Origin: a virus
Length of the DNA: 64,000 bases
Strand: one strand, 5' to 3'
Virus record (IMG/VR): IMGVR_UViG_3300021598_001198
Location: 92,673 to 156,672 of that record
Below the pieces are notes generated by a model. It did no database searches, was not told the origin of the DNA, and saw only the letters and a list, made by a program, of their open reading frames with translations. Shown piece by piece: positions 1-64,000 of the stretch. Position numbers and translations under genes: made by a program. The first letter of the stretch is position 1. Each line of letters opens with the position of its first letter.

Positions 1-317
1 ATGTGATGGTCATGGTTACCCAATAGGATGTGAATCTCTTGACAAACGATTCTATGTCTGAATTCCGCTATATTATCAAACCCACCGAATGACCAATCAC
101 CCAAGTGAATCAAAACATCATCCTGTCCAACAACCTCATTGATGTTGTTTACAATCGCGGCGTTCATCTTATCAAGAGTTGCGAAGTCTCTCGTTTGATT
201 AACGGGAATACTACCGTCAGGCATTCTCCAATTAGTAATTCCTCTACATATATTAGTATGTGAGTAATGCGTGTCAGACGTTATCCAAACTTTTCTATTG
301 TTATCTATTCTTAACAT
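1..317 (-). CDS. Calcineurin-like metallophosphoesterase, C-terminus beyond left edge
   Basis: The 105 visible codons start at ATG 315-317 and continue past the left edge. They carry the first metal-binding blocks of the calcineurin-like phosphoesterase superfamily: SDTHYSH (D-x-H motif) near residue 14, HLGDWSFGG (GD motif) near residue 72 and LLGNHDHH (GNHD motif) at the end of the visible part. Proteins with this order are usually metal-dependent phosphodiesterases or phosphatases. The substrate cannot be told. The start lies directly next to the stop of the upstream gene (319-321), so the two are probably cotranscribed. The family is sure; the role is unknown. Confidence 0.85.
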   Translation of the reverse strand, partial: MLRIDNNRKVWITSDTHYSHTNICRGITNWRMPDGSIPVNQTRDFATLDKMNAAIVNNINEVVGQDDVLIHLGDWSFGGFDNIAEFRHRIVCQEIHILLGNHDHH

Positions 318-318
318 A

Positions 319-825
319 TTAACTAAAATCAACTGATGTACTCACACGAAGTCCATCGATTATTAAATCATCATATTTTTCGTTGTCCATCCAAAACATT
401 CCGTGGCCTTTCGACCTTTGGTCTCTCCTGTATTCTTCATTTACAACCCAACCATCTGGTTGACCCCACTCAAGAGCCATGGTGATAAACTCTTCAACAT
501 TCCATTCTTCACCATATTCATCCACAATTCTTCCTGAACGAATAAATGAAAGTAGTTCTTCTTTATTTGAATAATGTTTATTATTATGAAAATTCCAACA
601 AAACTTCCACCCACCACTTCTTTTACCTAAATGAATTGATGTACCATCTCTGAATATGTCCCAAGGGCTAACTATCTCCCAAGATTCTTTAAATGGGTCA
701 ATAAAGGGAAATCCACGTTCAATATCACTAGGTGACATTGTCATCTTTTCTATATCTCTTTGGAGACGTGATTTACGTGACTCCATTTCCTCTGCGGTCG
801 GTATACGATAATAATTTGTACCCAT
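319..825 (-). CDS. Conserved hypothetical phage protein, 168 aa
   Basis: I know no function for this protein. It is soluble-looking, rich in Trp and Tyr, with a central HLGKRSGGWKFCWN segment and no membrane segment. The open frame extends to a TTG at 846, but I choose the ATG at 825 because a promoter-like TATATTTG (844-851 on the complement) overlaps the TTG and leaves a natural 18-base leader to 825. A terminator hairpin lies upstream, so this gene and the phosphoesterase behind it form their own transcription unit. Confidence 0.75.
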   Translation of the reverse strand: MGTNYYRIPTAEEMESRKSRLQRDIEKMTMSPSDIERGFPFIDPFKESWEIVSPWDIFRDGTSIHLGKRSGGWKFCWNFHNNKHYSNKEELLSFIRSGRIVDEYGEEWNVEEFITMALEWGQPDGWVVNEEYRRDQRSKGHGMFWMDNEKYDDLIIDGLRVSTSVDFS

Positions 826-843
826 TTTAAAATTAATATGGGC

Positions 844-851
844 CAAATATA
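844..851 (-). promoter_or_regulatory. Bacteroidota-type -7 element TATATTTG
   Basis: Read on the minus strand this is TATATTTG, matching the TAnnTTTG -7 consensus of Bacteroidota housekeeping promoters. It sits 18 bases before the ATG at 825 and just after a terminator. I see no clear -33 element. Confidence 0.55.
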
Positions 852-880
852 TGAAATAATTTTGGATATACCAAAATATT

Positions 881-910
881 GCAAAAAAAAATCCCGATTT
901 CTCGGGATTT
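881..910 (-). terminator. Rho-independent terminator after the 925-2118 gene
   Basis: On the minus strand a 9-base stem (AAATCCCGA/TCGGGATTT, positions 889-897 and 902-910) with a 4-base loop is followed by a T run. It lies 15 bases beyond the stop of the 925-2118 gene. Confidence 0.85.
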
Positions 911-924
911 AATTTGGTTTTAAT

Positions 925-2118
925 TTATTTGACCACTTTTTGAACTATTCGACTCACCAATTTATTTTTTATTGATTCGTTAAGTTCATTTTGGTTTGGA
1001 CCCCCAACTTGGTATCTTTTTACTGTTGCGCTTTTAAGATTGTCTTTTGGATTTAATGATAAAATCTGTGTTTTTAAATCATTAATAACTTCCATTAACG
1101 CATCCACAACTTGTTTATCGTTCATTACCGTATAATTATCATTGAATGTTGTTCCAGGTCTAAGTTGTGCGGTTGCAGATGATTGAATTAATTTATCATC
1201 GAGAAACCCACCTTTTAATCCACTTTCGCTTTCAAGTTTTTTACCTAACTTGGTTTGAGCTCTAGCGGTCCACGCAAAACTATTTTCACCAATTAATTCT
1301 CCTTTAAGTTCAAAATCCATTCTAACTGTAACGTCTATGTTTTTTTCCTCAAGACCATATGCGTCTAACATATATTTTGGTGTTTTACCAGCATATTGTT
1401 TCAACATTTTTTTGTCTGCTCTCCAGTTATTGTAATTTTTATTGTACTGACGAGCCATATAAAATGTTTTCATTTCATCAGTATCTTTACCCTGAACTCG
1501 AGCCACTGCCGATAATAAAAAATCCCTTACTGTTGGGTAAGCATTATAGTTATGTGTTGAGTATTCAATTAATTGATTTGTAAATTTACCATATTGGTCG
1601 ACATTCTTTCTATCTCTAGCAACCACAGCAGGAATACTTCTTTTGTTAAGTTCTTGAACAAACGATTCGTCTTCAAAAGTATTTGCAATGATTGTGAATA
1701 GTCTTCTCTTAATTGTTTCTTGTTCTTTATATGTGTCACCTGTGGGTTTATATCCACCCTCAACATATTTTTCAATAGGTCTATGGTACTTTCCTCTCTT
1801 ACAAGCGGCTAATTGTGGTTCTAAATTGTGGAGTTCTTTGATTTTTTCTAAGAATTCTTTGTTTGCATTTTTAAACGCTTCAAGTTCCTGACAATCTAAT
1901 GGTACCACTAATATCTCACCACCCTCTTGTAAGGTGGGGTTTGCAATCCAATAATCAGGGATATCTGTGTCATTATCTTCTTTGAAGAAAGGTTTATATT
2001 TTACTAGTTTACCTTTGTCATCCCTGACACCCTTTTGTTTGTATGCCATTTCCTCCACATCAGAGATATAAGATTCAGAAATGATACGTCTTAAATATTT
2101 TTCGGTTAATTTATCCAT
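925..2118 (-). CDS. Hypothetical phage protein with possible capsid-targeting N-terminus, 397 aa
   Basis: No recognised domain. The N-terminus (LTEKYLRRIISES) is a short amphipathic helix ending in I-S-E, the I/L-x-E pattern cut by T4-type prohead proteases; several proteins here begin in a similar way. The rest is charged and soluble, with no membrane segment, and ends in a basic tail (NKLVSRIVQKVVK). It is a single-gene unit: TATTTATA lies 17 bases upstream and a strong terminator follows. A virion or internal head protein is possible but only inferred. Confidence 0.75.
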   Translation of the reverse strand: MDKLTEKYLRRIISESYISDVEEMAYKQKGVRDDKGKLVKYKPFFKEDNDTDIPDYWIANPTLQEGGEILVVPLDCQELEAFKNANKEFLEKIKELHNLEPQLAACKRGKYHRPIEKYVEGGYKPTGDTYKEQETIKRRLFTIIANTFEDESFVQELNKRSIPAVVARDRKNVDQYGKFTNQLIEYSTHNYNAYPTVRDFLLSAVARVQGKDTDEMKTFYMARQYNKNYNNWRADKKMLKQYAGKTPKYMLDAYGLEEKNIDVTVRMDFELKGELIGENSFAWTARAQTKLGKKLESESGLKGGFLDDKLIQSSATAQLRPGTTFNDNYTVMNDKQVVDALMEVINDLKTQILSLNPKDNLKSATVKRYQVGGPNQNELNESIKNKLVSRIVQKVVK

Positions 2119-2135
2119 AGAAATAATTCTTTACA

Positions 2136-2143
2136 TATAAATA
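2136..2143 (-). promoter_or_regulatory. Candidate phage promoter motif TATTTATA
   Basis: TATTTATA in the sense of the 925-2118 gene, 17 bases before its ATG. The same motif in the same orientation precedes many other genes in the window (see findings). Confidence 0.45.
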
Positions 2144-2161
2144 CAACCAAAAACAGAATTG

Positions 2162-2386
2162 TTAATACTTATCGGACAATCTTCTGACTTTTTCACCCAA
2201 TTCCATATCGTTTGGTGTATCCCTAATTAAATCAATTGGAACACATAAGTTTTTAGTCTCATCGGAACGATTACATTTCTCACACAATTGACCTAATCCC
2301 TCAACGTAACCGTATCTCAAATCAATATGAGTTTCAAATTCATATGGTGTCTCAACACCACAAATTACACAGGTATCTTTTGCCAT
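2162..2386 (-). CDS. Small four-cysteine putative zinc protein, 74 aa
   Basis: The protein has CVIC at residues 6-9 and CEKC near residue 35, a pair of CxxC knuckles that would form one treble-clef or ribbon-type zinc site. The remainder is charged. No catalytic motif is visible, so the role (nucleic-acid binding, adaptor) is open. It lies between two candidate virion/lysin genes on the same strand. Confidence 0.7.
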   Translation of the reverse strand: MAKDTCVICGVETPYEFETHIDLRYGYVEGLGQLCEKCNRSDETKNLCVPIDLIRDTPNDMELGEKVRRLSDKY

Positions 2387-2441
2387 AACTTTTTGTTTTA
2401 TGAAAAGATATGAAAGAAAAAGAAAAAGTAAAATTAATTTT

Positions 2442-3770
2442 TTACGCTAAAGATTTGATTTTTGGACTGGCACCTCTTTCGTAACCATCTACAACTTTGG
2501 CAACCAAAGTACCAGTACCCCAAGTCTTAAGTGATTCACACTTAGCAATTTCCGCAGCACCAATATCATTTACCAAACCATCAACAATACAAGTATAAAG
2601 ACCATTTCTCAATGTTTTGATGGTTGCTTTCATACCGTCTTCTAAAGATTTGTAATTTTTAACACCAACACTATTTGCGTTAGTGGAACCCGGTAAATCC
2701 CATGTGGTATTAAATGGATTATATTTTCCACCCGAACCTTCTGACTGTCTCCAAGCGTATAAGAATTTTAAGTTTTCCTCACTTTCGGGTGCACCTAAAT
2801 TTTCAAGTAGTTTTTTATAAAAATTGATGTCCGTTAAACCGTCAACATTGATTTGTGAATTTTTAGCCGCTTGGTCAAGGTATTGTTTTAACTCTTCGGA
2901 TTTAACACCTTTAGCTTTTAATAATTCCAATAACTTATTTAACATTTCAGGTGTGGCATTTTCAGAAGTACCACTACTAGAAGATGATTTACCACCATAT
3001 TGTAAATGAAAATGACCACCAGTTGCGGCTTTGGTTGGATTGGTGTATTCATCTATGTATGAAAAATTACCATCACTACTTTTTGTTGAGTTGAGTAATT
3101 TTATAAAATCGGAAGCGTTTTTTGAATTATATGGATTTAAAACCAAATCAATTGCATTTCCTTTGGTGTGTTGACTTACGTAATTTAAATTATGGTGGAA
3201 TTTATCGTTACCTGCGGTTATGGTAACCTCAACATCAGGATTACTTTGACTGTACTTGTCAAGAATTTGACTAACAATATCTGTGAGTTTGTCATTAATA
3301 GAACCACCACTGGTTAACTCATTACCTTTTTCGGTGTAACCTAAATCATCTAATTTATCTCTTAATGAATCGGCACTTTCTTTGATTACAGAATTATCTG
3401 ATTTGAATTTTCTAACAGCACTTGCGGTTTCAGGACCAAATAAACCATCAACACCAAATTTAGGTAACTCATAACCCAAGAGTATTAAACCAATTTGCAT
3501 AGTTTCGACACCTTTTTGATATTCCATAGAACCTCTTGGTTGTTCTGATAACCCACCCTGAGCTGCGGTATCTTCTAATGTCTTATAAAATTCTGCAACG
3601 TCAGGTGAAACTAAGTCCGCCTTTTTGGGGTCGTCTATTTTTTTTTCGTCTTTTTTACCTAACCCAATTTTACCCAATAAATCATCGATAAAATTTTCAT
3701 TTACCATTGATTTACCGTAGGTAATTTCATGGATTCGTTGTAATTCTTCTTGTAGTGTGGGTTTTTTCAT
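2442..3770 (-). CDS. Modular peptidoglycan hydrolase: PG-binding, M15-like peptidase and lysozyme-like domains
   Basis: A likely lysin of 442 aa. Residues about 85-125 look like a PG_binding_1 domain (LILLGYELPKFGVDGLFGPET). Residues about 170-260 look like a metallopeptidase of the D-Ala-D-Ala carboxypeptidase type, with the zinc-site pattern SQHTKGNAIDL and HFHLQYG. The C-terminus (LYAWRQSEGSGGKYNPFNTT...) resembles phage lysozyme-like or transglycosylase domains. There is no signal peptide. The N-terminal helix ends in RIHE, an I-x-E pattern, so virion packaging (tail lysin) is possible as well as a holin-dependent endolysin role. TATTTAT lies 20 bases upstream. Confidence 0.8.
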   Translation of the reverse strand: MKKPTLQEELQRIHEITYGKSMVNENFIDDLLGKIGLGKKDEKKIDDPKKADLVSPDVAEFYKTLEDTAAQGGLSEQPRGSMEYQKGVETMQIGLILLGYELPKFGVDGLFGPETASAVRKFKSDNSVIKESADSLRDKLDDLGYTEKGNELTSGGSINDKLTDIVSQILDKYSQSNPDVEVTITAGNDKFHHNLNYVSQHTKGNAIDLVLNPYNSKNASDFIKLLNSTKSSDGNFSYIDEYTNPTKAATGGHFHLQYGGKSSSSSGTSENATPEMLNKLLELLKAKGVKSEELKQYLDQAAKNSQINVDGLTDINFYKKLLENLGAPESEENLKFLYAWRQSEGSGGKYNPFNTTWDLPGSTNANSVGVKNYKSLEDGMKATIKTLRNGLYTCIVDGLVNDIGAAEIAKCESLKTWGTGTLVAKVVDGYERGASPKIKSLA

Positions 3771-3821
3771 TAAAACAATTCTATACTTAAATAAATATCC
3801 CTACGTTTAGAAACGGTGTAA

Positions 3822-4394
3822 TTAAGTAAGGTAATCGATAATCTTTTGTTTTATACCAGATTGTTTGATACCTAAAGTAGATGATGGAGTTAATACAAAA
3901 TTATCTAAACCCCAATCTTTCCAGTCCTCTCCATTTTTACCCATATCCAAATCATCAACAGAAACCCAATGAGTAACTTCAGGGTGGTCGTGTAAAAATT
4001 GTTTAATCTCGATAACGCGAGTCATCTCCAAATCCCATCTCGGTGACCAAACCCATACTTTATCATTATACCAATTACACTGACCTAAATTAGGTGTGAG
4101 AGCGATTGGTTTTTTAGAGATACCTTTTGATTCGTAGTATTCACCCATTTCTTCGAGATTTGCCCACCTCTTCCAATCAGATGACGTTACAATTTCCGCA
4201 CCTGTTTTTTCGATGATTTGGTTTAATACCTTAACCGCTTTTTGATTGAAATTATCAAATCGGTATTCTAGTGGCATTTCTGATGTTGTCATAGATAATT
4301 TACGACCACCCCATTTTTCTTGTTTCTTGAATCGACCACCCCATTCTGACGACAAACAAATTACACCGTCGTGGTCTAAAAATATAACTTTCAT
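3822..4394 (-). CDS. HAD-superfamily phosphatase, 190 aa
   Basis: The N-terminus MKVIFLDHDGVI is HAD motif I (DxDGV), TSSDWKRW near residue 71 is motif II, and VSVDDLDMG near residue 145 supplies the acidic motif. The layout resembles HAD domains linked to RNA repair proteins (HAD_SAK type), which remove phosphates from nucleic-acid or nucleotide ends. The exact substrate cannot be read from the sequence. The start overlaps the end of the upstream putative metalloprotease gene by four bases (ATGA), so the two are translationally coupled. Confidence 0.8.
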   Translation of the reverse strand: MKVIFLDHDGVICLSSEWGGRFKKQEKWGGRKLSMTTSEMPLEYRFDNFNQKAVKVLNQIIEKTGAEIVTSSDWKRWANLEEMGEYYESKGISKKPIALTPNLGQCNWYNDKVWVWSPRWDLEMTRVIEIKQFLHDHPEVTHWVSVDDLDMGKNGEDWKDWGLDNFVLTPSSTLGIKQSGIKQKIIDYLT

Positions 4395-5077
4395 TTATTG
4401 AATCTTTTAAATATTTTAATAAAGTCTGACGAATATTTTTCATAGACAGAATCTTTCCATTCATGATGTTTACCTGTTGACATGTATGCTTGAATCTCGT
4501 CATCAATAATCGTTTTGTCGTCAGAATATCCACCTTTAATTAAAACTTTTTTCAAATGTTCATAATCTCTATGATTAATATCTCCAATTAAATAATCGAC
4601 CTCAACTTTGTATTGTGGGTTTGTATAATAAAATCCGTGAGCTATTTCATGATTCATTACACCACTTTTTACTTTATCAGCGCCGATAAGATACCAAGAA
4701 TGTTGTTCACCACGATTCTTTATTCTACACTCTCTTTCACAGTATTCAATAATTTCATACATAGTATAATCATATTGGGTTCGAGGTAAACCAAACGTAT
4801 TTTTTGCCTCTAAAAGAACTTTCGAGGGTATATTATAACCAGTCCAATCGCTTGGATACGTAAAATGAGGTTTTTTATTTGTATCAATGTACAACTTCAT
4901 GTATTGTTCTAAAGTGAAAAACTTACCTCTAATCTGTGGGTATGGAGATTCGTAAAATTCTTGGTATCTACAAAACAAGCTAGACCTATCATATTGGTTT
5001 TTAACGATAACAGCAAATATGAAAGGTTTTATTTCTCTCACTTCACCTTCAATTAATGAATTTGAAATACGCATCAT
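4391..5077 (-). CDS. Putative zinc metallopeptidase-like protein (HEIAH), 228 aa
   Basis: Near residue 141 the sequence NHEIAHGFYY contains the HExxH signature of gluzincin/metzincin-type zinc peptidases, preceded by a hydrophobic strand (YLIGADKVKSGVM). A third ligand could be a glutamate some 20 residues downstream, but I cannot fix it. There is no signal peptide, so it would act in the cytoplasm, perhaps on host proteins. It is coupled by a four-base overlap to the HAD phosphatase and has a divergent neighbour at 5136. Function is inferred from one motif. Confidence 0.6.
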   Translation of the reverse strand: MMRISNSLIEGEVREIKPFIFAVIVKNQYDRSSLFCRYQEFYESPYPQIRGKFFTLEQYMKLYIDTNKKPHFTYPSDWTGYNIPSKVLLEAKNTFGLPRTQYDYTMYEIIEYCERECRIKNRGEQHSWYLIGADKVKSGVMNHEIAHGFYYTNPQYKVEVDYLIGDINHRDYEHLKKVLIKGGYSDDKTIIDDEIQAYMSTGKHHEWKDSVYEKYSSDFIKIFKRFNK

Positions 5078-5123
5078 TTTAAGATTTTTTAGTAAATATA
5101 ACTATTTTTTTTCAAATTATCAC

Positions 5124-5131
5124 TATATTTG
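5124..5131 (+). promoter_or_regulatory. Bacteroidota-type -7 element TATATTTG abutting a GTG start
   Basis: A plus-strand TATATTTG ends only four bases before the GTG start at 5136. If it is used, transcription would begin at or near the start codon and give a leaderless mRNA. Confidence 0.45.
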
Positions 5132-5135
5132 ACTT

Positions 5136-5603
5136 GTGAATATATTCTTTCTTGATAAAGATGTAAAAAAATGTGCCGAATATCATTGCGACAAACACGT
5201 TGTGAAAATGATATTGGAAACTGCACAACTTTTGTGTGGGGCTCATCACATGACCGAACAAGTAACCGGTCAAGTACCGTACAAGTTGTCACATAAAAAT
5301 CACCCGTGTTCAATATGGGTAAGAGAATCCTTGACAAACTATCTAATACTCTGTGAATTGGGTTTAGAACTTTGTAAAGAGTACACTTACCGTTATGGTA
5401 AACGTCATAAATCTCAAGAAGTTATTGAGTGGTGTGTCACAAATAAATTAAAAATTTGTGACAAAGGTTTGACTACACCACCAAAAGCAATGCCAATAGA
5501 GTATAAAACAGATTGTGTGATTGAATCTTACAGAAACTACTACAGGGGTGCAAAATCAAAATTCACAACATGGAAAAATAGAGATGTACCTCCTTGGTTT
5601 TAG
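5136..5603 (+). CDS. Conserved phage protein, MNIFFLDKD family, 155 aa
   Basis: This belongs to a widespread family of phage proteins that begin MNIFxLDxD and contain HCDKHVVKMILETAQLL near the start and WKNRDVPPWF at the C-terminus. The conserved His, Cys and Asp residues suggest an enzyme or metal site, but I know no established activity. The start codon is GTG; the next Met is at residue 25, beyond the conserved start, so GTG is the best choice. It is one of few plus-strand genes in the left part and converges with the gene ending at 5600, overlapping it by four bases. Confidence 0.8.
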   Translation: MNIFFLDKDVKKCAEYHCDKHVVKMILETAQLLCGAHHMTEQVTGQVPYKLSHKNHPCSIWVRESLTNYLILCELGLELCKEYTYRYGKRHKSQEVIEWCVTNKLKICDKGLTTPPKAMPIEYKTDCVIESYRNYYRGAKSKFTTWKNRDVPPWF

Positions 5604-5746
5604 TAGAAATTTTGTTCGGTATGTTGTTTATTATCGTCCCAAGTATAATCATTATCTGATTCATAATTCTCCTGAATTATTTCATCATTTACAATTGGGT
5701 TATCTTCTTTAATGACCTGATTATTAATTTCTTTTGGACTTTTCAT
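5600..5746 (-). CDS. Small acidic hypothetical protein, 48 aa
   Basis: The protein from the ATG at 5746 is very acidic (many Asp, Glu, Asn) with no hydrophobic segment. An upstream alternative start at 5800 would overlap the next gene heavily and add an unlikely hydrophobic leader, so I prefer 5746, which has TATTTAT four bases upstream. Small acidic phage proteins can be DNA mimics or inhibitors, but nothing here proves that. Confidence 0.5.
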   Translation of the reverse strand: MKSPKEINNQVIKEDNPIVNDEIIQENYESDNDYTWDDNKQHTEQNFY

Positions 5747-5757
5747 GAAAATAAATA

Positions 5758-6132
5758 TTAAGGTCCGACAAAATATTTTGACCTCCAAAATTGATACCAT
5801 TTTCTCTTTTGGATTGGTTTACATTTTGAGAACGGATTGTCCCCAAAATTTACTCTTCCTTGATATCTTGAAGATAAAACATTTAAAAATATTTCATGGT
5901 ATTCAGGTGGTATAGTATTAAAGTCTGCCTTTATTTCAACTCGTAAAGAAACTGGTCCCTCATCGTGTTGAACTACCAAATAATCATTTAGGGTGATTAT
6001 TGTTGATTTTCTAATATTAATCCATTCACCACTAATACCAATATCCTGATTGTTTTCATTTGATGGGTCAACAACTATCATCTCTTCTTCTTTTTGTGGT
6101 TCGACTTTTTGTTTTGTCTTATTCTGTCTCAT
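5758..6132 (-). CDS. Hypothetical protein, 124 aa
   Basis: Starting at ATG 6132, the protein has a basic/acidic low-complexity leader and then a compact region (GISGEWINIRKST...PVSLRVEIKAD) that looks like a small beta-rich domain. The C-terminus is basic and aromatic (KRKWYQFWRSKYF). A longer frame reaches 6225 but would overlap the upstream gene by over 100 bases; 6132 overlaps by 14. No function recognised. Confidence 0.6.
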   Translation of the reverse strand: MRQNKTKQKVEPQKEEEMIVVDPSNENNQDIGISGEWINIRKSTIITLNDYLVVQHDEGPVSLRVEIKADFNTIPPEYHEIFLNVLSSRYQGRVNFGDNPFSKCKPIQKRKWYQFWRSKYFVGP

Positions 6133-6391
6133 TTGATAATATGTGGTCAAATTCTTCGGCAGCTTTTGGGTTTCTTTCATAGAACATATCATACGCCATC
6201 GCGAACCTATTATATTCAGTTTCAAATAAAAATAGATAGGTTTGTAAACTATCCATTTCCTGTTTGGTTCTTGATAGTTCCGTTTTTAATTTATTTTCTC
6301 TATGTATGGATTTTTGGAGAAGAATACCCATAGAGATGGCAAACAACATGGTGAGTACCAAATAAAATTTGATATCTTGAATGAATTTCAT
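6119..6391 (-). CDS. Small membrane-anchored coiled-coil protein, 90 aa
   Basis: One N-terminal transmembrane helix (residues about 9-26, FYLVLTMLFAISMGILL) is followed by a charged coiled coil (HRENKLKTELSRTKQEMDSL) and an acidic end. This topology resembles inner-membrane spanins or other small phage envelope proteins, but no partner lipoprotein is adjacent. It shares an operon with the membrane gene at 6404. Confidence 0.65.
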   Translation of the reverse strand: MKFIQDIKFYLVLTMLFAISMGILLQKSIHRENKLKTELSRTKQEMDSLQTYLFLFETEYNRFAMAYDMFYERNPKAAEEFDHILSNETE

Positions 6392-6403
6392 GGTTAATAC
6401 AAT

Positions 6404-6568
6404 TTAAAAGATTTCTTCCGCGATACCGAGTATCTCCGCCACAAAAAATAAAATTGCCGCAGTTTCTAAATTGGTAAAAAATAAGAAATAACAAGCCACG
6501 ATTCTCAAACCTGACTTGGCCAAACTTATATTGAAGTGAGAATTAGATTTTGATTCTTTTGGTTCCAT
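6404..6568 (-). CDS. Small conserved membrane protein, 54 aa
   Basis: This frame begins ATG at 6568 and encodes a polar leader, then SLAKSGLRIVACYFLFF and a second hydrophobic stretch ending LGIAEEIF. Two short membrane helices are likely. Similar 50-60 residue proteins with the SLAKSGLRI core occur in tailed phages, as far as I recall. A TATATTTG element lies 20 bases upstream, making this the first gene of the unit running down to 5600. No known function. Confidence 0.65.
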   Translation of the reverse strand: MEPKESKSNSHFNISLAKSGLRIVACYFLFFTNLETAAILFFVAEILGIAEEIF

Positions 6569-6588
6569 GATTAAGGGGTTTTACCAAC

Positions 6589-6596
6589 CAAATATA
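6589..6596 (-). promoter_or_regulatory. Bacteroidota-type -7 element TATATTTG
   Basis: Minus-strand TATATTTG, 20 bases before the ATG at 6568, in the gap after the 6633-8036 gene. The spacing matches the copies at 844 and 9911. Confidence 0.55.
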
Positions 6597-6632
6597 GAAA
6601 AGAAAAATTTGATTTCCAAAAAAATCCTAAAA

Positions 6633-8036
6633 TTATTTTGAAATATATTCATATTTTTCTTTAGTCCATGTCATATTGGAATATTTCATCATTTTTTTTG
6701 ATATTTCATTTATTGCGGGATTGAAATAAGACTCAACAGGACTATTGGCCTTACCAAAAGACATTATCAAACTACCTTTTTTATATTCTAAATTAATCTT
6801 TGTTCGATTACATTTCATGGAAAGATAGATATAGACCACACCTTTGCTGAATTGTTTAGACATACAATTTTTCATCATAAATCCTTCAGTGAAAAAATCC
6901 TCTTCGGTTTTGAGTATTTTGGTTTGAAAAACTTTATTGTCAATTATAATGTCAGATTCTATTTCATTTATGAACTCCTCATTAAATGAATATCTTGTTT
7001 TGTAACCCCTTTTAAAATGATTTTTTATGTTTTCAAATTTATTTAAAAGTAATTCTACAGAGTCGGAATCGCTCGCATTAAATTTACAGGGGATATTTTT
7101 GGATTCTATGAATTCTCGAAGATTCATTAATTTGTTCACCAACTCAACAAAATTATCTTTATATAGGTTTGTGGTTTCCCAATCATTAATAACCTTGACC
7201 ATCATGGATTTTTCTTTATCATTTTTCAAAGTGTGGAATTTTCTGAAATTAGAATTACGTTTTACAATGTCGTGCCACTTAGTTTGTCTTAAATAATCAA
7301 CGTAACCATCACCAAAAAGTTTACATAGAAAGCTTAGACTTTTAATATTCACATCAAAGTTTTGTGGTTTATTTAATTCAGCAATCAAGTACTTTGATTT
7401 AATTCCATACGAATCTAAAATAGAAGGTAAAAATTTATTATCATTTAATTTTAACCATTTTTTCTGTGGATACTCTTGTTGAATTGTGGTGTAAACAGTA
7501 TCATGGTATTTTATATTTTTCTTTGATAAATGAAAATCAACTAACAAATCATATAGTGGATTAATATAGCATTTCTCTTGATAATTCTTTTCAATATTAA
7601 AATTTGACTCAGATTGTATTTTGGATATTAAAATATTAATAATGTCCTGAATTGATTTATTATACCTTTTACCCCAATAATCTTTTCTCTTTTCACCCTT
7701 GTACATGCCGTTTTCTATTAGTGCAAGTATTGAATCAAAATTATTCTTCTTTCTATTATTTTTACTTCTACCTTTATCACCTTCACTCACTGAATAGTTT
7801 GATAATTGGTAGTAAGTATTTATGTCCCCGTTTTTTAAATTAACCGTGAACCCGTGATGGATGGTAAGGATGTTTTTTATTCCGTATCGTAAATAATCGA
7901 AAGAAAAATCCGCGATATAGTGTATCAAACTATCATATTGATACAACTGTAATTCACAAATCGAAACCGAATTGTTCGTTTTGGATTTTTTGTTTTGATA
8001 ATGTCTAAGTAACAAATCCATGTATAAAATATACAT
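6633..8036 (-). CDS. PcfJ-like protein, degenerate paralogue, 467 aa
   Basis: The C-terminal part resembles the PcfJ domain found in plasmids and phages (role unknown), but the usual HHC is replaced by KNC at residues 389-391. It aligns with the next gene upstream (8060-9895) over two blocks: ILDSYGIKSKY in the middle and the EEDFFTEGFMMKNC region. The pair is therefore a diverged tandem duplication. Two in-frame ATGs (8036 and 8021) lie in the two arms of a perfect palindrome, so either start is possible. The loss of the His pair suggests changed or lost activity. Confidence 0.65.
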   Translation of the reverse strand: MYILYMDLLLRHYQNKKSKTNNSVSICELQLYQYDSLIHYIADFSFDYLRYGIKNILTIHHGFTVNLKNGDINTYYQLSNYSVSEGDKGRSKNNRKKNNFDSILALIENGMYKGEKRKDYWGKRYNKSIQDIINILISKIQSESNFNIEKNYQEKCYINPLYDLLVDFHLSKKNIKYHDTVYTTIQQEYPQKKWLKLNDNKFLPSILDSYGIKSKYLIAELNKPQNFDVNIKSLSFLCKLFGDGYVDYLRQTKWHDIVKRNSNFRKFHTLKNDKEKSMMVKVINDWETTNLYKDNFVELVNKLMNLREFIESKNIPCKFNASDSDSVELLLNKFENIKNHFKRGYKTRYSFNEEFINEIESDIIIDNKVFQTKILKTEEDFFTEGFMMKNCMSKQFSKGVVYIYLSMKCNRTKINLEYKKGSLIMSFGKANSPVESYFNPAINEISKKMMKYSNMTWTKEKYEYISK

Positions 8037-8039
8037 GGA
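8017..8039. promoter_or_regulatory. Perfect 10-base inverted repeat over the start of the 6633-8036 gene
   Basis: TCCATGTATA and TATACATGGA flank a three-base spacer. The palindrome covers both candidate start codons of the downstream gene and lies just after the stop of its paralogue. It could be an operator for a dimeric repressor or an mRNA hairpin that hides the start. Confidence 0.5.
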
Positions 8040-8059
8040 CTAAATTTAATTATGTAGTA

Positions 8060-9895
8060 TTAAAACTCTATGTCACCATTCATCAGTTGTTCAAATAAAT
8101 CAGGTTCTCTTTGGTTGACTTCCTTCCCATTTATTTTAACTTTCACCTTTTTAATATCAATGTGGTTCAATAATCTTTGTGACGCAAATTTTCTAACTCT
8201 TTGTTTTAATATTTCTAATGATTCACCAAAATACTCAGGTGGTAACTTATTACAAAAATGTCTCTCCTGAATACAGTCACCTGTTTTTTTGTTAAACTCA
8301 CATGTTACTCTATCTGAACCACCGTTGGTCCTCAATGAAATTATCATTGATGATTCTTTGTTTGCGTAACTGGCAACACAGTGGTGCATAAATGTACCCT
8401 CTTCCGAATATTCTTCTTCTCTCTTTAATATCACAGGAGAAAAAATATGATTGTCGTTCTCAAATCGAGTCTTTATTTGTTCCTCCACTAATCTCACCAT
8501 TCTGTTGTCATATTGATATTCGATTGACCAACCCTTTTTGATTAATGAACATGTCTTGGATAGTTCAATGTGCTCTGTATGAAAGTCCGTGTAATTTGTT
8601 GCCCTCATTTTTATGTTAGGGTCAAATTCACGAATCTTTTCAATCATATCGAAGTGGTCTTTTATCAAAGTGTATATACCTCGAGTAACCGACGATACTG
8701 AATGGTCTCCTGCCGGTTTGGGAATCAGGGAATTTAAAATTTTAATGATATTTTCCCTATCAACATTATCAATAAACAGGTGTCGGTGGTGATTTTTAGC
8801 ACCTCTCAATTCAAGCGGTACCATAGAATGTGCATTACCATTATCTACCATAAAAAGATTAAAACATTCACTTTTCAAAGAACCGAGGTATTTTGGATAA
8901 TCCTTTCCAAGTAAATCACACATACATGAAAACTCTTGTAAATTTAATTTTGGATTTTCATGGAAAAGTTTCAAGGTAAATTTTGAATTTATTCCGTAAC
9001 TATCCAAAATAGATTGCATTAATTTTCTCTGATTCTTTTTAAGGTATTTTTCAGTTGGGTAATGTATTTTAATAAGTGGTACAAAGTCGTTTGGTGTTTT
9101 TATTTTTTTCTTTTCCGCAAAGAATTCAATAAAACTAGTTATAAAAAAATGTTTATCAAATAAGTTTCCAACGTTAGTAGGTAAGTTTGGAATGTGATTT
9201 TTAATAACATTTACAAATTCGTGTTCATTAAATGTGTCATCAAATTCCTTAGCGATTTTAAGATTGTTACTAAACTCTTTTTTTAAATTGAAAAGACTGT
9301 TTGAACCCAACAAGATTTCTAACGTAGTAAATGAATTTTTTCTAAATCTTTTGGATTTTATCTTTCCAAAATTCATATCCCCAATCGTAAAATCTCCCTT
9401 CTGTAAATCAATTGTTAACGTCATTACCTTGGAAGATTTACGGAAATATTTCCAATTAAAATCACGATATCTGGTATTCTTGTAACACCTTATGTAAAGT
9501 TTACCTTCTCTAAGTTCTATTGTTCTTTCAAATGTTACAATTTGTATTGATGAGAAAGGATTCCCATAATGTCTTTTTAAATGTTTTTCACTTGTTGTGT
9601 AACAAGGTTCTTTTGTCAATTTTATGAAAGAAACGTATTCTTTTTCTTTTTCACCATAAAAATATTTTGTCCTCGCACCCTTTGATGGTCTTGGTTCCAA
9701 TTTTATGGTTTCAAATTTGGTATCCCTATTTACAACGGGCTCAAGTGTCTTAACCTGTTCAGTAAATAAAAAATCATCATCCAGTTCTTTACCATCAGAT
9801 ACAACAATTGGTATTGGTCTATCTTCAGACAACATACAATTATCCCTAACTAAATCTATTCTGAAATAAGAAAATCTTTGTTTGATGAGTTGCAT
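8060..9895 (-). CDS. PcfJ-like protein, 611 aa
   Basis: The region around residues 490-560 has the PcfJ signature EEGTFMHHCVASYA (H504, H505, C506), followed by SSMIISLR and a strand with VTCEF, as in PcfJ proteins of conjugative plasmids and phages. The biochemical role of that family is not known to me. The long N-terminal part (about 450 residues) is charged and has no domain I recognise. It is preceded by TATATTTG 15 bases before the ATG and followed 23 bases later by its shorter paralogue. Confidence 0.7.
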   Translation of the reverse strand: MQLIKQRFSYFRIDLVRDNCMLSEDRPIPIVVSDGKELDDDFLFTEQVKTLEPVVNRDTKFETIKLEPRPSKGARTKYFYGEKEKEYVSFIKLTKEPCYTTSEKHLKRHYGNPFSSIQIVTFERTIELREGKLYIRCYKNTRYRDFNWKYFRKSSKVMTLTIDLQKGDFTIGDMNFGKIKSKRFRKNSFTTLEILLGSNSLFNLKKEFSNNLKIAKEFDDTFNEHEFVNVIKNHIPNLPTNVGNLFDKHFFITSFIEFFAEKKKIKTPNDFVPLIKIHYPTEKYLKKNQRKLMQSILDSYGINSKFTLKLFHENPKLNLQEFSCMCDLLGKDYPKYLGSLKSECFNLFMVDNGNAHSMVPLELRGAKNHHRHLFIDNVDRENIIKILNSLIPKPAGDHSVSSVTRGIYTLIKDHFDMIEKIREFDPNIKMRATNYTDFHTEHIELSKTCSLIKKGWSIEYQYDNRMVRLVEEQIKTRFENDNHIFSPVILKREEEYSEEGTFMHHCVASYANKESSMIISLRTNGGSDRVTCEFNKKTGDCIQERHFCNKLPPEYFGESLEILKQRVRKFASQRLLNHIDIKKVKVKINGKEVNQREPDLFEQLMNGDIEF

Positions 9896-9910
9896 TTTTG
9901 ATATTTTTTA

Positions 9911-9918
9911 CAAATATA
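9911..9918 (-). promoter_or_regulatory. Bacteroidota-type -7 element TATATTTG
   Basis: Minus-strand TATATTTG in the divergent gap between the PcfJ-like gene (start 9895) and the plus-strand gene at 9965. Spacing to the ATG is 15 bases. The same gap holds a plus-strand TATTTAT at 9940-9946 for the other gene. Confidence 0.55.
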
Positions 9919-9964
9919 CCACTTTTTTAATGATATCCATATTTATTTTTATAAAATTATTAAC

Positions 9965-10117
9965 ATGGCAGCAGGAAAAAGTTCAAAAGGTAAATCATCA
10001 AACGCATCTATAAAGGTGAATTTTGGTAAAAGAAGATTAGGTAAAGCTAAAAAATCTTTTAATAAACACGATAAAAGTGAGAAAAACTACCGTGGACAGG
10101 GTAGGAGAACTAATTAA
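9965..10117 (+). CDS. Small strongly basic protein, 50 aa
   Basis: The frame from ATG 9965 encodes a Lys/Arg/Ser/Gly-rich protein ending KNYRGQGRRTN, with a KKSFNKHDKS core. Small basic proteins of this look recur in large T4-like phages of environmental origin, as I recall, and are probably nucleic-acid or virion associated; no function is established. The last four bases overlap the end of the convergent gene at 10114. TATTTAT lies 18 bases upstream. Confidence 0.7.
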   Translation: MAAGKSSKGKSSNASIKVNFGKRRLGKAKKSFNKHDKSEKNYRGQGRRTN

Positions 10118-10425
10118 AAAATACTCCCCAATAACCCAATTAAAGTATAAGATAACTTATACCCTGTGAACGCACCCAATGCCGAAGGGATTGGGAAAAC
10201 TATCAACTTACCTAAATCTGTAACGTACTTTGGTCGATTAACTATCCGACCCATGTAATAATAGTAGACAATATAACCGATAAGAACAGCAAAGTCGGTT
10301 CTTGTTGCAATAAAAACAACAAGTGTCGCTCCGATGAAACCGAAAGTAAAATTGTCTCTAATTCCTTCCCATATCTCATAAGTTGTAGCATTTTTATATT
10401 CTTTTACGATTTTACGGAGCTTCAC
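10114..10425 (-). CDS. Small integral membrane protein, 103 aa
   Basis: A basic, soluble N-terminus of about 25 residues is followed by hydrophobic segments (FGFIGATLVVFIA, FAVLIGYIVYYYYMG, IPSALGAFTGYKL, TLIGLLGSIF), giving three or four membrane helices. It lacks recognisable catalytic motifs. A holin is conceivable from size and topology, but other phage membrane proteins look the same, so I make no call. Confidence 0.65.
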   Translation of the reverse strand: MKLRKIVKEYKNATTYEIWEGIRDNFTFGFIGATLVVFIATRTDFAVLIGYIVYYYYMGRIVNRPKYVTDLGKLIVFPIPSALGAFTGYKLSYTLIGLLGSIF

Positions 10426-10444
10426 TTGTTGTTATTTTATGTTA

Positions 10445-11821
10445 TTACTTATCAGAATTCAAGTTACCTTGAATTGACCATGTGAAATCTAATTTAACAT
10501 CATTCTTAAATAACGATGTGTCCATCATATCAATGTATTGATTTGTGGTGTATCCATTCTTACCCGTCATAGTCGACAATGCGTGACATGACATACAGTT
10601 TGTTTGCATTCCATACACAAAATCAGGTCTGAATTTGTTTTGTAAACTGAAAACTTTTGGACCAAATCCACCCTCTAAATAAGGATTGAAAGCAAGTATC
10701 GGTCTAGCGTTGTTGTCAGAACCGCCACTCACAGGTTGATTCGGCCAAACCATTGCGTATGCTGTACTAACTGCGTAGTGTGAAGCGGCGCCTTTAAGTT
10801 CTTTAGGTCTAAGACCTGCTTCAAATTTAGAACTTGGTGAAGGAGGGTTAGACGGGTCAGGGCACCAAAAATAAGTTTGCCATGTCCAATTTTTAAATTC
10901 TTTTGTTGTTACGTGCATGGCTACCAACAACACATAGTCACCTTCGATAAATTGTCTACTTGGTGTAGTTCCAACGTCTTGGTGACTATTGAGATAGTCC
11001 GCACCTACTCTATCAATTTTATAATTAATAAAATCATTTACGTTACAGGTCGCATCTTTAATTTGTTCCTCTGTGGGATTTGATGTTGTTACAGGTACTA
11101 ACTTTTTATTCGGTTCCTGTTTATTATTAACATCGGCGTAAACCCATTGTTGCCATTCATTATATCTATACGCTTTGGCCGGATTTGGTGATACCCAAAC
11201 AGGTACTCTAATCAAACCGTTTTTACTTGGTACACCAGCATAATATGTTGGTTTGGTGGTGATTGAAGTATTAGGAAATTCAGGTACCGCACCAATTCCA
11301 TCTTTTACCAAATATTTGTTCAATGACGATTGATTAAATAATTTGTTTGATGTTGCAAAATGTGCCGCAGATGGGTCATAAGAAACTGTTTCCAACACAG
11401 TGAAGTTTGTGTCAATCTTTTGTCCCGCGAAAAGTTTACCATGTACAAATTGTTTCGGGATGTTAAGTTCAGTTCTGTTTGATTTTTCCATTGAACTTGA
11501 AACTTGACCCTGTGCAGACATTGCAGATAGTTCTTGAACACCCATCCAAGTTTCAAAAACCAACAATGTTTGACCATTGTATTTTTGTTTTGTTGGTTGA
11601 GTAAGTCCAGCCCAAATACCCCACGCGTGATTTACAATACTGGTTGTATCTTGATTCTCTAACCATCCGTAAATTTTCGTAGAGTCTTCAGGAAAATTGA
11701 ATCCCGAAATACCTAAGTCCGTTGGGAACTCTTGTGGTTTAATTGTTTTACTCGTGTCAGAACATGAGTATACGATTGTAAACAATCCTAAAATTAATAA
11801 TAGTGTTTTTGTAATTTTCAT
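10445..11821 (-). CDS. Predicted periplasmic lipoprotein with a c-type haem motif (CXXCH), 458 aa
   Basis: The N-terminus (MKITKTLLLILGLFTIVYSC) is a lipoprotein-type signal with the lipid-bearing Cys at residue 20, followed by SDTS. Near the C-terminus TNCMSCHALS gives a single CXXCH haem-attachment motif (C409, C412, H413). The large middle part has many Trp and Tyr residues and no domain I can name. It looks like a bacterial exported gene rather than a phage core gene and may be an acquired auxiliary gene acting in envelope redox chemistry. Haem attachment would need the host maturation system. Confidence 0.75.
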   Translation of the reverse strand: MKITKTLLLILGLFTIVYSCSDTSKTIKPQEFPTDLGISGFNFPEDSTKIYGWLENQDTTSIVNHAWGIWAGLTQPTKQKYNGQTLLVFETWMGVQELSAMSAQGQVSSSMEKSNRTELNIPKQFVHGKLFAGQKIDTNFTVLETVSYDPSAAHFATSNKLFNQSSLNKYLVKDGIGAVPEFPNTSITTKPTYYAGVPSKNGLIRVPVWVSPNPAKAYRYNEWQQWVYADVNNKQEPNKKLVPVTTSNPTEEQIKDATCNVNDFINYKIDRVGADYLNSHQDVGTTPSRQFIEGDYVLLVAMHVTTKEFKNWTWQTYFWCPDPSNPPSPSSKFEAGLRPKELKGAASHYAVSTAYAMVWPNQPVSGGSDNNARPILAFNPYLEGGFGPKVFSLQNKFRPDFVYGMQTNCMSCHALSTMTGKNGYTTNQYIDMMDTSLFKNDVKLDFTWSIQGNLNSDK

Positions 11822-11825
11822 TTTT

Positions 11826-12074
11826 TTATTTGTTTTTATTTTTATTTTCTATAACTATGAACTTATTTATTTCGTGAAGAACTTCGGCAGTATCATATCT
11901 TACACTATAAACCACGTCCCATATTGTTCTATCATTATAAGAAGGGTGTAATCTTGATTGGGCCCATTTTTTGGCTTTATTAAAATCCTCTACTGACCAT
12001 TTTACTGGTTCAACTATTGTTGGGGAATTTAAACGCCTAAGTTTCATCAATAGCAGTTTTAAAAATTTAATCAT
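11826..12074 (-). CDS. Hypothetical protein, 82 aa
   Basis: A short basic and hydrophobic N-terminus (IKFLKLLLMKLRRL) precedes a soluble region with WSVEDFNKAKKWAQ and ends in a Lys/Asn repeat. No function recognised. It sits five bases upstream of the cytochrome-like lipoprotein gene and is probably cotranscribed with it. Confidence 0.55.
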   Translation of the reverse strand: MIKFLKLLLMKLRRLNSPTIVEPVKWSVEDFNKAKKWAQSRLHPSYNDRTIWDVVYSVRYDTAEVLHEINKFIVIENKNKNK

Positions 12075-12087
12075 CTATATTTTTCAA

Positions 12088-12243
12088 TTATCTGTTATGT
12101 TTTGGTGTATAACCAATAACCAATTGATAACTAAACCAACCAATTATTAATTCATAATCACCATTTAACCAACTGTTATATGTTATTTTAACATATGGTA
12201 AAATATAAGATTGATATACAACTTTGTCAATACTTATTTTCAT
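12088..12243 (-). CDS. Small hypothetical protein, 51 aa
   Basis: The frame from ATG 12243 gives a Tyr/Ile/Trp-rich 51-residue protein (DKVVYQSYILPY...GWFSYQLVIGYTP). It fills the space between the thymidylate synthase gene (stop at 12247) and the 11826 gene with almost no gap. No function known. Confidence 0.5.
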   Translation of the reverse strand: MKISIDKVVYQSYILPYVKITYNSWLNGDYELIIGWFSYQLVIGYTPKHNR

Positions 12244-12246
12244 AGT

Positions 12247-13572
12247 TTAATTACTTAAGGGTGCTTTAATCGATGGGTGTGATTGATAATTTTCGATTTG
12301 AAAATCCTTATTTTCCAAATGAGTTATTAAAGATGAGTCTTCAGATAATGATTTATAAAATTCATCGGTCTTCATATGTTTTAGTTTGGGTAATTTATAA
12401 GGTTCTCTTGTGTATCGTGGTATTTTATATATCTCATAATATTCAGACATACCTCCACCAAATGGTGCTAAGTCTTTCAACGCACTTTTATAACCATTAG
12501 GACCCATCGCCTCTTTTAACATACCTTCTCTCTCTTCATGTGTATACTTTCTACCGATTTGTTCTCTTGCTTGTTCAACATGGTTACTATACAAATGAGT
12601 ATCACCTAAATTACCAATCAACTCATCAGGTACCATATTTACTTCTTTAGCAATAATCTCAAGTAACAAACCGTAAGAAGCAATATTGAATGGTAGACCT
12701 AAGAATGTGTCTACTGAGCGTTGATTCCACATTAAAGAGATTGCTCGTTTAGGAACTCTTAAACTATCCATGTGAACATCGTGATAATCACTACTTTGAT
12801 TTAAAGGGTCTTTTGTTGAGTTATAATAATTAATCCTTTCATCTAAACTCAACTCTCTCGTATAAACTTGAAATCCATAATGACAAGGTGGAAGAACCAT
12901 TTGGTCCAGCTCTCCAACATTCCAAGCATTGACCATTAATCGTCTTGAGTCTGGATTTGTTTTAAGGTCGTTGATTAGGTTTGTGATTTGGTCTATTGAA
13001 TTGTTTTGGTATTCTATTTTGACACCATACTTGGTAACATCTTCACCGATTTCAATTGCTTTTAGTACTCTGTGTTGGTCAGAACCTTTTACATCCTTTA
13101 AGTCGTAATTAGTCACATTCTTTCTACCCCATCTTCTCCATTGCTTACCATACACAGGTCCGAGGTCACCCCACTTCTTAGCAAACTCATCATCGGTTTT
13201 TATTTTGTTGATGAATTCTTCTTTTGTTAATCGAAATCCTAACTCTAACATTTTTTCTTTTGACATATTAGGTAAGATTTTGGCATCTTCAATTAGATAG
13301 TTCTTATACGCATCACCATCCCAAATATGACAATTGTTATCAACAAGGAACTTGATGTTTGTATCACCACGAAGGAACCATAACAATTCGGTTACCATCG
13401 TCTTCCACGCCATTTTCTTGGTTGTAAGTAATGGAAACCCATCGGACATTTTATGACGGATTGTATAACCAAAAATAGATTTGGTTCCTGTACCTGTACG
13501 GTCTTTCTTTTCTACCCCATAATCTATAATAGTTTGGAGTAAGTCTGTGTATTGTTTATCTAATTTGTTCAT
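12247..13572 (-). CDS. thyA: Thymidylate synthase, enlarged, 441 aa
   Basis: ThyA makes dTMP from dUMP with methylene-tetrahydrofolate. Visible family blocks are DRTGTGT (25-30), LLTTKKM, LLWFLRGDTN, the catalytic cysteine in VLPPCHYGFQ (Cys230), NQRSVDTFLGLPFNIASY, the GDTHLYSNH block and the C-terminal SHPSIKAPLSN. The protein is far longer than the usual 264-320 residues because of insertions between residues about 95 and 190 and in the C-terminal third. The GPVYGKQWR block shows the fold is intact. It heads a nucleotide/metabolic gene run and overlaps the upstream HAD gene by one base. Confidence 0.95.
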   Translation of the reverse strand: MNKLDKQYTDLLQTIIDYGVEKKDRTGTGTKSIFGYTIRHKMSDGFPLLTTKKMAWKTMVTELLWFLRGDTNIKFLVDNNCHIWDGDAYKNYLIEDAKILPNMSKEKMLELGFRLTKEEFINKIKTDDEFAKKWGDLGPVYGKQWRRWGRKNVTNYDLKDVKGSDQHRVLKAIEIGEDVTKYGVKIEYQNNSIDQITNLINDLKTNPDSRRLMVNAWNVGELDQMVLPPCHYGFQVYTRELSLDERINYYNSTKDPLNQSSDYHDVHMDSLRVPKRAISLMWNQRSVDTFLGLPFNIASYGLLLEIIAKEVNMVPDELIGNLGDTHLYSNHVEQAREQIGRKYTHEEREGMLKEAMGPNGYKSALKDLAPFGGGMSEYYEIYKIPRYTREPYKLPKLKHMKTDEFYKSLSEDSSLITHLENKDFQIENYQSHPSIKAPLSN

Positions 13573-14186
13573 TACTCAAATGTTTGAATTTTTGCGTCTA
13601 CTTCTTTTAATTCAGACCACGTTCCAAGATACGTAATCGCTCTGACTTTTCTATTATCAATCCACACATATTCTTGGTCATCTTTGATTCTTGGTTTGTC
13701 CATAACCAATCCGTGATATTTAAAACCTTTTTCTTTTAACCATGTTTCGGTTACTTCACGGTCTTTACTTTCACGAGCGGTAAAAAATGTAATTACATTT
13801 CCCTCATCGTACCATTTGTTGATGATACCCAACGCGTTTGGGTAATGGTTAGCTGTCGGATAAAGATGTGAATCTTCATTTTTAATGTCGTCACAAATTG
13901 TCCCATCAATATCAATCAGAAAAACCCGACTAACCATTTTTTGCGTTATTATGATGTCAGCAATTGTACTATGAAAAATATCATCGTACATTACTTGACA
14001 ATTTGTTTTTAAAACATACTCGACTTCATCACCGTCTTTTACATCATATTTTCCGCTTTTTATTTTTTCTAAAGTTTCTTTTGATGCTTCAAAATTCTTT
14101 GATGAATCTTCAGAAACAATAAACCATCCTTCGACACTGTTAATAAGTTCGTCAGATTTTTTTTGATATATTAATTTACCTTTCAT
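13572..14186 (-). CDS. HAD phosphatase with an N-terminal extra domain, 204 aa
   Basis: Residues about 88-204 form a HAD-type phosphatase: VFLIDIDGTIC (motif I), TFFTARESKD (motif II) and YVWIDNRK near the end. The TARESK block is like the phosphatase part of phage polynucleotide kinases, so 3'-phosphate removal from nucleic acid is possible, but no kinase P-loop is present. Residues 1-85 are a separate small domain (KLIYQKKSDELINSVEGWFIVSED) that may occur alone in other phages. An internal start at Met87 is possible. It overlaps the upstream DUF2452-like gene by 11 bases. Confidence 0.75.
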   Translation of the reverse strand: MKGKLIYQKKSDELINSVEGWFIVSEDSSKNFEASKETLEKIKSGKYDVKDGDEVEYVLKTNCQVMYDDIFHSTIADIIITQKMVSRVFLIDIDGTICDDIKNEDSHLYPTANHYPNALGIINKWYDEGNVITFFTARESKDREVTETWLKEKGFKYHGLVMDKPRIKDDQEYVWIDNRKVRAITYLGTWSELKEVDAKIQTFE

Positions 14187-14580
14187 TTCTAACCCATTTT
14201 CTATCTGAATTTAATGTAAAAGCACCAATAAAATCGTCACCCCGATTCCAATCTTTTGGTGATAATAATGATAATGTATTTACACCATTAAAATTATATA
14301 AGTAATATGTTTCACCAACAATTGGGTCAAAAGAAATTTTTGATTCCCAAACCATTATTGAATCCACATACTCTCTTTGAAGTTTTTCTATTGATTGAAT
14401 GATTTCTTCTCTTTGACGATTAAAGACATCAATCATTTTTTTTGAGGACTCTTTTTTTACGAGACCCACATTAGGTAATTCAAATTTTGGCGAACCGATA
14501 CTGGTAGGATAATGCTTTCTATTAGCGTCGTACCCATTTGTTTCATCCCAAACAACAATATCAGGTTTCTTTTTATTCAT
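14176..14580 (-). CDS. DUF2452-like conserved protein, 134 aa
   Basis: The order of motifs fits the DUF2452 family: KPDIVVWDE at the start, a central helix rich in Glu and Lys, then FDPIVGETYYLY and a C-terminal LNSDRKWV. Its function is unknown in both bacteria and phages. Most of the central part should form one long helix. It overlaps the 57-residue gene upstream by eight bases, so the pair is translationally coupled. Confidence 0.75.
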   Translation of the reverse strand: MNKKKPDIVVWDETNGYDANRKHYPTSIGSPKFELPNVGLVKKESSKKMIDVFNRQREEIIQSIEKLQREYVDSIMVWESKISFDPIVGETYYLYNFNGVNTLSLLSPKDWNRGDDFIGAFTLNSDRKWVRNER

Positions 14581-14746
14581 CCTCCAAACCGTCCATTAAA
14601 GTTACGTCCCAATCTGAAAAATCGTCACCTAATTCCATACCCAATTTCAAATTTTCCAAAAAATTTTTTTCCCATTCCTCATAAGAAAGATTTGAGTTGG
14701 GATTTTGTTTAATGTAAATTTTATATTGTCTTTTAAGGGTTGACAT
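14573..14746 (-). CDS. Small acidic protein, 57 aa
   Basis: The frame from ATG 14746 encodes a short helical leader (TLKRQYKIYIKQNPNSNLSY) and an acidic second half (EEWEKNFLENLKLG, then ELGDDFSDWDVTL). It overlaps both neighbours by 14 and 8 bases and leaves no gap, which supports it as a gene. No function recognised. Confidence 0.6.
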   Translation of the reverse strand: MSTLKRQYKIYIKQNPNSNLSYEEWEKNFLENLKLGMELGDDFSDWDVTLMDGLEDE

Positions 14747-15161
14747 CGTTTTGTTCAGAATCTCTTATGTCAATTAATTTTTGAATTCTACTCCTACCTT
14801 TTTCACCAATTGGTACCGGATTACCTTCTTCATCAATCCTAACAAACCTTATGTTTGTTTTCAAGATGACAATTTGGTTACCTGTGTAAACATTATGTGC
14901 TCTTGCTTCCATATACAAGGTAACTGAAGTATTCCCTAATTTACTTGGTGACCCGTAAATTTTAATCAACTGACCCTCTTTGGCTGGTTTTTCAAAAAAA
15001 CATTTATCAATTGATACGGTAACTAATCTTGGTGAATCACACAATTGCATGGAGTATCCCGCAGCCGCCGCGTCAATCCACGCTAAAAGTTTTCCACCGA
15101 ATAAATTTCCGTGGAATCCTAAATCCGACTTTTTTATGGGGTGTGAATTCAAAAATTCCAT
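14733..15161 (-). CDS. Hot-dog-fold acyl-CoA thioesterase, 142 aa
   Basis: The pattern FHGNLFGGKLLAWIDAAAAG (residues about 17-36) is the signature of YciA/acyl-CoA hydrolase-type hot-dog thioesterases, in which an Asp and Asn of this block activate water against the thioester. RLVTVSIDKCFFEKPAKEG and VYTGNQIVILKTNIRFVRI fit the remaining strands. Such enzymes release CoA from fatty acyl-CoA, so this gene could modulate host lipid metabolism. The length is normal for a single domain. Its ATG overlaps the stop of the gene at 15161 by one base. Confidence 0.85.
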   Translation of the reverse strand: MEFLNSHPIKKSDLGFHGNLFGGKLLAWIDAAAAGYSMQLCDSPRLVTVSIDKCFFEKPAKEGQLIKIYGSPSKLGNTSVTLYMEARAHNVYTGNQIVILKTNIRFVRIDEEGNPVPIGEKGRSRIQKLIDIRDSEQNDVNP

Positions 15162-15331
15162 TACTCAAAAGTTATTTGTTCTCTAATAATGTATTCTTTT
15201 AATGCGTTTTCCGCTTCTATTTTAGTTGCAAAAACCCCAATAGTTTGGTCAAATTCTGTTGGGTCGGACACACCAAATTGTCCGTTTAATGTTTCATAAA
15301 TGAACGTATCTAAAATTTGTTGACTTACCAT
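15161..15331 (-). CDS. Small hypothetical protein, 56 aa
   Basis: The frame from ATG 15331 encodes a mixed alpha/beta-looking peptide (SQQILDTFIYETLNG ... GVFATKIEAENALKEYI). The ending ATKIEAENALKEYI resembles small proteins with a sporulation-domain-like strand-helix pattern, but this is weak. Its stop overlaps the thioesterase ATG by one base (TAATG), so it is part of the same operon. Confidence 0.6.
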   Translation of the reverse strand: MVSQQILDTFIYETLNGQFGVSDPTEFDQTIGVFATKIEAENALKEYIIREQITFE

Positions 15332-15338
15332 AATTAAT

Positions 15339-15503
15339 TTATATTTCTTGATTTTTATTTGATTCCGATTCTTGATTTATTGATTCAGAATTTTTAGTCT
15401 CTTGCATTTTCTTAAATAAATTCATCAATGTGGACTCTTCTCTCTTTAATCTTTGATTACGAGCTTGAACTTTTTTTCTATGTTCTTTGTCTTTTTTTCC
15501 CAT
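15339..15503 (-). CDS. Small basic helical protein, 54 aa
   Basis: The frame from ATG 15503 starts MGKKDKEHRKKVQARNQRLK, a strongly basic helix, and ends in a Ser/Asn/Glu-rich tail. Short proteins with this start are common in T4-like environmental phages, as I recall; they may bind nucleic acid. It lies between glutamine synthetase and the 56-residue gene with gaps of only a few bases. Confidence 0.6.
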   Translation of the reverse strand: MGKKDKEHRKKVQARNQRLKREESTLMNLFKKMQETKNSESINQESESNKNQEI

Positions 15504-15509
15504 GGTATT

Positions 15510-16634
15510 TTATTCTTCTTCATCTTTTCGATAACTTTCCAAGAGTTCCTCCCCTGAAAGTGTACCGTATTTATTTACAATTTTTTCGGTGTCTATTTCA
15601 ACATTCATCATGTGATGAACATTATTTAATTCTTCGGCTAATGATAAACTATCACTAATCACTTTAACGATTTTATATGGGTCCGCGTGTGATGCTGGTC
15701 TCCTGTCTTCAAGATAACCCTTCCATGTCTCACCAACGGATTTTGGTACACGGATAGATGCACCTCTGTCTGAGACACCCCAACTAAATTTATCAATAGA
15801 TTGTGTCTCAAAATGACCTGTTAATCTCAAATGGTTATCAGAACCATAAGAGTCAATATGTTCTTGTGTTCTTGATTCAAAAGACCTAAAAATTGCATTG
15901 AAGTATTGTTCACCACCCTCTTCTCTCATTTTTTGATTTGAGAAATTTGTATGTAAACCTGAACCGTTCCATTCTCCGTGGGTCATCGGTTTGGGATGTA
16001 ACTCAATAGAACGACCATATTTCTCAGCAATTTTATGTAAAAAATATCTACTCATCCATAAATCATCAGAAGCGGCAATTTTACCTGTTGCAAAAATTTG
16101 GTATTCCCATTGACCTAATGCAACCTCTGAATTGGTTCCCTCCACATTGATGTCATATTTTAAACACATGTTCAAATGTTCATCAGAAATATTTCGACCA
16201 ACAATATGTCCACCTACACCACAATAATAAATTCCTTGACCGTCAATGATACCATTTCTTTCAAATCCAAGAATTGGATTATTATGTGAAGAACGAATAA
16301 AATATTCCTGTTCAAATCCAACCCAAAAATTTACATCTTCCTCACCTACTTTTGCTCTATGATTTGATGGATGAATTTCATTATTACCATCTAAAACCTC
16401 ACATAATACATATACTGTATCAAGTGAACTATTTGTATGATATAATTTTACTGGCTTAAGATAACAATCTGAAAAGTTACCTTCCGCTTGTTTAGTTGAG
16501 CTTCCGTCAAACCCCCAATTGGGGATGTGTTTCAATTCAAATGGTGCCGGTAGGTCCACAATTTTTATTTTACTTCTGAGATTTGGCTCAGGGGAATACC
16601 CATCAAGCCATACGTATTCTACTTTTGTTTTCAT
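15510..16634 (-). CDS. glnII: Glutamine synthetase, type II (eukaryote-like), 374 aa
   Basis: It should make glutamine from glutamate, ammonia and ATP. The motifs are those of GSII: WGFDGSST at residues 40-47, the metal-binding pair in GFEQEYF (E108, E110), GGHIVGRN, HGEWNGSGLHTNF, SDRGASIRVP (ATP/glutamate loop) and EDRRPASHADPY. Length (374 aa) matches GSII and is shorter than GSI, with no adenylylation loop. All key residues appear intact, so an active enzyme is likely. It is unusual in phages and sits in a metabolic operon with the thioesterase and thymidylate synthase. The start overlaps the upstream gene by four bases. Confidence 0.93.
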   Translation of the reverse strand: MKTKVEYVWLDGYSPEPNLRSKIKIVDLPAPFELKHIPNWGFDGSSTKQAEGNFSDCYLKPVKLYHTNSSLDTVYVLCEVLDGNNEIHPSNHRAKVGEEDVNFWVGFEQEYFIRSSHNNPILGFERNGIIDGQGIYYCGVGGHIVGRNISDEHLNMCLKYDINVEGTNSEVALGQWEYQIFATGKIAASDDLWMSRYFLHKIAEKYGRSIELHPKPMTHGEWNGSGLHTNFSNQKMREEGGEQYFNAIFRSFESRTQEHIDSYGSDNHLRLTGHFETQSIDKFSWGVSDRGASIRVPKSVGETWKGYLEDRRPASHADPYKIVKVISDSLSLAEELNNVHHMMNVEIDTEKIVNKYGTLSGEELLESYRKDEEE

Positions 16635-16840
16635 TTTTTATAATATATGTTTTTCTGTATCTGAATACCGACCATAAAAATTAAGAATCTCAAAGCCAAA
16701 CCCCAGCTTGGTGAGGTTGCACCGGTTTCAAAAAACGTGTCTTTACGGTAGTAAAATATGGGAGTTGGTAAAAGAAACCAATGGTATTTCTTTCTTATTA
16801 CAAAAAAATCCGTGATGTATTTCTTTTCTTTATTTGACAT
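16631..16840 (-). CDS. Small hypothetical protein with a C-terminal hydrophobic segment, 69 aa
   Basis: The protein is basic and aromatic at the N-terminus (FFVIRKKYHWFLLPTPIFYY), followed by SWGLALRFLIFMVGI, a possible membrane or amphipathic segment. It overlaps glutamine synthetase by four bases and is translationally coupled to it, which supports it as a real gene. No function known. Confidence 0.6.
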   Translation of the reverse strand: MSNKEKKYITDFFVIRKKYHWFLLPTPIFYYRKDTFFETGATSPSWGLALRFLIFMVGIQIQKNIYYKK

Positions 16841-17006
16841 TTTTTTTCTTTTTTAAATAATCTAAAACTATATTGAATGAACCAAGAGAAATTATACCAA
16901 ATCCAAAATATTTTTCAATCTCGGGATTACTGGTGTTCATTCCGTATTTTTCAATTATGATTCCCGTCAGAATCATCAGTACGTAAATTATTGTCCTTAT
17001 ATTCAT
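16830..17006 (-). CDS. Small single-pass membrane protein, 58 aa
   Basis: The frame from ATG 17006 encodes a hydrophobic N-terminus (IRTIIYVLMILTGIII), a second hydrophobic stretch (FGFGIISLGSFNIVL) and a basic end (KKKKNVK). It overlaps its neighbours by 11 and 56 bases. The 56-base overlap with the gene at 16951 is large but both frames look coding. No function known. Confidence 0.5.
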   Translation of the reverse strand: MNIRTIIYVLMILTGIIIEKYGMNTSNPEIEKYFGFGIISLGSFNIVLDYLKKKKNVK

Positions 17007-17196
17007 ATGTTTTTAAGTATTGAATTGTTTTATATAACGTGTGTGTTTCCCTCATGTTAAAAACACCGGAATAATGACCATGTTGTAAACCCATTTCAAT
17101 AATTTGAATTGCCATCTGTGGGTTTAAATTATCTAAAACCATTTCCAATTCATCATTATTGTCAAAATTTAATTGGTCGTTGAATAGTCCTTTCAT
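16951..17196 (-). CDS. Hypothetical soluble protein, 81 aa
   Basis: A helical acidic protein (NDELEMVLDNLNPQMAIQIIEMG) with a His-rich centre (LQHGHYSGVFNMRETHTLY). It is the first gene of the long minus-strand run that continues to thymidylate synthase and diverges from the DUF192 gene at 17248. The start at 17196 is the only sensible Met. Function unknown. Confidence 0.65.
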   Translation of the reverse strand: MKGLFNDQLNFDNNDELEMVLDNLNPQMAIQIIEMGLQHGHYSGVFNMRETHTLYKTIQYLKTYEYKDNNLRTDDSDGNHN

Positions 17197-17234
17197 GATA
17201 TTAAAATATAGTAAACAAATATGATAAAGTCAAA

Positions 17235-17242
17235 TATTTATA
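17235..17242 (+). promoter_or_regulatory. Candidate phage promoter motif TATTTATA
   Basis: Plus-strand TATTTATA ending five bases before the ATG at 17248. If it is a -10-like element, the transcript would begin close to the start codon, which also supports 17248 over the in-frame ATG at 17221. Confidence 0.45.
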
Positions 17243-17247
17243 AAAAT

Positions 17248-17616
17248 ATGTCAGTGATTATTAATAATACAAAGTTCCCTGCGGAATACCTATCCGAACC
17301 TGAAGAAATTAGTCAAGGTATGATGGGTAGAGATAATTTAAATGGTTGTATGGTTTTTAATATGGGTGGTGTTGGTCACCATTCTTTTTGGATGAAAAAC
17401 TGTTTAATACCTTTGGATATTGTTTTTGTATTGAAAAATAGAATCAGTAAAATACATAGAAATTGTGAACCCGCTGGTCAAAATGAATTGAACCCAAAAA
17501 GATACACCGGCATAGGTGACCATGTTATTGAGTTTCCCGCCGGTGTTACTGATAAATTTAAAGAAGGTGACCGAGTTAATATGTATTTGGGAACACCTAT
17601 GAATCCTGTCCGTTAA
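17248..17616 (+). CDS. DUF192-family protein, 122 aa
   Basis: The sequence fits DUF192: MSVIINNTKFPAEYL, SQGMMGRDNLNGCMVFNMG, the hallmark HHSFWMKNCLIPLDIVFV, and VIEFPAGVTDKFKEGD near the end. DUF192 proteins are small beta-sheet domains of unknown function, common in bacteria (usually exported) and in some phages; this one has no signal peptide, so it is cytoplasmic. A start at 17221 is open but would put a promoter-like motif inside the coding region. It converges with the methyltransferase gene, with two bases between the stops. Confidence 0.85.
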   Translation: MSVIINNTKFPAEYLSEPEEISQGMMGRDNLNGCMVFNMGGVGHHSFWMKNCLIPLDIVFVLKNRISKIHRNCEPAGQNELNPKRYTGIGDHVIEFPAGVTDKFKEGDRVNMYLGTPMNPVR

Positions 17617-17618
17617 TT

Positions 17619-18473
17619 TTATTCTTCAAACATTACCAGTTGTTTCTTTTGGTTATCATAATCAATCAATCTCTGTTGAGATATCTTTGTGTAAGATTCT
17701 GATAACTCAAAACCAATATAATTTCTATTCAGCTTCTTAGCTGACAAAGCGGTGGTTCCACTTCCTGAAAAACAATCAACAATCAGGTCATTTTGATAGG
17801 AAAGTATTTTTATTGCTTTCATTGGGATGTCCATGGAGAATGTGGCTTTAGTTAAAGATTTTGTGTCGTTGAAGTATTTCCATTGACCAAAGACTAATTC
17901 CATGAATTCGTTTTTGTCTTTATCTGAATAAACCCTTTTGTTTTTAAAATTACCTTCCTCGTTTTCGACCTCAATCTGATTATAAGACCATTGAGATATA
18001 CCTTTTTCTTTCTTTTTGTAATCTTTCTTATATGCAAGAATTACACATTCTTTTGGATTGTATATGTATGGTGATGATGGTGACATCCAAGAACCCCAAG
18101 CGGTTGTTTTAGAACGGTGTGGAGAATCCTCCTCTAAGTCCACAACACCAAAGAATCCAAAACCAATCTCTTTCATCATCTGCCAATATTCAGATACTAA
18201 GAAAATTCTCCCACCTCTTTCTCTAACGTTTATTTCATATGGTATATTCAAGGCAATTCTACCATCATCTTTTAATGTACGGTAAACTTCGGATAACCAT
18301 TTCTTACACCACTCAAAATACTCATCCATCGGAGCATCGTCTTTGTGCACATCATAACTAATACCGACATTGTACGGTGGACTCGTAACAAAGAGGTCTA
18401 CAGTACCGTCATTTAACTCCTTAAACAGTTCTAAGCAGTCACCCTGATAAATTTTATTCATTTCCATTGACAA
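17619..18473 (-). CDS. DNA methyltransferase, beta-class (N6-adenine or N4-cytosine), 284 aa
   Basis: Motif IV (TSPPYN, near residue 31) comes before motif I (VDCFSGSGTT, near residue 235), the order of beta-class amino methyltransferases. The SPPY form is shared by N4-cytosine and many N6-adenine enzymes. The KPGE-like AdoMet segment is LNRNYIGFELSESY at the end. No target-recognition specificity can be read and no restriction enzyme is adjacent, so it is most likely a solitary phage methylase for protection from host restriction or for control. The first residues (MSMEMNKIYQGDCLE) give several near-equivalent starts. Confidence 0.9.
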   Translation of the reverse strand: MSMEMNKIYQGDCLELFKELNDGTVDLFVTSPPYNVGISYDVHKDDAPMDEYFEWCKKWLSEVYRTLKDDGRIALNIPYEINVRERGGRIFLVSEYWQMMKEIGFGFFGVVDLEEDSPHRSKTTAWGSWMSPSSPYIYNPKECVILAYKKDYKKKEKGISQWSYNQIEVENEEGNFKNKRVYSDKDKNEFMELVFGQWKYFNDTKSLTKATFSMDIPMKAIKILSYQNDLIVDCFSGSGTTALSAKKLNRNYIGFELSESYTKISQQRLIDYDNQKKQLVMFEE

Positions 18474-18531
18474 ATTGTTTTCTATTTATTATTATTACAA
18501 AAGATAACGAATAAAAAACAATAAACCAAAA

Positions 18532-18539
18532 TATTTATA
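18532..18539 (+). promoter_or_regulatory. Candidate phage promoter motif TATTTATA
   Basis: Plus-strand TATTTATA, 15 bases before the ATG at 18555, in the divergent gap after the methyltransferase gene. Confidence 0.4.
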
Positions 18540-18554
18540 AAAAAACTTAAAATC

Positions 18555-18740
18555 ATGGGATGCGGATGTAAAAAAAGAAACCAACCTGTTAGTAATCAAA
18601 CGGTAAACATTCAACTAACCGAAGGTGGTTCAACACCTCCACAGGAGATTACAATTATGGAACAACAACTTGACCAAATCATAAAAAAGGTTGAGGAGAT
18701 TAACAATCAAACTAACGAAGAAAACACAGAAGGACAATAA
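18555..18740 (+). CDS. Small protein with MGCGC start, 61 aa
   Basis: It begins MGCGCKKRNQP: two Cys and a basic patch, then a Thr/Gln-rich linker and an acidic helix (MEQQLDQIIKKVEEINNQ). A second gene at 34342 also begins MGC plus basic residues. The Cys pair could bind metal or be modified; there is no signal peptide. It has its own promoter-like motif and a strong terminator, so it is a monocistronic unit. Confidence 0.65.
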   Translation: MGCGCKKRNQPVSNQTVNIQLTEGGSTPPQEITIMEQQLDQIIKKVEEINNQTNEENTEGQ

Positions 18741-18744
18741 ATTG

Positions 18745-18780
18745 TATCGGACAGTCTAATAAATTGTCCGATATTTTTTG
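18745..18780 (+). terminator. Rho-independent terminator after the 18555-18740 gene
   Basis: A perfect 9-base stem (TATCGGACA at 18745-18753, TGTCCGATA at 18765-18773) with an 11-base loop is followed by a T run. Confidence 0.85.
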
Positions 18781-18816
18781 TCTTTTATAATATATATAAA
18801 TTTATATACTTATATT

Positions 18817-19017
18817 ATGCCTAAACAACAAACAAAACTAACCAGCGTTAACATCATAGATGATGTTTATAAAAGATTTAAGATAAAAAGTGTAGATGGT
18901 TCAATCAATCTACAAAAATTAGTAAACCGAGCTCTTGACCTATATAACACTAGAGAAGATTTTAGAAAACAAATTGATAATCACAACGGTCTTGCACCAA
19001 ACGGTTCCAAATTTTAA
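18817..19017 (+). CDS. Small putative ribbon-helix-helix protein, 66 aa
   Basis: The pattern TSVNIIDDVYKRFKIKSVDG followed by NLQKLVNRALDLY looks like a strand and two helices of the Arc/MetJ ribbon-helix-helix fold, usually a DNA-binding dimer. I start at ATG 18817; an upstream in-frame ATG at 18778 falls in the preceding terminator and adds a hydrophobic leader. Its place just ahead of the glycan island makes it a candidate regulator of that operon, which is inference. Confidence 0.55.
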   Translation: MPKQQTKLTSVNIIDDVYKRFKIKSVDGSINLQKLVNRALDLYNTREDFRKQIDNHNGLAPNGSKF

Positions 19018-19066
19018 GTTGTGAATTTTATTTCTTATATTATCATCAATATTTTAAAACAAAAAA

Positions 19067-20524
19067 ATGATTACAATAGGTTACAGTACAAGAGAGTCCA
19101 ACCCAAAATTTCAAGAATATTTAAAAAAAACTTGTGGACACCCCAAAGTTCAAGTTATTGAAAAAGTAAACAATGGTGAAAAAAGTCTTTCACAAACTTA
19201 CAATGAAATTATTCAAGAGTCGATTCATGATATTGTCGTACTTTGTCATGATGACATTTACTTTAATACGACTTCGTGGGGTAGAAAATTAGTCAAACAT
19301 TTTGAAGAATCTGACTACGGGATTCTCGGTGTTGCCGGTACAACCAATATTCATGAGAGTGGTAGGTGGTGGACAGATAATACCAAAATGGTTGGTATTG
19401 TTAATCATGAAAATGAGGGTAAAAAATGGGAATCGAGATATGCAAATGGAATCCCAAATTCAATTCACGAAGTTTGTTTAGTGGATGGTTTATTCATTGG
19501 AATCCACAAAAACAGAATAAAACACACTTTTGATGAGTCAGTACCGGGTTTTCATTTTTATGATATGGTATTCTGTACTAGCAATCACTTAAGTGAGGTA
19601 AACATCGGTGTTATATACAACATAAGAATCACTCACAAATCAATCGGAATGACCAATGATTCTTGGGAAAAGAATAGGGAATTTTACATTGAAAAATTTA
19701 AAGAGAACCTACCAATTAATATAACACCAAAAATTGATTATGACATAACCAAACCAAAACAGTTTAAAGATAAATTTAATTTAATAGTTCAAACATCAAA
19801 CGATAATGAAAATTTAATTCAGTTTTTTGAAAACATAAAAAAATTACCAGTGTTTGATAGTTTACAGATTTCACTCATCTCGACGGATACCAATATAGAC
19901 AATATTAGAGAATTTGAATCTGAAAATATTAAAATTTACGAGGGTTTTTTTGATACATTAAATAAAAACTTATCAGTACTGAAATGGGATGAATCGTTTA
20001 TGGAATCAAAAACAGATTTGTTATTTTTCAGTAATGATACTGTTACCGTATTGAACGACGTTTTCTCAAGTATGTATTCAATATTTAAGAGTGAAAAAAA
20101 TACTTTTGGGTGCGTCTTTCCTACAGTATTAGAAAACGACCGAACAATTTTTTCAAATGGATTGGATATAGTTCAAAACAACGAACAGTTCAATTTAATT
20201 TTTAAAAACAAATCATCTTTTTTCAATATTTTACACGGACACTTTCCAAACAATTTTGGTAGTATTAGTGACTTTTTTGCCACTACATCTACAAATTTAA
20301 AAATGATTGATTGGTTTGATATTAATTTAGAAACATCAATTTATAACTTAGATTTTGCGTTGAAAACTTTACTTAAAAAACGTAAAACATTCATTGACAC
20401 AAACAGTGTGGTAATGATTGATATGGCATCAAAATTTGAAAAGGTTGATGTTGAATTAAAACAAGTCTTAGGTCAGTACATAAACTCACCTGAAATTAGA
20501 AAAAATATCAAACAATTAAGATGA
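19067..20524 (+). CDS. Glycosyltransferase, GT-A type, 485 aa
   Basis: The first 230 residues look like a family-2-like glycosyltransferase: YSTRESNPKFQEYL at the start, then IVVLCHDDIYF with the acidic DD pair that binds the metal/sugar nucleotide, and GRWWTDN further on. The second half (residues about 240-485) is a different region with FFSNDTVTVL and HGHFPNNFGS and may be a second transferase-like domain. It opens the glycan island, with the next gene overlapping its stop by four bases. Donor and acceptor unknown. Confidence 0.8.
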   Translation: MITIGYSTRESNPKFQEYLKKTCGHPKVQVIEKVNNGEKSLSQTYNEIIQESIHDIVVLCHDDIYFNTTSWGRKLVKHFEESDYGILGVAGTTNIHESGRWWTDNTKMVGIVNHENEGKKWESRYANGIPNSIHEVCLVDGLFIGIHKNRIKHTFDESVPGFHFYDMVFCTSNHLSEVNIGVIYNIRITHKSIGMTNDSWEKNREFYIEKFKENLPINITPKIDYDITKPKQFKDKFNLIVQTSNDNENLIQFFENIKKLPVFDSLQISLISTDTNIDNIREFESENIKIYEGFFDTLNKNLSVLKWDESFMESKTDLLFFSNDTVTVLNDVFSSMYSIFKSEKNTFGCVFPTVLENDRTIFSNGLDIVQNNEQFNLIFKNKSSFFNILHGHFPNNFGSISDFFATTSTNLKMIDWFDINLETSIYNLDFALKTLLKKRKTFIDTNSVVMIDMASKFEKVDVELKQVLGQYINSPEIRKNIKQLR

Positions 20525-21300
20525 TAAAAATTGTATCGGGATTTACAGAAAAAGGTGGTTCTACCACTTTTTTTATAAACTTAACAAATTTCTTAAATGA
20601 AAATGGTATTGATTGCACATTTTACGGTAATCAGAATTACCATTTAGACAAATGTAAATCAGGGAACATTGAAAAAGATTTAAAGTATGAATCTGATGAT
20701 ATTGTAATTACCCATTTTTTACAACTACAGGAAAGACCACCTGTTAAAAAAGTTATTTTGTCTTGTCATGAAAAATGGTGGTTCCCTGTTGGTAAAATTA
20801 AACAGTATTGGGACCTGTGCGTGTTTTTACATGAAGAGCATCGAAAATATCACTCGGATTACAGGGGTGATTATGTAATAATACCAAACATCAAAGAAAA
20901 TTTAATTATTTCAAATAAAGAGCTGGTAAGAAATATTGCAGGAATTATTGGTACAATTGAAGACAGAAAACAGACCCATGTGTCAATACAAAGAGCATTA
21001 AAAGACAGGTGTGAAAAAATCTATTTGTTCGGTCACATCGGTGACCAAAACTATTTTGACAAATTGGTAAAACCTTTAATGAATCCAAGAGTAATTCATT
21101 ACGGTCACACCACCAATAAACAAGAAATGTACGATATGATTGGTAAGGTATATCACTCATCAAAGGGTGAGGTTGCTTGTTTGGTTAAAGATGAATGTTA
21201 TTTAACCGGTACAGAGTTTTATGGTAATGAAGAGACTATGAATGAAGTTTCTAAATTAAGTAACGAAGAGATATTAACACTTTGGAAAAACATATTTTAA
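20521..21300 (+). CDS. Putative glycosyltransferase, GT-B-like, 259 aa
   Basis: Its start MIKIVSGFTEKGGSTTFFINLTNFL resembles the first Rossmann half of GT-B glycosyltransferases (glycine-rich loop after strand one). The second half has GIIGTIEDRKQTHVSI and IYLFGHIGD, like the start of a C-terminal Rossmann domain. It is shorter than a full GT-B enzyme, so it may be a minimal form. It is coupled to the upstream gene by an ATGA overlap. Confidence 0.65.
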   Translation: MIKIVSGFTEKGGSTTFFINLTNFLNENGIDCTFYGNQNYHLDKCKSGNIEKDLKYESDDIVITHFLQLQERPPVKKVILSCHEKWWFPVGKIKQYWDLCVFLHEEHRKYHSDYRGDYVIIPNIKENLIISNKELVRNIAGIIGTIEDRKQTHVSIQRALKDRCEKIYLFGHIGDQNYFDKLVKPLMNPRVIHYGHTTNKQEMYDMIGKVYHSSKGEVACLVKDECYLTGTEFYGNEETMNEVSKLSNEEILTLWKNIF

Positions 21301-21301
21301 A

Positions 21302-22024
21302 ATGAAGATACACGCACATATACTGTCATGGAATGAAGAAAAAATATTACCATTCACATTGGATTACTATAGTACAATCTGTGAAAAAATATTCATATAC
21401 GATAATATGTCAACGGACTCCTCTGATGAGATTTATAAGAGGTACCCAAAAGTTGAGGTTATTAAATGGGATAGTGGTAATGAAATAAATGAAATTAATT
21501 ACGTAAACATTAAATCCGAAGAGTATAAAAAAAGAAGTAGAGGTCAGGGTGTTGATTGGGTTATAGTTTGTGACTGTGATGAGTTTATATACCATGAAAA
21601 TCTTATGGATAAACTTCAAGAGTACAAAGAAATGGGTATAACCGTCCCAAGAATAGACGGTCACGACATGGTTAGTACTGAATTTCCAATATACGACGGT
21701 GAATTCATTACAACAAAAATTAAAACAGGTTCACAAACGTATGAACCAATGTGTAAAAATATAATTTTTCATCCTGATTTAGATATAAAATACGGCATTG
21801 GTGGTCACAGTTTTAATTCTGTTGATGGTAAATTTTCGGATGAGCGGGAAATAAAACTTCTTCACTATAAATTCTTGGGTAAAGACTACGTGAAGAACAT
21901 TTACATTTCAAGAGCAAAGAGATTGTCATCGTTCAATAAACAACATAAATTCGGTGAACATTATTTTAATTTACCATTCAATTACATGGACAGCATGTTA
22001 AAAGAAAATTATCAAGTTATATGA
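21302..22024 (+). CDS. Glycosyltransferase, family 2-like, 240 aa
   Basis: MKIHAHILSWNEEKILPFTL with IYDNMSTDSSDEI is the Glyco_tranf_2_4-type start, and VDWVIVCDCDEFIY carries the D-x-D motif that binds the metal and sugar nucleotide. Such enzymes usually extend polysaccharides. It starts one base after the previous stop and overlaps the following gene by four bases. Confidence 0.85.
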   Translation: MKIHAHILSWNEEKILPFTLDYYSTICEKIFIYDNMSTDSSDEIYKRYPKVEVIKWDSGNEINEINYVNIKSEEYKKRSRGQGVDWVIVCDCDEFIYHENLMDKLQEYKEMGITVPRIDGHDMVSTEFPIYDGEFITTKIKTGSQTYEPMCKNIIFHPDLDIKYGIGGHSFNSVDGKFSDEREIKLLHYKFLGKDYVKNIYISRAKRLSSFNKQHKFGEHYFNLPFNYMDSMLKENYQVI

Positions 22025-22842
22025 GGAAAATACTTATATCGGATTTTACCATTAAAGAAGTACCTCACGGTGGTTCTGAATGGGTGAATCAAGTTTTAAT
22101 TGATAGATTTAATCTTGAGTTTGAATATTCAAACCAAGTCAAGTCATTTGATTACAACGCCCTGTATATTATATCAAATATTTCTTTGATGAACCCAAAC
22201 TTGGTTAATCAAATACAAAATTTGAACTACGTCATTATTGAAAACGATTATAAAATATGTGCAAGTAGACACCCATGGAGATATACCGACAACATAATTC
22301 CGATTGAGGAAAGAACCAACTATTCTCTTTACCGGAATGCAAAAGCGGTATTTGTTCAAACAACCGACCACATGAACGTTTATCTTAAAAACGATGTTGT
22401 TGCTAATTTTATAAATCTGAATAGTTCGATATGGTCAAATGAGGACTTAGAATTATTGAGGAATTTAAATAAATCCAACAATGTTAAAAACGACAAATAT
22501 TCTGTTTACTATACAAATAATTGGATAAAGAACACCCAAGGTAGTCTGAAGTATTGTTCTGAAAATAAATTACCGGTCCATATTCTTAAAGAATCTAAAG
22601 ACAGAGTTGAATTTTTAAGTAATATGGCCAAATGTAAAGGTATTGTGTTTTTCCCGATAGCAAGAGAAACTTTTTGTAGACTGGTTGTTGAGGCAAAATG
22701 TTTAGGTTTGGAAGTAATAACGACACAAAATTATGGTGCAAGTTTAGAAGAATGGTTTAATAGGTTATCAGGTGATGAATTAATTGATTTCTTAGAAACT
22801 AACACTTTAAAAAATTTAGAAATCATTTCAACTTATATATGA
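22021..22842 (+). CDS. Putative glycosyltransferase, GT-B-like, 273 aa
   Basis: The start MRKILISDFTIKEVPHGGSEWVNQ has the glycine-rich loop of GT-B enzymes. Near the C-terminus FFPIARETFCRLVVEAKCLGLEVIT is like the donor-binding motif (P-x-x-E-x-F-x-x-x-x-x-E-A) of GT4-type transferases. The pattern gives a reasonable call though the protein is short. It is coupled on both sides by ATGA overlaps. Confidence 0.75.
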   Translation: MRKILISDFTIKEVPHGGSEWVNQVLIDRFNLEFEYSNQVKSFDYNALYIISNISLMNPNLVNQIQNLNYVIIENDYKICASRHPWRYTDNIIPIEERTNYSLYRNAKAVFVQTTDHMNVYLKNDVVANFINLNSSIWSNEDLELLRNLNKSNNVKNDKYSVYYTNNWIKNTQGSLKYCSENKLPVHILKESKDRVEFLSNMAKCKGIVFFPIARETFCRLVVEAKCLGLEVITTQNYGASLEEWFNRLSGDELIDFLETNTLKNLEIISTYI

Positions 22843-23831
22843 TATTATTTTGTTACGGCACAAGACCTGAGTATATTAAAATAAAAAAATTAATAGAAAT
22901 GTGTGGGGAAAGTATTCCCCATAAAATTTTATATGTTACCCAACACAAAGATATTGTATTGGGTGATTTTGATTATAAATTATCCATTGATGATACGTGT
23001 GAAAATAGATTGGATAGTATTATGTCATCCGTATTTTTAAATTTTAAAAAAGAATTTTTGGAAGGGGTTACACATATACTTATCCAAGGGGACACCGCAA
23101 CCGCTCTTTCATTATCCCTAATAGGATTACACCATAAAAAAGAAGTGATTCATTTAGAAGCGGGATTACGGACATATGACTACAATCACCCTTACCCCGA
23201 AGAAATGTATCGGCAGTTAATTAGTAGAATTTCAAACTATAATCTTTGCCCAACAGAAAGTAACAAGATGAACTTAGAAAATGAAAAAGTTCAGGGTAAA
23301 AATTTTGTAGTTGGCAATACCGTATTAGATAATCTTAATAAAGAAAATATTACATACGAAAATAAAGTCTTAATCACTTTACATAGAAGAGAGAATCATG
23401 AGATGATGTCGGAGTGGTTTGATGTTATCAATCGATTAGCAAAGAATAATCCTGAATTAAAATTCATTCTTCCAATACACCCAAACCCAAACGTCATAAA
23501 ACACAAACATATATTGACACATGTTGATGTTATTGAACCATTAACCCATGATAAATTTATTGAGGAATTCAAATCCTGTAAATTACTAATTTCAGATAGT
23601 GGGGGTGTTCAAGAAGAGGCGTCGTTCCTAAATAAGAAAGTTATTGTATGTAGAGAAAAAACTGAGAGACCTGAGTCCTTGGGTAAAACGTCTTTTATAT
23701 GTAAAAAACCCATTGACTTAGAAGGTATTTTTTACGATATTATTAACGATTTCCAAACAGAATATGATTGTCCTTTTGGTGATGGTAATTCTTGTGAAAG
23801 AATCATTGAAATATTTAGAAAAATTGTATGA
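22839..23831 (+). CDS. wecB: UDP-N-acetylglucosamine 2-epimerase, 330 aa
   Basis: It interconverts UDP-GlcNAc and UDP-ManNAc, precursors of ManNAc- or ManNAcA-containing glycans. The signatures are GTRPEYIK at the start, QGDTATAL, HLEAGLRTYD, HPYPEEMYRQLISR, VGNTVLDN, LHRRENH, and SDSGGVQEEA with CREKTERPE near the end. Length is close to that of bacterial WecB. Having a nucleotide-sugar enzyme in the cluster means the phage sets up its own donor supply. It is embedded between transferases by ATGA overlaps. Confidence 0.93.
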   Translation: MILFCYGTRPEYIKIKKLIEMCGESIPHKILYVTQHKDIVLGDFDYKLSIDDTCENRLDSIMSSVFLNFKKEFLEGVTHILIQGDTATALSLSLIGLHHKKEVIHLEAGLRTYDYNHPYPEEMYRQLISRISNYNLCPTESNKMNLENEKVQGKNFVVGNTVLDNLNKENITYENKVLITLHRRENHEMMSEWFDVINRLAKNNPELKFILPIHPNPNVIKHKHILTHVDVIEPLTHDKFIEEFKSCKLLISDSGGVQEEASFLNKKVIVCREKTERPESLGKTSFICKKPIDLEGIFYDIINDFQTEYDCPFGDGNSCERIIEIFRKIV

Positions 23832-24556
23832 GTATAACGGTAATATTAAATGGGTATAAAAGACCACATGTTCTCCAAAAACAATTGGAATCAATTAGAA
23901 ATCAAAGTGTCCAACCCGAATCAATTTTATTTTGGCAAAATTCTGGTTCTCAATTTGATGAGGGACTAACCAAAGATTTAATTCACGCATCTTGTAATAG
24001 TAATTTAGGTGTGTGGGCAAGATTTGCATTTGCTTTAAATGCCAACACAGAATATATTTGTGTTTTTGATGATGACACAATACCGGGTAAACTATGGTTA
24101 GAAAACTGTCTAAACACCATGAAAATTCAAGAAGGTTTATTAGGAACTATCGGTGTAAAATTTCACACAAAAAACTCTTATTGGCCAGCAACAAGAGTCG
24201 GTTGGGACCAACCTAACGAAGAAATTGAAAAGGTCGACATTGTTGGTCACTCGTGGTTCTTTAAAAGAGAATGGTTATCGATATTTTGGAGAGAATTACC
24301 TGAAATCAATCAGAGTAAATTAGTTGGTGAGGATATGCACTTTTCATATACATTACAGAAATACGCAAATATCGGAACTTACGTTCCTCCCCATCCTAAA
24401 GAAAATAGAGAAATGTGGGGTAGTATACCAGAATATGCATGGGAACATGGAACTGATTCCAACGCAATTTCCGTAAATCATTCAAATATGAATTTAATGG
24501 GTGAAGTTTACCGTGGGTATGTAAATAAAGGATTTAAGACAATATTAAATGATTGA
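23828..24556 (+). CDS. Glycosyltransferase, family 2, 242 aa
   Basis: The N-terminus ITVILNGYKRPHVLQKQLESI is a family-2 start, followed by YICVFDDDTIPGKLWLE, whose DDD holds the metal-binding D-x-D. Later VDIVGHSWFFKREWL and EDMHFSY are the acceptor-side motifs of such enzymes. The C-terminal eight bases overlap the following gene. Confidence 0.88.
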   Translation: MSITVILNGYKRPHVLQKQLESIRNQSVQPESILFWQNSGSQFDEGLTKDLIHASCNSNLGVWARFAFALNANTEYICVFDDDTIPGKLWLENCLNTMKIQEGLLGTIGVKFHTKNSYWPATRVGWDQPNEEIEKVDIVGHSWFFKREWLSIFWRELPEINQSKLVGEDMHFSYTLQKYANIGTYVPPHPKENREMWGSIPEYAWEHGTDSNAISVNHSNMNLMGEVYRGYVNKGFKTILND

Positions 24557-25268
24557 AAAGTATATTGAAGATTTTAATTCGTTTTGGGAAAAGATAGATA
24601 GTCGAACTAACTTTTCTTTTGTTAGATATGCCGATGGTGAAGTGATGTTAATGAATAATTCACCGATAGAAAAGAATACACAAGCGTATCAAAACGATAA
24701 ATGGTTTTCGAGTGGGGGACAAACCAAATTAGGTGTGGATTTAAATGAATGTATAGGGTTGAACGACCCAAATTTTTATTTTGCAATATCCTCCAAAACT
24801 GATAGTATTAGAGACTATAATTTTTTATATGATAGAATACAAAATAAATCAAACATTACATTTGCTAACCTATGGATTAACGCAAATTACAAAGAAAATA
24901 TATCAAGAATAAGAAATATAAATCGAGATGTTGTTTTAATTTGTAATGAAAATTGTGATTTAAAAAACATACCATTTAGTGTATCAGAATTTGTACCGTT
25001 CCCTAATGATTGTGTAAACTATTGGGAAGAACATAGAGATTCGTTTTTAGAAAAAATATACAATGTTTCTTCAAAATATAAAGATACTTTATTTATCGTA
25101 TGTTGTGGACCAACATCTGCTGTTATCATAAAACATATGTTTACAAATAATAGTAATAACACTTATATTGATTTTGGTTCCGCATTAGATGTATTCATAC
25201 ATAATAAAATAACTAGACCATACATGTATGAAGGGTCACAATATCATAATCACATATCAAAATTTTAA
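24549..25268 (+). CDS. GT-D-fold-like glycosyltransferase, 239 aa
   Basis: The segment FSFVRYADGEVMLMNN (residues about 22-37) resembles the R-[FY]-G-D-G-E motif of GT-D (DUF1792-type) glycosyltransferases, with Ala in place of the first Gly. The motif near the end, YIDFGSALDVF, is the matching glycine-serine block. GT-D enzymes add a sugar to glycosylated Ser-rich adhesins, which is of interest here given the Thr/Pro-rich virion proteins. The first eight bases overlap the previous gene. Confidence 0.7.
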   Translation: MIEKYIEDFNSFWEKIDSRTNFSFVRYADGEVMLMNNSPIEKNTQAYQNDKWFSSGGQTKLGVDLNECIGLNDPNFYFAISSKTDSIRDYNFLYDRIQNKSNITFANLWINANYKENISRIRNINRDVVLICNENCDLKNIPFSVSEFVPFPNDCVNYWEEHRDSFLEKIYNVSSKYKDTLFIVCCGPTSAVIIKHMFTNNSNNTYIDFGSALDVFIHNKITRPYMYEGSQYHNHISKF

Positions 25269-25274
25269 TTCAGT

Positions 25275-25865
25275 ATGAATAATGATTTTTGTGTCATAGT
25301 ACAAGGACCTTCAGACTACGTTAAAGAATTAAAAAACGCTTGGACTGGTTATGATTTGATTTGGTCAACATGGCAAGGTGAAGAATCAAAATACGATACT
25401 AATGATGTTGTCTTATTCAACAGTATTCCACACGATAGGGGTGTACAAAATATAGCACTACAAAAAATATCAACTTTGAATGGAATAATGAAAGCCAAAG
25501 AAATAGGTTACAACAGAGTCCTTAAATGGAGAAGTGATTTACTACCATCTAATGCAAATAGATTAGTTTCCACATTTAAAAAAGAGTGTGTAAATTTTTT
25601 GACTTGGCATAATGAAGGAAAATATTTTGTTGATTATTTTGTGGAGGGTGAAATAGATACGGTGTTTGATATTTGGAATGTATCTACCATACACGATGAG
25701 TATTCGGAAAAAATAATCACGGAAAATATAATATCACTTAACTATAAAAATATAAACTTTATGGGTGGCGAATTAAGTAATGATAATGAAATTTTTTGGT
25801 TAAAACGAAATATTAATTTGTCCACATATAAAGACGCACCATGTTATAGTATGGTGGTGATTTAA
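25275..25865 (+). CDS. WavE-like glycosyltransferase-type protein, 196 aa
   Basis: It opens FCVIVQGPSDYVKEL, goes on with DLIWSTWQGEE and has RVLKWRSDLLPSN, a block like the K-x-R-x-D motif of WavE/LPS-synthesis-type glycosyltransferases. That family adds sugars in LPS core or capsule synthesis. The protein is rather short, so it may be a minimal form. There is a six-base gap before it. Confidence 0.65.
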   Translation: MNNDFCVIVQGPSDYVKELKNAWTGYDLIWSTWQGEESKYDTNDVVLFNSIPHDRGVQNIALQKISTLNGIMKAKEIGYNRVLKWRSDLLPSNANRLVSTFKKECVNFLTWHNEGKYFVDYFVEGEIDTVFDIWNVSTIHDEYSEKIITENIISLNYKNINFMGGELSNDNEIFWLKRNINLSTYKDAPCYSMVVI

Positions 25866-25876
25866 AAATTATAAAA

Positions 25877-26611
25877 ATGATAGATAATTCAAAATTTATT
25901 GACGACGCATTTACTCAAGATGAATTAAATAGGGGTGCCTTTACCGATTTGAATGGTAGATGTCCATTATGGACAACAAAAATGATTAATGTTATAAAAG
26001 ATAAAATTGACTTTAATGATGTCAACACAATATTAGATATTGGGTCAAGAGATGGTTGCCAAAGTTTAGAGTTAAATAGATGGTTTCCACATGCTAAAAT
26101 ATATGCGTTTGAACCAGTAAAAGAAAACTACGAATTTACAGTTAAGAACGTTGAGAAAATTAATAACATAAAAGTTTACCAATACGCAATAAACAATTAC
26201 AACGGTAAAACTAAATTTTACGAAGTTTATAATGGAAATGTGGGTGCCAGTTCTTTATTACAGACAACAAACCACTGGCGTTCATCTCAGTGGGCCCAAA
26301 AGGAAACTGAGGTTGACTGTATTGTTCTTAGTGATTGGTTAAAAGAAAATGATATTAAAAGTGTTGATTTGATTTGGATGGATGTTCAAGGTGCAGAAAA
26401 TATCGTATTAGACTCTCTAAAAGAATATTTAAATGATGTAAAAATAATAACCACCGAAGTAGGGTTACAGGAATTATATCGTGGTTCTACAAGTAAATCT
26501 GAACTAGATGAAAAACTAAATAGGTTTATACCAATAGACGAGTCGCCAGAATCTTCAAACACAGAAATGGATGTGGTTTATATCAACAAAAATTTAACAC
26601 CTTATGGATAA
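25877..26611 (+). CDS. FkbM-family methyltransferase, 244 aa
   Basis: AdoMet-binding motif I is LDIGSRDGCQSLEL, followed by IYAFEPVKENYEF (motif II) and DLIWMDVQGAENIVL, the D-V-Q-G-x-E block typical of FkbM methyltransferases. These enzymes O-methylate sugars or small molecules. In this cluster it probably methylates a hydroxyl of the glycan. It overlaps the next gene by eight bases. A second FkbM gene lies at 29501. Confidence 0.88.
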   Translation: MIDNSKFIDDAFTQDELNRGAFTDLNGRCPLWTTKMINVIKDKIDFNDVNTILDIGSRDGCQSLELNRWFPHAKIYAFEPVKENYEFTVKNVEKINNIKVYQYAINNYNGKTKFYEVYNGNVGASSLLQTTNHWRSSQWAQKETEVDCIVLSDWLKENDIKSVDLIWMDVQGAENIVLDSLKEYLNDVKIITTEVGLQELYRGSTSKSELDEKLNRFIPIDESPESSNTEMDVVYINKNLTPYG

Positions 26612-27305
26612 TAAAATTTGTTACGTTACTTATACAAATTCAAAATGTTCAGATATTTTGGATATGTTCTTGTTAGAACAAAAAAAGTACACAAACTTAC
26701 CGATGTATTTTATTACAGATGTAATGATACCCGAGCAAATTTGTTTTTTATATGAAAATCAAGAACCTTATTATGAATCATGGTTAAAGTGTTTATCTTC
26801 AATACCATATGACTATTTTATATACTTACAAGAAGACTTTATTCTTTATAACAATGTCAGTCATGATAAAATTTTTAATTACCTCGATTTTTTACATGAT
26901 AACCAAGAATATTCGTTCATTAGATTGTTAAAATCGGGGTCTGTTAAAGATAAAAAAATTTATGAGACCTTATATGAAATAGAATCCGACAATAAAGATA
27001 TATTTTCTATGCAACCAACTATTTGGAAAAAAGATGATTACATTAAAATCATGAAAGGTACCAAAAATAATATGTGGTTAGAGAATGAAACATATAGAAA
27101 TTTTATGATAGAAAACAACATCAAAGGTTTATATCATTACGATGGTGAAAACAAAAGGGGGTTGAATCATTTTGATAGTTCTGTTTATCCATATATAGCA
27201 ACGGCTTTAGTTAGAGGTAAATGGAATTTATCTGAATACCCTAATGAACTCTCTCCATTAATAAATGAATATGAAATAAACGTAAATGTTCGGGGGATAC
27301 ATTAA
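26604..27305 (+). CDS. Putative glycosyltransferase, GT-A-like, 233 aa
   Basis: The motif YDYFIYLQEDFILYN (residues about 73-87) is the acidic strand-end motif of GT-A transferases, and FSMQPTIWKKDDY is like the acceptor-binding segment seen in WbqC/capsule transferases. The remaining sequence is charged and soluble. It lies in the middle of the glycan operon, which strengthens the call. Confidence 0.7.
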   Translation: MDNKICYVTYTNSKCSDILDMFLLEQKKYTNLPMYFITDVMIPEQICFLYENQEPYYESWLKCLSSIPYDYFIYLQEDFILYNNVSHDKIFNYLDFLHDNQEYSFIRLLKSGSVKDKKIYETLYEIESDNKDIFSMQPTIWKKDDYIKIMKGTKNNMWLENETYRNFMIENNIKGLYHYDGENKRGLNHFDSSVYPYIATALVRGKWNLSEYPNELSPLINEYEINVNVRGIH

Positions 27306-27307
27306 TA

Positions 27308-27982
27308 ATGAAAATTGTTCTATCTTTTTACACCAACAATAAATTTAGTAACACCGTTCAAAAATTAATCGGATATTATAATTCACGTGGTTTCAATGAT
27401 ATCCGAGGATTTAAATCTGAAGATGTTAAGAAAGGTATTTTTTATGAAAACCATAAAGAAATATTAGATTGTGAAACGGGTGATGGATTTTGGTTGTGGA
27501 AACCAAAAATTATTTTAGATATTTTGAATGAATTAGAAGATGGGGATGCATTAATTTATACCGATGCCGGTGATTTAGTTGATGTTGATTATAATACGAT
27601 TGCAAATTATTTGAAAGATAATGATTATTATTTTACAAATTGGAATGGAAATCGTTGGCCTCAAAAAATATGTACAAAAAGAGACTGTTTTATCTTGATG
27701 GATTGTGATGAAGAAAAGTTTCATGAAACACCACAGATGGAAGCAGGATTTATCATCATTAAAAAAACCAAACAAATGATGGAATTTGTTCACGATTATT
27801 TTAAGTATTGTAGTATTAAACAGATAGTTGACAATGAACCAAATCAAATTGGTGAGAATTTTCCAAATTGGCAATTCCATAGAAATGACCAAAGTATATT
27901 AACTAACTTGGTTGTGAAACATAATTTAAAATTTGATTATTGTCTCGATTATAGAATAAAATACAACGTATATATACCATGA
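27308..27982 (+). CDS. Putative glycosyltransferase of the GWLWKPKII type, 224 aa
   Basis: The segment DGFWLWKPKIILDIL and the following GDALIYTDAGDLV are like a family of bacterial/phage capsule glycosyltransferases, in which DAGD is the metal-binding acidic motif. FHETPQMEAGFIIIKKT later fits the same family. The gene overlaps the next by four bases. Confidence 0.7.
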   Translation: MKIVLSFYTNNKFSNTVQKLIGYYNSRGFNDIRGFKSEDVKKGIFYENHKEILDCETGDGFWLWKPKIILDILNELEDGDALIYTDAGDLVDVDYNTIANYLKDNDYYFTNWNGNRWPQKICTKRDCFILMDCDEEKFHETPQMEAGFIIIKKTKQMMEFVHDYFKYCSIKQIVDNEPNQIGENFPNWQFHRNDQSILTNLVVKHNLKFDYCLDYRIKYNVYIP

Positions 27983-28740
27983 AATTTATTGCATTAAATT
28001 ATAATTATGACTTAAATAAAATGTCCCAAATCGGTCGGAAATGGGCGTTTGATGTCTACAAAAATAAAGAGTTTATATCTGATTATTCATCAGCATCTTA
28101 TGCTTCATTTATTGATAAGAATAGAAAAAGTATTTTACATCTTTATACTGATGATGTTGAGGGTATGAAAGAAAAAATGAACAAGTATAACATTGACCAA
28201 GACAGAATTATTTATATTGATTACACGGAACAACTTACCAAATACAATGAAAGTCTTAATTATAGTTTTACAGTTTTAAATGATTTTATTAATTATGCAA
28301 AATCAGAAACTGAGTACACTGTAAAAATCGATAATGATTTATTTTTTCATTCGGAATTACCACAAATTGATGATAATTCTATTATGGTTTGGAAGTATGA
28401 AAGAATCGTTAGGAATGGTGACCCGAGATGGGGTGAAATAAAAATATGTAAACAGGTTACAAATGATTTAGATTTTAAAATTTATAATTTAGGTATTTTT
28501 GGGTTGCCCGCGGATTACAATATTCACCAAGCAAAAAAAATTATGGAAGATATGATATCGGTAGACATTTCAGATGTGACTGATACAGACTCGAAGATTT
28601 ATCATTGTTGTGAGCAAACGGCAAATAATTGGATTTTTCACAAAGAAAATTATAACGTGATTGAAACGTATAATTATGTTGACCACCTGTTTGATAGAAA
28701 AGGTGATTGTATAGAATTATCAAAATATCTTTTAAAATGA
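27979..28740 (+). CDS. Putative glycosyltransferase, GT-A-like, 253 aa
   Basis: The pattern TEYTVKIDNDLFFHSELP contains an acidic D-N-D after a hydrophobic strand, as in GT-A enzymes, and the C-terminus is rich in His/Asn. No other family signature is clear, so the call rests on that motif and on the operon. It is coupled to the neighbours by ATGA overlaps. Confidence 0.6.
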   Translation: MKFIALNYNYDLNKMSQIGRKWAFDVYKNKEFISDYSSASYASFIDKNRKSILHLYTDDVEGMKEKMNKYNIDQDRIIYIDYTEQLTKYNESLNYSFTVLNDFINYAKSETEYTVKIDNDLFFHSELPQIDDNSIMVWKYERIVRNGDPRWGEIKICKQVTNDLDFKIYNLGIFGLPADYNIHQAKKIMEDMISVDISDVTDTDSKIYHCCEQTANNWIFHKENYNVIETYNYVDHLFDRKGDCIELSKYLLK

Positions 28741-29504
28741 AAACATCAGTAGTATTGACAATTCACAACAAGGAATTCTTAATGAACCAAGTGGTGAGTA
28801 ACTTGGTAAATAATTTATCAGAACTGAATGACCAGATTGTAATAGTTTTTGATGGTTGTACAGATAATAGTGAAGGTATTGTTCGTGACAATTTAAAGAG
28901 AGTTAGTAATAAAAAAATTGATTACCTGTATGCCGACAATGTTTTTGAAACCAAAGCAAATAATATTGGTCTAAAGTCTGTTATAAATGATTATGTGGTC
29001 TTAATCCAAGATGATATGGTTGTCACAGAAAAAGATTTTGATAAGAGGATGTTGGAACCGTTCATAAAATATAGTGATGTGTTCGCTGTAACATCTTTTG
29101 TTGCTCACAATAACATCTATAATGAACAAACAAAACAAATAAATTACATCGATATTGCACATAAAGATAACTCATCAAGAGATATTTTTTATGCTAGAGA
29201 ATATGGTAACAGAGGTCCACTAATGTACAACTATAATGACGTGGTCAAATTAAATTTTTTAGACGAATATTTTTCACCCCAAAATTATGATGATATGGAT
29301 ATGTCCATGAGAGCATTCAAAGAACTCGGAAAAGTGTCAGGTTTATATACGATAGATTATATTTCCGAACCTGGATGGGGGACCACTAGACAAAAAAATC
29401 AATCATTACATAATAATTTAGTTTACGTAAACGCAGCAAAAATACTTGAAAAACACAGGGATTTATTGTATAATAAAGACAAATATAAAGAGGATAGAGA
29501 ATGA
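28737..29504 (+). CDS. Glycosyltransferase, family 2, 255 aa
   Basis: The start MKTSVVLTIHNKEFLMNQVV is a classical family-2 beginning, with IVIVFDGCTDNSEGI (first acidic motif) and YVVLIQDDMVV (D-D before the metal). The protein also has YDDMDMSMRAFKELG, the ED-like catalytic block. The start at 28737 overlaps the upstream stop by four bases; an upstream in-frame ATG at 28707 is inside the previous gene and unlikely. Confidence 0.9.
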   Translation: MKTSVVLTIHNKEFLMNQVVSNLVNNLSELNDQIVIVFDGCTDNSEGIVRDNLKRVSNKKIDYLYADNVFETKANNIGLKSVINDYVVLIQDDMVVTEKDFDKRMLEPFIKYSDVFAVTSFVAHNNIYNEQTKQINYIDIAHKDNSSRDIFYAREYGNRGPLMYNYNDVVKLNFLDEYFSPQNYDDMDMSMRAFKELGKVSGLYTIDYISEPGWGTTRQKNQSLHNNLVYVNAAKILEKHRDLLYNKDKYKEDRE

Positions 29505-30118
29505 ATAATATAGAGCTAAAGACATTTATGATTAATCATAATGTTAATATCCATGGTGTGATTCACGTTGGTGCACATTTTGGTCAAGAAGATGAAGTTT
29601 ATAAGGAATTGGGTATTTCAAACAGAATATACTTTGAACCTCTATCGTCTAATTTTGAGACCTTAAAAGAAAAAATAGATGATGACGCAATTTTAGTTAA
29701 ACTGGCGTTAGGTAATGAAAAGAGAAAAGTTTCTATGTTTGTAGAATCCTTTAATAAAGGTATGTCATCCTCAATATTAGAACCGAAATTACATTCTGTT
29801 CAATTTCCTCATATCGTTTTTGATTCTGTAGAAGAAGTTGAAATGGATAGATTGGATGATTTAAATTACGATTTTTCAAAATACAACATGATGAATATCG
29901 ATGTTCAAGGTTTTGAATTAGAGGTTCTCAAAGGTTCCGTGAATACATTAATCAACATTGACTACGTTATTGTAGAAATAAACAGAGCCGAATTATATAA
30001 AGGTTGTCCACACTTTGATGAAATAAACAATTGGATGACACATCATGGGTTTACCTGTGTTGAACAATTTTGGTGGGGTAATAATTTTGGTGAGGGATTT
30101 TTTAAAAAAATAAAATGA
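29501..30118 (+). CDS. FkbM-family methyltransferase, 205 aa
   Basis: IHGVIHVGAHFGQEDEVY is AdoMet motif I, IYFEPLSSNFETL is motif II and MMNIDVQGFELEVLKGS is the FkbM D-V-Q-G-x-E block. It is a second, shorter member of the family than the gene at 25877 and diverged from it. The substrate is probably a sugar hydroxyl. Overlaps on both sides are four bases. Confidence 0.88.
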   Translation: MNNIELKTFMINHNVNIHGVIHVGAHFGQEDEVYKELGISNRIYFEPLSSNFETLKEKIDDDAILVKLALGNEKRKVSMFVESFNKGMSSSILEPKLHSVQFPHIVFDSVEEVEMDRLDDLNYDFSKYNMMNIDVQGFELEVLKGSVNTLINIDYVIVEINRAELYKGCPHFDEINNWMTHHGFTCVEQFWWGNNFGEGFFKKIK

Positions 30119-31176
30119 AACGAGTATTAGTATTGGGTGGTGGCGGATTTATTGGTGGTCACCTAGCAAAAAGATTAAAAAATGAAGGAAACTACGTAAG
30201 AGTAGTTGATATAAAAAGACACGAATATTTTGATGAGAAAGACTTTTGTGACGAATTCTTAATATATGACCTTACGGACCCAAAAAACGTATCATCAGTA
30301 ATGAGATTAGAAGAATTAAATGGTACGATATTACCGTTTAATTATTACAAACAACCATATTCAACTGAGGTCCCATTTGATGAGGTTTATCAATTAGCTG
30401 CCGATATGGGTGGTGCTGGTTACATCTTCACTGGTGAAAATGACGCGAATGTTATGCACAATTCTGCAATGATAAATTTAAATGTTGTAAATGAATCAGT
30501 GAAGACAAAAGTTAAGAAGATTTTTTATTCATCATCGGCATGTATGTATCCTGAACACAATCAATTAGACCCTAACAACCCAAATTGTGAAGAATCATCA
30601 GCATATCCCGCGAATCCTGATTCAGAATATGGTTGGGAAAAACTTTTTTCGGAAAGGTTGTACTTGGCTTTTCACAGAAATCACGGTTTGGATGTTCGAA
30701 TTGCTAGATTTCATAACATATTTGGTCCATATGGTACGTGGAAAGGTGGTAAAGAAAAAGCACCAGCAGCTATGTGTAGAAAAGTTGCCGAAATGTTAGA
30801 CGGTGGAGAAATTGAAGTTTGGGGTGATGGTCAACAGACTCGTTCATTCTTATATGTGGATGAATGTGTTGAAGCGGTTTTAAGACTAATGAGACAAGAC
30901 TCTTTTTTGGGTCCTGTAAACATTGGTTCTGAAGAGAAAGTAACAATTAATGATTTGGCTCAAATGGCTATAGATATTTCAGGTAAAGAAATTTATATCA
31001 GAAATATTGGTGGGGAAGAATTTAAACAGAAGTATGGATATAAATGTCCTGTTGGTGTGAGGGGAAGAAATTCAGACAATAAATTATACCACGAAAAAAT
31101 AGGTTGGGTTGTTAGTGAACCTCTGTTCTATGGAATGGAAAAAACCTATAAATGGATTAATAGTTTAGTTAAATAA
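30115..31176 (+). CDS. GDP-mannose 3,5-epimerase-like NAD-dependent epimerase, 353 aa
   Basis: It starts with an NAD-binding GGGGFIGGHLAK loop (residues about 8-19), then QLAADMGGAGYI, SSSACMYPEH, SEYGWEKL (Y-x-x-x-K catalytic pair), RFHNIFGPYGTWKGGKEKAPAA and WGDGQQTRSFLYVDE. The DMGG, ACMYP and FGPYGTWKGGKEKAPAA blocks are the hallmark of GDP-mannose 3,5-epimerase, which makes GDP-L-galactose/L-gulose from GDP-mannose. This is the last gene of the glycan island. A C6-modified or L-sugar in the glycan would follow if it is active. Confidence 0.85.
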   Translation: MKRVLVLGGGGFIGGHLAKRLKNEGNYVRVVDIKRHEYFDEKDFCDEFLIYDLTDPKNVSSVMRLEELNGTILPFNYYKQPYSTEVPFDEVYQLAADMGGAGYIFTGENDANVMHNSAMINLNVVNESVKTKVKKIFYSSSACMYPEHNQLDPNNPNCEESSAYPANPDSEYGWEKLFSERLYLAFHRNHGLDVRIARFHNIFGPYGTWKGGKEKAPAAMCRKVAEMLDGGEIEVWGDGQQTRSFLYVDECVEAVLRLMRQDSFLGPVNIGSEEKVTINDLAQMAIDISGKEIYIRNIGGEEFKQKYGYKCPVGVRGRNSDNKLYHEKIGWVVSEPLFYGMEKTYKWINSLVK

Positions 31177-31178
31177 AA

Positions 31179-31208
31179 AAGGGGGTTATTGACCCCCTTC
31201 TTTTTTTT
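31179..31208. terminator. Bidirectional terminator between convergent operons
   Basis: An 8-base stem (AAGGGGGT at 31179-31186, ACCCCCTT at 31192-31199) with a five-base loop. T runs follow on both strands, so it can end the glycan island from the left and the redox operon from the right. It overlaps the last codons of the 31186 gene. Confidence 0.9.
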
Positions 31209-31479
31209 CAATGTATTTTAATATAATTGCTAACGCCTCGTCGTCCCCATTAAAATCTTTTTCGGGACAAAAAAAGGGTCCTTTACCAGTGTCGTCTTTT
31301 TTAATGTAAAAGGCGGGTAAATATTCATTACCCGTTTGTTCAATTACTTTATTCCAAATCTCTTTATTCTTACCAACTTCAACTTCTCGGTAAGGTAATG
31401 ATTCTTTTTGGAGTCTCTCTTTTAATCTTTTACAACCTCCACAACCCTCAAGTGTAAATAGAAGTAATTCATTCGCCAT
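31186..31479 (-). CDS. Glutaredoxin-like protein, 97 aa
   Basis: A thioredoxin-fold protein with LFTLEGCGGCKRLKERL near the N-terminus (CGGC active site) and EYLPAFYIKK, the cis-Pro block. The active site is not the CPYC of classical glutaredoxins, so it may be a glutaredoxin-like or thiol-reducing protein for a phage enzyme. It follows a thioredoxin gene two bases away. No signal peptide; cytoplasmic. Confidence 0.8.
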   Translation of the reverse strand: MANELLLFTLEGCGGCKRLKERLQKESLPYREVEVGKNKEIWNKVIEQTGNEYLPAFYIKKDDTGKGPFFCPEKDFNGDDEALAIILKYIEKKEGGQ

Positions 31480-31480
31480 A

Positions 31481-31786
31481 TTATAAAGTGTTTAATATTT
31501 CTTTGTAAAAAGAATCGGGTCTAACACCTGATGTTCTTGATACTTCGTTATTACCATTAAATATCATTACCGTTGGTACTGAACGTACCCCATATTCTTG
31601 AGAACCTGACATTTCAGAATCAACATTAACCTTGACGAATTTAACATCAGGGTATTCGTGTTGTAGTAAATCTAATTTTGGTAATAACATTTTACATGGT
31701 CCACACCATTCAGCGTAAAAGTCGGCAAGAACTTTCTCACCGTTTTGTTTCATTTCATTTAGTTTTTCAACTGTTACTAATTCCAT
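31481..31786 (-). CDS. Thioredoxin, 101 aa
   Basis: The WCGPCKM active-site motif lies near residue 27 with LADFYAEWCGPC before it; VRSVPTVMIFNG gives the cis-Pro loop. Length is normal for thioredoxin. Such proteins keep ribonucleotide reductase reduced or act as processivity factors (as in T7). Its partner is not in this window. Confidence 0.93.
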   Translation of the reverse strand: MELVTVEKLNEMKQNGEKVLADFYAEWCGPCKMLLPKLDLLQHEYPDVKFVKVNVDSEMSGSQEYGVRSVPTVMIFNGNNEVSRTSGVRPDSFYKEILNTL

Positions 31787-31798
31787 TTTTCTTTAATT

Positions 31799-32866
31799 TT
31801 AAAATCCTATTTGTTTTTTATTTTCAACTCGAACCACGTCTTCATCGATATTATAAATATCCGCAAGTGTAGTTGGTTTATCAACTGTTTTTTTCTTACC
31901 TAAGTGTTTTAATAATTTGTTAGATTCTTCAACACTTAGAGGTTCAAATTTATGTTCACAAATTAATCTACCCTTTCTCAGTAGGGCTTGGTCAATTTTT
32001 TCTTTTTTCATATTGAAGGTAGCAACGATTTGAATATTCAAACAATCCCCAAGAATACCATCTGTTATGTTTAATATATTAGAAACACCAACAGAAGAAC
32101 CGTTTAATTCTCTATCTGAAATTACTTTCTCGGCATCTTCAATAATCAGAATAGAGTTTTTATGTTCCATCAAGAATGGAATAATTGAGGGTTCTGAAAG
32201 AGATTCGGCCATAGATGGTGGAATAAATAGTATCTCTTTATCGACAATCAATCTTGTAAGGTACTTTATATACGAAGTTTTGCCCGTGCCGGGGTCTCCA
32301 TGAAATAACACAATACCTTTATCATTTTTCTTGTTCAGTCGAGTGACAATAGTATCGTGTAGTTTTACAAACTTATCACCGTAATTTAATTTTATGTCAA
32401 CATCAGGTACATTTAATTCATATTCCTCGGTGTCCATATGACCATGTTCAGATTTTACTAAACTAATACCACTCTTTTTTAATTCAAACTCAAATCCTGA
32501 TATTTTTTTCAAATCAAAATTTGTATCAAATATACCATGAGATAATGTGTAATAAAATTCTAACTCAAATAATAATTCTTCTTTTTCATATTTTGATTTT
32601 AATAATATTGCAGTTTTATTATTATCATTAAGAAGAAAAATTTCTGTATTTGGTTTATGTACTCTTCTTTTAGAGGTTGAATTTAATTCACATATAGGTC
32701 TATATCCATCTGATATGAAATAATCCATTACATCTGATGTATACACCTTCTCCGTCTTATAAACAGATGGTATTTCATCAAAGGTGTGAAGATACAATTG
32801 ATTCGTTGGTACGTCGGTACCATACGATGTTTCATAAATAAAATATTGGTCTGGTGTTTTTCTCAT
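31799..32866 (-). CDS. AAA+ ATPase, 355 aa
   Basis: Walker A is HGDPGTGKTSYIKYL (near residue 190) and Walker B is SILIIEDAEKV, followed by a sensor-1 block (VATFNMKKEKIDQAL) and a sensor-2-like RKGRL. The N-terminal 170 residues are a separate domain of no clear family. This layout, resembling BCS1/Vps4-type AAA proteins, is common in large phages; the substrate is unknown. Confidence 0.85.
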   Translation of the reverse strand: MRKTPDQYFIYETSYGTDVPTNQLYLHTFDEIPSVYKTEKVYTSDVMDYFISDGYRPICELNSTSKRRVHKPNTEIFLLNDNNKTAILLKSKYEKEELLFELEFYYTLSHGIFDTNFDLKKISGFEFELKKSGISLVKSEHGHMDTEEYELNVPDVDIKLNYGDKFVKLHDTIVTRLNKKNDKGIVLFHGDPGTGKTSYIKYLTRLIVDKEILFIPPSMAESLSEPSIIPFLMEHKNSILIIEDAEKVISDRELNGSSVGVSNILNITDGILGDCLNIQIVATFNMKKEKIDQALLRKGRLICEHKFEPLSVEESNKLLKHLGKKKTVDKPTTLADIYNIDEDVVRVENKKQIGF

Positions 32867-32867
32867 T

Positions 32868-33158
32868 CTATTTGTAATAAAATTTTAAATCCGTTGATTC
32901 ATAAAAGTAAATTCCATTAAATTCACTATCTTCTACTTTTTTAAAAATCATCAAAGATACTCTTAGAAATTCAAGTTGTTCCTGTGTTAATTGAGGTTCA
33001 CCTGTTTTTCTAAAATTATTTTCAGCGACTTTTAAAATACTATTATAAAACTCATCTTCGTTCAAGTTTGATAAAAAATATTTTCTCGCTTCCTCATTAC
33101 TTTCAAAGTAATTTTTAATTGTTTGCAAATATATCAAACTTTCAGGAGAAAAATCCAT
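32868..33158 (-). CDS. Hypothetical protein, 96 aa
   Basis: A mostly helical, acidic protein (SPESLIYLQTIKNYFESNEEARKYF at the start), no membrane segment and no motif I recognise. It lies between the AAA+ ATPase (one base) and the Dam-like gene (two bases), so is operonic. Function unknown. Confidence 0.6.
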   Translation of the reverse strand: MDFSPESLIYLQTIKNYFESNEEARKYFLSNLNEDEFYNSILKVAENNFRKTGEPQLTQEQLEFLRVSLMIFKKVEDSEFNGIYFYESTDLKFYYK

Positions 33159-33160
33159 TT

Positions 33161-34051
33161 TTAATAATTCATAATCAGTAATTCAATACCTTCGTTTTGT
33201 GTTCCGTCTTTTTTAGCGGCAGCCGCCTTTTTGAAAGTTTCTTTAGCCCATTTGTAACCAGTTGGTTGAAACATCAAAAGTTGTCCATTTTTACCAATAC
33301 CAACACCATTTTCGGGGAACCAATCATGAAGTTGTTTAAACTCATAATAAGATAAACTAAATTTACCTTGTATACCCTTTAATGTGTTTGCCAACCTTTC
33401 ATGGTCATTACTATCAAAATCATGATTTGAATAATAATTTTCTGTTTTCCAATAAGGGGGGTCCATGTAAAAATATGTTTTTGGCGAATCATACTTTTCA
33501 ACAACTTTTTGGAAATCCATGTTTTCGACAAACGTGATTCTATCTAAATGTGCTCTATATTCAGGATGTTTGAGTTTGTCCATAAAGATTAACACCTTAC
33601 ATCTGTACTTACCCTTGTAATCAGTATAACTAGAAGTTTCGGGTTTGGAACCTGAGAAAACTTGAGTTAATACGTAAACGTATTTTGCGGCAACATCAAA
33701 ATTGGGCTCATCCCCAATGACTAATTCTTCGTTGAATACTTCTTTTTGGTATGTACGGAACATTTGTTCATATTCAGGTGGGGTGTTTTCCACACCTAAT
33801 TGTTGACATGGGTATTTCGCGAGTTCATCCCATAACCTATCGTAATGTTTAGCACATTTAAAAAGGTTTGCGTTCAATCGATTAAAGTCATTGTAAACGA
33901 CTGTTTTGAGATTGGGGTATTTCTTTAGGTCCATATTAAAAAAGACCCAAAACATACCCGAAAACCCCTCCACGTAGGTTTCAATATCATTAGGTATGAA
34001 CGGAACAATCCACTTACCTATTCTAGCTTTTCCTCCAATGTAAGATATCAT
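33161..34051 (-). CDS. DNA adenine methylase, D12/Dam class, 296 aa
   Basis: The protein begins MISYIGGKARIGKWIVPFIP, the motif X/I start of alpha-class D12 adenine methylases, and has YFYMDPPYW, the DPPY motif IV, near residue 195. The spacing of motif I (GFSGMFWVFFNM) to motif IV fits Dam. It should methylate adenine N6. The target sequence cannot be told. With the enzyme at 17619 the window has two methylases of different classes. Confidence 0.92.
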   Translation of the reverse strand: MISYIGGKARIGKWIVPFIPNDIETYVEGFSGMFWVFFNMDLKKYPNLKTVVYNDFNRLNANLFKCAKHYDRLWDELAKYPCQQLGVENTPPEYEQMFRTYQKEVFNEELVIGDEPNFDVAAKYVYVLTQVFSGSKPETSSYTDYKGKYRCKVLIFMDKLKHPEYRAHLDRITFVENMDFQKVVEKYDSPKTYFYMDPPYWKTENYYSNHDFDSNDHERLANTLKGIQGKFSLSYYEFKQLHDWFPENGVGIGKNGQLLMFQPTGYKWAKETFKKAAAAKKDGTQNEGIELLIMNY

Positions 34052-34136
34052 TTATAATTTTATATTTTGCGTTATTAGTCCTCTAACTATAAAAATATAA
34101 GAAACTTTTTTCAAAAATGGAAATCAGTGCGCACTT

Positions 34137-34304
34137 TTATTTTACCGGCTGAGATTTGGTCTTTCCACCTTTCTGTCTTTTTCTTCTCGCGGCGCAGTGG
34201 GCTTTTTGAGAAAAACCTTTTGGATTGCTACAATCTATGGTCTTTTTATATTTCATTGACCATTTTTCAACCACCATGTCTTCCAACAATTCAATCAATT
34301 TCAT
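34137..34304 (-). CDS. Small basic protein with IDCSNPKGFSQKAHC motif, 55 aa
   Basis: The frame from ATG 34304 encodes an acidic helix, then KTIDCSNPKGFSQKAHC and a basic tail (RRKRQKGGK). Proteins with this IDC-S-N-P-K-G-F-S-Q-K-A-H-C block are widespread in environmental phages, as I recall. The two Cys and one His suggest a zinc or nucleic-acid-binding site; no function is known. TATTTAT lies four bases upstream, and a gene on the plus strand starts shortly after. Confidence 0.75.
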   Translation of the reverse strand: MKLIELLEDMVVEKWSMKYKKTIDCSNPKGFSQKAHCAARRKRQKGGKTKSQPVK

Positions 34305-34341
34305 ATTGATAAATACTTATTTATTACTTATTTTTTGTATT

Positions 34342-34506
34342 ATGGGATGTTCTAATTGTAAACAGAAGAAAGAAATGGCTCCTCCAACAAAGGAGTCATT
34401 GGAAAGATTAGCACAAAAGACAGAAAAGGTGATGTATGGTGCTTTTATTATTTGGAGTGTTTTCGCGGTTTACGGAATCTACTCCTTTGTTAAAAACTTT
34501 CTATGA
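34342..34506 (+). CDS. Small MGC-start single-pass membrane protein, 54 aa
   Basis: It begins MGCSNCKQKKEM with two Cys and a basic patch, like the 18555 gene. A helical segment follows, then a hydrophobic stretch (VMYGAFIIWSVFAVYGIYSFV) that spans the membrane once. The frame is open further upstream but the ATG at 34342 avoids overlap with the minus-strand gene; TATTTAT is 17 bases before it. It overlaps the next gene by four bases (ATGA). Confidence 0.7.
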   Translation: MGCSNCKQKKEMAPPTKESLERLAQKTEKVMYGAFIIWSVFAVYGIYSFVKNFL

Positions 34507-35141
34507 AAAATGGAAAATACTTTGTAGTTCTCTTTTGTAACAAGAAAAGAGTTAAAATTCTATACAGGTGTCAAAAAAGGACAACTGTGTACGAGTATTG
34601 GCATGAATATAAGACAGAGAAAAAACCAAGATTTGTAAAAACACAAAACAGAAAAAGAAACAACGAAGTAGTTTATGAACTTGCGTTAATTTTTCCTAAC
34701 AATAGGTGGGCGACTAAAACATTTGTCAAGGATAGTTTGGGGAGATTGATTGAGGCTAAGTACGAAGATGATAAATTCAGAATCAAAGAGATAATTCCTT
34801 ATTGGAAAGAAGAACTAATATACGATTTTCAAAAGAAGGAAAGAATTAGATATCATGAATTGTTAGAACAAATAACATCTATAAATGAAATAGGTCAAAT
34901 ATTCACATTGAATAATAAACTATTTGTTCAAAACGATGATAATATACTGTTGTTTGGAAATAAGAACATCCGTGACGCTAAAAGGTTGTTTGAATTGATA
35001 AGAGAGGACGTTCTAAAAAAGAAGAAAGGTAATTTCATATTCATAAAAGACGTGTCAACCGCACAAAGAAAATTGTTATATCAACTACTTGAATCCAAAG
35101 GATTTAAAAAATCAGAATTATTTAGACACTACTCTTATTAA
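34503..35141 (+). CDS. Hypothetical phage protein, 212 aa
   Basis: A basic, soluble protein (MKNGKYFVVLFCNKKRVKIL at the start) without a recognised domain. It has conserved-looking Arg/Lys-rich patches (KTQNRKRNNEV) and a C-terminal helix (STAQRKLLYQLLESKG). It is coupled to the upstream membrane protein by an ATGA overlap and converges with the gene ending at 35122, overlapping 20 bases. Confidence 0.7.
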   Translation: MKNGKYFVVLFCNKKRVKILYRCQKRTTVYEYWHEYKTEKKPRFVKTQNRKRNNEVVYELALIFPNNRWATKTFVKDSLGRLIEAKYEDDKFRIKEIIPYWKEELIYDFQKKERIRYHELLEQITSINEIGQIFTLNNKLFVQNDDNILLFGNKNIRDAKRLFELIREDVLKKKKGNFIFIKDVSTAQRKLLYQLLESKGFKKSELFRHYSY

Positions 35142-35361
35142 AGATGATATCCACCTGACCAATTTTAATTGTAAAAGTTTTGTCGGGTTTAACCATTCGA
35201 CTATTTTGTTTTTTTGAGATATAATCAAAAGTTTGTAGAAACTTTTCGTTTTCTAACTCAATAACCAATGTGCACGATTTAGTATCCAAATTAATTTTTT
35301 CAATTAAATCTGATATTATTGCCAATTGATTTATCAAGTCACCTTTTTTTTCCATATCCAA
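35122..35361 (-). CDS. Hypothetical soluble protein, 79 aa
   Basis: The protein alternates a short helix (GDLINQLAIISDLIEKI) and beta strands (CTLVIELENEKFLQTFDYI, FTIKIGQVDIIF), and looks like a compact alpha/beta domain. No function known. The start is MDMEKKG; Met3 (35355) is equally possible. It overlaps both neighbours: 20 bases with the convergent plus-strand gene and 23 with the upstream gene. Confidence 0.55.
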   Translation of the reverse strand: MDMEKKGDLINQLAIISDLIEKINLDTKSCTLVIELENEKFLQTFDYISKKQNSRMVKPDKTFTIKIGQVDIIFNKSSV

Positions 35362-35551
35362 AAATTATAGAAAGTCTTTTAAAAAAAGAAAGTTTTTCTT
35401 TTTTAGGGGTCTCAAACATTTTGGTTTTATCCAATTTTTTGATTTCCTCAATCATTTGATTCTTGTGGGATTGTATCTCCTTGGAGTCCCTCTCCACTTC
35501 CCGATTCAACCAATTTAATCCCTGTTGTATTCTCTTGTCTTGCATCCTCAA
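35339..35551 (-). CDS. Small basic coiled-coil protein, 70 aa
   Basis: A Glu/Lys/Arg-rich helix (QQGLNWLNREVERDSKEIQ, then KNQMIEEIKKLDK) is followed by a basic FFKRLSIIFGYGKKR end, a possible amphipathic or membrane-associated tail. It overlaps the upstream gene by 104 bases in another frame; a shorter version starting at Met33 (35455) would avoid most of the overlap. I keep the long form because its helix looks coding. Confidence 0.5.
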   Translation of the reverse strand: MRMQDKRIQQGLNWLNREVERDSKEIQSHKNQMIEEIKKLDKTKMFETPKKEKLSFFKRLSIIFGYGKKR

Positions 35552-35903
35552 TAAATGATATTTCTTTTAACTTATCAAGTGTCTGGTGTTGAAACAAAAC
35601 TTCTAACTCTTTAATCTTTTGTTGTAAGAGTCTTTGTTTCTCTTCCATTTCTTTATTCATGGTTATTATTTCTTTTGCACAAGAAAAAACAACATCATAA
35701 CCATCAGCGGTTGCATTACTGATTAATGAAACCAAAGTAAATTTCTCATTTTTATCTTGTATCTTATATTTGATAGATTTGTATTGAGAAATTATTGATT
35801 CGATTTTCCAAGTAACAGGAAGTTTAATGTCTAAACTTACGTTATTGTCTATTTCTCTCAAAGAGAAAAAATATGGTCTTAAATGTCTTATATTGTCAAA
35901 CAC
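35448..35903 (-). CDS. Hypothetical protein with coiled coil, 151 aa
   Basis: An alpha/beta N-terminal region (RPYFFSLREIDNNVSLDIKL; LVSLISNATADGYDVVFSC) precedes a coiled coil (MEEKQRLLQQKIKELEVL) and a Gln/Gly/Ser-rich end. Its C-terminal third overlaps the gene at 35339 by 104 bases in a different frame. No function recognised. Confidence 0.6.
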   Translation of the reverse strand: MFDNIRHLRPYFFSLREIDNNVSLDIKLPVTWKIESIISQYKSIKYKIQDKNEKFTLVSLISNATADGYDVVFSCAKEIITMNKEMEEKQRLLQQKIKELEVLFQHQTLDKLKEISFIEDARQENTTGIKLVESGSGEGLQGDTIPQESND

Positions 35904-35907
35904 TAAA

Positions 35908-36090
35908 TTATATTATTAAAAATGTTATTATGTAAGAAACCGCAAGATAAAACAAAACAGATTCTATTTTGGTCAACTTTAATATTGAGGGTTGTTCTGA
36001 GAAGAATTTTATCAAAAATTCAACACAGAACCTTAGTACGTAAATGGTACTCAATACCATCAAAAAAATAAAGATATAATTAATCATCAT
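35908..36090 (-). CDS. Small membrane protein, 60 aa
   Basis: Two hydrophobic segments (IFIFLMVLSTIYVLRFCVEFLI... and VLFYLAVSYIITFLII) joined by a short polar stretch. It has the size and topology of phage holins or small envelope proteins, but there is no further evidence. It overlaps the histone-like gene by 11 bases. Confidence 0.55.
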   Translation of the reverse strand: MMINYIFIFLMVLSTIYVLRFCVEFLIKFFSEQPSILKLTKIESVLFYLAVSYIITFLII

Positions 36091-36262
36091 GTTTTTTTAT
36101 TTCTTGTAATAGTTCTTTTCTATAAAGAGGAATTAACTCTTTTATTTCTTGAGCATATTTTCTAGCTCGAATAGATGCACTTCTATTACCCTTTTCGAAT
36201 ACCTTGGTGGTATCAACAGACATTTTTTCCACCAAGTCTTTGATTTGTTTAAGTGTGTCCAT
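36080..36262 (-). CDS. Histone H1-like Hc1-type protein, 60 aa
   Basis: The sequence (KQIKDLVEKMSVDTTKVF, then KGNRSASIRARKYAQEIKEL and KELLQEIKKHDD) fits the Hc1 family of small DNA-binding histone H1-like proteins found in Bacteroidota and Chlamydia. It probably condenses or bends DNA, or shapes the phage or host nucleoid. The gene starts at an unusual inverted repeat (36263-36293) that may be its operator. It overlaps the membrane gene downstream by 11 bases. Confidence 0.8.
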   Translation of the reverse strand: MDTLKQIKDLVEKMSVDTTKVFEKGNRSASIRARKYAQEIKELIPLYRKELLQEIKKHDD

Positions 36263-36293
36263 TTTTCCGTTTTTATATATAGTATACGGAAAA
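36263..36293. promoter_or_regulatory. Inverted repeat directly upstream of the Hc1-type gene
   Basis: TTTTCCGT (36263-36270) and ACGGAAAA (36286-36293) flank a 15-base A/T-rich centre that on the minus strand reads ATACTATATATAAAA and could hold a -10 element. The repeat abuts the ATG. It may be an operator or a leader hairpin. Confidence 0.45.
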
Positions 36294-36297
36294 TAAA

Positions 36298-36762
36298 CTA
36301 CTTTTTCAAGTTTTGTTCGAATAATTTATAAATTTCTGTGAGAATGTCCAACTCGGACCTTGACTTTTGATATCTAAAATCAAATAACTTGTAAAAGTAT
36401 TCAGATATTCTATTTTCTTTTTCTTCCAATTTAACAAAATAGTACGCCTCATAGAAAAAATTCCACATATATTCATAGTGGGTTCCTTTCTCCTTGAAGA
36501 ATATTTTTTCTTTATCAAAATTGGTGATTATTTTATTCCAACACCAATTAAAATGGTTTCGTTGGTCTATTTCGTCATAAAGTACATCAGAACCTAAAAA
36601 GGTTTCGTCTACTAAATCATATAAAGAAGATAGGAAATCATAAAATAATATTATTTTATCCCTATTAATGTTGTAGGTTCTATACCAAATGTCTATTTGA
36701 TGTTTGTATTTTTCAGAAATATCTGACTCAATATACTCTTCTCTATTTTCCATAATCCTCAT
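36298..36762 (-). CDS. Conserved hypothetical protein, 154 aa
   Basis: An acidic, aromatic protein with a central HFNWCWNKIITNFDKE block and YEYMWNFFYEAYYF; no membrane segment. The pattern seems shared with hypothetical proteins of other large phages, but I cannot name a function. The start may be Met4 (36753). Confidence 0.6.
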   Translation of the reverse strand: MRIMENREEYIESDISEKYKHQIDIWYRTYNINRDKIILFYDFLSSLYDLVDETFLGSDVLYDEIDQRNHFNWCWNKIITNFDKEKIFFKEKGTHYEYMWNFFYEAYYFVKLEEKENRISEYFYKLFDFRYQKSRSELDILTEIYKLFEQNLKK

Positions 36763-36803
36763 CTGTTAAAATATAAGGATAAAAGAAAACAAAAAAAAGA
36801 AGA

Positions 36804-38129
36804 TTACTGAGTACTTTCGTTGTATCCGATGATTTTTTTCATTCTCGAGATTTCCTCATTCACAATTGAAGTCATTGTAGTTTTAGATTCATTCACACTC
36901 TTTACTTTTAAAGGTTGAACTCCTCTTGCTCCATGGAATGCTTCAGGTGCGTCTTTCTCTTTTTCTTTTTTTCTTTCAGCCGATTTACTTAATCTCTCTC
37001 CTGTTTTTGTTTTTATAACGTTAGCAGCATTTTGTGAGTTACCCATTTTTGAGTCACCTTCTAATGCCATTTTTAATCTTTTTTTGAATGATTCTGATGG
37101 TTCAAAATCATAATTTAAATCTAAAAGGGTACCACCCTTCATATTATCATCAATATACTCTTCTTGTTTCTCAGTTGGGTTTACCGCCATTTTTTCACCT
37201 TTACCAACTTGTTTTGGAAACTCAGGATTATCATTACCATCAAATGTTGATGCTTTTTTCAGTTTTTTCTGAACATCTTTAATTGCGTCGTCATTTTCTT
37301 TTTTAGAACCACTCTGAGCTTTCTTAGTTACCGCAATACCGGGTACCGCCTCACTTAGATTTTTTTTTGAATCAATTACCATTTTTTTAATCAAAGAAAC
37401 CATTTCACTTTCAGTAAGTCTAAGAACCGATTTCTTAGATTCATACATACCAGTACCACACTCTGAACACATTCCTTCCTCATTCATGGGTGAACCACAC
37501 TCACTACACGTACCCATTTCACCTTCATTTGTATCAATATCTTTAGTGATTGTTACTTTATGCATTTTACCACTTCCTTTAGGGAATTCGAATTCTTTTT
37601 TACCAGCATCTCTCGCTTTATCAGCAGCCAAAACAAACGCGCTTGATTCCTCCACATTTGTTTCTTCTTCCATATAACCTTGTCCACACTCATCACAAAC
37701 ACCTTCCTCTTCTTCAAGTTGTTTCCATGATTCTTCAACATTATGTACTTTTCCGTTAAATTTAATTTCTTTTAGACCTTTTTCTTTAGCGGATAAAATG
37801 GCTTCTGCCATGCTCGATACTTTAATTTTTTTCATTTTTGTGGTTTCTTTATTTTCTTCTAATTCTTCTCCCATCTGGTCTAATTTATCAATCATTTCAG
37901 TTGGTGAATTATATTTTACTTTTTCGATTATGAACTCCTTTTTAGGATGTTTCTTTTTATAAATATCCAAATGTTGCATTGCAATTTCTTCGGATTCAAA
38001 TGTTTCAACGGGTTCTCCCTCGCAAGTAATTTGAAACATATCTTGAGATTTTTTATTTTCTTTTAATATGGTTCTTTTTACTTCGTCAAATAATGACTCC
38101 GAAATGATATTTGATATATTCTTTTTCAT
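36804..38129 (-). CDS. Acidic protein with duplicated module and zinc ribbons, 441 aa
   Basis: The N-terminus (NISNIISES) ends in an I-S-E site like the candidate capsid-targeting leaders here. The middle holds two copies of a 25-30 residue module, SMAEAILSAKEKGLKEIKF and SSAFVLAADKARDAGKKEFEF, each followed by a Cys knuckle (CDECGQGY; then CSECG twice). A helical segment LRLTESEMVSLIKKMV and a long charged region with EMISRMKK-like end follow. It resembles scaffolding or internal head proteins more than enzymes. It is followed by three small genes with one-base spacing. Confidence 0.7.
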   Translation of the reverse strand: MKKNISNIISESLFDEVKRTILKENKKSQDMFQITCEGEPVETFESEEIAMQHLDIYKKKHPKKEFIIEKVKYNSPTEMIDKLDQMGEELEENKETTKMKKIKVSSMAEAILSAKEKGLKEIKFNGKVHNVEESWKQLEEEEGVCDECGQGYMEEETNVEESSAFVLAADKARDAGKKEFEFPKGSGKMHKVTITKDIDTNEGEMGTCSECGSPMNEEGMCSECGTGMYESKKSVLRLTESEMVSLIKKMVIDSKKNLSEAVPGIAVTKKAQSGSKKENDDAIKDVQKKLKKASTFDGNDNPEFPKQVGKGEKMAVNPTEKQEEYIDDNMKGGTLLDLNYDFEPSESFKKRLKMALEGDSKMGNSQNAANVIKTKTGERLSKSAERKKEKEKDAPEAFHGARGVQPLKVKSVNESKTTMTSIVNEEISRMKKIIGYNESTQ

Positions 38130-38633
38130 TTACTTAATAAATATCTTATTTATTTCATTTATTACAATTTTCTCGACCTGAGAATACGGTAATCCTAATT
38201 TTTTTGATACATTATAAACGGATTCTTTCAATTCTTGGTCTTCAAAAAAATCTAAACTTTTGATATCACCCTGATTACAGTAAGGATATTTTTTACATCT
38301 TTCTTTTACCTTTACATAAACACCACCAGGACCTCCCCATTTTGGGAAATTTTTATCTTTTACCGCTCGACTGTTCATGATACTATTGGGACCATTGATT
38401 TTTAATGGGTTCGACCTACCAGCACTATAAGAAGTGTCATATTGTCCTGAAGAAGAAGAGTCTGTAACTTCACTTAATTCTTCTTCAAAATTATGAATCT
38501 TTTTTATTTTCCTTTTAACTAATGGACCGCTCAGAGCTCCCTCAAATGAACCTGAGGAATCTGCAGAAGTTTCATTTGTATCTTTTGGGGAAGATTTTTT
38601 CCCTCTCAATATTTTCTCGAAATTATATGACAT
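38130..38633 (-). CDS. Hypothetical protein, 167 aa
   Basis: The N-terminal half is Ser/Gly-rich and disordered (KDTNETSADSSGSFEGALSG), the second half is more ordered with KWGGPGGVYVKVKERCKKYPYCNQGD and a helix near the end. The two Cys in a CKKYPYC pattern could bind zinc. It lies between the zinc-ribbon protein and the 38633 gene and probably belongs to the same structural operon. No function known. Confidence 0.6.
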   Translation of the reverse strand: MSYNFEKILRGKKSSPKDTNETSADSSGSFEGALSGPLVKRKIKKIHNFEEELSEVTDSSSSGQYDTSYSAGRSNPLKINGPNSIMNSRAVKDKNFPKWGGPGGVYVKVKERCKKYPYCNQGDIKSLDFFEDQELKESVYNVSKKLGLPYSQVEKIVINEINKIFIK

Positions 38634-38872
38634 TATCTAACACTTTTTAAGGGTTGTTCCCAAAAAGACTTACGTTGCCATAGTGTTTTGAAAAGTTCCA
38701 CAACAACTTTAGATGATAGGTCAACGATTCTTTCATCAACTGACCTAGCACCTATCTCTTTTTGTATTATTTTCATTACAATGGTATGTGCTTGAGTGGT
38801 CTCAAGAAAATCTTTCATTTCTTTTCTTGCAATCTTTTCAATTTCTTTAACATCGGTGTTTGTAAGTGCCAT
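38633..38872 (-). CDS. Small helical protein, 79 aa
   Basis: An all-helical protein: DVKEIEKIARKEMKDFL, then AHTIVMKIIQKEIG and KVVVELFKTLWQRKSFW. It overlaps its neighbours by one base on each side. Small helical proteins in this position are often head or chaperone-like, but no function is established. Confidence 0.6.
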   Translation of the reverse strand: MALTNTDVKEIEKIARKEMKDFLETTQAHTIVMKIIQKEIGARSVDERIVDLSSKVVVELFKTLWQRKSFWEQPLKSVR

Positions 38873-39417
38873 TATGCGTTCATTCTATCTCTAATTAATG
38901 GCTCCATAGCCGATGTGAAAGTTGGTTCAAATTTTCTCAATTTTTCTAACATGTCCATTGTTTCGTCGTCTAATAATAACATGTCGCCATTTATGTATAA
39001 CCCACTACCTTCACCCGAAATCATAACAAAATTAATTTCTAAGTCTGTAATTTCACCATCAAGTCTGATTTCAGTCTCGGTTATGGTAATTCCAGGTTCT
39101 AAACTTGCAATTTGTGAAACTTGTTGTCTAAATGAATCAATTATTTGTGATAAGGCGGTTTTTTCTTCAGGTTTAAGTTTTATATCCTCTTGGTCAGAAG
39201 ACAATAATTTAACATCCACATCATTAACAACCTCCACGTTATCGTACTGTTTTTTGTTTAACTCGTTATCGGTATTTTGTGTATTGGTATTAGGTTGTTG
39301 AGTTTCATCCTCTTCCTTAATCAAATTCTTGTTGGTGTACACGGTTTCATTAAGAGACCTTAACGTCTTTAACATACCTTTTATCTCGTCGTACCCCGAT
39401 GTTTTTCTATTGTTCAT
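38872..39417 (-). CDS. Hypothetical acidic protein, 181 aa
   Basis: A short leader with SLNE (L-x-E) precedes a Asn/Gln-rich linker and an acidic region (LLSSDQEDIKLKPEEKTALSQ), then strands (ITITETEIRLDGEITDLEIN) and a helix. The profile fits scaffold-like or internal proteins. It overlaps the amidase-like gene upstream by 11 bases. No function recognised. Confidence 0.6.
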   Translation of the reverse strand: MNNRKTSGYDEIKGMLKTLRSLNETVYTNKNLIKEEDETQQPNTNTQNTDNELNKKQYDNVEVVNDVDVKLLSSDQEDIKLKPEEKTALSQIIDSFRQQVSQIASLEPGITITETEIRLDGEITDLEINFVMISGEGSGLYINGDMLLLDDETMDMLEKLRKFEPTFTSAMEPLIRDRMNA

Positions 39418-40012
39418 TTTTAAAAATTAGTCTAAAATTAAATGATGGGTTTATATCTGTATAAATATTTGAGAAATTAGATTTACACACTACACCATTA
39501 AATTTAATAGCGCTTTCAAGATATCCCTGAGAAGGTACTATATTTTTTGGTATACCGTGGGATTCACATATATGTTCACACAATGATGAAATTGATAATA
39601 CTTGGTCATCATTATACCTATCCCAAAAATAATGGTTTCTCCAATTTCTAACGAAAGGTTCACATCTGTAAGGGTCTCCAATCCAATTATGCATGAAACC
39701 TGTTACGGTATTTTTACTTAACCATCCTAAATTTTCAACCGCAATTTTAATAAATTGTTTGTCAATATAAGGTTCGTCAAATGTATTTGAATAATAGTTG
39801 GTATCGAAAAGTTGGTAGATTGTACCTAATTTAGTGACAATAAAGTGTGGTATTTCGTCGTATTTACCACACTTCCTGTACTTTAATTTATTAATGAAAT
39901 CGTCCGCACGTCTATTAGTGTCGTACAGTAATATTTGGGTTTTTTTCGTTCTGCGACGAACAACATTTAAAGTTTTATCATCTAAACCTTCTACGTTGTG
40001 TATTTCCAACAT
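39407..40012 (-). CDS. Amidase_2-like protein, possibly inactive, 201 aa
   Basis: IPHFIVTKLGTIYQLFDTNYYSNTF (near residue 62) resembles the HF-x-x-x-x-G-x-x-x-x-x-x-x block of N-acetylmuramoyl-L-alanine amidase (Amidase_2) domains, and IKIAVENLGWLSKN is the matching strand. However, I do not see all the zinc ligands of an active amidase, so it may be a binding or structural relative. It could act on peptidoglycan at infection or be a tail component. The start overlaps the end of a possible -1 frameshift product (39978). Confidence 0.6.
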   Translation of the reverse strand: MLEIHNVEGLDDKTLNVVRRRTKKTQILLYDTNRRADDFINKLKYRKCGKYDEIPHFIVTKLGTIYQLFDTNYYSNTFDEPYIDKQFIKIAVENLGWLSKNTVTGFMHNWIGDPYRCEPFVRNWRNHYFWDRYNDDQVLSISSLCEHICESHGIPKNIVPSQGYLESAIKFNGVVCKSNFSNIYTDINPSFNFRLIFKNEQ

Positions 40013-40140
40013 TTCTAGTTAACCTTTTACTGATAACAGAAGAAATGTCGTTGTCTTCTGTATTATTTATTTCCCCATTGTCCAAACCAAAGTTTTCCAA
40101 CGATTCCTCCTGTTGTGGGGACTCTTCTAATTTTTTTTTT
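39978..40140 (-). other. Putative -1 frameshift extension after a run of ten A
   Basis: The 40127-41236 frame ends in EEEKKN at a coding-strand run of ten A (complement of T 40131-40140). Reading one base back, the frame continues for about 50 codons with a coding look (LEESPQQEESLENFGLDNG, then ISSVISKRLTRN) and stops at 39978, inside the next gene. It fills the otherwise empty 40013-40126 gap and its acidic start matches the tail before it. Either ribosomal/transcriptional slippage or a lost base in the assembly explains it. Confidence 0.6.
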
Positions 40141-41236
40141 CTTCCTCAATGGGAAGTTGTTCATCTTGTATTGGTTCCTCAACAATCGGTTCAGGTGTTT
40201 CAATTATTTCCTCAACAATCGGTTCAGGTGTAACAATTGGTTCTTCAATTACTATCGGTTGTTCTTCAACTATTACAGGTTGTTCTTCAACAATTGGTTC
40301 TTCAATTACTATCGGTTGTTCTTCAACTATTACAGGTTGTTCTTCAACAATTGGTTCAGGAGTAATAGTTGTTTCTTCAATTACTATCGGTTGTTCTTCA
40401 ACAATTGGTTCAGGTGCAATAGTTGGTTCAGGTGTGACAATTGGTTCTTCAACTATTACAGGTTGTTCTTCAACAATTGGTTCAGGAGTAATAGTTGTTT
40501 CTTTAACAACCACCGGTTCTTCTTTAATTAAATGGTCCTCAATTAAAAAAACATCTGATGAGTCATTATCCTCTTCTTCCTCAGGAGTTTCAACATCTTT
40601 TGGTTGGGGGGTTTTGTTAAGTAATTTTTCTAAAATATCTAAATCTTCTTGAGAGATTCTAACTCGAGAGACTTCACCAACAATGTCTTTAGCATCTACC
40701 ACCGGTGTTTCTTCACCAACGGGTTCAGGAGCGTCTTTTACCACTGGTTGTTCAACCTCTACAGTATTTTTCTCACTCTGAGTAAACTTAACTAACATAT
40801 GTAGAAAAGAAAGTGAAATGATTGGTAACATACCTCCAGCGAAAAACGCTAAAAATCTTTTGTGACCAATCATGTCTGTAGGGTCAACACCAATATATTC
40901 TAAAAGTGGTGAAACTAACTCAACCCAAGAAATAAATGCTTGACTCGTAATATCAATATATGAATAGGCGAAATAAATATTACCAATAAATTGAATGAGG
41001 GTTACAATACCAAATGGGAAATATACTTTTCTACCCATATCAGCTGATATTGCAGCCAACGCAGATAATGCGGCAATTTCGATACCTATTGATAAATAGA
41101 TAGCCCAACTAATTGGGTTTGAAATTCCGTACCATTTAGTTACGTGTGATATTGAAACCAACGCAACAGTTATAATTGGTATTAAAAACGCAGATACTAT
41201 TAATGTTTTATAATTTTTATTAATCCAATTTTTCAT
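40127..41236 (-). CDS. Membrane protein with Pro-Glu-Val-Ile repeat tail, 369 aa
   Basis: The N-terminal half has about four membrane helices (residues 9-30, 43-65, 72-92, 128-150, e.g. FGIVTLIQFIGNIYFAYSYI). The second half is a cytoplasmic tail made of repeats of PEPIVEEQPVIVEE and PIVIEE, probably an extended PE-rich rod. It could anchor a phage factory or spacer at the membrane; no family is known. The C-terminus is uncertain: a run of ten A offers a -1 shift that adds 50 residues. It overlaps the next gene upstream by four bases. Confidence 0.7.
   Translation of the reverse strand: MKNWINKNYKTLIVSAFLIPIITVALVSISHVTKWYGISNPISWAIYLSIGIEIAALSALAAISADMGRKVYFPFGIVTLIQFIGNIYFAYSYIDITSQAFISWVELVSPLLEYIGVDPTDMIGHKRFLAFFAGGMLPIISLSFLHMLVKFTQSEKNTVEVEQPVVKDAPEPVGEETPVVDAKDIVGEVSRVRISQEDLDILEKLLNKTPQPKDVETPEEEEDNDSSDVFLIEDHLIKEEPVVVKETTITPEPIVEEQPVIVEEPIVTPEPTIAPEPIVEEQPIVIEETTITPEPIVEEQPVIVEEQPIVIEEPIVEEQPVIVEEQPIVIEEPIVTPEPIVEEIIETPEPIVEEPIQDEQLPIEEEKKN
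40239..40352. repeat. Perfect tandem duplication of a 57-base unit
   Basis: Positions 40239-40295 and 40296-40352 are identical 57-base copies (starting GGTTCTTCAATTACTATCGG) that encode the PIVEEQ repeat of the membrane protein. Further imperfect copies flank it. The unit is a multiple of three, so copy-number changes keep the frame. Confidence 0.85.
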
Positions 41237-41520
41237 TTAACACTATTTTCCAACTTGCTTATTTCATTATCAATTTCAGTTTGACGGTTTACATCTAAAA
41301 TTTTTCTATCAGTTGCTTGAATCATTCTTTTTTCTGATTTCAATCCTTCAATTCTTAACCTAACATCCAATTCTTCTTTGGTGTAGGTAGAATCTTTAAT
41401 TGACTCAATTTCCTTTCTCATTTTAGAGAGTTCTCTTCCGTCGCCACAACTTTTAAAAAATCCTAAAAGTGCAACAACCAAAACGATTATTGTGAAATTT
41501 TTTTGAATAAAATTTTTCAT
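41233..41520 (-). CDS. Small membrane-anchored coiled-coil protein, 95 aa
   Basis: One N-terminal membrane helix (IIVLVVALLGFFKSC) and a long charged coiled coil (KMRKEIESIKDSTYTKEELDV and on). This is the shape of inner-membrane spanins, but also of other phage proteins. Its N-terminus (MKNFIQKNF) resembles that of the 40127 product (MKNWINKNY), so the two may share a targeting mode. TATTTATA lies ten bases upstream. It overlaps the 41236 start by four bases. Confidence 0.6.
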   Translation of the reverse strand: MKNFIQKNFTIIVLVVALLGFFKSCGDGRELSKMRKEIESIKDSTYTKEELDVRLRIEGLKSEKRMIQATDRKILDVNRQTEIDNEISKLENSVK

Positions 41521-41529
41521 GTTTTTTAT

Positions 41530-42342
41530 TTATAAATAGTTTAATAATCCATAACTGTCGTTACGAAGTTTCTTTAGTGCTTTATCACGTAGTTGTCTAA
41601 TACGTTCTTTAGTGCATCCGAATTCATCACCCAAGTCTTCTAAATTCATTTCAATACCGTTCAACCCATAAGACTTTTCAATAATGACCTTTTCTCTATC
41701 GTCAAGGATTGAAAGCATTTGAGAAACTCTTTTTTTAATTTCTTCAGACGTATTTAAAATGTCTTCAGGGTTATCAGCGTTGACATTAATGATGGTATCG
41801 ATTAATTGGTCTCCCTCTTCATTTATTTCATCATTCAAGTTTACACAATGAGGTAGTACTATTTCTGCCCCATTATCTTCATAATTGATAAAGAAAGGGT
41901 CATCAACATTTAACTGTTCATTTTTCTTTCTTTTTTGATTTTCCTGAATAATGTTTGACGGCAGTCTTATCATCCTTGAATTCTCGTTTAGAGAAGCCAT
42001 AATAGATTGTTTAATCCACCAAACAGCATATGAAATAAATTTGTAACCACTGTTAGGGTCAAATCTTTCGGCGGCTCGTATGAGACCGATATTACCTTCG
42101 GATATTAAATCAATTAAATCCATACCATTGTTTTGATATGATTTAGCGACGGTGATTACAAAACGTAGATTACCCACTACGAGTTCGTTTAACAAATCGA
42201 CTCTTTCCTTCTTAGGTAGGTCTTTATTTTTTAAGAGTTCGAAGACTTCATCCTGTCTTTGGTGAGTAATTACCTTAATCTTTCGGATGTCTTTGATGTA
42301 GTTCTGAATTTCTTCAGTGTTGATTAGTAATGTTTTGGCCAT
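41530..42342 (-). CDS. Phage sigma-70-family sigma factor, 270 aa
   Basis: Region 2 is visible as LLNELVVGNLRFVITVAKSY and DLIDLISEGNIGLIRAAERFD with YAVWWIKQSIM (2.3/2.4), region 3 as RLPSNIIQENQK and region 4 as ILDDREKVIIEKSYGLNG, MNLEDLGDEFGCTKERIRQL (4.2 helix-turn-helix). It lacks the long N-terminal region 1 of housekeeping factors, so is a short primary-like sigma. It probably redirects host RNA polymerase to phage promoters, possibly the TATTTATA motif. TATTTATA itself occurs just beyond its end. Confidence 0.92.
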   Translation of the reverse strand: MAKTLLINTEEIQNYIKDIRKIKVITHQRQDEVFELLKNKDLPKKERVDLLNELVVGNLRFVITVAKSYQNNGMDLIDLISEGNIGLIRAAERFDPNSGYKFISYAVWWIKQSIMASLNENSRMIRLPSNIIQENQKRKKNEQLNVDDPFFINYEDNGAEIVLPHCVNLNDEINEEGDQLIDTIINVNADNPEDILNTSEEIKKRVSQMLSILDDREKVIIEKSYGLNGIEMNLEDLGDEFGCTKERIRQLRDKALKKLRNDSYGLLNYL

Positions 42343-42386
42343 GAATGTTCGGTTTGTGGTTCATGGGTAAAAATATGTAAAAAAAA

Positions 42387-42848
42387 TCAATTTTGGAAGC
42401 CATCCAAGAATTTTTTTTCGTCAGGAGTCAAACTGTCTATCCCCTCCTGTTCAATTTTCTCTAAAATATTATCAAGGTCCATTGTTTCGTTAGGGTTCTC
42501 GGTGTTTTCTTTTTTATTATATTCTAACCTTAATGAACTATATTCTTCACTTGGCTTAAACATAAAGTCCTTCATCTGTATAGGTAAATTGGCACTATAT
42601 ATACTTTCTCTTTCGAAGAGGAAGTAAAATTTCACATCCTCCATAGAAATAATATTGTGAAGTTCTTCAGAGAGCTCTTTTCTATTTGATTCGGATTCAA
42701 ATATAACTATTATACTTTTAGACGTATCTTCAATAACAAACCTAACCTTGGCAATTTTTGGACTAACTCCAAGAACTTCCAAACAAAAAAATTCAATGTC
42801 TTCGTGGTCTTCGAAATTCGCGAATAAAAATAAAAGATATGTCTTCAT
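42387..42848 (-). CDS. Hypothetical protein with DUF6576-like tail, 153 aa
   Basis: The N-terminal region (YLLFLFANFEDHEDIEFFCL, then RFVIEDTSKSIIVIFES) looks like an alpha/beta domain. The C-terminal LDNILEKIEQEGIDSLTPDEKKFLDGF resembles the short helix motif (DUF6576-like) at the end of bacterial rhomboid proteins. No function known. It is in the operon upstream of the sigma factor. Confidence 0.6.
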   Translation of the reverse strand: MKTYLLFLFANFEDHEDIEFFCLEVLGVSPKIAKVRFVIEDTSKSIIVIFESESNRKELSEELHNIISMEDVKFYFLFERESIYSANLPIQMKDFMFKPSEEYSSLRLEYNKKENTENPNETMDLDNILEKIEQEGIDSLTPDEKKFLDGFQN

Positions 42849-42857
42849 TCAAATAAA

Positions 42858-43286
42858 TTACTGTACGATTAAAAATACGGATAAAATTGCAATAAGTCCA
42901 CCCCCAACGATGGTTTTGAACTTATTTTTCACCTTTTCTTTCTTCAACTGTAATTCTAAATTTTTTGTGTGATTTTCTAAAATTTGATATTTTTCGTCTT
43001 GAGATTTAATTATTGTTAAATAATTTTCCTCTTTCTTCTGCATGGTAACAATTACACTATCTTTCAGTGAAACCTTTTCCTCTAATTTTGTGATTTGTTC
43101 ATTTGATAATTTCAATTCAGCAATCGCAGAATCACCTCTTAATAAGTCTTTAGCAATTGACTTAAATGTAGAAACCGGTAAACATTTTACTGGTTCGGGG
43201 GTTCGATTTTTATTATTTGTATCTGTCTGAGAAAAAGCTATCAAGCTCTGGCTCAGTAAAATTAGAAACACGATTAATTTTTTCAT
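42858..43286 (-). CDS. Exported coiled-coil protein with C-terminal membrane helix, spanin-like, 142 aa
   Basis: Signal peptide at 1-20 (MKKLIVFLILLSQSLIAFSQ) with cleavage likely before Gln/Thr, a coiled coil from about 55 to 105 (SNEQITKLEEKVSLKDSVIV) and a C-terminal hydrophobic helix (FKTIVGGGLIAILSVFLIVQ). This arrangement recalls unimolecular spanins, but no lipobox Cys is present. Its first 25 codons lie inside the 3' end of the upstream gene (43213-43605), as Rz1-type genes do in Rz-type genes. Confidence 0.55.
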   Translation of the reverse strand: MKKLIVFLILLSQSLIAFSQTDTNNKNRTPEPVKCLPVSTFKSIAKDLLRGDSAIAELKLSNEQITKLEEKVSLKDSVIVTMQKKEENYLTIIKSQDEKYQILENHTKNLELQLKKEKVKNKFKTIVGGGLIAILSVFLIVQ

Positions 43287-43605
43287 GATATACTTCCTTT
43301 ACTATTGTTTTTTGATTTTTAATTTTATCGATACTATTATCAACTTCTCCAATTTCTTTATTGATGTTGTCGATTTTATCGTCTAACATTTCTTGTTCTT
43401 TATACATGTTATTAATTACAACATTCAAAGAATCAATCTTCGCCTTATCTTCAGGTGACATACCCACTCGAGGTGTTAAAATGAAAATCATCCAATACAG
43501 AACGAACAACCCGAACACAACCATTAAAACGGTTTTATAGTTCTTTGCAAGAAAACCTGCAATTTTATTTGTATTTTCTTTTGCGTTTAAAAGTCTTTCG
43601 TCCAT
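43213..43605 (-). CDS. Membrane-anchored coiled-coil protein, possible inner-membrane spanin, 130 aa
   Basis: The N-terminus is cytoplasmic, followed by a membrane helix (YKTVLMVVFGLFVLYWMIFIL) and a long periplasmic coiled coil (IDSLNVVINNMYKEQEMLDDK, then IDNINKEIGEVDNSI). Its 3' end overlaps the start of the signal-peptide gene by 74 bases in another frame. The paired layout resembles i-spanin/o-spanin genes that fuse membranes at lysis; this is inference. TATTTATA lies four bases upstream. Confidence 0.6.
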   Translation of the reverse strand: MDERLLNAKENTNKIAGFLAKNYKTVLMVVFGLFVLYWMIFILTPRVGMSPEDKAKIDSLNVVINNMYKEQEMLDDKIDNINKEIGEVDNSIDKIKNQKTIVKEVYHEKINRVSNFTEPELDSFFSDRYK

Positions 43606-43627
43606 ATGATATAAATATTAATAATAA

Positions 43628-44302
43628 TTATTTTTTCTTTCTAATTATCTCATCGATAATGCCATAACTCAACGCATCTTCTGATGATAACCACAAATCT
43701 CTCGACGCATCCTCCATGACAACTTCGGATGGTTTGTTACAATATTCACCCAATAGGTCAAATAGAATTTTATTTAATTTTTCCCATTCTTTCATATTAA
43801 TCTTAGCATCCTGAATATTACCTTCAAAACCTCCTGAAGACTGATGTAACATTGTTCTACTGAATCTTAGTGAACATCTCTTACCTTTTGTACCCGCACC
43901 AAGTAAAACCGAACCCATAGATGCTGCCATTCCAGTGTTGATTGTACGAATATCCGAGTTGATATAATCCATTACATCCACCATTGATAATCCACTTTTT
44001 ACAGAACCACCAGGACTATCAATGTGCATTGTGATATCAGTATTATCGATACTGTCTAAAAACATAAGTTGAGCTTGAACCACTGTCGACATGTTATCGT
44101 TTACAACACCCGCAACCCATATGATTCTTTCCATCATCAATCGTGAGAATACATCCATCACGGTTACGTTCATTTGTCTCTCTTCCAATATGTATGGAGT
44201 TAAACTGTCTTCAACTTGTTTGTTGTAGTGATGTAAATTTAAACCGCTAATCCCTTTGTCCTTAGCGAATAGTCCGAAGTCTTTATATAGTTTACTGTTC
44301 AT
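43628..44302 (-). CDS. ClpP-family serine protease, 224 aa
   Basis: The catalytic triad is visible: Ser128 in NTGMAASMGSVLL, His153 in TMLHQSSGG and Asp202 in RDLWLSSEDA. IDSPGGSVKSGLSMVDVM is the typical ClpP segment before the Ser. In phages such proteins can be prohead proteases or join the host Clp machinery. The N-terminus is 30-40 residues longer than in bacterial ClpP. There is no adjacent AAA+ Clp ATPase. Its position next to structural-looking genes fits a head maturation role, but a general protease is as likely. Confidence 0.92.
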   Translation of the reverse strand: MNSKLYKDFGLFAKDKGISGLNLHHYNKQVEDSLTPYILEERQMNVTVMDVFSRLMMERIIWVAGVVNDNMSTVVQAQLMFLDSIDNTDITMHIDSPGGSVKSGLSMVDVMDYINSDIRTINTGMAASMGSVLLGAGTKGKRCSLRFSRTMLHQSSGGFEGNIQDAKINMKEWEKLNKILFDLLGEYCNKPSEVVMEDASRDLWLSSEDALSYGIIDEIIRKKK

Positions 44303-44341
44303 GTGAATTATTTTTTTTAAATCTAAGAAAAAAAAGTGATA

Positions 44342-46708
44342 TTAAGAAATTTTTGGTGTGATAAAATCAATTGAACTAATGTTGTTATCTTTTTTGACCA
44401 TAACCAAATTGTCCGACCAGTTTCTAATTAATGGGTTATGGGAAATAACAAATATGTGTTCAAAATAATCTTTAATTTTTTTGAAGAACTCTCCCACCAT
44501 TTCCAAATTCTCATCCGCAATTTTACCAAATACTTCATCCATTACAACAATATTTGGTTTGGGTAATGACGATATCTTGGTTAATACGCTTCGAAGGGCA
44601 AGTGATGAAATAGTTCTTTCATAACCCGAACCACTAACGAGTGGTTTTACTACTCTAGTTTCAGTATCAATCATTATAAATTCAACCTCGTTTCTCTCGT
44701 TGATGTTCAATTCTAAAATAAAGTGACAACTATCAACTAAAAGTCTGTACAACTCTTGGTTAATTAGTGGGACCATATTTTTTAAAATAACCTTTGAGAT
44801 TCCATTCTTACCGAAAACGGTTAGGTAAACCTTGAAGATAGATTGAGTTTCATTTTCAACTTTTATCTTTCTAATTAAATCCTTATTAGTTTCAATTTTT
44901 TCAGTTAAAGTTTGATTCTGATTTTTTAATCTTTCAATAGTAGTGCCATAACTTCTTAGATTTGCATTGAGGGTTTCAATTTGAGACTTTAAACCCACAA
45001 TTTCAGCATCTATTCTTTGATTCTCTTCTAACTTTTGTTTGTTGCGGTCATAGTTATCAAGTTTTGTTTGTAACTTTTCAATTTCTATTTTTTTCTGCTC
45101 GACCTCCAACTCATACCTTGTCTTTTTAATTTTGTTTTTTTCGTACCCATCGTACTCTTTTTTCAAATCAATAAAGACCTTTTCCTTTTCAGTTAATTCA
45201 TCATACTTCTTACGATTATCTGTTTGAATTTTCCTAATTGATTCGACCAATTCTTTTAATTTATTTATTTCATCAGTGTGGTCAACCTCAGCTAATGCTC
45301 TTTTACAGGTCGGACATATTTGTCCTTCCTCTAATTGTTTTATTAGTTCTTCGTTTCGTTTAATGGAGTCAGCATTTACTCTACCTTCCACAACTATTCC
45401 ATTCATTTCATCTTTTAGTAACAAATGATTTTCCTCAAGATAAAACTGTGAAGGTTCTTTTACATTAACAGAATCGGCGTTAGTAATTGAAACTTGTTTT
45501 TGTTTTTCCAAATTACTAATATCAACCTTTATTTGACTTGTATTGGTACGAATTAAATCTTGGTCAATATCTGTGTTTCTTTTTGACAACAAATCATCTC
45601 TTTTATTTTCCGCATTTTTTAAGGTTGACTGAGTTTTTGTTGTTTCAATTTCTAATCTAGATATTTCTGATTTGTTTTCATCGATACCTTCTTGAAAAGA
45701 AGTAATCTCTGTTTCCAAATCATTCATATTATGATTATTGGAAATCAATTTTTTACTCCATTCACTTTGAATTGTTTTACAGATTTCTTCTTTTTCTTTA
45801 AGAATTTCTAAACCTAAAAACTTTGTAAGTATTAAACCTCTTGCAGTAGGTTTTGATTCAATGAGTTCTTCTAAATTATTTCCAGTTGTTAATATTGTTG
45901 ATAGAAAATCTTCCTCTGTGCCGATTGCCTTTGTTATAAAATCTTCAGTTTCTCTACGTTGTTCACCTGTTAAATTTTCAATCGTACCATCTTGATTTTT
46001 TTTATAAAAATCCAATTTATTTGTGACGGTATAATCACCACTTTTTGTTTTCTTACGTGAGCTTATTCTCTCAATAATGTAGTCCTCATTGTCTATGGTT
46101 ATGTATCCCTTAACTTTTACTTCGTCATTGTTACTGAACCTATTGAAAATTTCTGAATTGGTTTTAGTTTTTGTGGTTTTATTAAAAAATAAAAACATCA
46201 TTAAATCAACTGTTGCAGTTGACTTACCACCAAAATTTTTGGGTGTAGATTCTACAACTGTGATGCCGGGTAATATGGTAAAATCAATCTCATTGTTTCC
46301 CCCATAGGACAGGAAATTTGAAAATTCAACCTTTTTGATATACCATTTAGTGTATTTGATTCTATCACCGTTTTTACGGATGAATTCTTCATTTACTTTA
46401 TTGTCAAGATTATTAAGTCTTTCTAATGATATATTGATTTCATTCTCCTCAACGAAATCTTTCATCAAAGTTTTTTGGTACTGAAAATCAGAAATATTTT
46501 CTGTTATGTCTAATGACGCTAATTTTGTTTGGTCATCATTGGATATAACTTTAGTTATAATTTGAACGTACTTTGTGTTGTATTTCTTTTGAAAATATGA
46601 TTTAACTCTATTGAGTTTTTCAGAGGTGAAGTTCTCATGTGTATCCTGCCATGTAACTTTAATGTAGGGATTTTTAAGATTGGTTACTTCTTTCTTTGTA
46701 GTGTCCAT
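44342..46708 (-). CDS. SbcC/gp46-like recombination endonuclease subunit, 788 aa
   Basis: An SMC/Rad50-type ATPase: Walker A STPKNFGGKSTATVDLMMF (near residue 155), long coiled coils with a zinc hook (GQICPTCKRALAEVDH), signature motif LVSGSGYERTISSLALR and Walker B KPNIVVMDEVFG, HDFVISHN-like end. With the SbcD-like gene at 48096 it would form the gp46/gp47 complex that resects DNA ends for recombination-dependent replication. The first 120 residues are an extra N-terminal domain not usual in gp46. Overlaps the gene at 46684 by 25 bases. Confidence 0.9.
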   Translation of the reverse strand: MDTTKKEVTNLKNPYIKVTWQDTHENFTSEKLNRVKSYFQKKYNTKYVQIITKVISNDDQTKLASLDITENISDFQYQKTLMKDFVEENEINISLERLNNLDNKVNEEFIRKNGDRIKYTKWYIKKVEFSNFLSYGGNNEIDFTILPGITVVESTPKNFGGKSTATVDLMMFLFFNKTTKTKTNSEIFNRFSNNDEVKVKGYITIDNEDYIIERISSRKKTKSGDYTVTNKLDFYKKNQDGTIENLTGEQRRETEDFITKAIGTEEDFLSTILTTGNNLEELIESKPTARGLILTKFLGLEILKEKEEICKTIQSEWSKKLISNNHNMNDLETEITSFQEGIDENKSEISRLEIETTKTQSTLKNAENKRDDLLSKRNTDIDQDLIRTNTSQIKVDISNLEKQKQVSITNADSVNVKEPSQFYLEENHLLLKDEMNGIVVEGRVNADSIKRNEELIKQLEEGQICPTCKRALAEVDHTDEINKLKELVESIRKIQTDNRKKYDELTEKEKVFIDLKKEYDGYEKNKIKKTRYELEVEQKKIEIEKLQTKLDNYDRNKQKLEENQRIDAEIVGLKSQIETLNANLRSYGTTIERLKNQNQTLTEKIETNKDLIRKIKVENETQSIFKVYLTVFGKNGISKVILKNMVPLINQELYRLLVDSCHFILELNINERNEVEFIMIDTETRVVKPLVSGSGYERTISSLALRSVLTKISSLPKPNIVVMDEVFGKIADENLEMVGEFFKKIKDYFEHIFVISHNPLIRNWSDNLVMVKKDNNISSIDFITPKIS

Positions 46709-47190
46709 TTGTTCTTCTTTAAGTTATAGGTTTGAACGTGTTCTTTTTTAAATGACATCCATTTTTCTATCTCTTCACTATTGTTTGGTTTGAATTCTGT
46801 GAAAAGTATTTTGTCTTTATTCTTAATTGTGGTTGGTTTTATTAATATAACTTGAGTAAAATCTCTGTTTGTTCTAATAAACCAATGCTTATTTTTGTTT
46901 GGGGTTATAGTATCACCTACTTTATCGTACCAATACTTTACCTTCCGTATTGGAATATTAACAGTCCTAAAATCATAACCACTAATCAAGGAATATTCAT
47001 TCTCCCAAAAATCACCAATCCAACCCCCTCTTTCCAACTCCACACCAAATGAATTATCGTCAACACAAATTAAATCAATTGCTTTTGAATTAGGATGTGA
47101 CTCGAACAAAATGTTAAAAACTTCTTTAATGAAAATTTTAGCAAAATTTCTTACTTCAGTGTCATCAAAACTTCTTTTTATGTAACCCAT
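46684..47190 (-). CDS. Hypothetical protein, 168 aa
   Basis: A basic, aromatic soluble protein with conserved-looking NSFGVELERGGWIGDFW and VKYWYDKVGDTI; the ELERGGW block and the position next to SbcC hint at a nuclease-like core, but the pattern is not decisive. No domain I can name. The 25-base overlap with the SbcC-like gene shows coupling. Confidence 0.55.
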   Translation of the reverse strand: MGYIKRSFDDTEVRNFAKIFIKEVFNILFESHPNSKAIDLICVDDNSFGVELERGGWIGDFWENEYSLISGYDFRTVNIPIRKVKYWYDKVGDTITPNKNKHWFIRTNRDFTQVILIKPTTIKNKDKILFTEFKPNNSEEIEKWMSFKKEHVQTYNLKKNKWTLQRKK

Positions 47191-47218
47191 TTAAAATTTT
47201 TGAACATCCCGTCAGGGT

Positions 47219-47563
47219 TTATTTATTGAATCTACTTTCTTCAAAGAATTCAACTATTCCATTTATAGCCCATACACTTCCCGCGGTAAACATACCGTCA
47301 AAGAAAATAGATGGTAACCAATGAATACCAAAATGAGTTGTCATTCCCCCGAGACAGATTGAAAAGAAGAATCCAACCCATGTTGATGTACATAACATAC
47401 AACTAATCAATCCTGAAATAAAATTTCCAACTCCTTGTAAAGGAGCGTATTCATTTTTGGCCCAATTATGTATGGAATCTCTTACAGAGTCAAAAATAGA
47501 ACCGTAAACGATTATAGTGCTCATTCCATATGCTGCCATAATCCAAATAAAAATGTTTGTCAT
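47219..47563 (-). CDS. Small integral membrane protein, 114 aa
   Basis: Three hydrophobic segments (IFIWIMAAYGMSTIIVYGS; LISCMLCTSTWVGFFFSICL; FDGMFTAGSVWAING) and a short polar tail. The CMLCTSTWVGFF block looks like a conserved phage membrane family (DUF1360-like), function unknown. It is upstream of the 46684 gene in the same unit. Confidence 0.6.
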   Translation of the reverse strand: MTNIFIWIMAAYGMSTIIVYGSIFDSVRDSIHNWAKNEYAPLQGVGNFISGLISCMLCTSTWVGFFFSICLGGMTTHFGIHWLPSIFFDGMFTAGSVWAINGIVEFFEESRFNK

Positions 47564-47611
47564 GTTTGAATGTATTTTATAAAATATATGAAAAAAAAAT
47601 CAATAAAAAAA

Positions 47612-48133
47612 TTATTCACCATATAAAGATGAGAGGTTACTGTCCTTCATAAATTTACCCTTTCTGCCGAGACCCTCTAATGATTTTGTTAGACTTTCCA
47701 ATTCAGACTTTAATTTCTCATTTTCAACTTTTAAAGTGTTTAATTCTTCGTCATTTTTTACCTCAATAATCTTTTCAATTGGGACTTCTTTTATAACCTC
47801 TCTTACTACAATCTGAGTATCCCCTTTTATCTCCACCGGTACCTCTTTAATAACTTCAACAGGTACCTCTTTAATAACTTCTCGAATAATTTCAATTGGT
47901 TTTTCAATTATCCTATCTACGGGAATCTCTTTAATAATTTCTTTGATTACTTCCTTCTCTACTATCTTTTCACCAGATGAAAATCCAAATGGTACTTCAC
48001 CGTACTTTACAATATTGAAACCTTTTTTAAAAACTTGTTCCGCAAATTCTTGAGGATTCTCAATTTTGTTTAATTCACAATACTTTATGAATTCATTATC
48101 TAATATTAAGTAGTTTTTCTGATTCATTGTCAA
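47612..48133 (-). CDS. Coiled-coil protein with KEVPVE repeats, 173 aa
   Basis: After a short ordered N-terminus (KYCELNKIENPQEFAEQVF), the middle is built of repeats of the form EVIKEVPVE (IIKEIPVDRIIEK, IREVIKEVPVEVI), which probably form an extended beta or polyproline-like rod, and a C-terminal coiled coil (ELNTLKVENEKLKSELESL). It overlaps the gp47-like gene by 38 bases. No function known; a spacer or adaptor is plausible. Confidence 0.6.
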   Translation of the reverse strand: MTMNQKNYLILDNEFIKYCELNKIENPQEFAEQVFKKGFNIVKYGEVPFGFSSGEKIVEKEVIKEIIKEIPVDRIIEKPIEIIREVIKEVPVEVIKEVPVEIKGDTQIVVREVIKEVPIEKIIEVKNDEELNTLKVENEKLKSELESLTKSLEGLGRKGKFMKDSNLSSLYGE

Positions 48134-48902
48134 TATCTAATATGTCAGATATGGAGAAATGTAGAAAAGGTTGTTCATTCTCTATATCATAAGTATGGTA
48201 TTCATCGTTTACCACGTCATAAACACCGTATCCGTGATAATTAACTGTCTCACCAAAATTTTGTTGAATCAGAGAACCAATCATGATAGCTTTACCTCCG
48301 TTGGGTAAGTCAAACATTTGTCTTTTATGGATATCACCACAAAGTAATAAATCCAAACCAACAAAGTTTAATGGTGAGTAGGCATTTTCAAACTCGAACC
48401 CTAAATCAGTGGACAAACCTTGTATTGGTCCATGAAATAAACCAACATAAAATTTATTATCCTCTTTTTCAAAATCGGGTTTTTGATTGTGTTGATATAA
48501 AGAGTAAACCACCCAATTAATGTTCTCATCCTCATATACCCCACTGTTTTTGAAATATTTGACATTTTCATTATTCAACATTTCAACAATTGGGGTAATA
48601 CTATCCAATCTACTCACATTATTTTCTAAAAAATCATGGTTTCCTGGTATTATTATAACAGGTCCGATGTTTTCGTGTAACTGTGTTAGGAACCAAGATG
48701 TGAGCATCATTTGTTCGTTTGAGATATTAATTTTTTGATGAGCAATGTCACCAGTAATGACCACTCTTATCTCATCGTAATTACAATCTTCCACTCTTCT
48801 CATCGCATCGTCAATTACCATCTTGAATTGTTTCTTATACATGTCATGTAATTGAAAGGTCCTGATGTGTAAATCAGATATGTGTATAATTTTTCTTATC
48901 AT
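48096..48902 (-). CDS. SbcD/gp47-like recombination nuclease subunit, 268 aa
   Basis: Calcineurin-type blocks in the Mre11/SbcD order: HISDLHIRTFQL (D-x-H), VVITGDIAHQK (GD), IIIPGNHDFLEN (GNHD), GLFHGPIQG and LCGDIHKRQ. It is the nuclease partner of the SbcC-like protein at 44342, from which it is separated by three genes. Length is close to T4 gp47. It overlaps its downstream neighbour by 38 bases and its upstream neighbour by four. Confidence 0.9.
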   Translation of the reverse strand: MIRKIIHISDLHIRTFQLHDMYKKQFKMVIDDAMRRVEDCNYDEIRVVITGDIAHQKINISNEQMMLTSWFLTQLHENIGPVIIIPGNHDFLENNVSRLDSITPIVEMLNNENVKYFKNSGVYEDENINWVVYSLYQHNQKPDFEKEDNKFYVGLFHGPIQGLSTDLGFEFENAYSPLNFVGLDLLLCGDIHKRQMFDLPNGGKAIMIGSLIQQNFGETVNYHGYGVYDVVNDEYHTYDIENEQPFLHFSISDILDIDNESEKLLNIR

Positions 48903-49753
48903 TTTAAGTATTTTTTTATATCCATTTGTAAAATCGAATTGGTCATGTCCGATGGGACTTTGTATTCCGTAAACGTCCCATTATCTTTAAGATGTGTAAT
49001 GACACAACCTAATAATTTGATATCTGAAAACTTACTACCTTCCAACATTTTTAATAATAGTTTACCATACAATGGTAGTTGAACATAATAGTGACTTAGA
49101 GCGGTATCATAATAGTTTTCAAAAGGGTGTAACATTTTTGAAGTATAGGGTTGTATTTGAAAATTCTTTTCTTGGTTTGTTTTCCAATCCGTAACAACAA
49201 TTCCAAATCCGTCTTTTTGTTTGTTCATCATCAGCCAGCATTTATCAGGTTGACCAACATATCCTAGTTCAGGGTCACCCAACACCATTTCAGTATCTAA
49301 GAGTACCGCACCTCTTTCTTCCATCAAGGTTAAAAAATCTTTACCCGCTGATATCATACTGTCACTCTTCATGATTTGTTGATTGTCACATTCAAAAATT
49401 GGTTGTCTCACATCTTTATAATTACCATATCTACCAACTAAATCAGTTTCTAACATGTAATGAACCCTACTACCTAAATTTGTAGAGTAATCACCCGCTT
49501 TCTTCCATTTTTCTAACAATAAACGAGTTTCTTCCTCGTCACCATCTGTCATTTGGTAAGCTTTAGATTCTGCATCAAATGGGATGTAAAATTTTTTAAT
49601 GACTTTTGATACGGATGGAAAATTATTTCTATGTTTTCCATCTAAATCTCTCATAAAATAAATGTGTTCATCTTCATAAAAAGTAAGTTCTAACTCCTTT
49701 TTTCTAATTTCAACACACTCTCTGATTTCCTGTGCTATTTCTGTTAAATTCAT
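48899..49753 (-). CDS. PD-(D/E)XK exonuclease, RecB/Cas4-like, 284 aa
   Basis: The motif order fits RecB-family nucleases: DTEMVLGDPELGYVGQPDKC (GxxDxx acidic motif), VVTDWKTNQEK (D-x-K catalytic triad residues) and YVQLPLYGKLL (Q-x-x-x-Y helix). It probably processes DNA ends during replication or recombination. No Fe-S Cys cluster of Cas4 is evident, so RecB-like is the better name. The neighbours (SbcD, primase) fit the role. Confidence 0.85.
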   Translation of the reverse strand: MNLTEIAQEIRECVEIRKKELELTFYEDEHIYFMRDLDGKHRNNFPSVSKVIKKFYIPFDAESKAYQMTDGDEEETRLLLEKWKKAGDYSTNLGSRVHYMLETDLVGRYGNYKDVRQPIFECDNQQIMKSDSMISAGKDFLTLMEERGAVLLDTEMVLGDPELGYVGQPDKCWLMMNKQKDGFGIVVTDWKTNQEKNFQIQPYTSKMLHPFENYYDTALSHYYVQLPLYGKLLLKMLEGSKFSDIKLLGCVITHLKDNGTFTEYKVPSDMTNSILQMDIKKYLK

Positions 49754-49754
49754 T

Positions 49755-50693
49755 TTAATCTAATTTAAATTCTTTGTATTCGGTTAAGTTTCCTTGTAAA
49801 TCTGCAATGTCTTTGTCTTTAGGTAGTTTCACGATGTTTATCTTACCCAATAGTTTACCACAATTTAATTTGTGATATAATTTTTCTGCGTCGTCCCACG
49901 CATCACCATCTAACAATATTGTCACTTCACATCTAAGGTCATATATTTTATTAAAGAGTAAATCACTTATGTACTTACCTAACATTGGGACGGCATTATC
50001 TAAAAAAATAGAGTCAAACGCACCCTCGACTAAATAAATTTTTTTTGACCAATCTATCAAACTTTCATTAAAAATAATTGTCTCTTTTTGTACGTCAGGA
50101 TTTTTATATTTTAATTTAGTTTTTGACAAAAATGAACGTGCAACAAAGTAATTGATTTGTCTCCATTCATTATAAGATGGAATTATTATTCTATTCTCAT
50201 ATGGTCCTGAGAATGCAAACCCTATATTGTGTTTTCTTATTATTTTGTCAGTAACGTTTCTCTTTTTTAGATACGCCATGGCTTGTCTATAGTGGTGAGT
50301 CAATTTAACACCGTCACTTGGATTGTTAAGTGCAATAAATTCTTTGGGTAATTCAACTTGTTTGAATTGTTTTACCACAAGTTCTACCTCATCAGGTTTT
50401 AATAACTCATATCTTTTTAGATGTTTTTCGTTTCCATATTTTTTTATGAGTTTGTAAACCGAGCCATGGGTATTGTATAATTCAGAACATGACCAACACT
50501 TATAAACCAACATTTTGTAATTGATTTCCAAGTTACCTTTACCATCACCGTGGTCTAATCCTTTGATTTCGTGGGAACATACTGGACAATCAAACGCCAA
50601 CTGTCCTTTGTATTCGTTGTGCATTCTACAGTCACCAAGAATATCTTCAAGGATGTCAATAACAGGTTTGTATTCAATGGCAACTGATGGCAT
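49755..50693 (-). CDS. Phage DNA primase with zinc finger and Toprim domain, 312 aa
   Basis: The N-terminus has a zinc-binding pair (FDCPVCSHEI; YKCWSCSELY) followed by a linker and a Toprim domain: KIYLVEGAFDSIFL (catalytic Glu) and VTILLDGDAWDDAE (D-x-D). This is the order of DnaG-type or T7/T4-like primases. Synthesises RNA primers for the lagging strand. I start at ATG 50693 (MPSVAIEYKP); an upstream ATG at 50735 would add a hydrophobic leader inside the terminator. Confidence 0.88.
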   Translation of the reverse strand: MPSVAIEYKPVIDILEDILGDCRMHNEYKGQLAFDCPVCSHEIKGLDHGDGKGNLEINYKMLVYKCWSCSELYNTHGSVYKLIKKYGNEKHLKRYELLKPDEVELVVKQFKQVELPKEFIALNNPSDGVKLTHHYRQAMAYLKKRNVTDKIIRKHNIGFAFSGPYENRIIIPSYNEWRQINYFVARSFLSKTKLKYKNPDVQKETIIFNESLIDWSKKIYLVEGAFDSIFLDNAVPMLGKYISDLLFNKIYDLRCEVTILLDGDAWDDAEKLYHKLNCGKLLGKINIVKLPKDKDIADLQGNLTEYKEFKLD

Positions 50694-50734
50694 AGATAAA
50701 ATATACAAAATAAAAATTGTAAAACCAAACCGCA

Positions 50735-50774
50735 TAAAAAAAGGTGGGGGTTATACACCAAAACCTCCCACCTT
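50735..50774 (-). terminator. Rho-independent terminator after the 50865-51473 gene
   Basis: Read on the minus strand, AAGGTGGGAGG (50764-50774) pairs with CCCCCACCTT (50741-50750, one wobble) around a 13-base loop and is followed by a T run. It lies in the 171-base gap between the RuvC-like gene and the primase; the rest of that gap holds no gene I can find. Confidence 0.75.
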
Positions 50775-50864
50775 ATGTCAAAATACTAATGCTATCTTGA
50801 CATTATTAGTTATTGAATCAAATTCTTTTCAAAGTATACACAATCATTTTCATAAAAACAAATT

Positions 50865-51473
50865 TTAATTGGAAATACCTAATTTTTGCATGTTCACAAA
50901 TCCAATCACCGCTGTTGCCGCATCACTCATATCGTAGTTTTCTTTTTTCAATTGACCGTTTTTACCATACAACCACTCTACCTCAGGACAAACGGTATTT
51001 ACGTTTTCCCATATAATGTGTTTCTTGTCTATATCTTTAGGTAAACCACCAAATAAAACATTCTTACCCTTATCGTTTTTACCAACTAAGCTTGGAAATG
51101 CATATTTTCTTGCATTGTAGGTGGTAATGAAAGTAGGTACAATACCTAAAATCTCATAACACGATTTGAGAATCATTGTGTTGTATCTCAATAATGTTCC
51201 AACAGTGTAAATGTTATTTGAATTTAATAGTGGTTCCTCAATAACAACTCGTGTTATCCCCACATCTTTATAATCTTCTAAATGTTTTTTAAACGCCTGT
51301 GCCTTCTTTAGAAGTTCCTCAATCTTATCTTCAGGTTGAGGTTTTATTTTAGGAGAAAAGTGTGTCAATTCTAAAAGTCGCGAAGAATTAACATCAAATA
51401 GCGCCCATCCGATGGTCTTGGTTGAAATGTCTAATCCCAAAATTTTGGGTGCATTCTTAAATTTTATACTCAT
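50865..51473 (-). CDS. RuvC-like Holliday junction resolvase, 202 aa
   Basis: An RNase H-fold protein with ILGLDISTKTIGWAL (first catalytic Asp at residue 15), VVIEEPLLNSNN (Glu of strand four) and NYDMSDAATAVIG (C-terminal D-x-x-D-A pair) that together form the RuvC-type acidic site. Should cut branched DNA before packaging or recombination. The gene is monocistronic, with a strong terminator behind it. Confidence 0.82.
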   Translation of the reverse strand: MSIKFKNAPKILGLDISTKTIGWALFDVNSSRLLELTHFSPKIKPQPEDKIEELLKKAQAFKKHLEDYKDVGITRVVIEEPLLNSNNIYTVGTLLRYNTMILKSCYEILGIVPTFITTYNARKYAFPSLVGKNDKGKNVLFGGLPKDIDKKHIIWENVNTVCPEVEWLYGKNGQLKKENYDMSDAATAVIGFVNMQKLGISN

Positions 51474-51511
51474 ATAAAAATTATATGAGATATCATTTAA
51501 ATTGTAAAGAG

Positions 51512-53662
51512 TTAGAAATCTATTTTTATTGCGAATACTTGTGTTCCGCTTCTTTTTACAGGATTGGCGGTCTTACCTATTGCCAACACTTCTTTATTTT
51601 CGTTCAATAAAGCAACTTCTGTAATTCTCTTATCTTGACCTGTAGTATACGTTGGATTTTGTGTAACATTAAATTGACTAGCCGGTAAGTTCACCAAGAA
51701 ATTCATTTTCTCAATATCCGTTGCTCTTACCAATTTAATACTACCAGGAAAAGGTTGTTCATCACCAAACTGTGGTGCTGTTGATGGTTGATTTGGTATC
51801 TCACCAATATAAGATTCTAAATCAAATATTGTAGTATCATTATCGTACATGTCAAAAGTAACTTGAAATGAATAATCAACTAAGTTCGCAGGGTTAATTG
51901 TGTTACCAACAGTATGATTTGGTATATATTGAGTCATATCCAATAATTTCCAAAGATTTGGTTCAGGTAAATCACCATAATTGGTAACTTGAATTAATAA
52001 TTGGAACTGATTAGCTATAAACCCATTTTTAAAATTACAAGTACTACCTGTTACCATATCTGTGAAATAACCATTTGCGAACTTGACATATAACTGACAG
52101 GGAGTTGTATAATAGGTACTACCTGTTGTTGTTTCGAATTTAGTATAGTAGTTACAAGGTAATCCATTCATTTGGGTATCACCCGTGTAGTTTAACATGT
52201 ATGTTAACCATATAGTCTGTTCAGTTGAACCAGAATAAAAAGATTGTGCGGCTGGTAAATCACTTGGTAATAAGTTTATTTTTGGTGAAGGTAGTGTGTA
52301 CTTTCTGTTAGATTTATAATCCATAACAGCAACCAACTCTTGGTCGTCAATGACAACTACTTTATTGTTTACGAAAATTTTACCAACTCTATTTCCAATC
52401 TCATCTAATAGATATCTGTACTTGATTTTTTGGTATGCGTTTTTCTTCGAACTAACAAAGTAATCTGTTGTGTCCATAGTAAGTAAAGCACCTATTGTTG
52501 TACCAGTATTTCTATGGTATTGAATAAATGGGATATATACTTCAAAATATTCTAAATCTGTTATCGTGTTACCAATTGAGTCTTCTAACAATGCTTGAGA
52601 TTCCGTATTATTTGTGCTTATATAATCGTCGTACTTATAGAATCTTTCAGGGTCATTTTTTAAATCTCCGAGTTCTGAATAATGGATTACAGCAATACAT
52701 CTTTGTTCCTCAGGAGTAACTTCAATCACTTCATTATATGAATTTTTATAAGAAGTGGGGTTAGTTACCGTGGTACCTGAACTTGTTGTAAATGTTTGAC
52801 CACTTGATGTTGTATAACCTAAAAATTGTTTAGTTGATACGTGTTTGTTTGATGTAAAACCTGTTATGTTTTCGTCCACACCATTAACGTCAAAACCGAT
52901 TGGTTTCATACCCCAAACGACATTCATGGTCCATGAATTTAATTGTTGTGTTGGGTCAATTTCCGCGGGTTTACAGTTTGGATTATATGTTACACTTACA
53001 GGATATTCATTTTCACAAGAATTACATACCACTTGAGCGGGACCTGTACATCCTGAAAAATTAGGTGTCGCTCTATCAAGATAAAGTGTATTTCCTGTTA
53101 CACCTGTAATTTTATATGTTAAACTGTTTGTTTCACCAGTGATTACAGGATGATTTGGGTCATTACCACAAAATCCACCATAAACTATTGTAATATACTC
53201 ACAGTCATTAAAACTAGCACCTGTTAATACGGTCACACTATTATCACCTGTCATCGCGGATAATGATATTTGTTGAGTTTCACACTCAACACTCGTTCCT
53301 GTACAATTACTACTATCATAATCAATATACTCGGTTACAAAACCGGCAGGACCCATAACGTTTCTTAAAGTATCGGTGGTTGAAGATTGTACGGGAATAC
53401 CATAAACCGTAGAACCCGTGTTACTACTATCTAATTTATAGGGATATTTTACACCCCCTTCTTTATCAAAGGGTGCAAAGACCATTTGAAATGGTTGTGA
53501 GTTTAATCCTGTAAAATTATCAAACGGTGATGTGTAATCAAATTCAGAATCCCCAATTTGAAAATATGCGATGTTAAAACTACCTTTTGCAATAGAATTT
53601 CTACCCTTTTGGGTGATTCTAACTGATAAAAATTCTGAATTATTATTACTTAAAAAACTCAT
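51512..53662 (-). CDS. Large virion-type structural protein, 716 aa
   Basis: Begins MSFLSNNNSEFLSVRITQKGRNSIAKGSF and runs through mixed beta-rich sequence with many Thr, Gly, Asn and Tyr and few charged residues, the style of tail or baseplate proteins. Cys-rich patches (CTGPAQVVCNSCENEY) recall the modules of the following genes. I know no specific homologue. TATTTATA sits eight bases upstream of the ATG, in keeping with late expression. Confidence 0.7.
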   Translation of the reverse strand: MSFLSNNNSEFLSVRITQKGRNSIAKGSFNIAYFQIGDSEFDYTSPFDNFTGLNSQPFQMVFAPFDKEGGVKYPYKLDSSNTGSTVYGIPVQSSTTDTLRNVMGPAGFVTEYIDYDSSNCTGTSVECETQQISLSAMTGDNSVTVLTGASFNDCEYITIVYGGFCGNDPNHPVITGETNSLTYKITGVTGNTLYLDRATPNFSGCTGPAQVVCNSCENEYPVSVTYNPNCKPAEIDPTQQLNSWTMNVVWGMKPIGFDVNGVDENITGFTSNKHVSTKQFLGYTTSSGQTFTTSSGTTVTNPTSYKNSYNEVIEVTPEEQRCIAVIHYSELGDLKNDPERFYKYDDYISTNNTESQALLEDSIGNTITDLEYFEVYIPFIQYHRNTGTTIGALLTMDTTDYFVSSKKNAYQKIKYRYLLDEIGNRVGKIFVNNKVVVIDDQELVAVMDYKSNRKYTLPSPKINLLPSDLPAAQSFYSGSTEQTIWLTYMLNYTGDTQMNGLPCNYYTKFETTTGSTYYTTPCQLYVKFANGYFTDMVTGSTCNFKNGFIANQFQLLIQVTNYGDLPEPNLWKLLDMTQYIPNHTVGNTINPANLVDYSFQVTFDMYDNDTTIFDLESYIGEIPNQPSTAPQFGDEQPFPGSIKLVRATDIEKMNFLVNLPASQFNVTQNPTYTTGQDKRITEVALLNENKEVLAIGKTANPVKRSGTQVFAIKIDF

Positions 53663-53670
53663 GGTTATAA

Positions 53671-53678
53671 TATAAATA
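53671..53678 (-). promoter_or_regulatory. Candidate phage promoter motif TATTTATA
   Basis: TATTTATA in gene sense, eight bases before the ATG of the 51512-53662 gene. Comparable copies precede the genes at 56975, 57849 and 60477. Confidence 0.45.
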
Positions 53679-53699
53679 CTTTAGTTGAGATAATCAATT

Positions 53700-56621
53700 T
53701 TAATTACATGTTCCAGTGCTTGTAAAAGTACCGTCACCATCATTCGTAACTTGAGGTGTTGGTGTTAAATAACCACAGTATGTCTCAGTTGTACCATTCC
53801 CAACAGTAATAAATTGAAGGGTACCGGTACAGTCAGTATAACTAAATGTGGTATGACCTCCTGTTCCTGTCGTTCCTCCATCGAATTCCCATAGTATGTC
53901 ACATGGAGTAGCCGAACTGGTTGGGGTGAGTGTTGGTGTTGGGGTATTTGTTGGTGTTACTGTATTGGTAGAAGTCACGGTCGGTGTTGGTGTTACAGTT
54001 TCAGTTGGTGTAACTGTATTAGTAGGTGTTACAGTATTCGTTGGGGTTACGGTCGGTGTTGGTGTTACAGTTTCAGTTGGTGTAACTGTATTAGTAGGTG
54101 TTATTGTTGGTGTTGATGTGGGCGAACCACCGGGTGATGTTGTAATTGTTGGAGTTACTGTATTAGTAGGTGTTACAGTATTCGTTGGGGTTACGGTCGG
54201 TGTTGGTGTTAAAGTATTGGTGGGTGTGGGTGTTACAAGTGGTATGATTGAATCGGAGCAAATACCCACCCTAGAACCTGAGGCACCACCATTACCTGAT
54301 ATGGTCATCGAGATAAATGGTGTTGAATTTGTTATTATGAATTTTCCACCACCATTGACAAAAAGTGGTGCGGTTGAGCCACCAATAATTGTGTTACCTG
54401 TTATTGTTACATAACAACTTAACGGTGAAGATATTGTGGGGGTACCTGTATTTGTTGTAAATGTGAAATCTTCATCACTAGTACCACCCATACCGGTTAT
54501 AAAAACAACTAAATCATTTACTGGTGAACTAAAATTGTATCTATATGAGAAAGGTCCTGAATTTCCTAAAAAGTTATGATAGTCGGTCATTACAATAGTG
54601 TCACCAACACAGGATGACGTGTATCCAGATGTATTTTCGGTAACACTACCACTATATGTTGATGTTATAGAAACACCGTTCACTGTCGAGGGGACATAAA
54701 CGCTATCGTTACAAGTATACCCTGTTGATGGTGTACTACTAACAGTTGGTGTTGGGGTAAGTGTTGGTGTATTCGTAGGAGTCGCACTCTGAGTCGGTGT
54801 TACTGTTGGGGTGGGTGATGATATCGGTGTCGACGAACTATCACAACAATCATCCAAATTAACTCTAAAAACTTGTTCACAACAACCTTCACAATCAATT
54901 CTAACATATATCTCCATTAATGTTGGGTCTATACCTGTAATATCACAAATATCTCCTGTGGACATACTTGTACATGAAGTTATACCTGTTATGTTAGTTG
55001 AAGTTAATCCGGTATAGACCGTACAATTTGTATAATTAGAACCGGAATTAAATGAAATCTTAACGCCTTTTGGGGTGACCAAATCGTTTACACAACCTGA
55101 AGGTGTAACAGTAGGTGTAGGGGTTTTTGTTGGGGTGTTGGTGGGTGTTGGGGTTGGCGAACCACCAGGTGTTGATGTAACTGATGGTGTAACGCTAGGT
55201 GTTAGAGTCGGTGTTGATGTTACTGTAAGTGTAACTGTCGGTGTTAAAGACGGAGTTGTTGAAGGTGTTTCACTTGGTGTATTAGAGGGTGTTGCCGATG
55301 GTGAAGTAGTTGGTGTGGGCGAACCTCCTGGTGATGAAGTAACTGTAGGTGTAACTGTATTTGTAGGGGTTGATGTATTGGTTGGAGTTACTGATGGTGA
55401 GGTAGTTGGTGTGGGTGTAGGTGAATCGCCTGGTGATGAAGTAACTGTAGGTGTAACTGTATTTGTGGGAGTTGATGTATTGGTTGGTGTAGGTGAACCG
55501 CCAGGTGAAGTTGTGACTGTAGGTGTAACTGTATTTGTAGGAGTTACTGTTGGTGTGACAGATACAGTTGAAACCGGCGAACTTGTTGGTGTTACTGTTG
55601 GTGTTACTGTTGGTGTGACAGATACAGTTGAAGCTGGTGAACTTGTTGGTTCAGGAGTGACTGTAGGTGTGACTGTCGGAGTACTAGTTAATGTAGGTGT
55701 TGGGACCGGTAGTGAGTCACAATTTTGGTAGTCCTCACAACCACCATTAGGATTCACAACTATATTAGTTGGGTCACTGAATGTAATTGTTTGATTGTCA
55801 AAACATACACATTGATAAACCGTAGCAAAAGGTGCGATGGTTCCGGAAGTTTGAAGCAAACCATAACAATCAGTATATGAATATGTAATTGTATTTCCAT
55901 CTTCACTTATGATTTGTTTACACACACAATCCGTACATATTGATGGTGTTGGTGTTGGGGTGGGGGATAGTGTTGGTGTTACAGTGTTAGTTGGTGTGGG
56001 TGTAACTGTTTTAGTAAGTGTTGGAGTTGGGGTTGGGGTTTCTGTGGGTGTTTCTGAAGGTGTTGGGGTTGGGGTTTCTGTGGGTGTTTCTGTTGGAGTT
56101 GGGGTTTCTGTGGGTGTTTCTGTTGGAGTTGGTGTCGGGGTTGGTGAAGGACATGATGGACACTCACCAGCTGTACAACTTGGTTGTGAAACCCACGTCC
56201 CAGTGTCGTCAACTGTTGCGGTTGAAGGGCCCGACGCAACCGCAATATAACAATCCGTATTGTCAGTGTATACACTACCTACTATATAATTTAATCCACT
56301 TTGTACTTCATAAATAGTGCCTCCTTGTTCACAACATTTTTCAAAAAAAGTGGTTTCTTGACATTGTGAACCACTATCATTTGCAGTACTATTCGATGCG
56401 GTTAATGGAGAATCGTTTTTAAAATAATATAAACTAGGTAATCCATTTTGTATGTCGGTACAAATAGTATAACTACCATTTGAAAAACTTGTTGTTGTAA
56501 GTACACCATTACAGTTGTAATAAGCAACATACACCTTACCATTATTAACAGGGTTAGTGTTACCGGTGGCATTACCGGTATCCAATGAACTTATTGTGAC
56601 GTTATATAATTGACAAGCCAT
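53700..56621 (-). CDS. Cys-rich modules joined by Pro-Thr mucin-like linkers, 973 aa
   Basis: A fibre-type protein: Cys-rich beta modules of about 60-100 residues (for example CVCKQIISEDGNTITYSY, CCEQGGTIYEVQSGLNYIVG) alternate with long linkers of the form [17 protein letters not shown] and [10 protein letters not shown]. No signal peptide. The linkers are like heavily O-glycosylated mucin domains. Similar modules recur in the next four genes. It probably forms a long flexible virion fibre or adhesin. C-terminus ends in a short Cys module (EFDGGTTGTGGHTTF). Six to eight modules in total. Confidence 0.75.
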   Translation of the reverse strand: MACQLYNVTISSLDTGNATGNTNPVNNGKVYVAYYNCNGVLTTTSFSNGSYTICTDIQNGLPSLYYFKNDSPLTASNSTANDSGSQCQETTFFEKCCEQGGTIYEVQSGLNYIVGSVYTDNTDCYIAVASGPSTATVDDTGTWVSQPSCTAGECPSCPSPTPTPTPTETPTETPTPTETPTETPTPTPSETPTETPTPTPTLTKTVTPTPTNTVTPTLSPTPTPTPSICTDCVCKQIISEDGNTITYSYTDCYGLLQTSGTIAPFATVYQCVCFDNQTITFSDPTNIVVNPNGGCEDYQNCDSLPVPTPTLTSTPTVTPTVTPEPTSSPASTVSVTPTVTPTVTPTSSPVSTVSVTPTVTPTNTVTPTVTTSPGGSPTPTNTSTPTNTVTPTVTSSPGDSPTPTPTTSPSVTPTNTSTPTNTVTPTVTSSPGGSPTPTTSPSATPSNTPSETPSTTPSLTPTVTLTVTSTPTLTPSVTPSVTSTPGGSPTPTPTNTPTKTPTPTVTPSGCVNDLVTPKGVKISFNSGSNYTNCTVYTGLTSTNITGITSCTSMSTGDICDITGIDPTLMEIYVRIDCEGCCEQVFRVNLDDCCDSSSTPISSPTPTVTPTQSATPTNTPTLTPTPTVSSTPSTGYTCNDSVYVPSTVNGVSITSTYSGSVTENTSGYTSSCVGDTIVMTDYHNFLGNSGPFSYRYNFSSPVNDLVVFITGMGGTSDEDFTFTTNTGTPTISSPLSCYVTITGNTIIGGSTAPLFVNGGGKFIITNSTPFISMTISGNGGASGSRVGICSDSIIPLVTPTPTNTLTPTPTVTPTNTVTPTNTVTPTITTSPGGSPTSTPTITPTNTVTPTETVTPTPTVTPTNTVTPTNTVTPTETVTPTPTVTSTNTVTPTNTPTPTLTPTSSATPCDILWEFDGGTTGTGGHTTFSYTDCTGTLQFITVGNGTTETYCGYLTPTPQVTNDGDGTFTSTGTCN
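53920..54235 (-). repeat. Pro-Thr repeat block of the 53700 gene
   Basis: [16 protein letters not shown]-type repeats near the C-terminal end of the protein. Similar blocks lie at 54.7-54.8, 55.1-55.7 and 55.95-56.15 kb in the same gene and at 57.36-57.55 kb in the next. Confidence 0.7.
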
Positions 56622-56624
56622 TTA

Positions 56625-56975
56625 TTACGTTATTTGAACAACATTAACATTAAATGCACATGGGTAGTAACAATCACTACATCTTAAATCAACTAATGCT
56701 AATTGATAACCACCTTGCAATTTTGGTACCGATGATGGTACAGGGTTTATGTGTCCGTCACAGTGTTCCACAAATACAAAAATTTGTGGTATGTTATCCA
56801 ATAAACTTATATTAAACGTATATCCCGTTGATATTGGAATTAAAACTTCAACCCCATTGATATAATTTGCATCATCAATATTATGTGTTAACCCTGTGTA
56901 GATATAGTACCCGTTACAAGGTGTTTGTCCTGAAAAATTTGATATTGTTACTGAGTATGTTACTAATGACGGCAT
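56625..56975 (-). CDS. Small Cys-containing beta-rich protein, 116 aa
   Basis: A compact Tyr/Thr/Asn-rich domain with several Cys (CNGYYIYTGL, RCSDCYYPC), similar in style to a single module of its neighbours but without a PT linker. It lies three bases from the fibre gene; TATTTAT is six bases upstream. It may be a capping subunit or a single adhesin module. Confidence 0.6.
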   Translation of the reverse strand: MPSLVTYSVTISNFSGQTPCNGYYIYTGLTHNIDDANYINGVEVLIPISTGYTFNISLLDNIPQIFVFVEHCDGHINPVPSSVPKLQGGYQLALVDLRCSDCYYPCAFNVNVVQIT

Positions 56976-57000
56976 TATTTCATAAATATAAATTCAATGT

Positions 57001-57849
57001 TTAATTACAATAATCGGGATTTAAATCACAATCTATAAATGCAATACCACAATAGTTAGGGTCTGTTATGGTTCCACTTAAACCGGTTTGTGCAACTAAG
57101 TATTCACCAGCACTTGGATTGAGTGTAATATTTCCACTATCCTGTGATGAACCAATGAATATTTGCCATTGTGGTGATGTGTATACCGCAATTACCACCC
57201 CTGAACTATTAACCTTATAAAAAGTAATTGGGATATTTGAAGTGGCGGTTGTTACACTACCTAAATTATCTTTTAGTGTCCAAGTAACTTCATATTGTAT
57301 ATTTTCATCTATCGTTTCAATACTGTACCATAAACAATATGATGAAGGGGTGTTTTGTGTTGGAGTAGGAGTTGGAGTCTTGGTAACTGTTGGGGTTGGT
57401 GATAAACCAGGAGTTTTTGTTGGAGTAGGGGTTGGTGTAATTGAAGCGTTCGGTGTCTTAGATGGTGTAGCGGTAACTGTTGGTGTTTTTGTAACTGTAG
57501 GTGTTGGGGTTGGGGTTCTTGTAACTGTAGGTGTTGGAGTTGGACTTATTGGTGGGTCACACTGTACCTCAACACTAAAACATAGTGTATCATAACAAGG
57601 AAACGCTTTACTATCGTGAGTGTAAATATTTTTAATTATATAACGACCTGTAGTGTCGTCTGTCATTTTAACCCAATATTGAGTATTAAAACTTAAGTTT
57701 GTAATTGTAACAGCTGTAAGAGTTAAACCTGTTGCGTAAAGTGTAAATGTTGAATTGTTCGTTTCAGGATACGGGCTATCACCGGACTTGTATCTAATTG
57801 AGTACGTACCATCATTGATTATATTGTATAAACGAACATTTAATCCCAT
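57001..57849 (-). CDS. Cys-module/Pro-Thr-linker protein, 282 aa
   Basis: An N-terminal beta module (residues 1-95, with [15 protein letters not shown]) is followed by a PT linker ([19 protein letters not shown]) of about 70 residues and a C-terminal beta module ([36 protein letters not shown]). A shorter version of the fibre architecture, again without a signal peptide. The candidate promoter motif lies 26 bases upstream. Confidence 0.7.
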
Positions 57850-57912
57850 TTTTTAATTATTGATTTCTATATTTGATAAATATAAAAAATCCTATTTTAT
57901 AGTAAAGTTATT

Positions 57913-60477
57913 TTAACATCCATCACCAATTGTATACTGAGTAGTTACCGAACCAGAAACTACTTCATAAATTACACTTCCAATTTGAAAAAACCCATCA
58001 AATGTTGTTGTTAAGTTATTATTCGTGTAGATGGTAACACCTGAATCATAAATATTGACCACATTTGGTAATGTGTATAATGTTACACTATACGAACCTG
58101 AACACAACACAACCCCACTACAGTAATTTGTACATCCAACCATATTCCATTCTTGATATGTCGGACTAGGTGTTGGTGTAACTGATGGAGTTTTAGTTGG
58201 GGTTGGGGTTTTAGTTAAAGTAGGGGTTGGGGTTGGGGAAACCGCTACCAAGGATGAACCACAAATTTCGTATAGAGCATTATCATTTATACCATATATT
58301 GTATTTGTCGGTACATACAAAGGTTTAGAAATACCGTCACCAATAATTTCACTAAATATACCTGTTGTCGGGTCTAGAACACCTAAGAATCCATCTGACA
58401 ATGTTGAATATCTGCTAATATATAATTTACCGTTATCAGGATTATATATCATAGACCTTGTTGAGCCAAAAATCCAAGTTGCTCCCGATATTGAATTTAA
58501 AGTAAGTGTGGTGTTTGTTGCAACATCTATTTTGTATACCGTAGACGCACTAACTAAATAAATAATATTGTTCGTCACATCCAAAGCAATTAAACTTGCT
58601 GAGGTGATTGGTAGTGATGTACCATCTAACGAAATAGTATTACCAGAACAAGAATATATTCTACCACTCTGAGCGAAATATAATTTATTATTATTAGGAT
58701 TGTAAACAGTCGCTTCAGGGTTTGATAAAGTTATACCTGTAATTTGGTTTGTAAAAGTATCTGTTGAACCATCTATGACACTAATTTGTGAAACTGAAAA
58801 ATTTCCACCTGTTTGACTAAATGCATAAATTTTATTTAAAACAGAATTATATTCAATTTTTCCTAAACCTGATGTTATTCCCGAAATTGATATTGACGAT
58901 GTTGTGTTTGTGTTTAAATTTCTTATTAACATTTTAACAGGAAATGATGATTCCCAACTGTATAATTTGTTGTTAGTTGAGTTATATCCTAATAATAAAC
59001 TACTTCCTGACCATGTAAATTCATTTGTTAAACTTGTTGAATTTGGGACAAAAGATTGTACAACACTTGATGCGTTTAGAACGTATGCTTTGTTATTTGA
59101 TGATGAATAAACCATACCTTGTCTACCAACGGCAGAATATGAATTCGTTGCGGCAAGAGTATTTCTAACTGAATCACTACAACCACCTGATGGTGTTGGG
59201 GTCAGGGTCGGGGTTACGGTATTAGTAGGTGTTACACTTGGGGTCGCAACTGGATTACCGGATGGACTTGGTGTTGGGGTTTTTGTTGGGGTCGGGGTTG
59301 GAGATACAATAGGTACAGGTAATGTAAAATTCACAGAATTAGTACACGTACCAGTACTTTGAACTGTAAATGTTGTTATTGAATAACACACAAGTGCGGT
59401 ATACCCAGATAATAATTGAGATGTTGTCACACCAGTTGCAATTAATACTATAGTTCCTCCTGTTGTTGTTCCCGAAATATTATAAGGTCCGGCTTGCGTT
59501 AAAAAATAAATTGGGTGTAATGAGAATGTATATTGAGTACATCCTGTAGGTACTAGTGAAGGTGATGGGGTTACTGTGGGTGTTACACTAACAGTTACCG
59601 AAGGTGTTAATGAAGGGGTATTTGTGGGTGTATTTGTTGGTGTAACCGAAGGTGTCGAACCTAACGTACTTGACGGTGTATTTGTGGGTGTATTTGTTGG
59701 TGTAACCGAAGGTGTCGGAGTTAGACTTGGAGTTTTTGTTGGAGTTACAGTATTTGTTGGGGTTGGGGTTTCGGAAGGAGTTTCGGAAGGAGTTTGTGTT
59801 AATGTGGGTGTTGGAGTTGGGGTCACACTCGGACAAACTACAGTACAGAAACCATTGAAAGATATCCCTGCATATGGGTAACTCGGGTCGTAACAAACAT
59901 ATGTTGGTGAAAATGAACCACTATGATATACACCACAACAGTCCGTATAATACCAATTTGGTGAATCGGTTATACCTGAGTAACATAAAGTTGGTGTGGG
60001 TGTTGGAGTAGGGGTAGGAGTTGGACTTGGTGGTGTTAAACAGTCAATACAATTTGTAAAAAGAGCATTTTCAGAAATTAATTGTGCAACAGTATAATTG
60101 TAAGTGGTGCTACCAGTGCCTTGTTCATAAACTCCTGTATAGTTGTAACATGTACCATCATAAGAAATTGTTGCACCTGTACTTTGGAAATACTGATTAA
60201 CTTCTGAATTTTTTAAACCAAAGTAAACAAATGCCCCTGGTATTTGGCAATGTTCAAATTGCCACCCATTAAAATCGTCGTTACATTGTTCACAGGTTGT
60301 ATAACCACTAAAAATAACCGTACCTGACGGTCCACCTCCGACATTTCCTGTTGAAGACCAACATTGGTAATCAGCAAAAATCGTGTCACCCGATAATACT
60401 AAACTGTCATCGACGACAAAATCATAGTATGACGCTGGGTCTAAACAATTTTGAAATGTTATTATTTGTGCTGGCAT
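57913..60477 (-). CDS. Fibre-type protein with Cys modules, PT linkers and a beta-propeller-like domain, 854 aa
   Basis: The protein begins with a Cys module (ENCLDPASYYDF-like, CIDCLTPPSP), then PT linkers, a central module and a large repeat region (residues about 440-760) of 40-50 residue units such as NKAYVLNASSV, NKLYSWESSFP, NKIYAFSQTGG, NNKLYFAQSGR, NIIYLVSASTV, GKLYISRYSTL that look like YVTN/NHL-type beta-propeller blades. Such propellers bind ligands or glycans. TATTTATA is 16 bases upstream. Function as receptor-binding protein is inferred. Confidence 0.7.
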   Translation of the reverse strand: MPAQIITFQNCLDPASYYDFVVDDSLVLSGDTIFADYQCWSSTGNVGGGPSGTVIFSGYTTCEQCNDDFNGWQFEHCQIPGAFVYFGLKNSEVNQYFQSTGATISYDGTCYNYTGVYEQGTGSTTYNYTVAQLISENALFTNCIDCLTPPSPTPTPTPTPTPTLCYSGITDSPNWYYTDCCGVYHSGSFSPTYVCYDPSYPYAGISFNGFCTVVCPSVTPTPTPTLTQTPSETPSETPTPTNTVTPTKTPSLTPTPSVTPTNTPTNTPSSTLGSTPSVTPTNTPTNTPSLTPSVTVSVTPTVTPSPSLVPTGCTQYTFSLHPIYFLTQAGPYNISGTTTGGTIVLIATGVTTSQLLSGYTALVCYSITTFTVQSTGTCTNSVNFTLPVPIVSPTPTPTKTPTPSPSGNPVATPSVTPTNTVTPTLTPTPSGGCSDSVRNTLAATNSYSAVGRQGMVYSSSNNKAYVLNASSVVQSFVPNSTSLTNEFTWSGSSLLLGYNSTNNKLYSWESSFPVKMLIRNLNTNTTSSISISGITSGLGKIEYNSVLNKIYAFSQTGGNFSVSQISVIDGSTDTFTNQITGITLSNPEATVYNPNNNKLYFAQSGRIYSCSGNTISLDGTSLPITSASLIALDVTNNIIYLVSASTVYKIDVATNTTLTLNSISGATWIFGSTRSMIYNPDNGKLYISRYSTLSDGFLGVLDPTTGIFSEIIGDGISKPLYVPTNTIYGINDNALYEICGSSLVAVSPTPTPTLTKTPTPTKTPSVTPTPSPTYQEWNMVGCTNYCSGVVLCSGSYSVTLYTLPNVVNIYDSGVTIYTNNNLTTTFDGFFQIGSVIYEVVSGSVTTQYTIGDGC

Positions 60478-60521
60478 TTATTACTATTCTTTCTATAAAT
60501 ACTTAAATCATTATTTTATCA

Positions 60522-63500
60522 TTAACATGCTTCTCCACAAAATGTGTTACAATAATCACCACAACCAGTACCGTATGTATATTGCGAAGTATATATTGGT
60601 GGTACGAAGTTTCCTCTAAACAATATAAACACATTTGTCACTCTCATAAGACAAACGCTATAATTACCAGGGGCGTTATAACCTTGTGTTGTGAATGTAC
60701 CATCACAACATTGGTATGCAAAGTATACTTGATTATCATCTGAGGCTGTTAAATCATTAATATCAACAAAAAAGTCTGTACACAAACAATCACCACAAGC
60801 ACCATCATACGTTATCTCCCCACCATAAGGACCTAATACACTTGGAATACTACATGAACATATCTCAATTGTACCACTTGCTGGGTACACATTTGGGTCA
60901 AGTATTTCTGTGGGTGTTCCTCCACCGCAACAAGTGGTATAGTTAACTATATTACCAGGTCCTAATCCTGTAATAATATATGACTCACAAACACATGGTG
61001 GAGTTGGGGTTGGGGTCGGAGTTGGAGTTGGGGTTGGGGTTGATGACGGATTTGAAACCGGAGATGGTGTTGGAGTGTTTGTTGGAGTGTTTGTTGGAGT
61101 TACAGTCTTGGTTGGTGTATTTGTAGGAGTATTGGTTGGTGTTAAAGTTGGAGTAACTGTCCTTGTTGGAGTATTTGTAGGGGTAAAGGTTGGAGTTACA
61201 GTCTTGGTTGGAGTATTTGTAGGGGTAAAGGTTGGAGTTACAGTCTTGGTTGGTGTATTTGTAGGGGTAAAGGTTGGAGTTACAGTCTTGGTTGGTGTAT
61301 TTGTAGGAGTATTGGTTGGTGTTAAAGTTGGAGTAACTGTCCTTGTTGGTGTATTTGTCGGTGTTTTTGTTGGGGTTAAAGTTGGTGTAACTGTTGGTGT
61401 AACTGTTGGGGTTGGTGAAGGACAAGGGTGATAAGTTTCACATTCAGTACATGTATTGTATGTACCATACGCAGTGATTGCGGAACCAGGTACTCCTGGT
61501 CCGACTGAGTTTGTAACAAAATAACAACAACCATTAATTGATATATAACGGTTTACTAAAAGATTTGGGTTAAATCCATTTTGACAACCAAATTGAATTG
61601 TATATTGTCCTGTTGTACCACAACATCCACATCTTTGTAAATCGAAAATCCAAGTGGCGCATGGGTTAGCTCCAATACATGTTTCACATGTATCAACACT
61701 AAATGATGATGGTGGATAATACCCGTCAACCCCACTAAAGTTTGGTGGTGAGTAGGTTTGACTATAACCTTCAACAAAATAACAACATCCATTTATAACA
61801 ATAGTTTGACCTTGTGAAATACCGCTTTGAACATAGGTCAAATTAGTTGTTATACTTAAATAAGAAATAGTATTACCTAAAATACCACCATCACAACATG
61901 GTAATAAATAAACATAACCAACCTGTAAGGATGGTGATGGTGTTACTGTGCTTGTTGGTGTTAATGTAGGAGTTAAAGTTGGTGTAACTGTTTTTGTTGG
62001 TGTATTGGTAGGGGTTACGGATGGTGTTCTCGTAGGAGTAACACTATTGGTTGGGGTGTTAGTCGGGGTTAAAGTTGGTGTAACTGTTCTTGTTGGTGTA
62101 TTGGTAGGGGTTACCGTAGGGCTAACAGTGGCGGCTGGAGTTCTTGTTGGAGTAACAGTATTTGTTGGGGTATTGGTTGGTGTGAGAGTTGGTGTAACTG
62201 TTCTTGTTGGTGTATTGGTAGGGGTTACCGTATTCGTAGGTGTAACAGTTCTGGTTGGTGTTGGTGTCGGGGTTGGTGATGGACAAAAATTTAGAGTTTC
62301 TCCTAAACATTGTGCACAACTTGTCTGAACAGTAGTGTAAATCGTACCTCCAGGTCCTACCTGTTGCACATACGTTGCACATAACTGAATGTCTTGTAAA
62401 TAAAATACCGTACCTAACAATGTACCTAATGGTACTTGACCATAATAAACATTGGTGTCACCAGGACAACATGATTCAAATCTAGCAGCAACATACTGAG
62501 GACTAGCCGTTGGGGTTACTGTTTTGGTTGGTGTCAATGTTGGTGTAACAGTATTTGTTGGAGTGTTAGTTGGTGTTACGGTTGGACTAACTGTGGCAGC
62601 CGGTGTTCTTGTTGGTGTAACAGTATTTGTTGGGGTATTTGTTGGAGTTACCGTAGGACTAACAGTGGCTGCTGGAGTTCTTGTTGGGGTATTGGTTGGG
62701 GTAACAGTATTTGTGGGGGTTACTGTGTTCGTTGGGGTATTGGTAGGTGTATTTGTTGGTGTTAATGTTGGACTAACAGTAGCCGCTGGTGTTCTTGTTG
62801 GTGTAACAGTATTTGTTGGGGTATTTGTTGGAGTTACCGTATTTGTTGGAGTATTAGTTGGGGTGTTAGTTGGTGTTACAGTGTTGGTTGGTGTATTAGT
62901 TGGAGTTAAAGTTGGTGTAACTGTTCTTGTTGGTGTATTGGTAGGTGTAACTGTATTCGTAGGGGTGACTGTATTAGTTGGAGTGTTGGTTGGAGTATTA
63001 GTTGGAGTTAAGGTTGGACTAACAGTGGCAGCTGGTGTTCTTGTCGGGGTTACGGTATTAGTAGGGGTATTGGTTGGAGTTACCGTATTTGTTGGAGTAT
63101 TAGTTGGGGTGTTGGTTGGAGTAACAGTGTTGGTTGGGGTGTTAGTAGGGGTGTTGGTCGGTGTAACTGTATTTGTTGGAGTAACAGTATTAGTAGGTGT
63201 GTTTGTTGGTGTGTTAGTCGGTGTTAATGTTGGACTAACAGTAGCCGCTGGTGTTCTCGTAGGAGTTACAGTATTGGTAGGAGTATTGGTAGGAGTAACG
63301 GTGTTTGTTGGGGTGTTTGTAGGAGTATTGGTTGGTGTTACAGTATTGGTTGGAGTATTGGTTGGTGTAAAAGTTGGTGTAACAGTTTTTGTTGGTGTAT
63401 TAGTAGGAGTATTGGTCGGTGTGACAGTGTTGGTTGGTGTTACTGTATTTGTTGGAGTATTGGTTGGGGTATTGGTTGGTGTAAGGGTAGGACTAACAGT

Positions 63501-64000
63501 GGCTGCCGGAGTTCTTGTTGGAGTAACAGTATTGGTTGGGGTATTGGTTGGTGTAACAGTATTAGTCGGCGTATTGGTTGGAGTATTTGTTGGTGTGACT
63601 GTATTCGTTGGAGTGTTAGTAGGTGTAAAAGTTGGTGTGACGGTTCTTGTTGGTGTATTGGTTGGTGTAACGGTATTGGTTGGGGTGTTTGTGGGTGTAA
63701 GGGTAGGACTAACAGTGGCGGCCGGAGTTCTTGTTGGAGTCACTGTATTGGTCGGTGTGTTGGTGGGTGTGACTGTGTTAGTAGGTGTATTTGTAGGTGT
63801 ATTAGTTGGTGTGACTGTATTTGTTGGAGTGTTTGTTGGGGTGTTTGTGGGTGTAACAGTATTAGTAGGAGTATTGGTTGGTGTTACAGTTTTGGTTGGA
63901 GTGTTAGTAGGTGTAACAGTATTAGTAGGTGTATTGGTAGGTGTATTGGTTGGTGTAACAGTATTCGTAGGAGTATTTGTTGGAGTATTTGTTGGACTAA
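60522..64000 (-). CDS. Very large Cys-module protein with mucin-like Pro-Thr repeats, N-terminus beyond right edge
   Basis: The open frame runs through the right edge, so at least 1159 residues are visible. Two long PT-repeat blocks (most of 60.9-64 kb) separate Cys-rich modules such as [48 protein letters not shown] and a C-terminal [11 protein letters not shown] module ending at [13 protein letters not shown]. The repeats have the form [18 protein letters not shown] with a variant [10 protein letters not shown] at intervals. No signal peptide or cleavage site is in view. Third-base variation across repeats shows it is translated. It probably is a giant fibre or adhesin. Confidence 0.75.
61020..61425 (-). 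repeat. Second Pro-Thr repeat block
   Basis: Repeats of the form [18 protein letters not shown] (with Phe and Lys positions) between two Cys-rich regions of the same gene. The unit is about 48 bases long and recurs with near-identical sequence four times. Confidence 0.75.
62509..64000 (-). repeat. Higher-order Pro-Thr-Asn repeat block in the giant fibre gene
   Basis: Short codon-scale repeats (Pro-Thr-Asn-Thr, Pro-Thr-Asn-Thr-Val-Thr) are organised in longer units marked by the variant [10 protein letters not shown], which recurs at spacings of roughly 70-265 bases (markers near 62.58, 62.65, 62.77, 63.01, 63.22, 63.49 and 63.70 kb). A further copy lies near 62.13 kb. The units are imperfect at DNA level. 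Confidence 0.8.

Follow-up and report, generated by a model that had tools for sequence, protein, structure and literature searches.

What does a bacteriophage glycosylate with fifteen consecutive genes for making, transferring and methylating sugars? Within the window, the whole 64,000-nucleotide stretch of a phage record (G000) that was analysed, the interval 19067–31176 is filled by fifteen ORFs, all on one strand (Table 1), as the original prediction had proposed in suggesting that this island decorates the phage's own mucin-like virion proteins. Adjacent ORFs overlap at 10 of the 14 junctions, by 4 bp in eight cases and by 8 bp in the other two, while gaps of 1–11 bp separate them at the remaining four, taking the ATG at 28737, internal to a listed TTG ORF, as the start of g13; the description of almost all genes as overlapping by four to eight bases was thus slightly overstated. 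Relative to the related record G004, g11–g15 show dN/dS of 0.04–0.08 at dS of 0.5–1.4; g10 is truncated in G004 and was omitted. Homologous islands were found at L024/L363, L060/L368, L364 and L366/L367, mostly at 45–76% identity and for some genes at 29–42%.

Table 1. ORFs of the sugar-gene island (g1–g15) and Thr/Pro-rich (TP) repeat ORFs of the window.
Feature	Coordinates	Strand	Evidence or composition
g1, glycosyltransferase	19067–20524	+	PF13712, E 2.9e-24
g2, transferase-like from position alone	20521–21300	+	no Pfam match; homologues in L024, L060, L366
g3, glycosyltransferase family 2	21302–22024	+	PF13704, E 3.2e-15
g4, probable GT-B transferase	22021–22842	+	PF00534, E 0.0025, under cut-off
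g5, UDP-GlcNAc 2-epimerase	22839–23831	+	PF02350, E 4e-60; PDB 6vlb, E 1.3e-43
g6, glycosyltransferase family 2	23828–24556	+	PF00535, E 1e-6
g7, GT-D fold glycosyltransferase	24549–25268	+	predicted structure, pLDDT 95.9
g8	25275–25865	+	no Pfam, PHROG or NCBIfam match
g9, FkbM methyltransferase	25877–26611	+	PF05050, E 1e-19
g10	26604–27305	+	no family match
g11	27308–27982	+	all rows under cut-off or chance-level
g12	27979–28740	+	no family match; 74–75% identity in L024, L060 (alignment)
g13, glycosyltransferase family 2	28737–29504	+	PF00535, E 1.9e-12
g14, FkbM methyltransferase	29501–30118	+	PF05050, E 1.3e-16
g15, GDP-mannose 3',5'-epimerase	30115–31176	+	PDB 2c59, E 1.3e-87
TP-repeat protein	53700–56621	-	973 aa; 259 Thr; 108 (S/T)P; 51% T+P+S
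TP-repeat protein	57001–57849	-	282 aa; 21 (S/T)P; 38% T+P+S (107 residues)
TP-repeat protein	57913–60477	-	854 aa; 51 (S/T)P; 39% T+P+S
C-terminal part of giant TP-repeat ORF	60522–64000	-	runs past window end

The two epimerases and both FkbM methyltransferases named beforehand were recovered, although g5 scored just below the family cut-off of TIGR00236 (NCBIfam). About eleven transferases had also been anticipated, and six of these are supported by family or fold (g1, g3, g6, g7, g13 and, weakly, g4). The remaining five, g2, g8, g10, g11 and g12, gave no transferase family match in Pfam or, for all except g2, in NCBIfam, and are plausible transferases; for g10, g11 and g12, profile searches of PDB sequences returned nothing or chance-level rows, with no convincing match. 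A PHROGs search with nine island genes returned no family for any. Structure prediction, proposed for every transferase and run for g7 among the island genes, gave a model with three PDB matches at E < 1e-3, all of them DUF1792 GT-D enzymes (4phr, 4pfx and 5v4a), while the Pfam GT-D-like family matched at E 1.2e-4, under its cut-off. The predicted fold thus confirmed g7 as a GT-D enzyme, as had been suspected for the gene at 24549. It shares this fold with the DUF1792 enzymes that glycosylate Ser-rich adhesins at 14% identity over the aligned columns but, unlike the setting of those enzymes, the g7 family occurs in phages that lack a TP-repeat match.

The strongest evidence for self-glycosylation came from beyond the island, in a second sugar operon of the same record approximately 99 kb upstream. 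Its first two genes are tandem ORFs (G000:9726–12258) that match PF11397, which we take to be CAZy family GT60, at E values of 3e-72 and 7e-48 (244 and 164 bits; family cut-off 21). As searches against PDB sequences returned nothing for GT60, the fold was predicted, and the model of the first copy has a pLDDT of 93.3. The best 38 rows of a Foldseek search against the PDB were all polypeptide GalNAc-transferases, as were the best 29 rows from VIA (Z 22.6–19.6; next row 17.5), and the modelled first copy is predicted to have the kind of GT-A fold seen in polypeptide HexNAc-transferases. Mucin-type polypeptide GalNAc-transferases (GT27), which start dense O-glycans on Thr/Ser/Pro repeats, share this predicted fold at Z 22.6, but are only 11–17% identical to the phage enzymes and form a separate CAZy family. 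The columns D96-S97-H98 and G207-E208-E209 are invariant in 52 aligned rows and present in both copies; the DxH of DSH is presumably the catalytic motif.

The described members of GT60 are polypeptide alpha-GlcNAc-transferases, whose targets in the portions of the literature cited are mucin Thr in T. cruzi and hydroxyproline in Skp1 (PMC9472816, PMC6939170, PMC3769586). By their PF11397 match the phage enzymes belong to the same family as TcOGNT of T. cruzi and Gnt1 of Dictyostelium and Toxoplasma, and the acceptors of TcOGNT are Thr-rich, as are the candidate acceptors here. They differ from both in being phage-encoded, predicted enzymes and in carrying, in the model, a beta region of roughly 90 residues at the C-terminus. 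GT60 and mucin-like acceptors do not always coincide, since T. brucei is described in part of one source as having GT60 and lacking mucin-like molecules (PMC9472816). For the phage GT60 enzymes, we infer both the donor sugar and the Thr acceptor.

Candidate acceptors with Thr/Ser/Pro tandem repeats are present in this GT60-bearing genome. At least four Thr/Pro/Ser-rich proteins had been expected, and four window ORFs of 38–53% T+P+S were found, the upper value belonging to the listed ORF 60522–63743. The giant ORF of which this is a part is complete in G002, a record 99.999% identical to this phage across 113 kb, where it spans 107307–123722 and comprises 5,472 codons, including 2,471 Thr (45%) and 1,095 Pro (20%). 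The TP ORFs sit in the same region as baseplate wedge and tail sheath genes, and their products may be virion parts; PHROGs gave no family for the five large ORFs tried beside them.

We found that the TP pattern accompanies GT60 across phage records. It occurred in 35 of 39 records with GT60 and 5 of 11 without (Fisher p 0.004), a comparison biased because 25 of the 50 records were picked by GT60; three of the 35 rest on one match each, and the pattern was absent from 4 of the 39. In a fairer sample of 20 records picked by g15 alone, and so blind to both traits, yet containing near copies (G040 and G041 have an identical capsid protein), the pattern was present in 10/10 records with GT60 and 4/10 without (p 0.011). 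Sampling in reverse, by TP repeat, GT60 was found in 12 of 21 records. A reversed control pattern had a single match in one GT60 record (G024). On a major-capsid tree, built from the 35 of 60 searched records that yielded a usable capsid row (two further records, matched by small fragments alone, were left out), there were typically four independent pairs for the association, none against and four without difference (p 0.125), a sample too small for significance. Because records are fragments, the absence of GT60 is uncertain in some of them: G050 and G051 have the same capsid protein sequence yet differ in GT60 status. GT60 adjoins a TP-rich gene at L164, L174 and L175 and lies one gene away from one at L184, L186 and L188. 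TP stretches occur in the flanks of 22 of 80 GT60 loci, not clearly above placement expectation in TP-rich genomes, and close adjacency was discarded as a statistic, the 6/80 loci within about 2 kb being near the expectation from those 22.

Behind the GT60 pair lies one methyltransferase-like ORF, followed by HAD-nucleotidyltransferase and GDPD-like genes; these, together with cupin and RuBisCO-like genes, belong to an unbroken series of 14 ORFs in which no gap exceeds 26 bp. At the ten nearest loci (L109–L118) the tandem pair was present in all ten, with about five arrangements of downstream genes, as expected for a fixed priming step and a diversifying glycan. The RuBisCO-like protein was rejected as a general GT60 partner, having been found in 2 of 50 records, both of this phage.

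We therefore consider it fairly probable that this T4-like jumbo phage carries a GT60-primed system for glycosylating its virion proteins, to which the island most likely contributes. In the proposed mechanism, the two GT60-type polypeptide HexNAc-transferases would prime the tail-region TP-repeat proteins in the cytoplasm, and soluble transferases using nucleotide sugars would then extend and methylate the primed glycan. The island's share would be UDP-GlcNAc 2-epimerase, GDP-mannose 3',5'-epimerase, the GT2, GT-B and GT-D enzymes and the two FkbM methyltransferases, which may supply and extend the glycan on the TP proteins. Self-glycosylation of mucin-like virion proteins, as originally predicted, is probably correct, mainly by way of the GT60 pair; a tight link to the island was not borne out. 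Among 33 large phage records with a g7 homologue, drawn from 80 loci with this phage's own records and contigs below about 70 kb left out and several near copies retained, neither GT60 (0/33) nor the TP-repeat pattern (0/33) was found, and tight coupling between the island and TP proteins was not observed.

In those 33 records the island must have another acceptor, and the same may hold here: GT60 would glycosylate the TP proteins while the island serves, for example, a different virion protein. Island homologues are missing near most GT60 loci, and near relatives carry other sugar genes behind the pair. Against this, the HAD-nucleotidyltransferase, GDPD, cupin and RuBisCO-like genes behind the pair in this phage are contiguous with island genes in other phages, and HAD-nucleotidyltransferase and GDPD-like genes lie within island homologues at L363 and L366, an arrangement that would fit a single pathway split across two operons. 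The split arrangement is itself unstable, as HAD/GDPD genes follow the pair at just 3 of the 10 nearest-relative loci, and either gene was near GT60 at only 4 of 73 loci (L116–L188) with flanks fetched up to 10 kb. On balance we regard a separate acceptor for the island as rather improbable, though the most serious of the competing explanations.

A role for the island in remodelling host LPS or some other surface glycan, so as to block superinfection or change the receptor, is unlikely. Such cassettes are frequent in phage contigs, and g15 relatives are common in Synechococcus phages (84 of 213 records), but fifteen genes would be a large investment for surface remodelling. In agreement with the earlier remark that no polymerase or flippase gene is visible, a crude hydropathy count of the listed ORFs (at least 70 or 80 codons) in the record and its 121-kb extension (G002) found none with five or more TM segments; since these proteins have about 10–12, there is no Wzx/Wzy candidate. 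The sole transporter-like gene noticed (G000:71278–72120) encodes a protein of the ABC_membrane_3 type that lacks an ATPase domain. Glycosylation of hypermodified phage DNA appears very improbable, even though base-glycosylating phage transferases are well known (a 2024 report is cited in part of PMC12619734). Among the base-modification families searched, a subset of those known, only a thymidylate synthase was found, with no base-hydroxylase gene among the matches; the phage encodes two DNA methyltransferases. The ThyA homologue at 12247–13572 is a PF00303 thymidylate synthase that keeps the Asn of its FNIASY block, which we take to be the dUMP-specific residue.

Glycosylation of virion proteins with phage-encoded enzymes has precedents. 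In the part of PMC12619734 that cites Freeman 2023, mycobacteriophage capsid and tail-tube proteins are glycosylated by a phage-encoded system, at their C-termini and not at mucin-like repeats. Large eukaryotic DNA viruses likewise encode autonomous glycosylation, as outlined in part of PMC4691112, with eukaryotic hosts and other acceptors. A further parallel is XacN1, a Xanthomonas phage and one of the three isolates in which GT60 was found; it encodes a GT60 homologue (ORF334, 48% identity), a TP-rich ORF (ORF350) and additionally a GT9. The available portion of the XacN1 paper reports at least two glycoproteins, leaves the acceptor unnamed, proposes phage-encoded transferases as their makers and reports no tail fibres (PMC5852040); its host differs from that of the phage studied here in being Xanthomonas. 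Apart from the XacN1 statement, our literature search, largely confined to papers outside subscription, returned no GT60 or mucin-like acceptors in phages.

More broadly, and with slightly less than even confidence, we propose that some jumbo phages possess complete mucin-type O-glycosylation, in which GT60 primes giant TP virion proteins and an unusual, strain-variable glycan is then assembled and methylated on them by large exchangeable cassettes, one of which includes a RuBisCO-like enzyme, to form a mucin-like coat. Mucin-type O-glycosylation is generally regarded as a eukaryotic trait; if the proposal is true, bacterial viruses would have a counterpart that combines the corresponding transferase fold with giant Thr-Pro acceptors and with sugar genes numbering in the dozens. 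The resulting glycan coat could bind host or mucus and shield the phage against recognition, the enzymes might be a source for making mucin-like glycans in bacteria, and many 'orphan' phage glycosyltransferases would become directly testable. GT60 homologues were also found in many bacteria; a TP stretch, given no weight as evidence, is present at 15 of 80 bacterial GT60 loci, several from GC-rich genomes in which such stretches are commoner.

The source of the window is a jumbo phage with a T4-like structural gene set. G000, the uncultured virus record (156,672 bases) of which the window spans bases 92673–156672, shares 99.999% identity across 113 kb with a second record, G002 (233,563 bases), which runs 120 kb past the window and encodes in this extension a T4-like major head protein, portal, terminase, tail sheath and baseplate wedge. 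Together, G000 and G002 span ~277 kb (156,672 + about 120,250 bases, assuming no second overlap).

At least four mucin-like Thr/Pro/Ser proteins had been predicted, and four ORFs with Thr/Pro-rich (TP) repeats were found in the window, from position 53700 to its end. The last of these is the C-terminal end of a single ORF in G002 that encodes 2,471 Thr, 1,095 Pro and 1,062 (S/T)P dipeptides (45% Thr, 20% Pro and 14.5% Asn), with small Cys-containing stretches between TP repeats. At 5,472 codons, its length is unusual for a phage protein. Since TP-pattern counts were alike in further records of the same phage (275 in G006 and 272 in G052), an assembly artefact is unlikely. As the TP ORFs are placed in the region of the baseplate and sheath genes, their location suggests that they encode virion proteins.

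Features of the proposed phage glycan system
Feature	Location	Strand	Description
Sugar island	window 19067–31176	plus	15 ORFs filling the span
Second sugar run	G000 12258 to 415 (other end of G000)	minus	14 ORFs, gaps ≤26 bp
Giant TP ORF	G002:107307–123722 (extends window 60522–64000)		uninterrupted, 5,472 codons
RuBisCO-like gene	L088:3674–4903 (G000, outside the window); L060:12628–13806; L368, L372, L377, L378		PF00016, E 1e-31

The first two genes of the second sugar run match the GT60 family (PF11397; E 3e-72 and 7e-48). GT60 members described in the cited papers are polypeptide α-GlcNAc-transferases, including the Trypanosoma cruzi TcOGNT enzymes, which form GlcNAc-α-Thr on mucins, and Gnt1, which acts on Skp1 hydroxyproline; T. 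brucei encodes a functionally uncharacterized GT60 and lacks such mucins (PMC9472816, PMC6939170, PMC3769586). A model of the first phage copy, built from 52 phage sequences (pLDDT 93.3), is predicted to adopt the mucin-transferase fold: the best 38 Foldseek rows were all polypeptide GalNAc-transferases, as were the best 29 VIA-align rows (Z 22.6 to 19.6; next row Z 17.5). DSH and GEE residues are present in both copies, and five comparisons, each at dS > 1, gave dN/dS of 0.04–0.07 (a sixth, saturated, was left out).

We found that GT60 and TP repeats tend to co-occur. The TP pattern was present in 35 of 39 large records with GT60 (three by one match) versus 5 of 11 without (p = 0.004), 25 of these 50 records having been picked by GT60. 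Among 20 records picked by the island epimerase gene g15, it was found in 10/10 with GT60 versus 4/10 without (p = 0.011). Conversely, in a TP-repeat sample that left out this phage's contigs and short contigs, GT60 was present in 12 of 21 records among the matches listed, and it was found in none of the 39 TP-negative records of the g15 and g7 samples. Within fetched flanks of up to 10 kb, TP stretches lay near GT60 in 22/80 loci versus 0/75 g15 loci. A TP gene directly precedes GT60 on one strand in L164, L174 and, by the same coordinates, L175, and one gene separates the two, also on one strand, in L184, L186 and L188. When 35 capsid proteins were placed on a tree, there were typically four independent pairs that agreed, none that disagreed and four that were uninformative (p = 0.125). 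By count the association is strong, and its direction is consistent; kinship may contribute to it.

The tandem GT60 pair was conserved in all of L109–L118, the best 10 of 80 GT60 loci (L111 being a short fragment), at 74–100% and 77–100% identity; beyond these nearest relatives tandem copies are rare (two copies in 4 of 73 loci, L116–L188). Behind the pair, the first methyltransferase-like gene was retained in 7/10 nearest loci, and a HAD-nucleotidyltransferase with a GDPD-like gene in 3/10 (L109, L110, L112); elsewhere these were replaced by different sugar-type ORFs, which fall into about five arrangements. A constant priming enzyme ahead of an interchangeable glycan cassette would be expected of a glycoprotein locus. 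Among these close relatives, the sugar genes that follow the pair are swapped wholesale. Cassette ORF lengths also vary across this phage's own records (ORF MT2, 153 codons in G000 and 232 in L109; ORF NTP, 191 in L110 and 229 in L109).

In the sugar island, both predicted sugar epimerases and both FkbM methyltransferases were found, and six of about eleven claimed transferases were supported (one weakly), the remaining five genes being unassigned. Almost all of its genes had been said to overlap by four to eight bases; this holds for 10 of 14 junctions (4 or 8 bp), and the other four are gaps of 1–11 bp. The assignment of gene 24549 (g7) to the GT-D fold was borne out by a predicted structure (46 sequences, pLDDT 95.9), since its only three PDB matches below E 1e-3 were all DUF1792 GT-D enzymes; a Ser-rich or Thr-rich protein is at most a possible acceptor for it. 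Compared with the relative G004, g11–g15 gave dN/dS of 0.04–0.08. Many island genes have homologues in other phages (L024/L363, L060/L368, L364 and L366/L367), partly rearranged and mostly at 45–76% identity, and a smaller core (g4, g6, g5, g7, g10, HAD-nucleotidyltransferase and GDPD-like, in varying subsets) occurs in many of the 68 loci L363–L430. DNA methyltransferases of two classes flank the island (window 17619–18473, PF01555; 33161–34051, PF02086). By eye, glutamine synthetase-like (window 15510–16634) and acyl-CoA thioesterase-like (14733–15161) ORFs were seen, as was an ORF at 10445–11821 that resembles a lipoprotein and contains a CxxCH haem-type motif, an odd find in a phage.

Does the island act with the GT60 pair? 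Among 33 large records picked for g7, neither GT60 nor the TP pattern was found (0/33 each), and a HAD-nucleotidyltransferase or GDPD-like gene lay near GT60 in just 4/73 GT60 loci; both results count against a tight link. In favour of a link in this phage, these two genes are behind the GT60 pair here and contiguous with island genes in L363 and L366; likewise, a nucleotidyltransferase, cupin and RuBisCO-like gene lie behind the pair here and adjoin island genes in L368, L372, L377 and L378. Read most simply, these genes belong to a modular pathway for building a glycan, split in this phage across two operons, one headed by priming enzymes. Cassette exchange speaks for GT60 as primer and, about as much, against the split-cassette argument for the island. 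The GT60 pair would prime, and the exchangeable cassette would then build the glycan on the glycoprotein. Phages that lack TP proteins must use the pathway on a different acceptor. Consistent with the original prediction, no Wzx/Wzy candidate was found by a crude count of predicted TM segments in the ORFs of G000 and the G002 extension, so the acceptor, TP protein or other, is likely cytoplasmic. An ABC_membrane_3 protein without an ATPase domain is encoded at G000:71278–72120 (L091).

At E 1e-5, GT60 matched only three isolates among 50,697 phage records: Xanthomonas phage XacN1 and Stenotrophomonas phages CM1 and RAS14. TP stretches were present in both of the GT60 isolates looked at, XacN1 and RAS14. 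XacN1 encodes a GT60 (ORF334), a GT9 (ORF328) and ORF350, whose 654 residues include a long TP domain. Its paper (PMC5852040) describes two or more glycoproteins, proposes the phage's own transferases as their makers, and notes that tail fibres were not observed. Phage enzymes glycosylate the virion in mycobacteriophages (as cited in PMC12619734), and the same has been suggested for XacN1. In the literature searched, the predicted mucin-transferase fold of phage GT60, the GT60/TP-repeat gene pairing across phage contigs, the putative acceptor encoded by 5,472 codons and the unchanging GT60 pair ahead of swapped cassettes appear to be new.

The RuBisCO-like gene adjoins cupin and nucleotidyltransferase genes within phage sugar cassettes and was present in 2/50 records. 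The best PDB matches of its product were form III and RuBisCO-like proteins. In the printed alignment the KxDE-block Lys is kept and the loop-6 Lys is seemingly replaced, so the protein is probably not a carboxylase.

In XacN1, GT60 is followed by a carbamoyltransferase (PF16861; L269:17989–21706), and similar ORFs were seen by eye near GT60 in L117, L487 and L490. L490, from Jiulongibacter sediminis, also carries a bacterial TP-rich ORF between a GT60 gene and, by eye, a GT60-like ORF (5957–9242). In the Bacteroidetes loci L495 and L527, GT60 genes lie near ORFs resembling, by eye, C39-peptidase ABC exporters, an arrangement known from systems for secreted peptides; glycosylated peptides are a possible product there.
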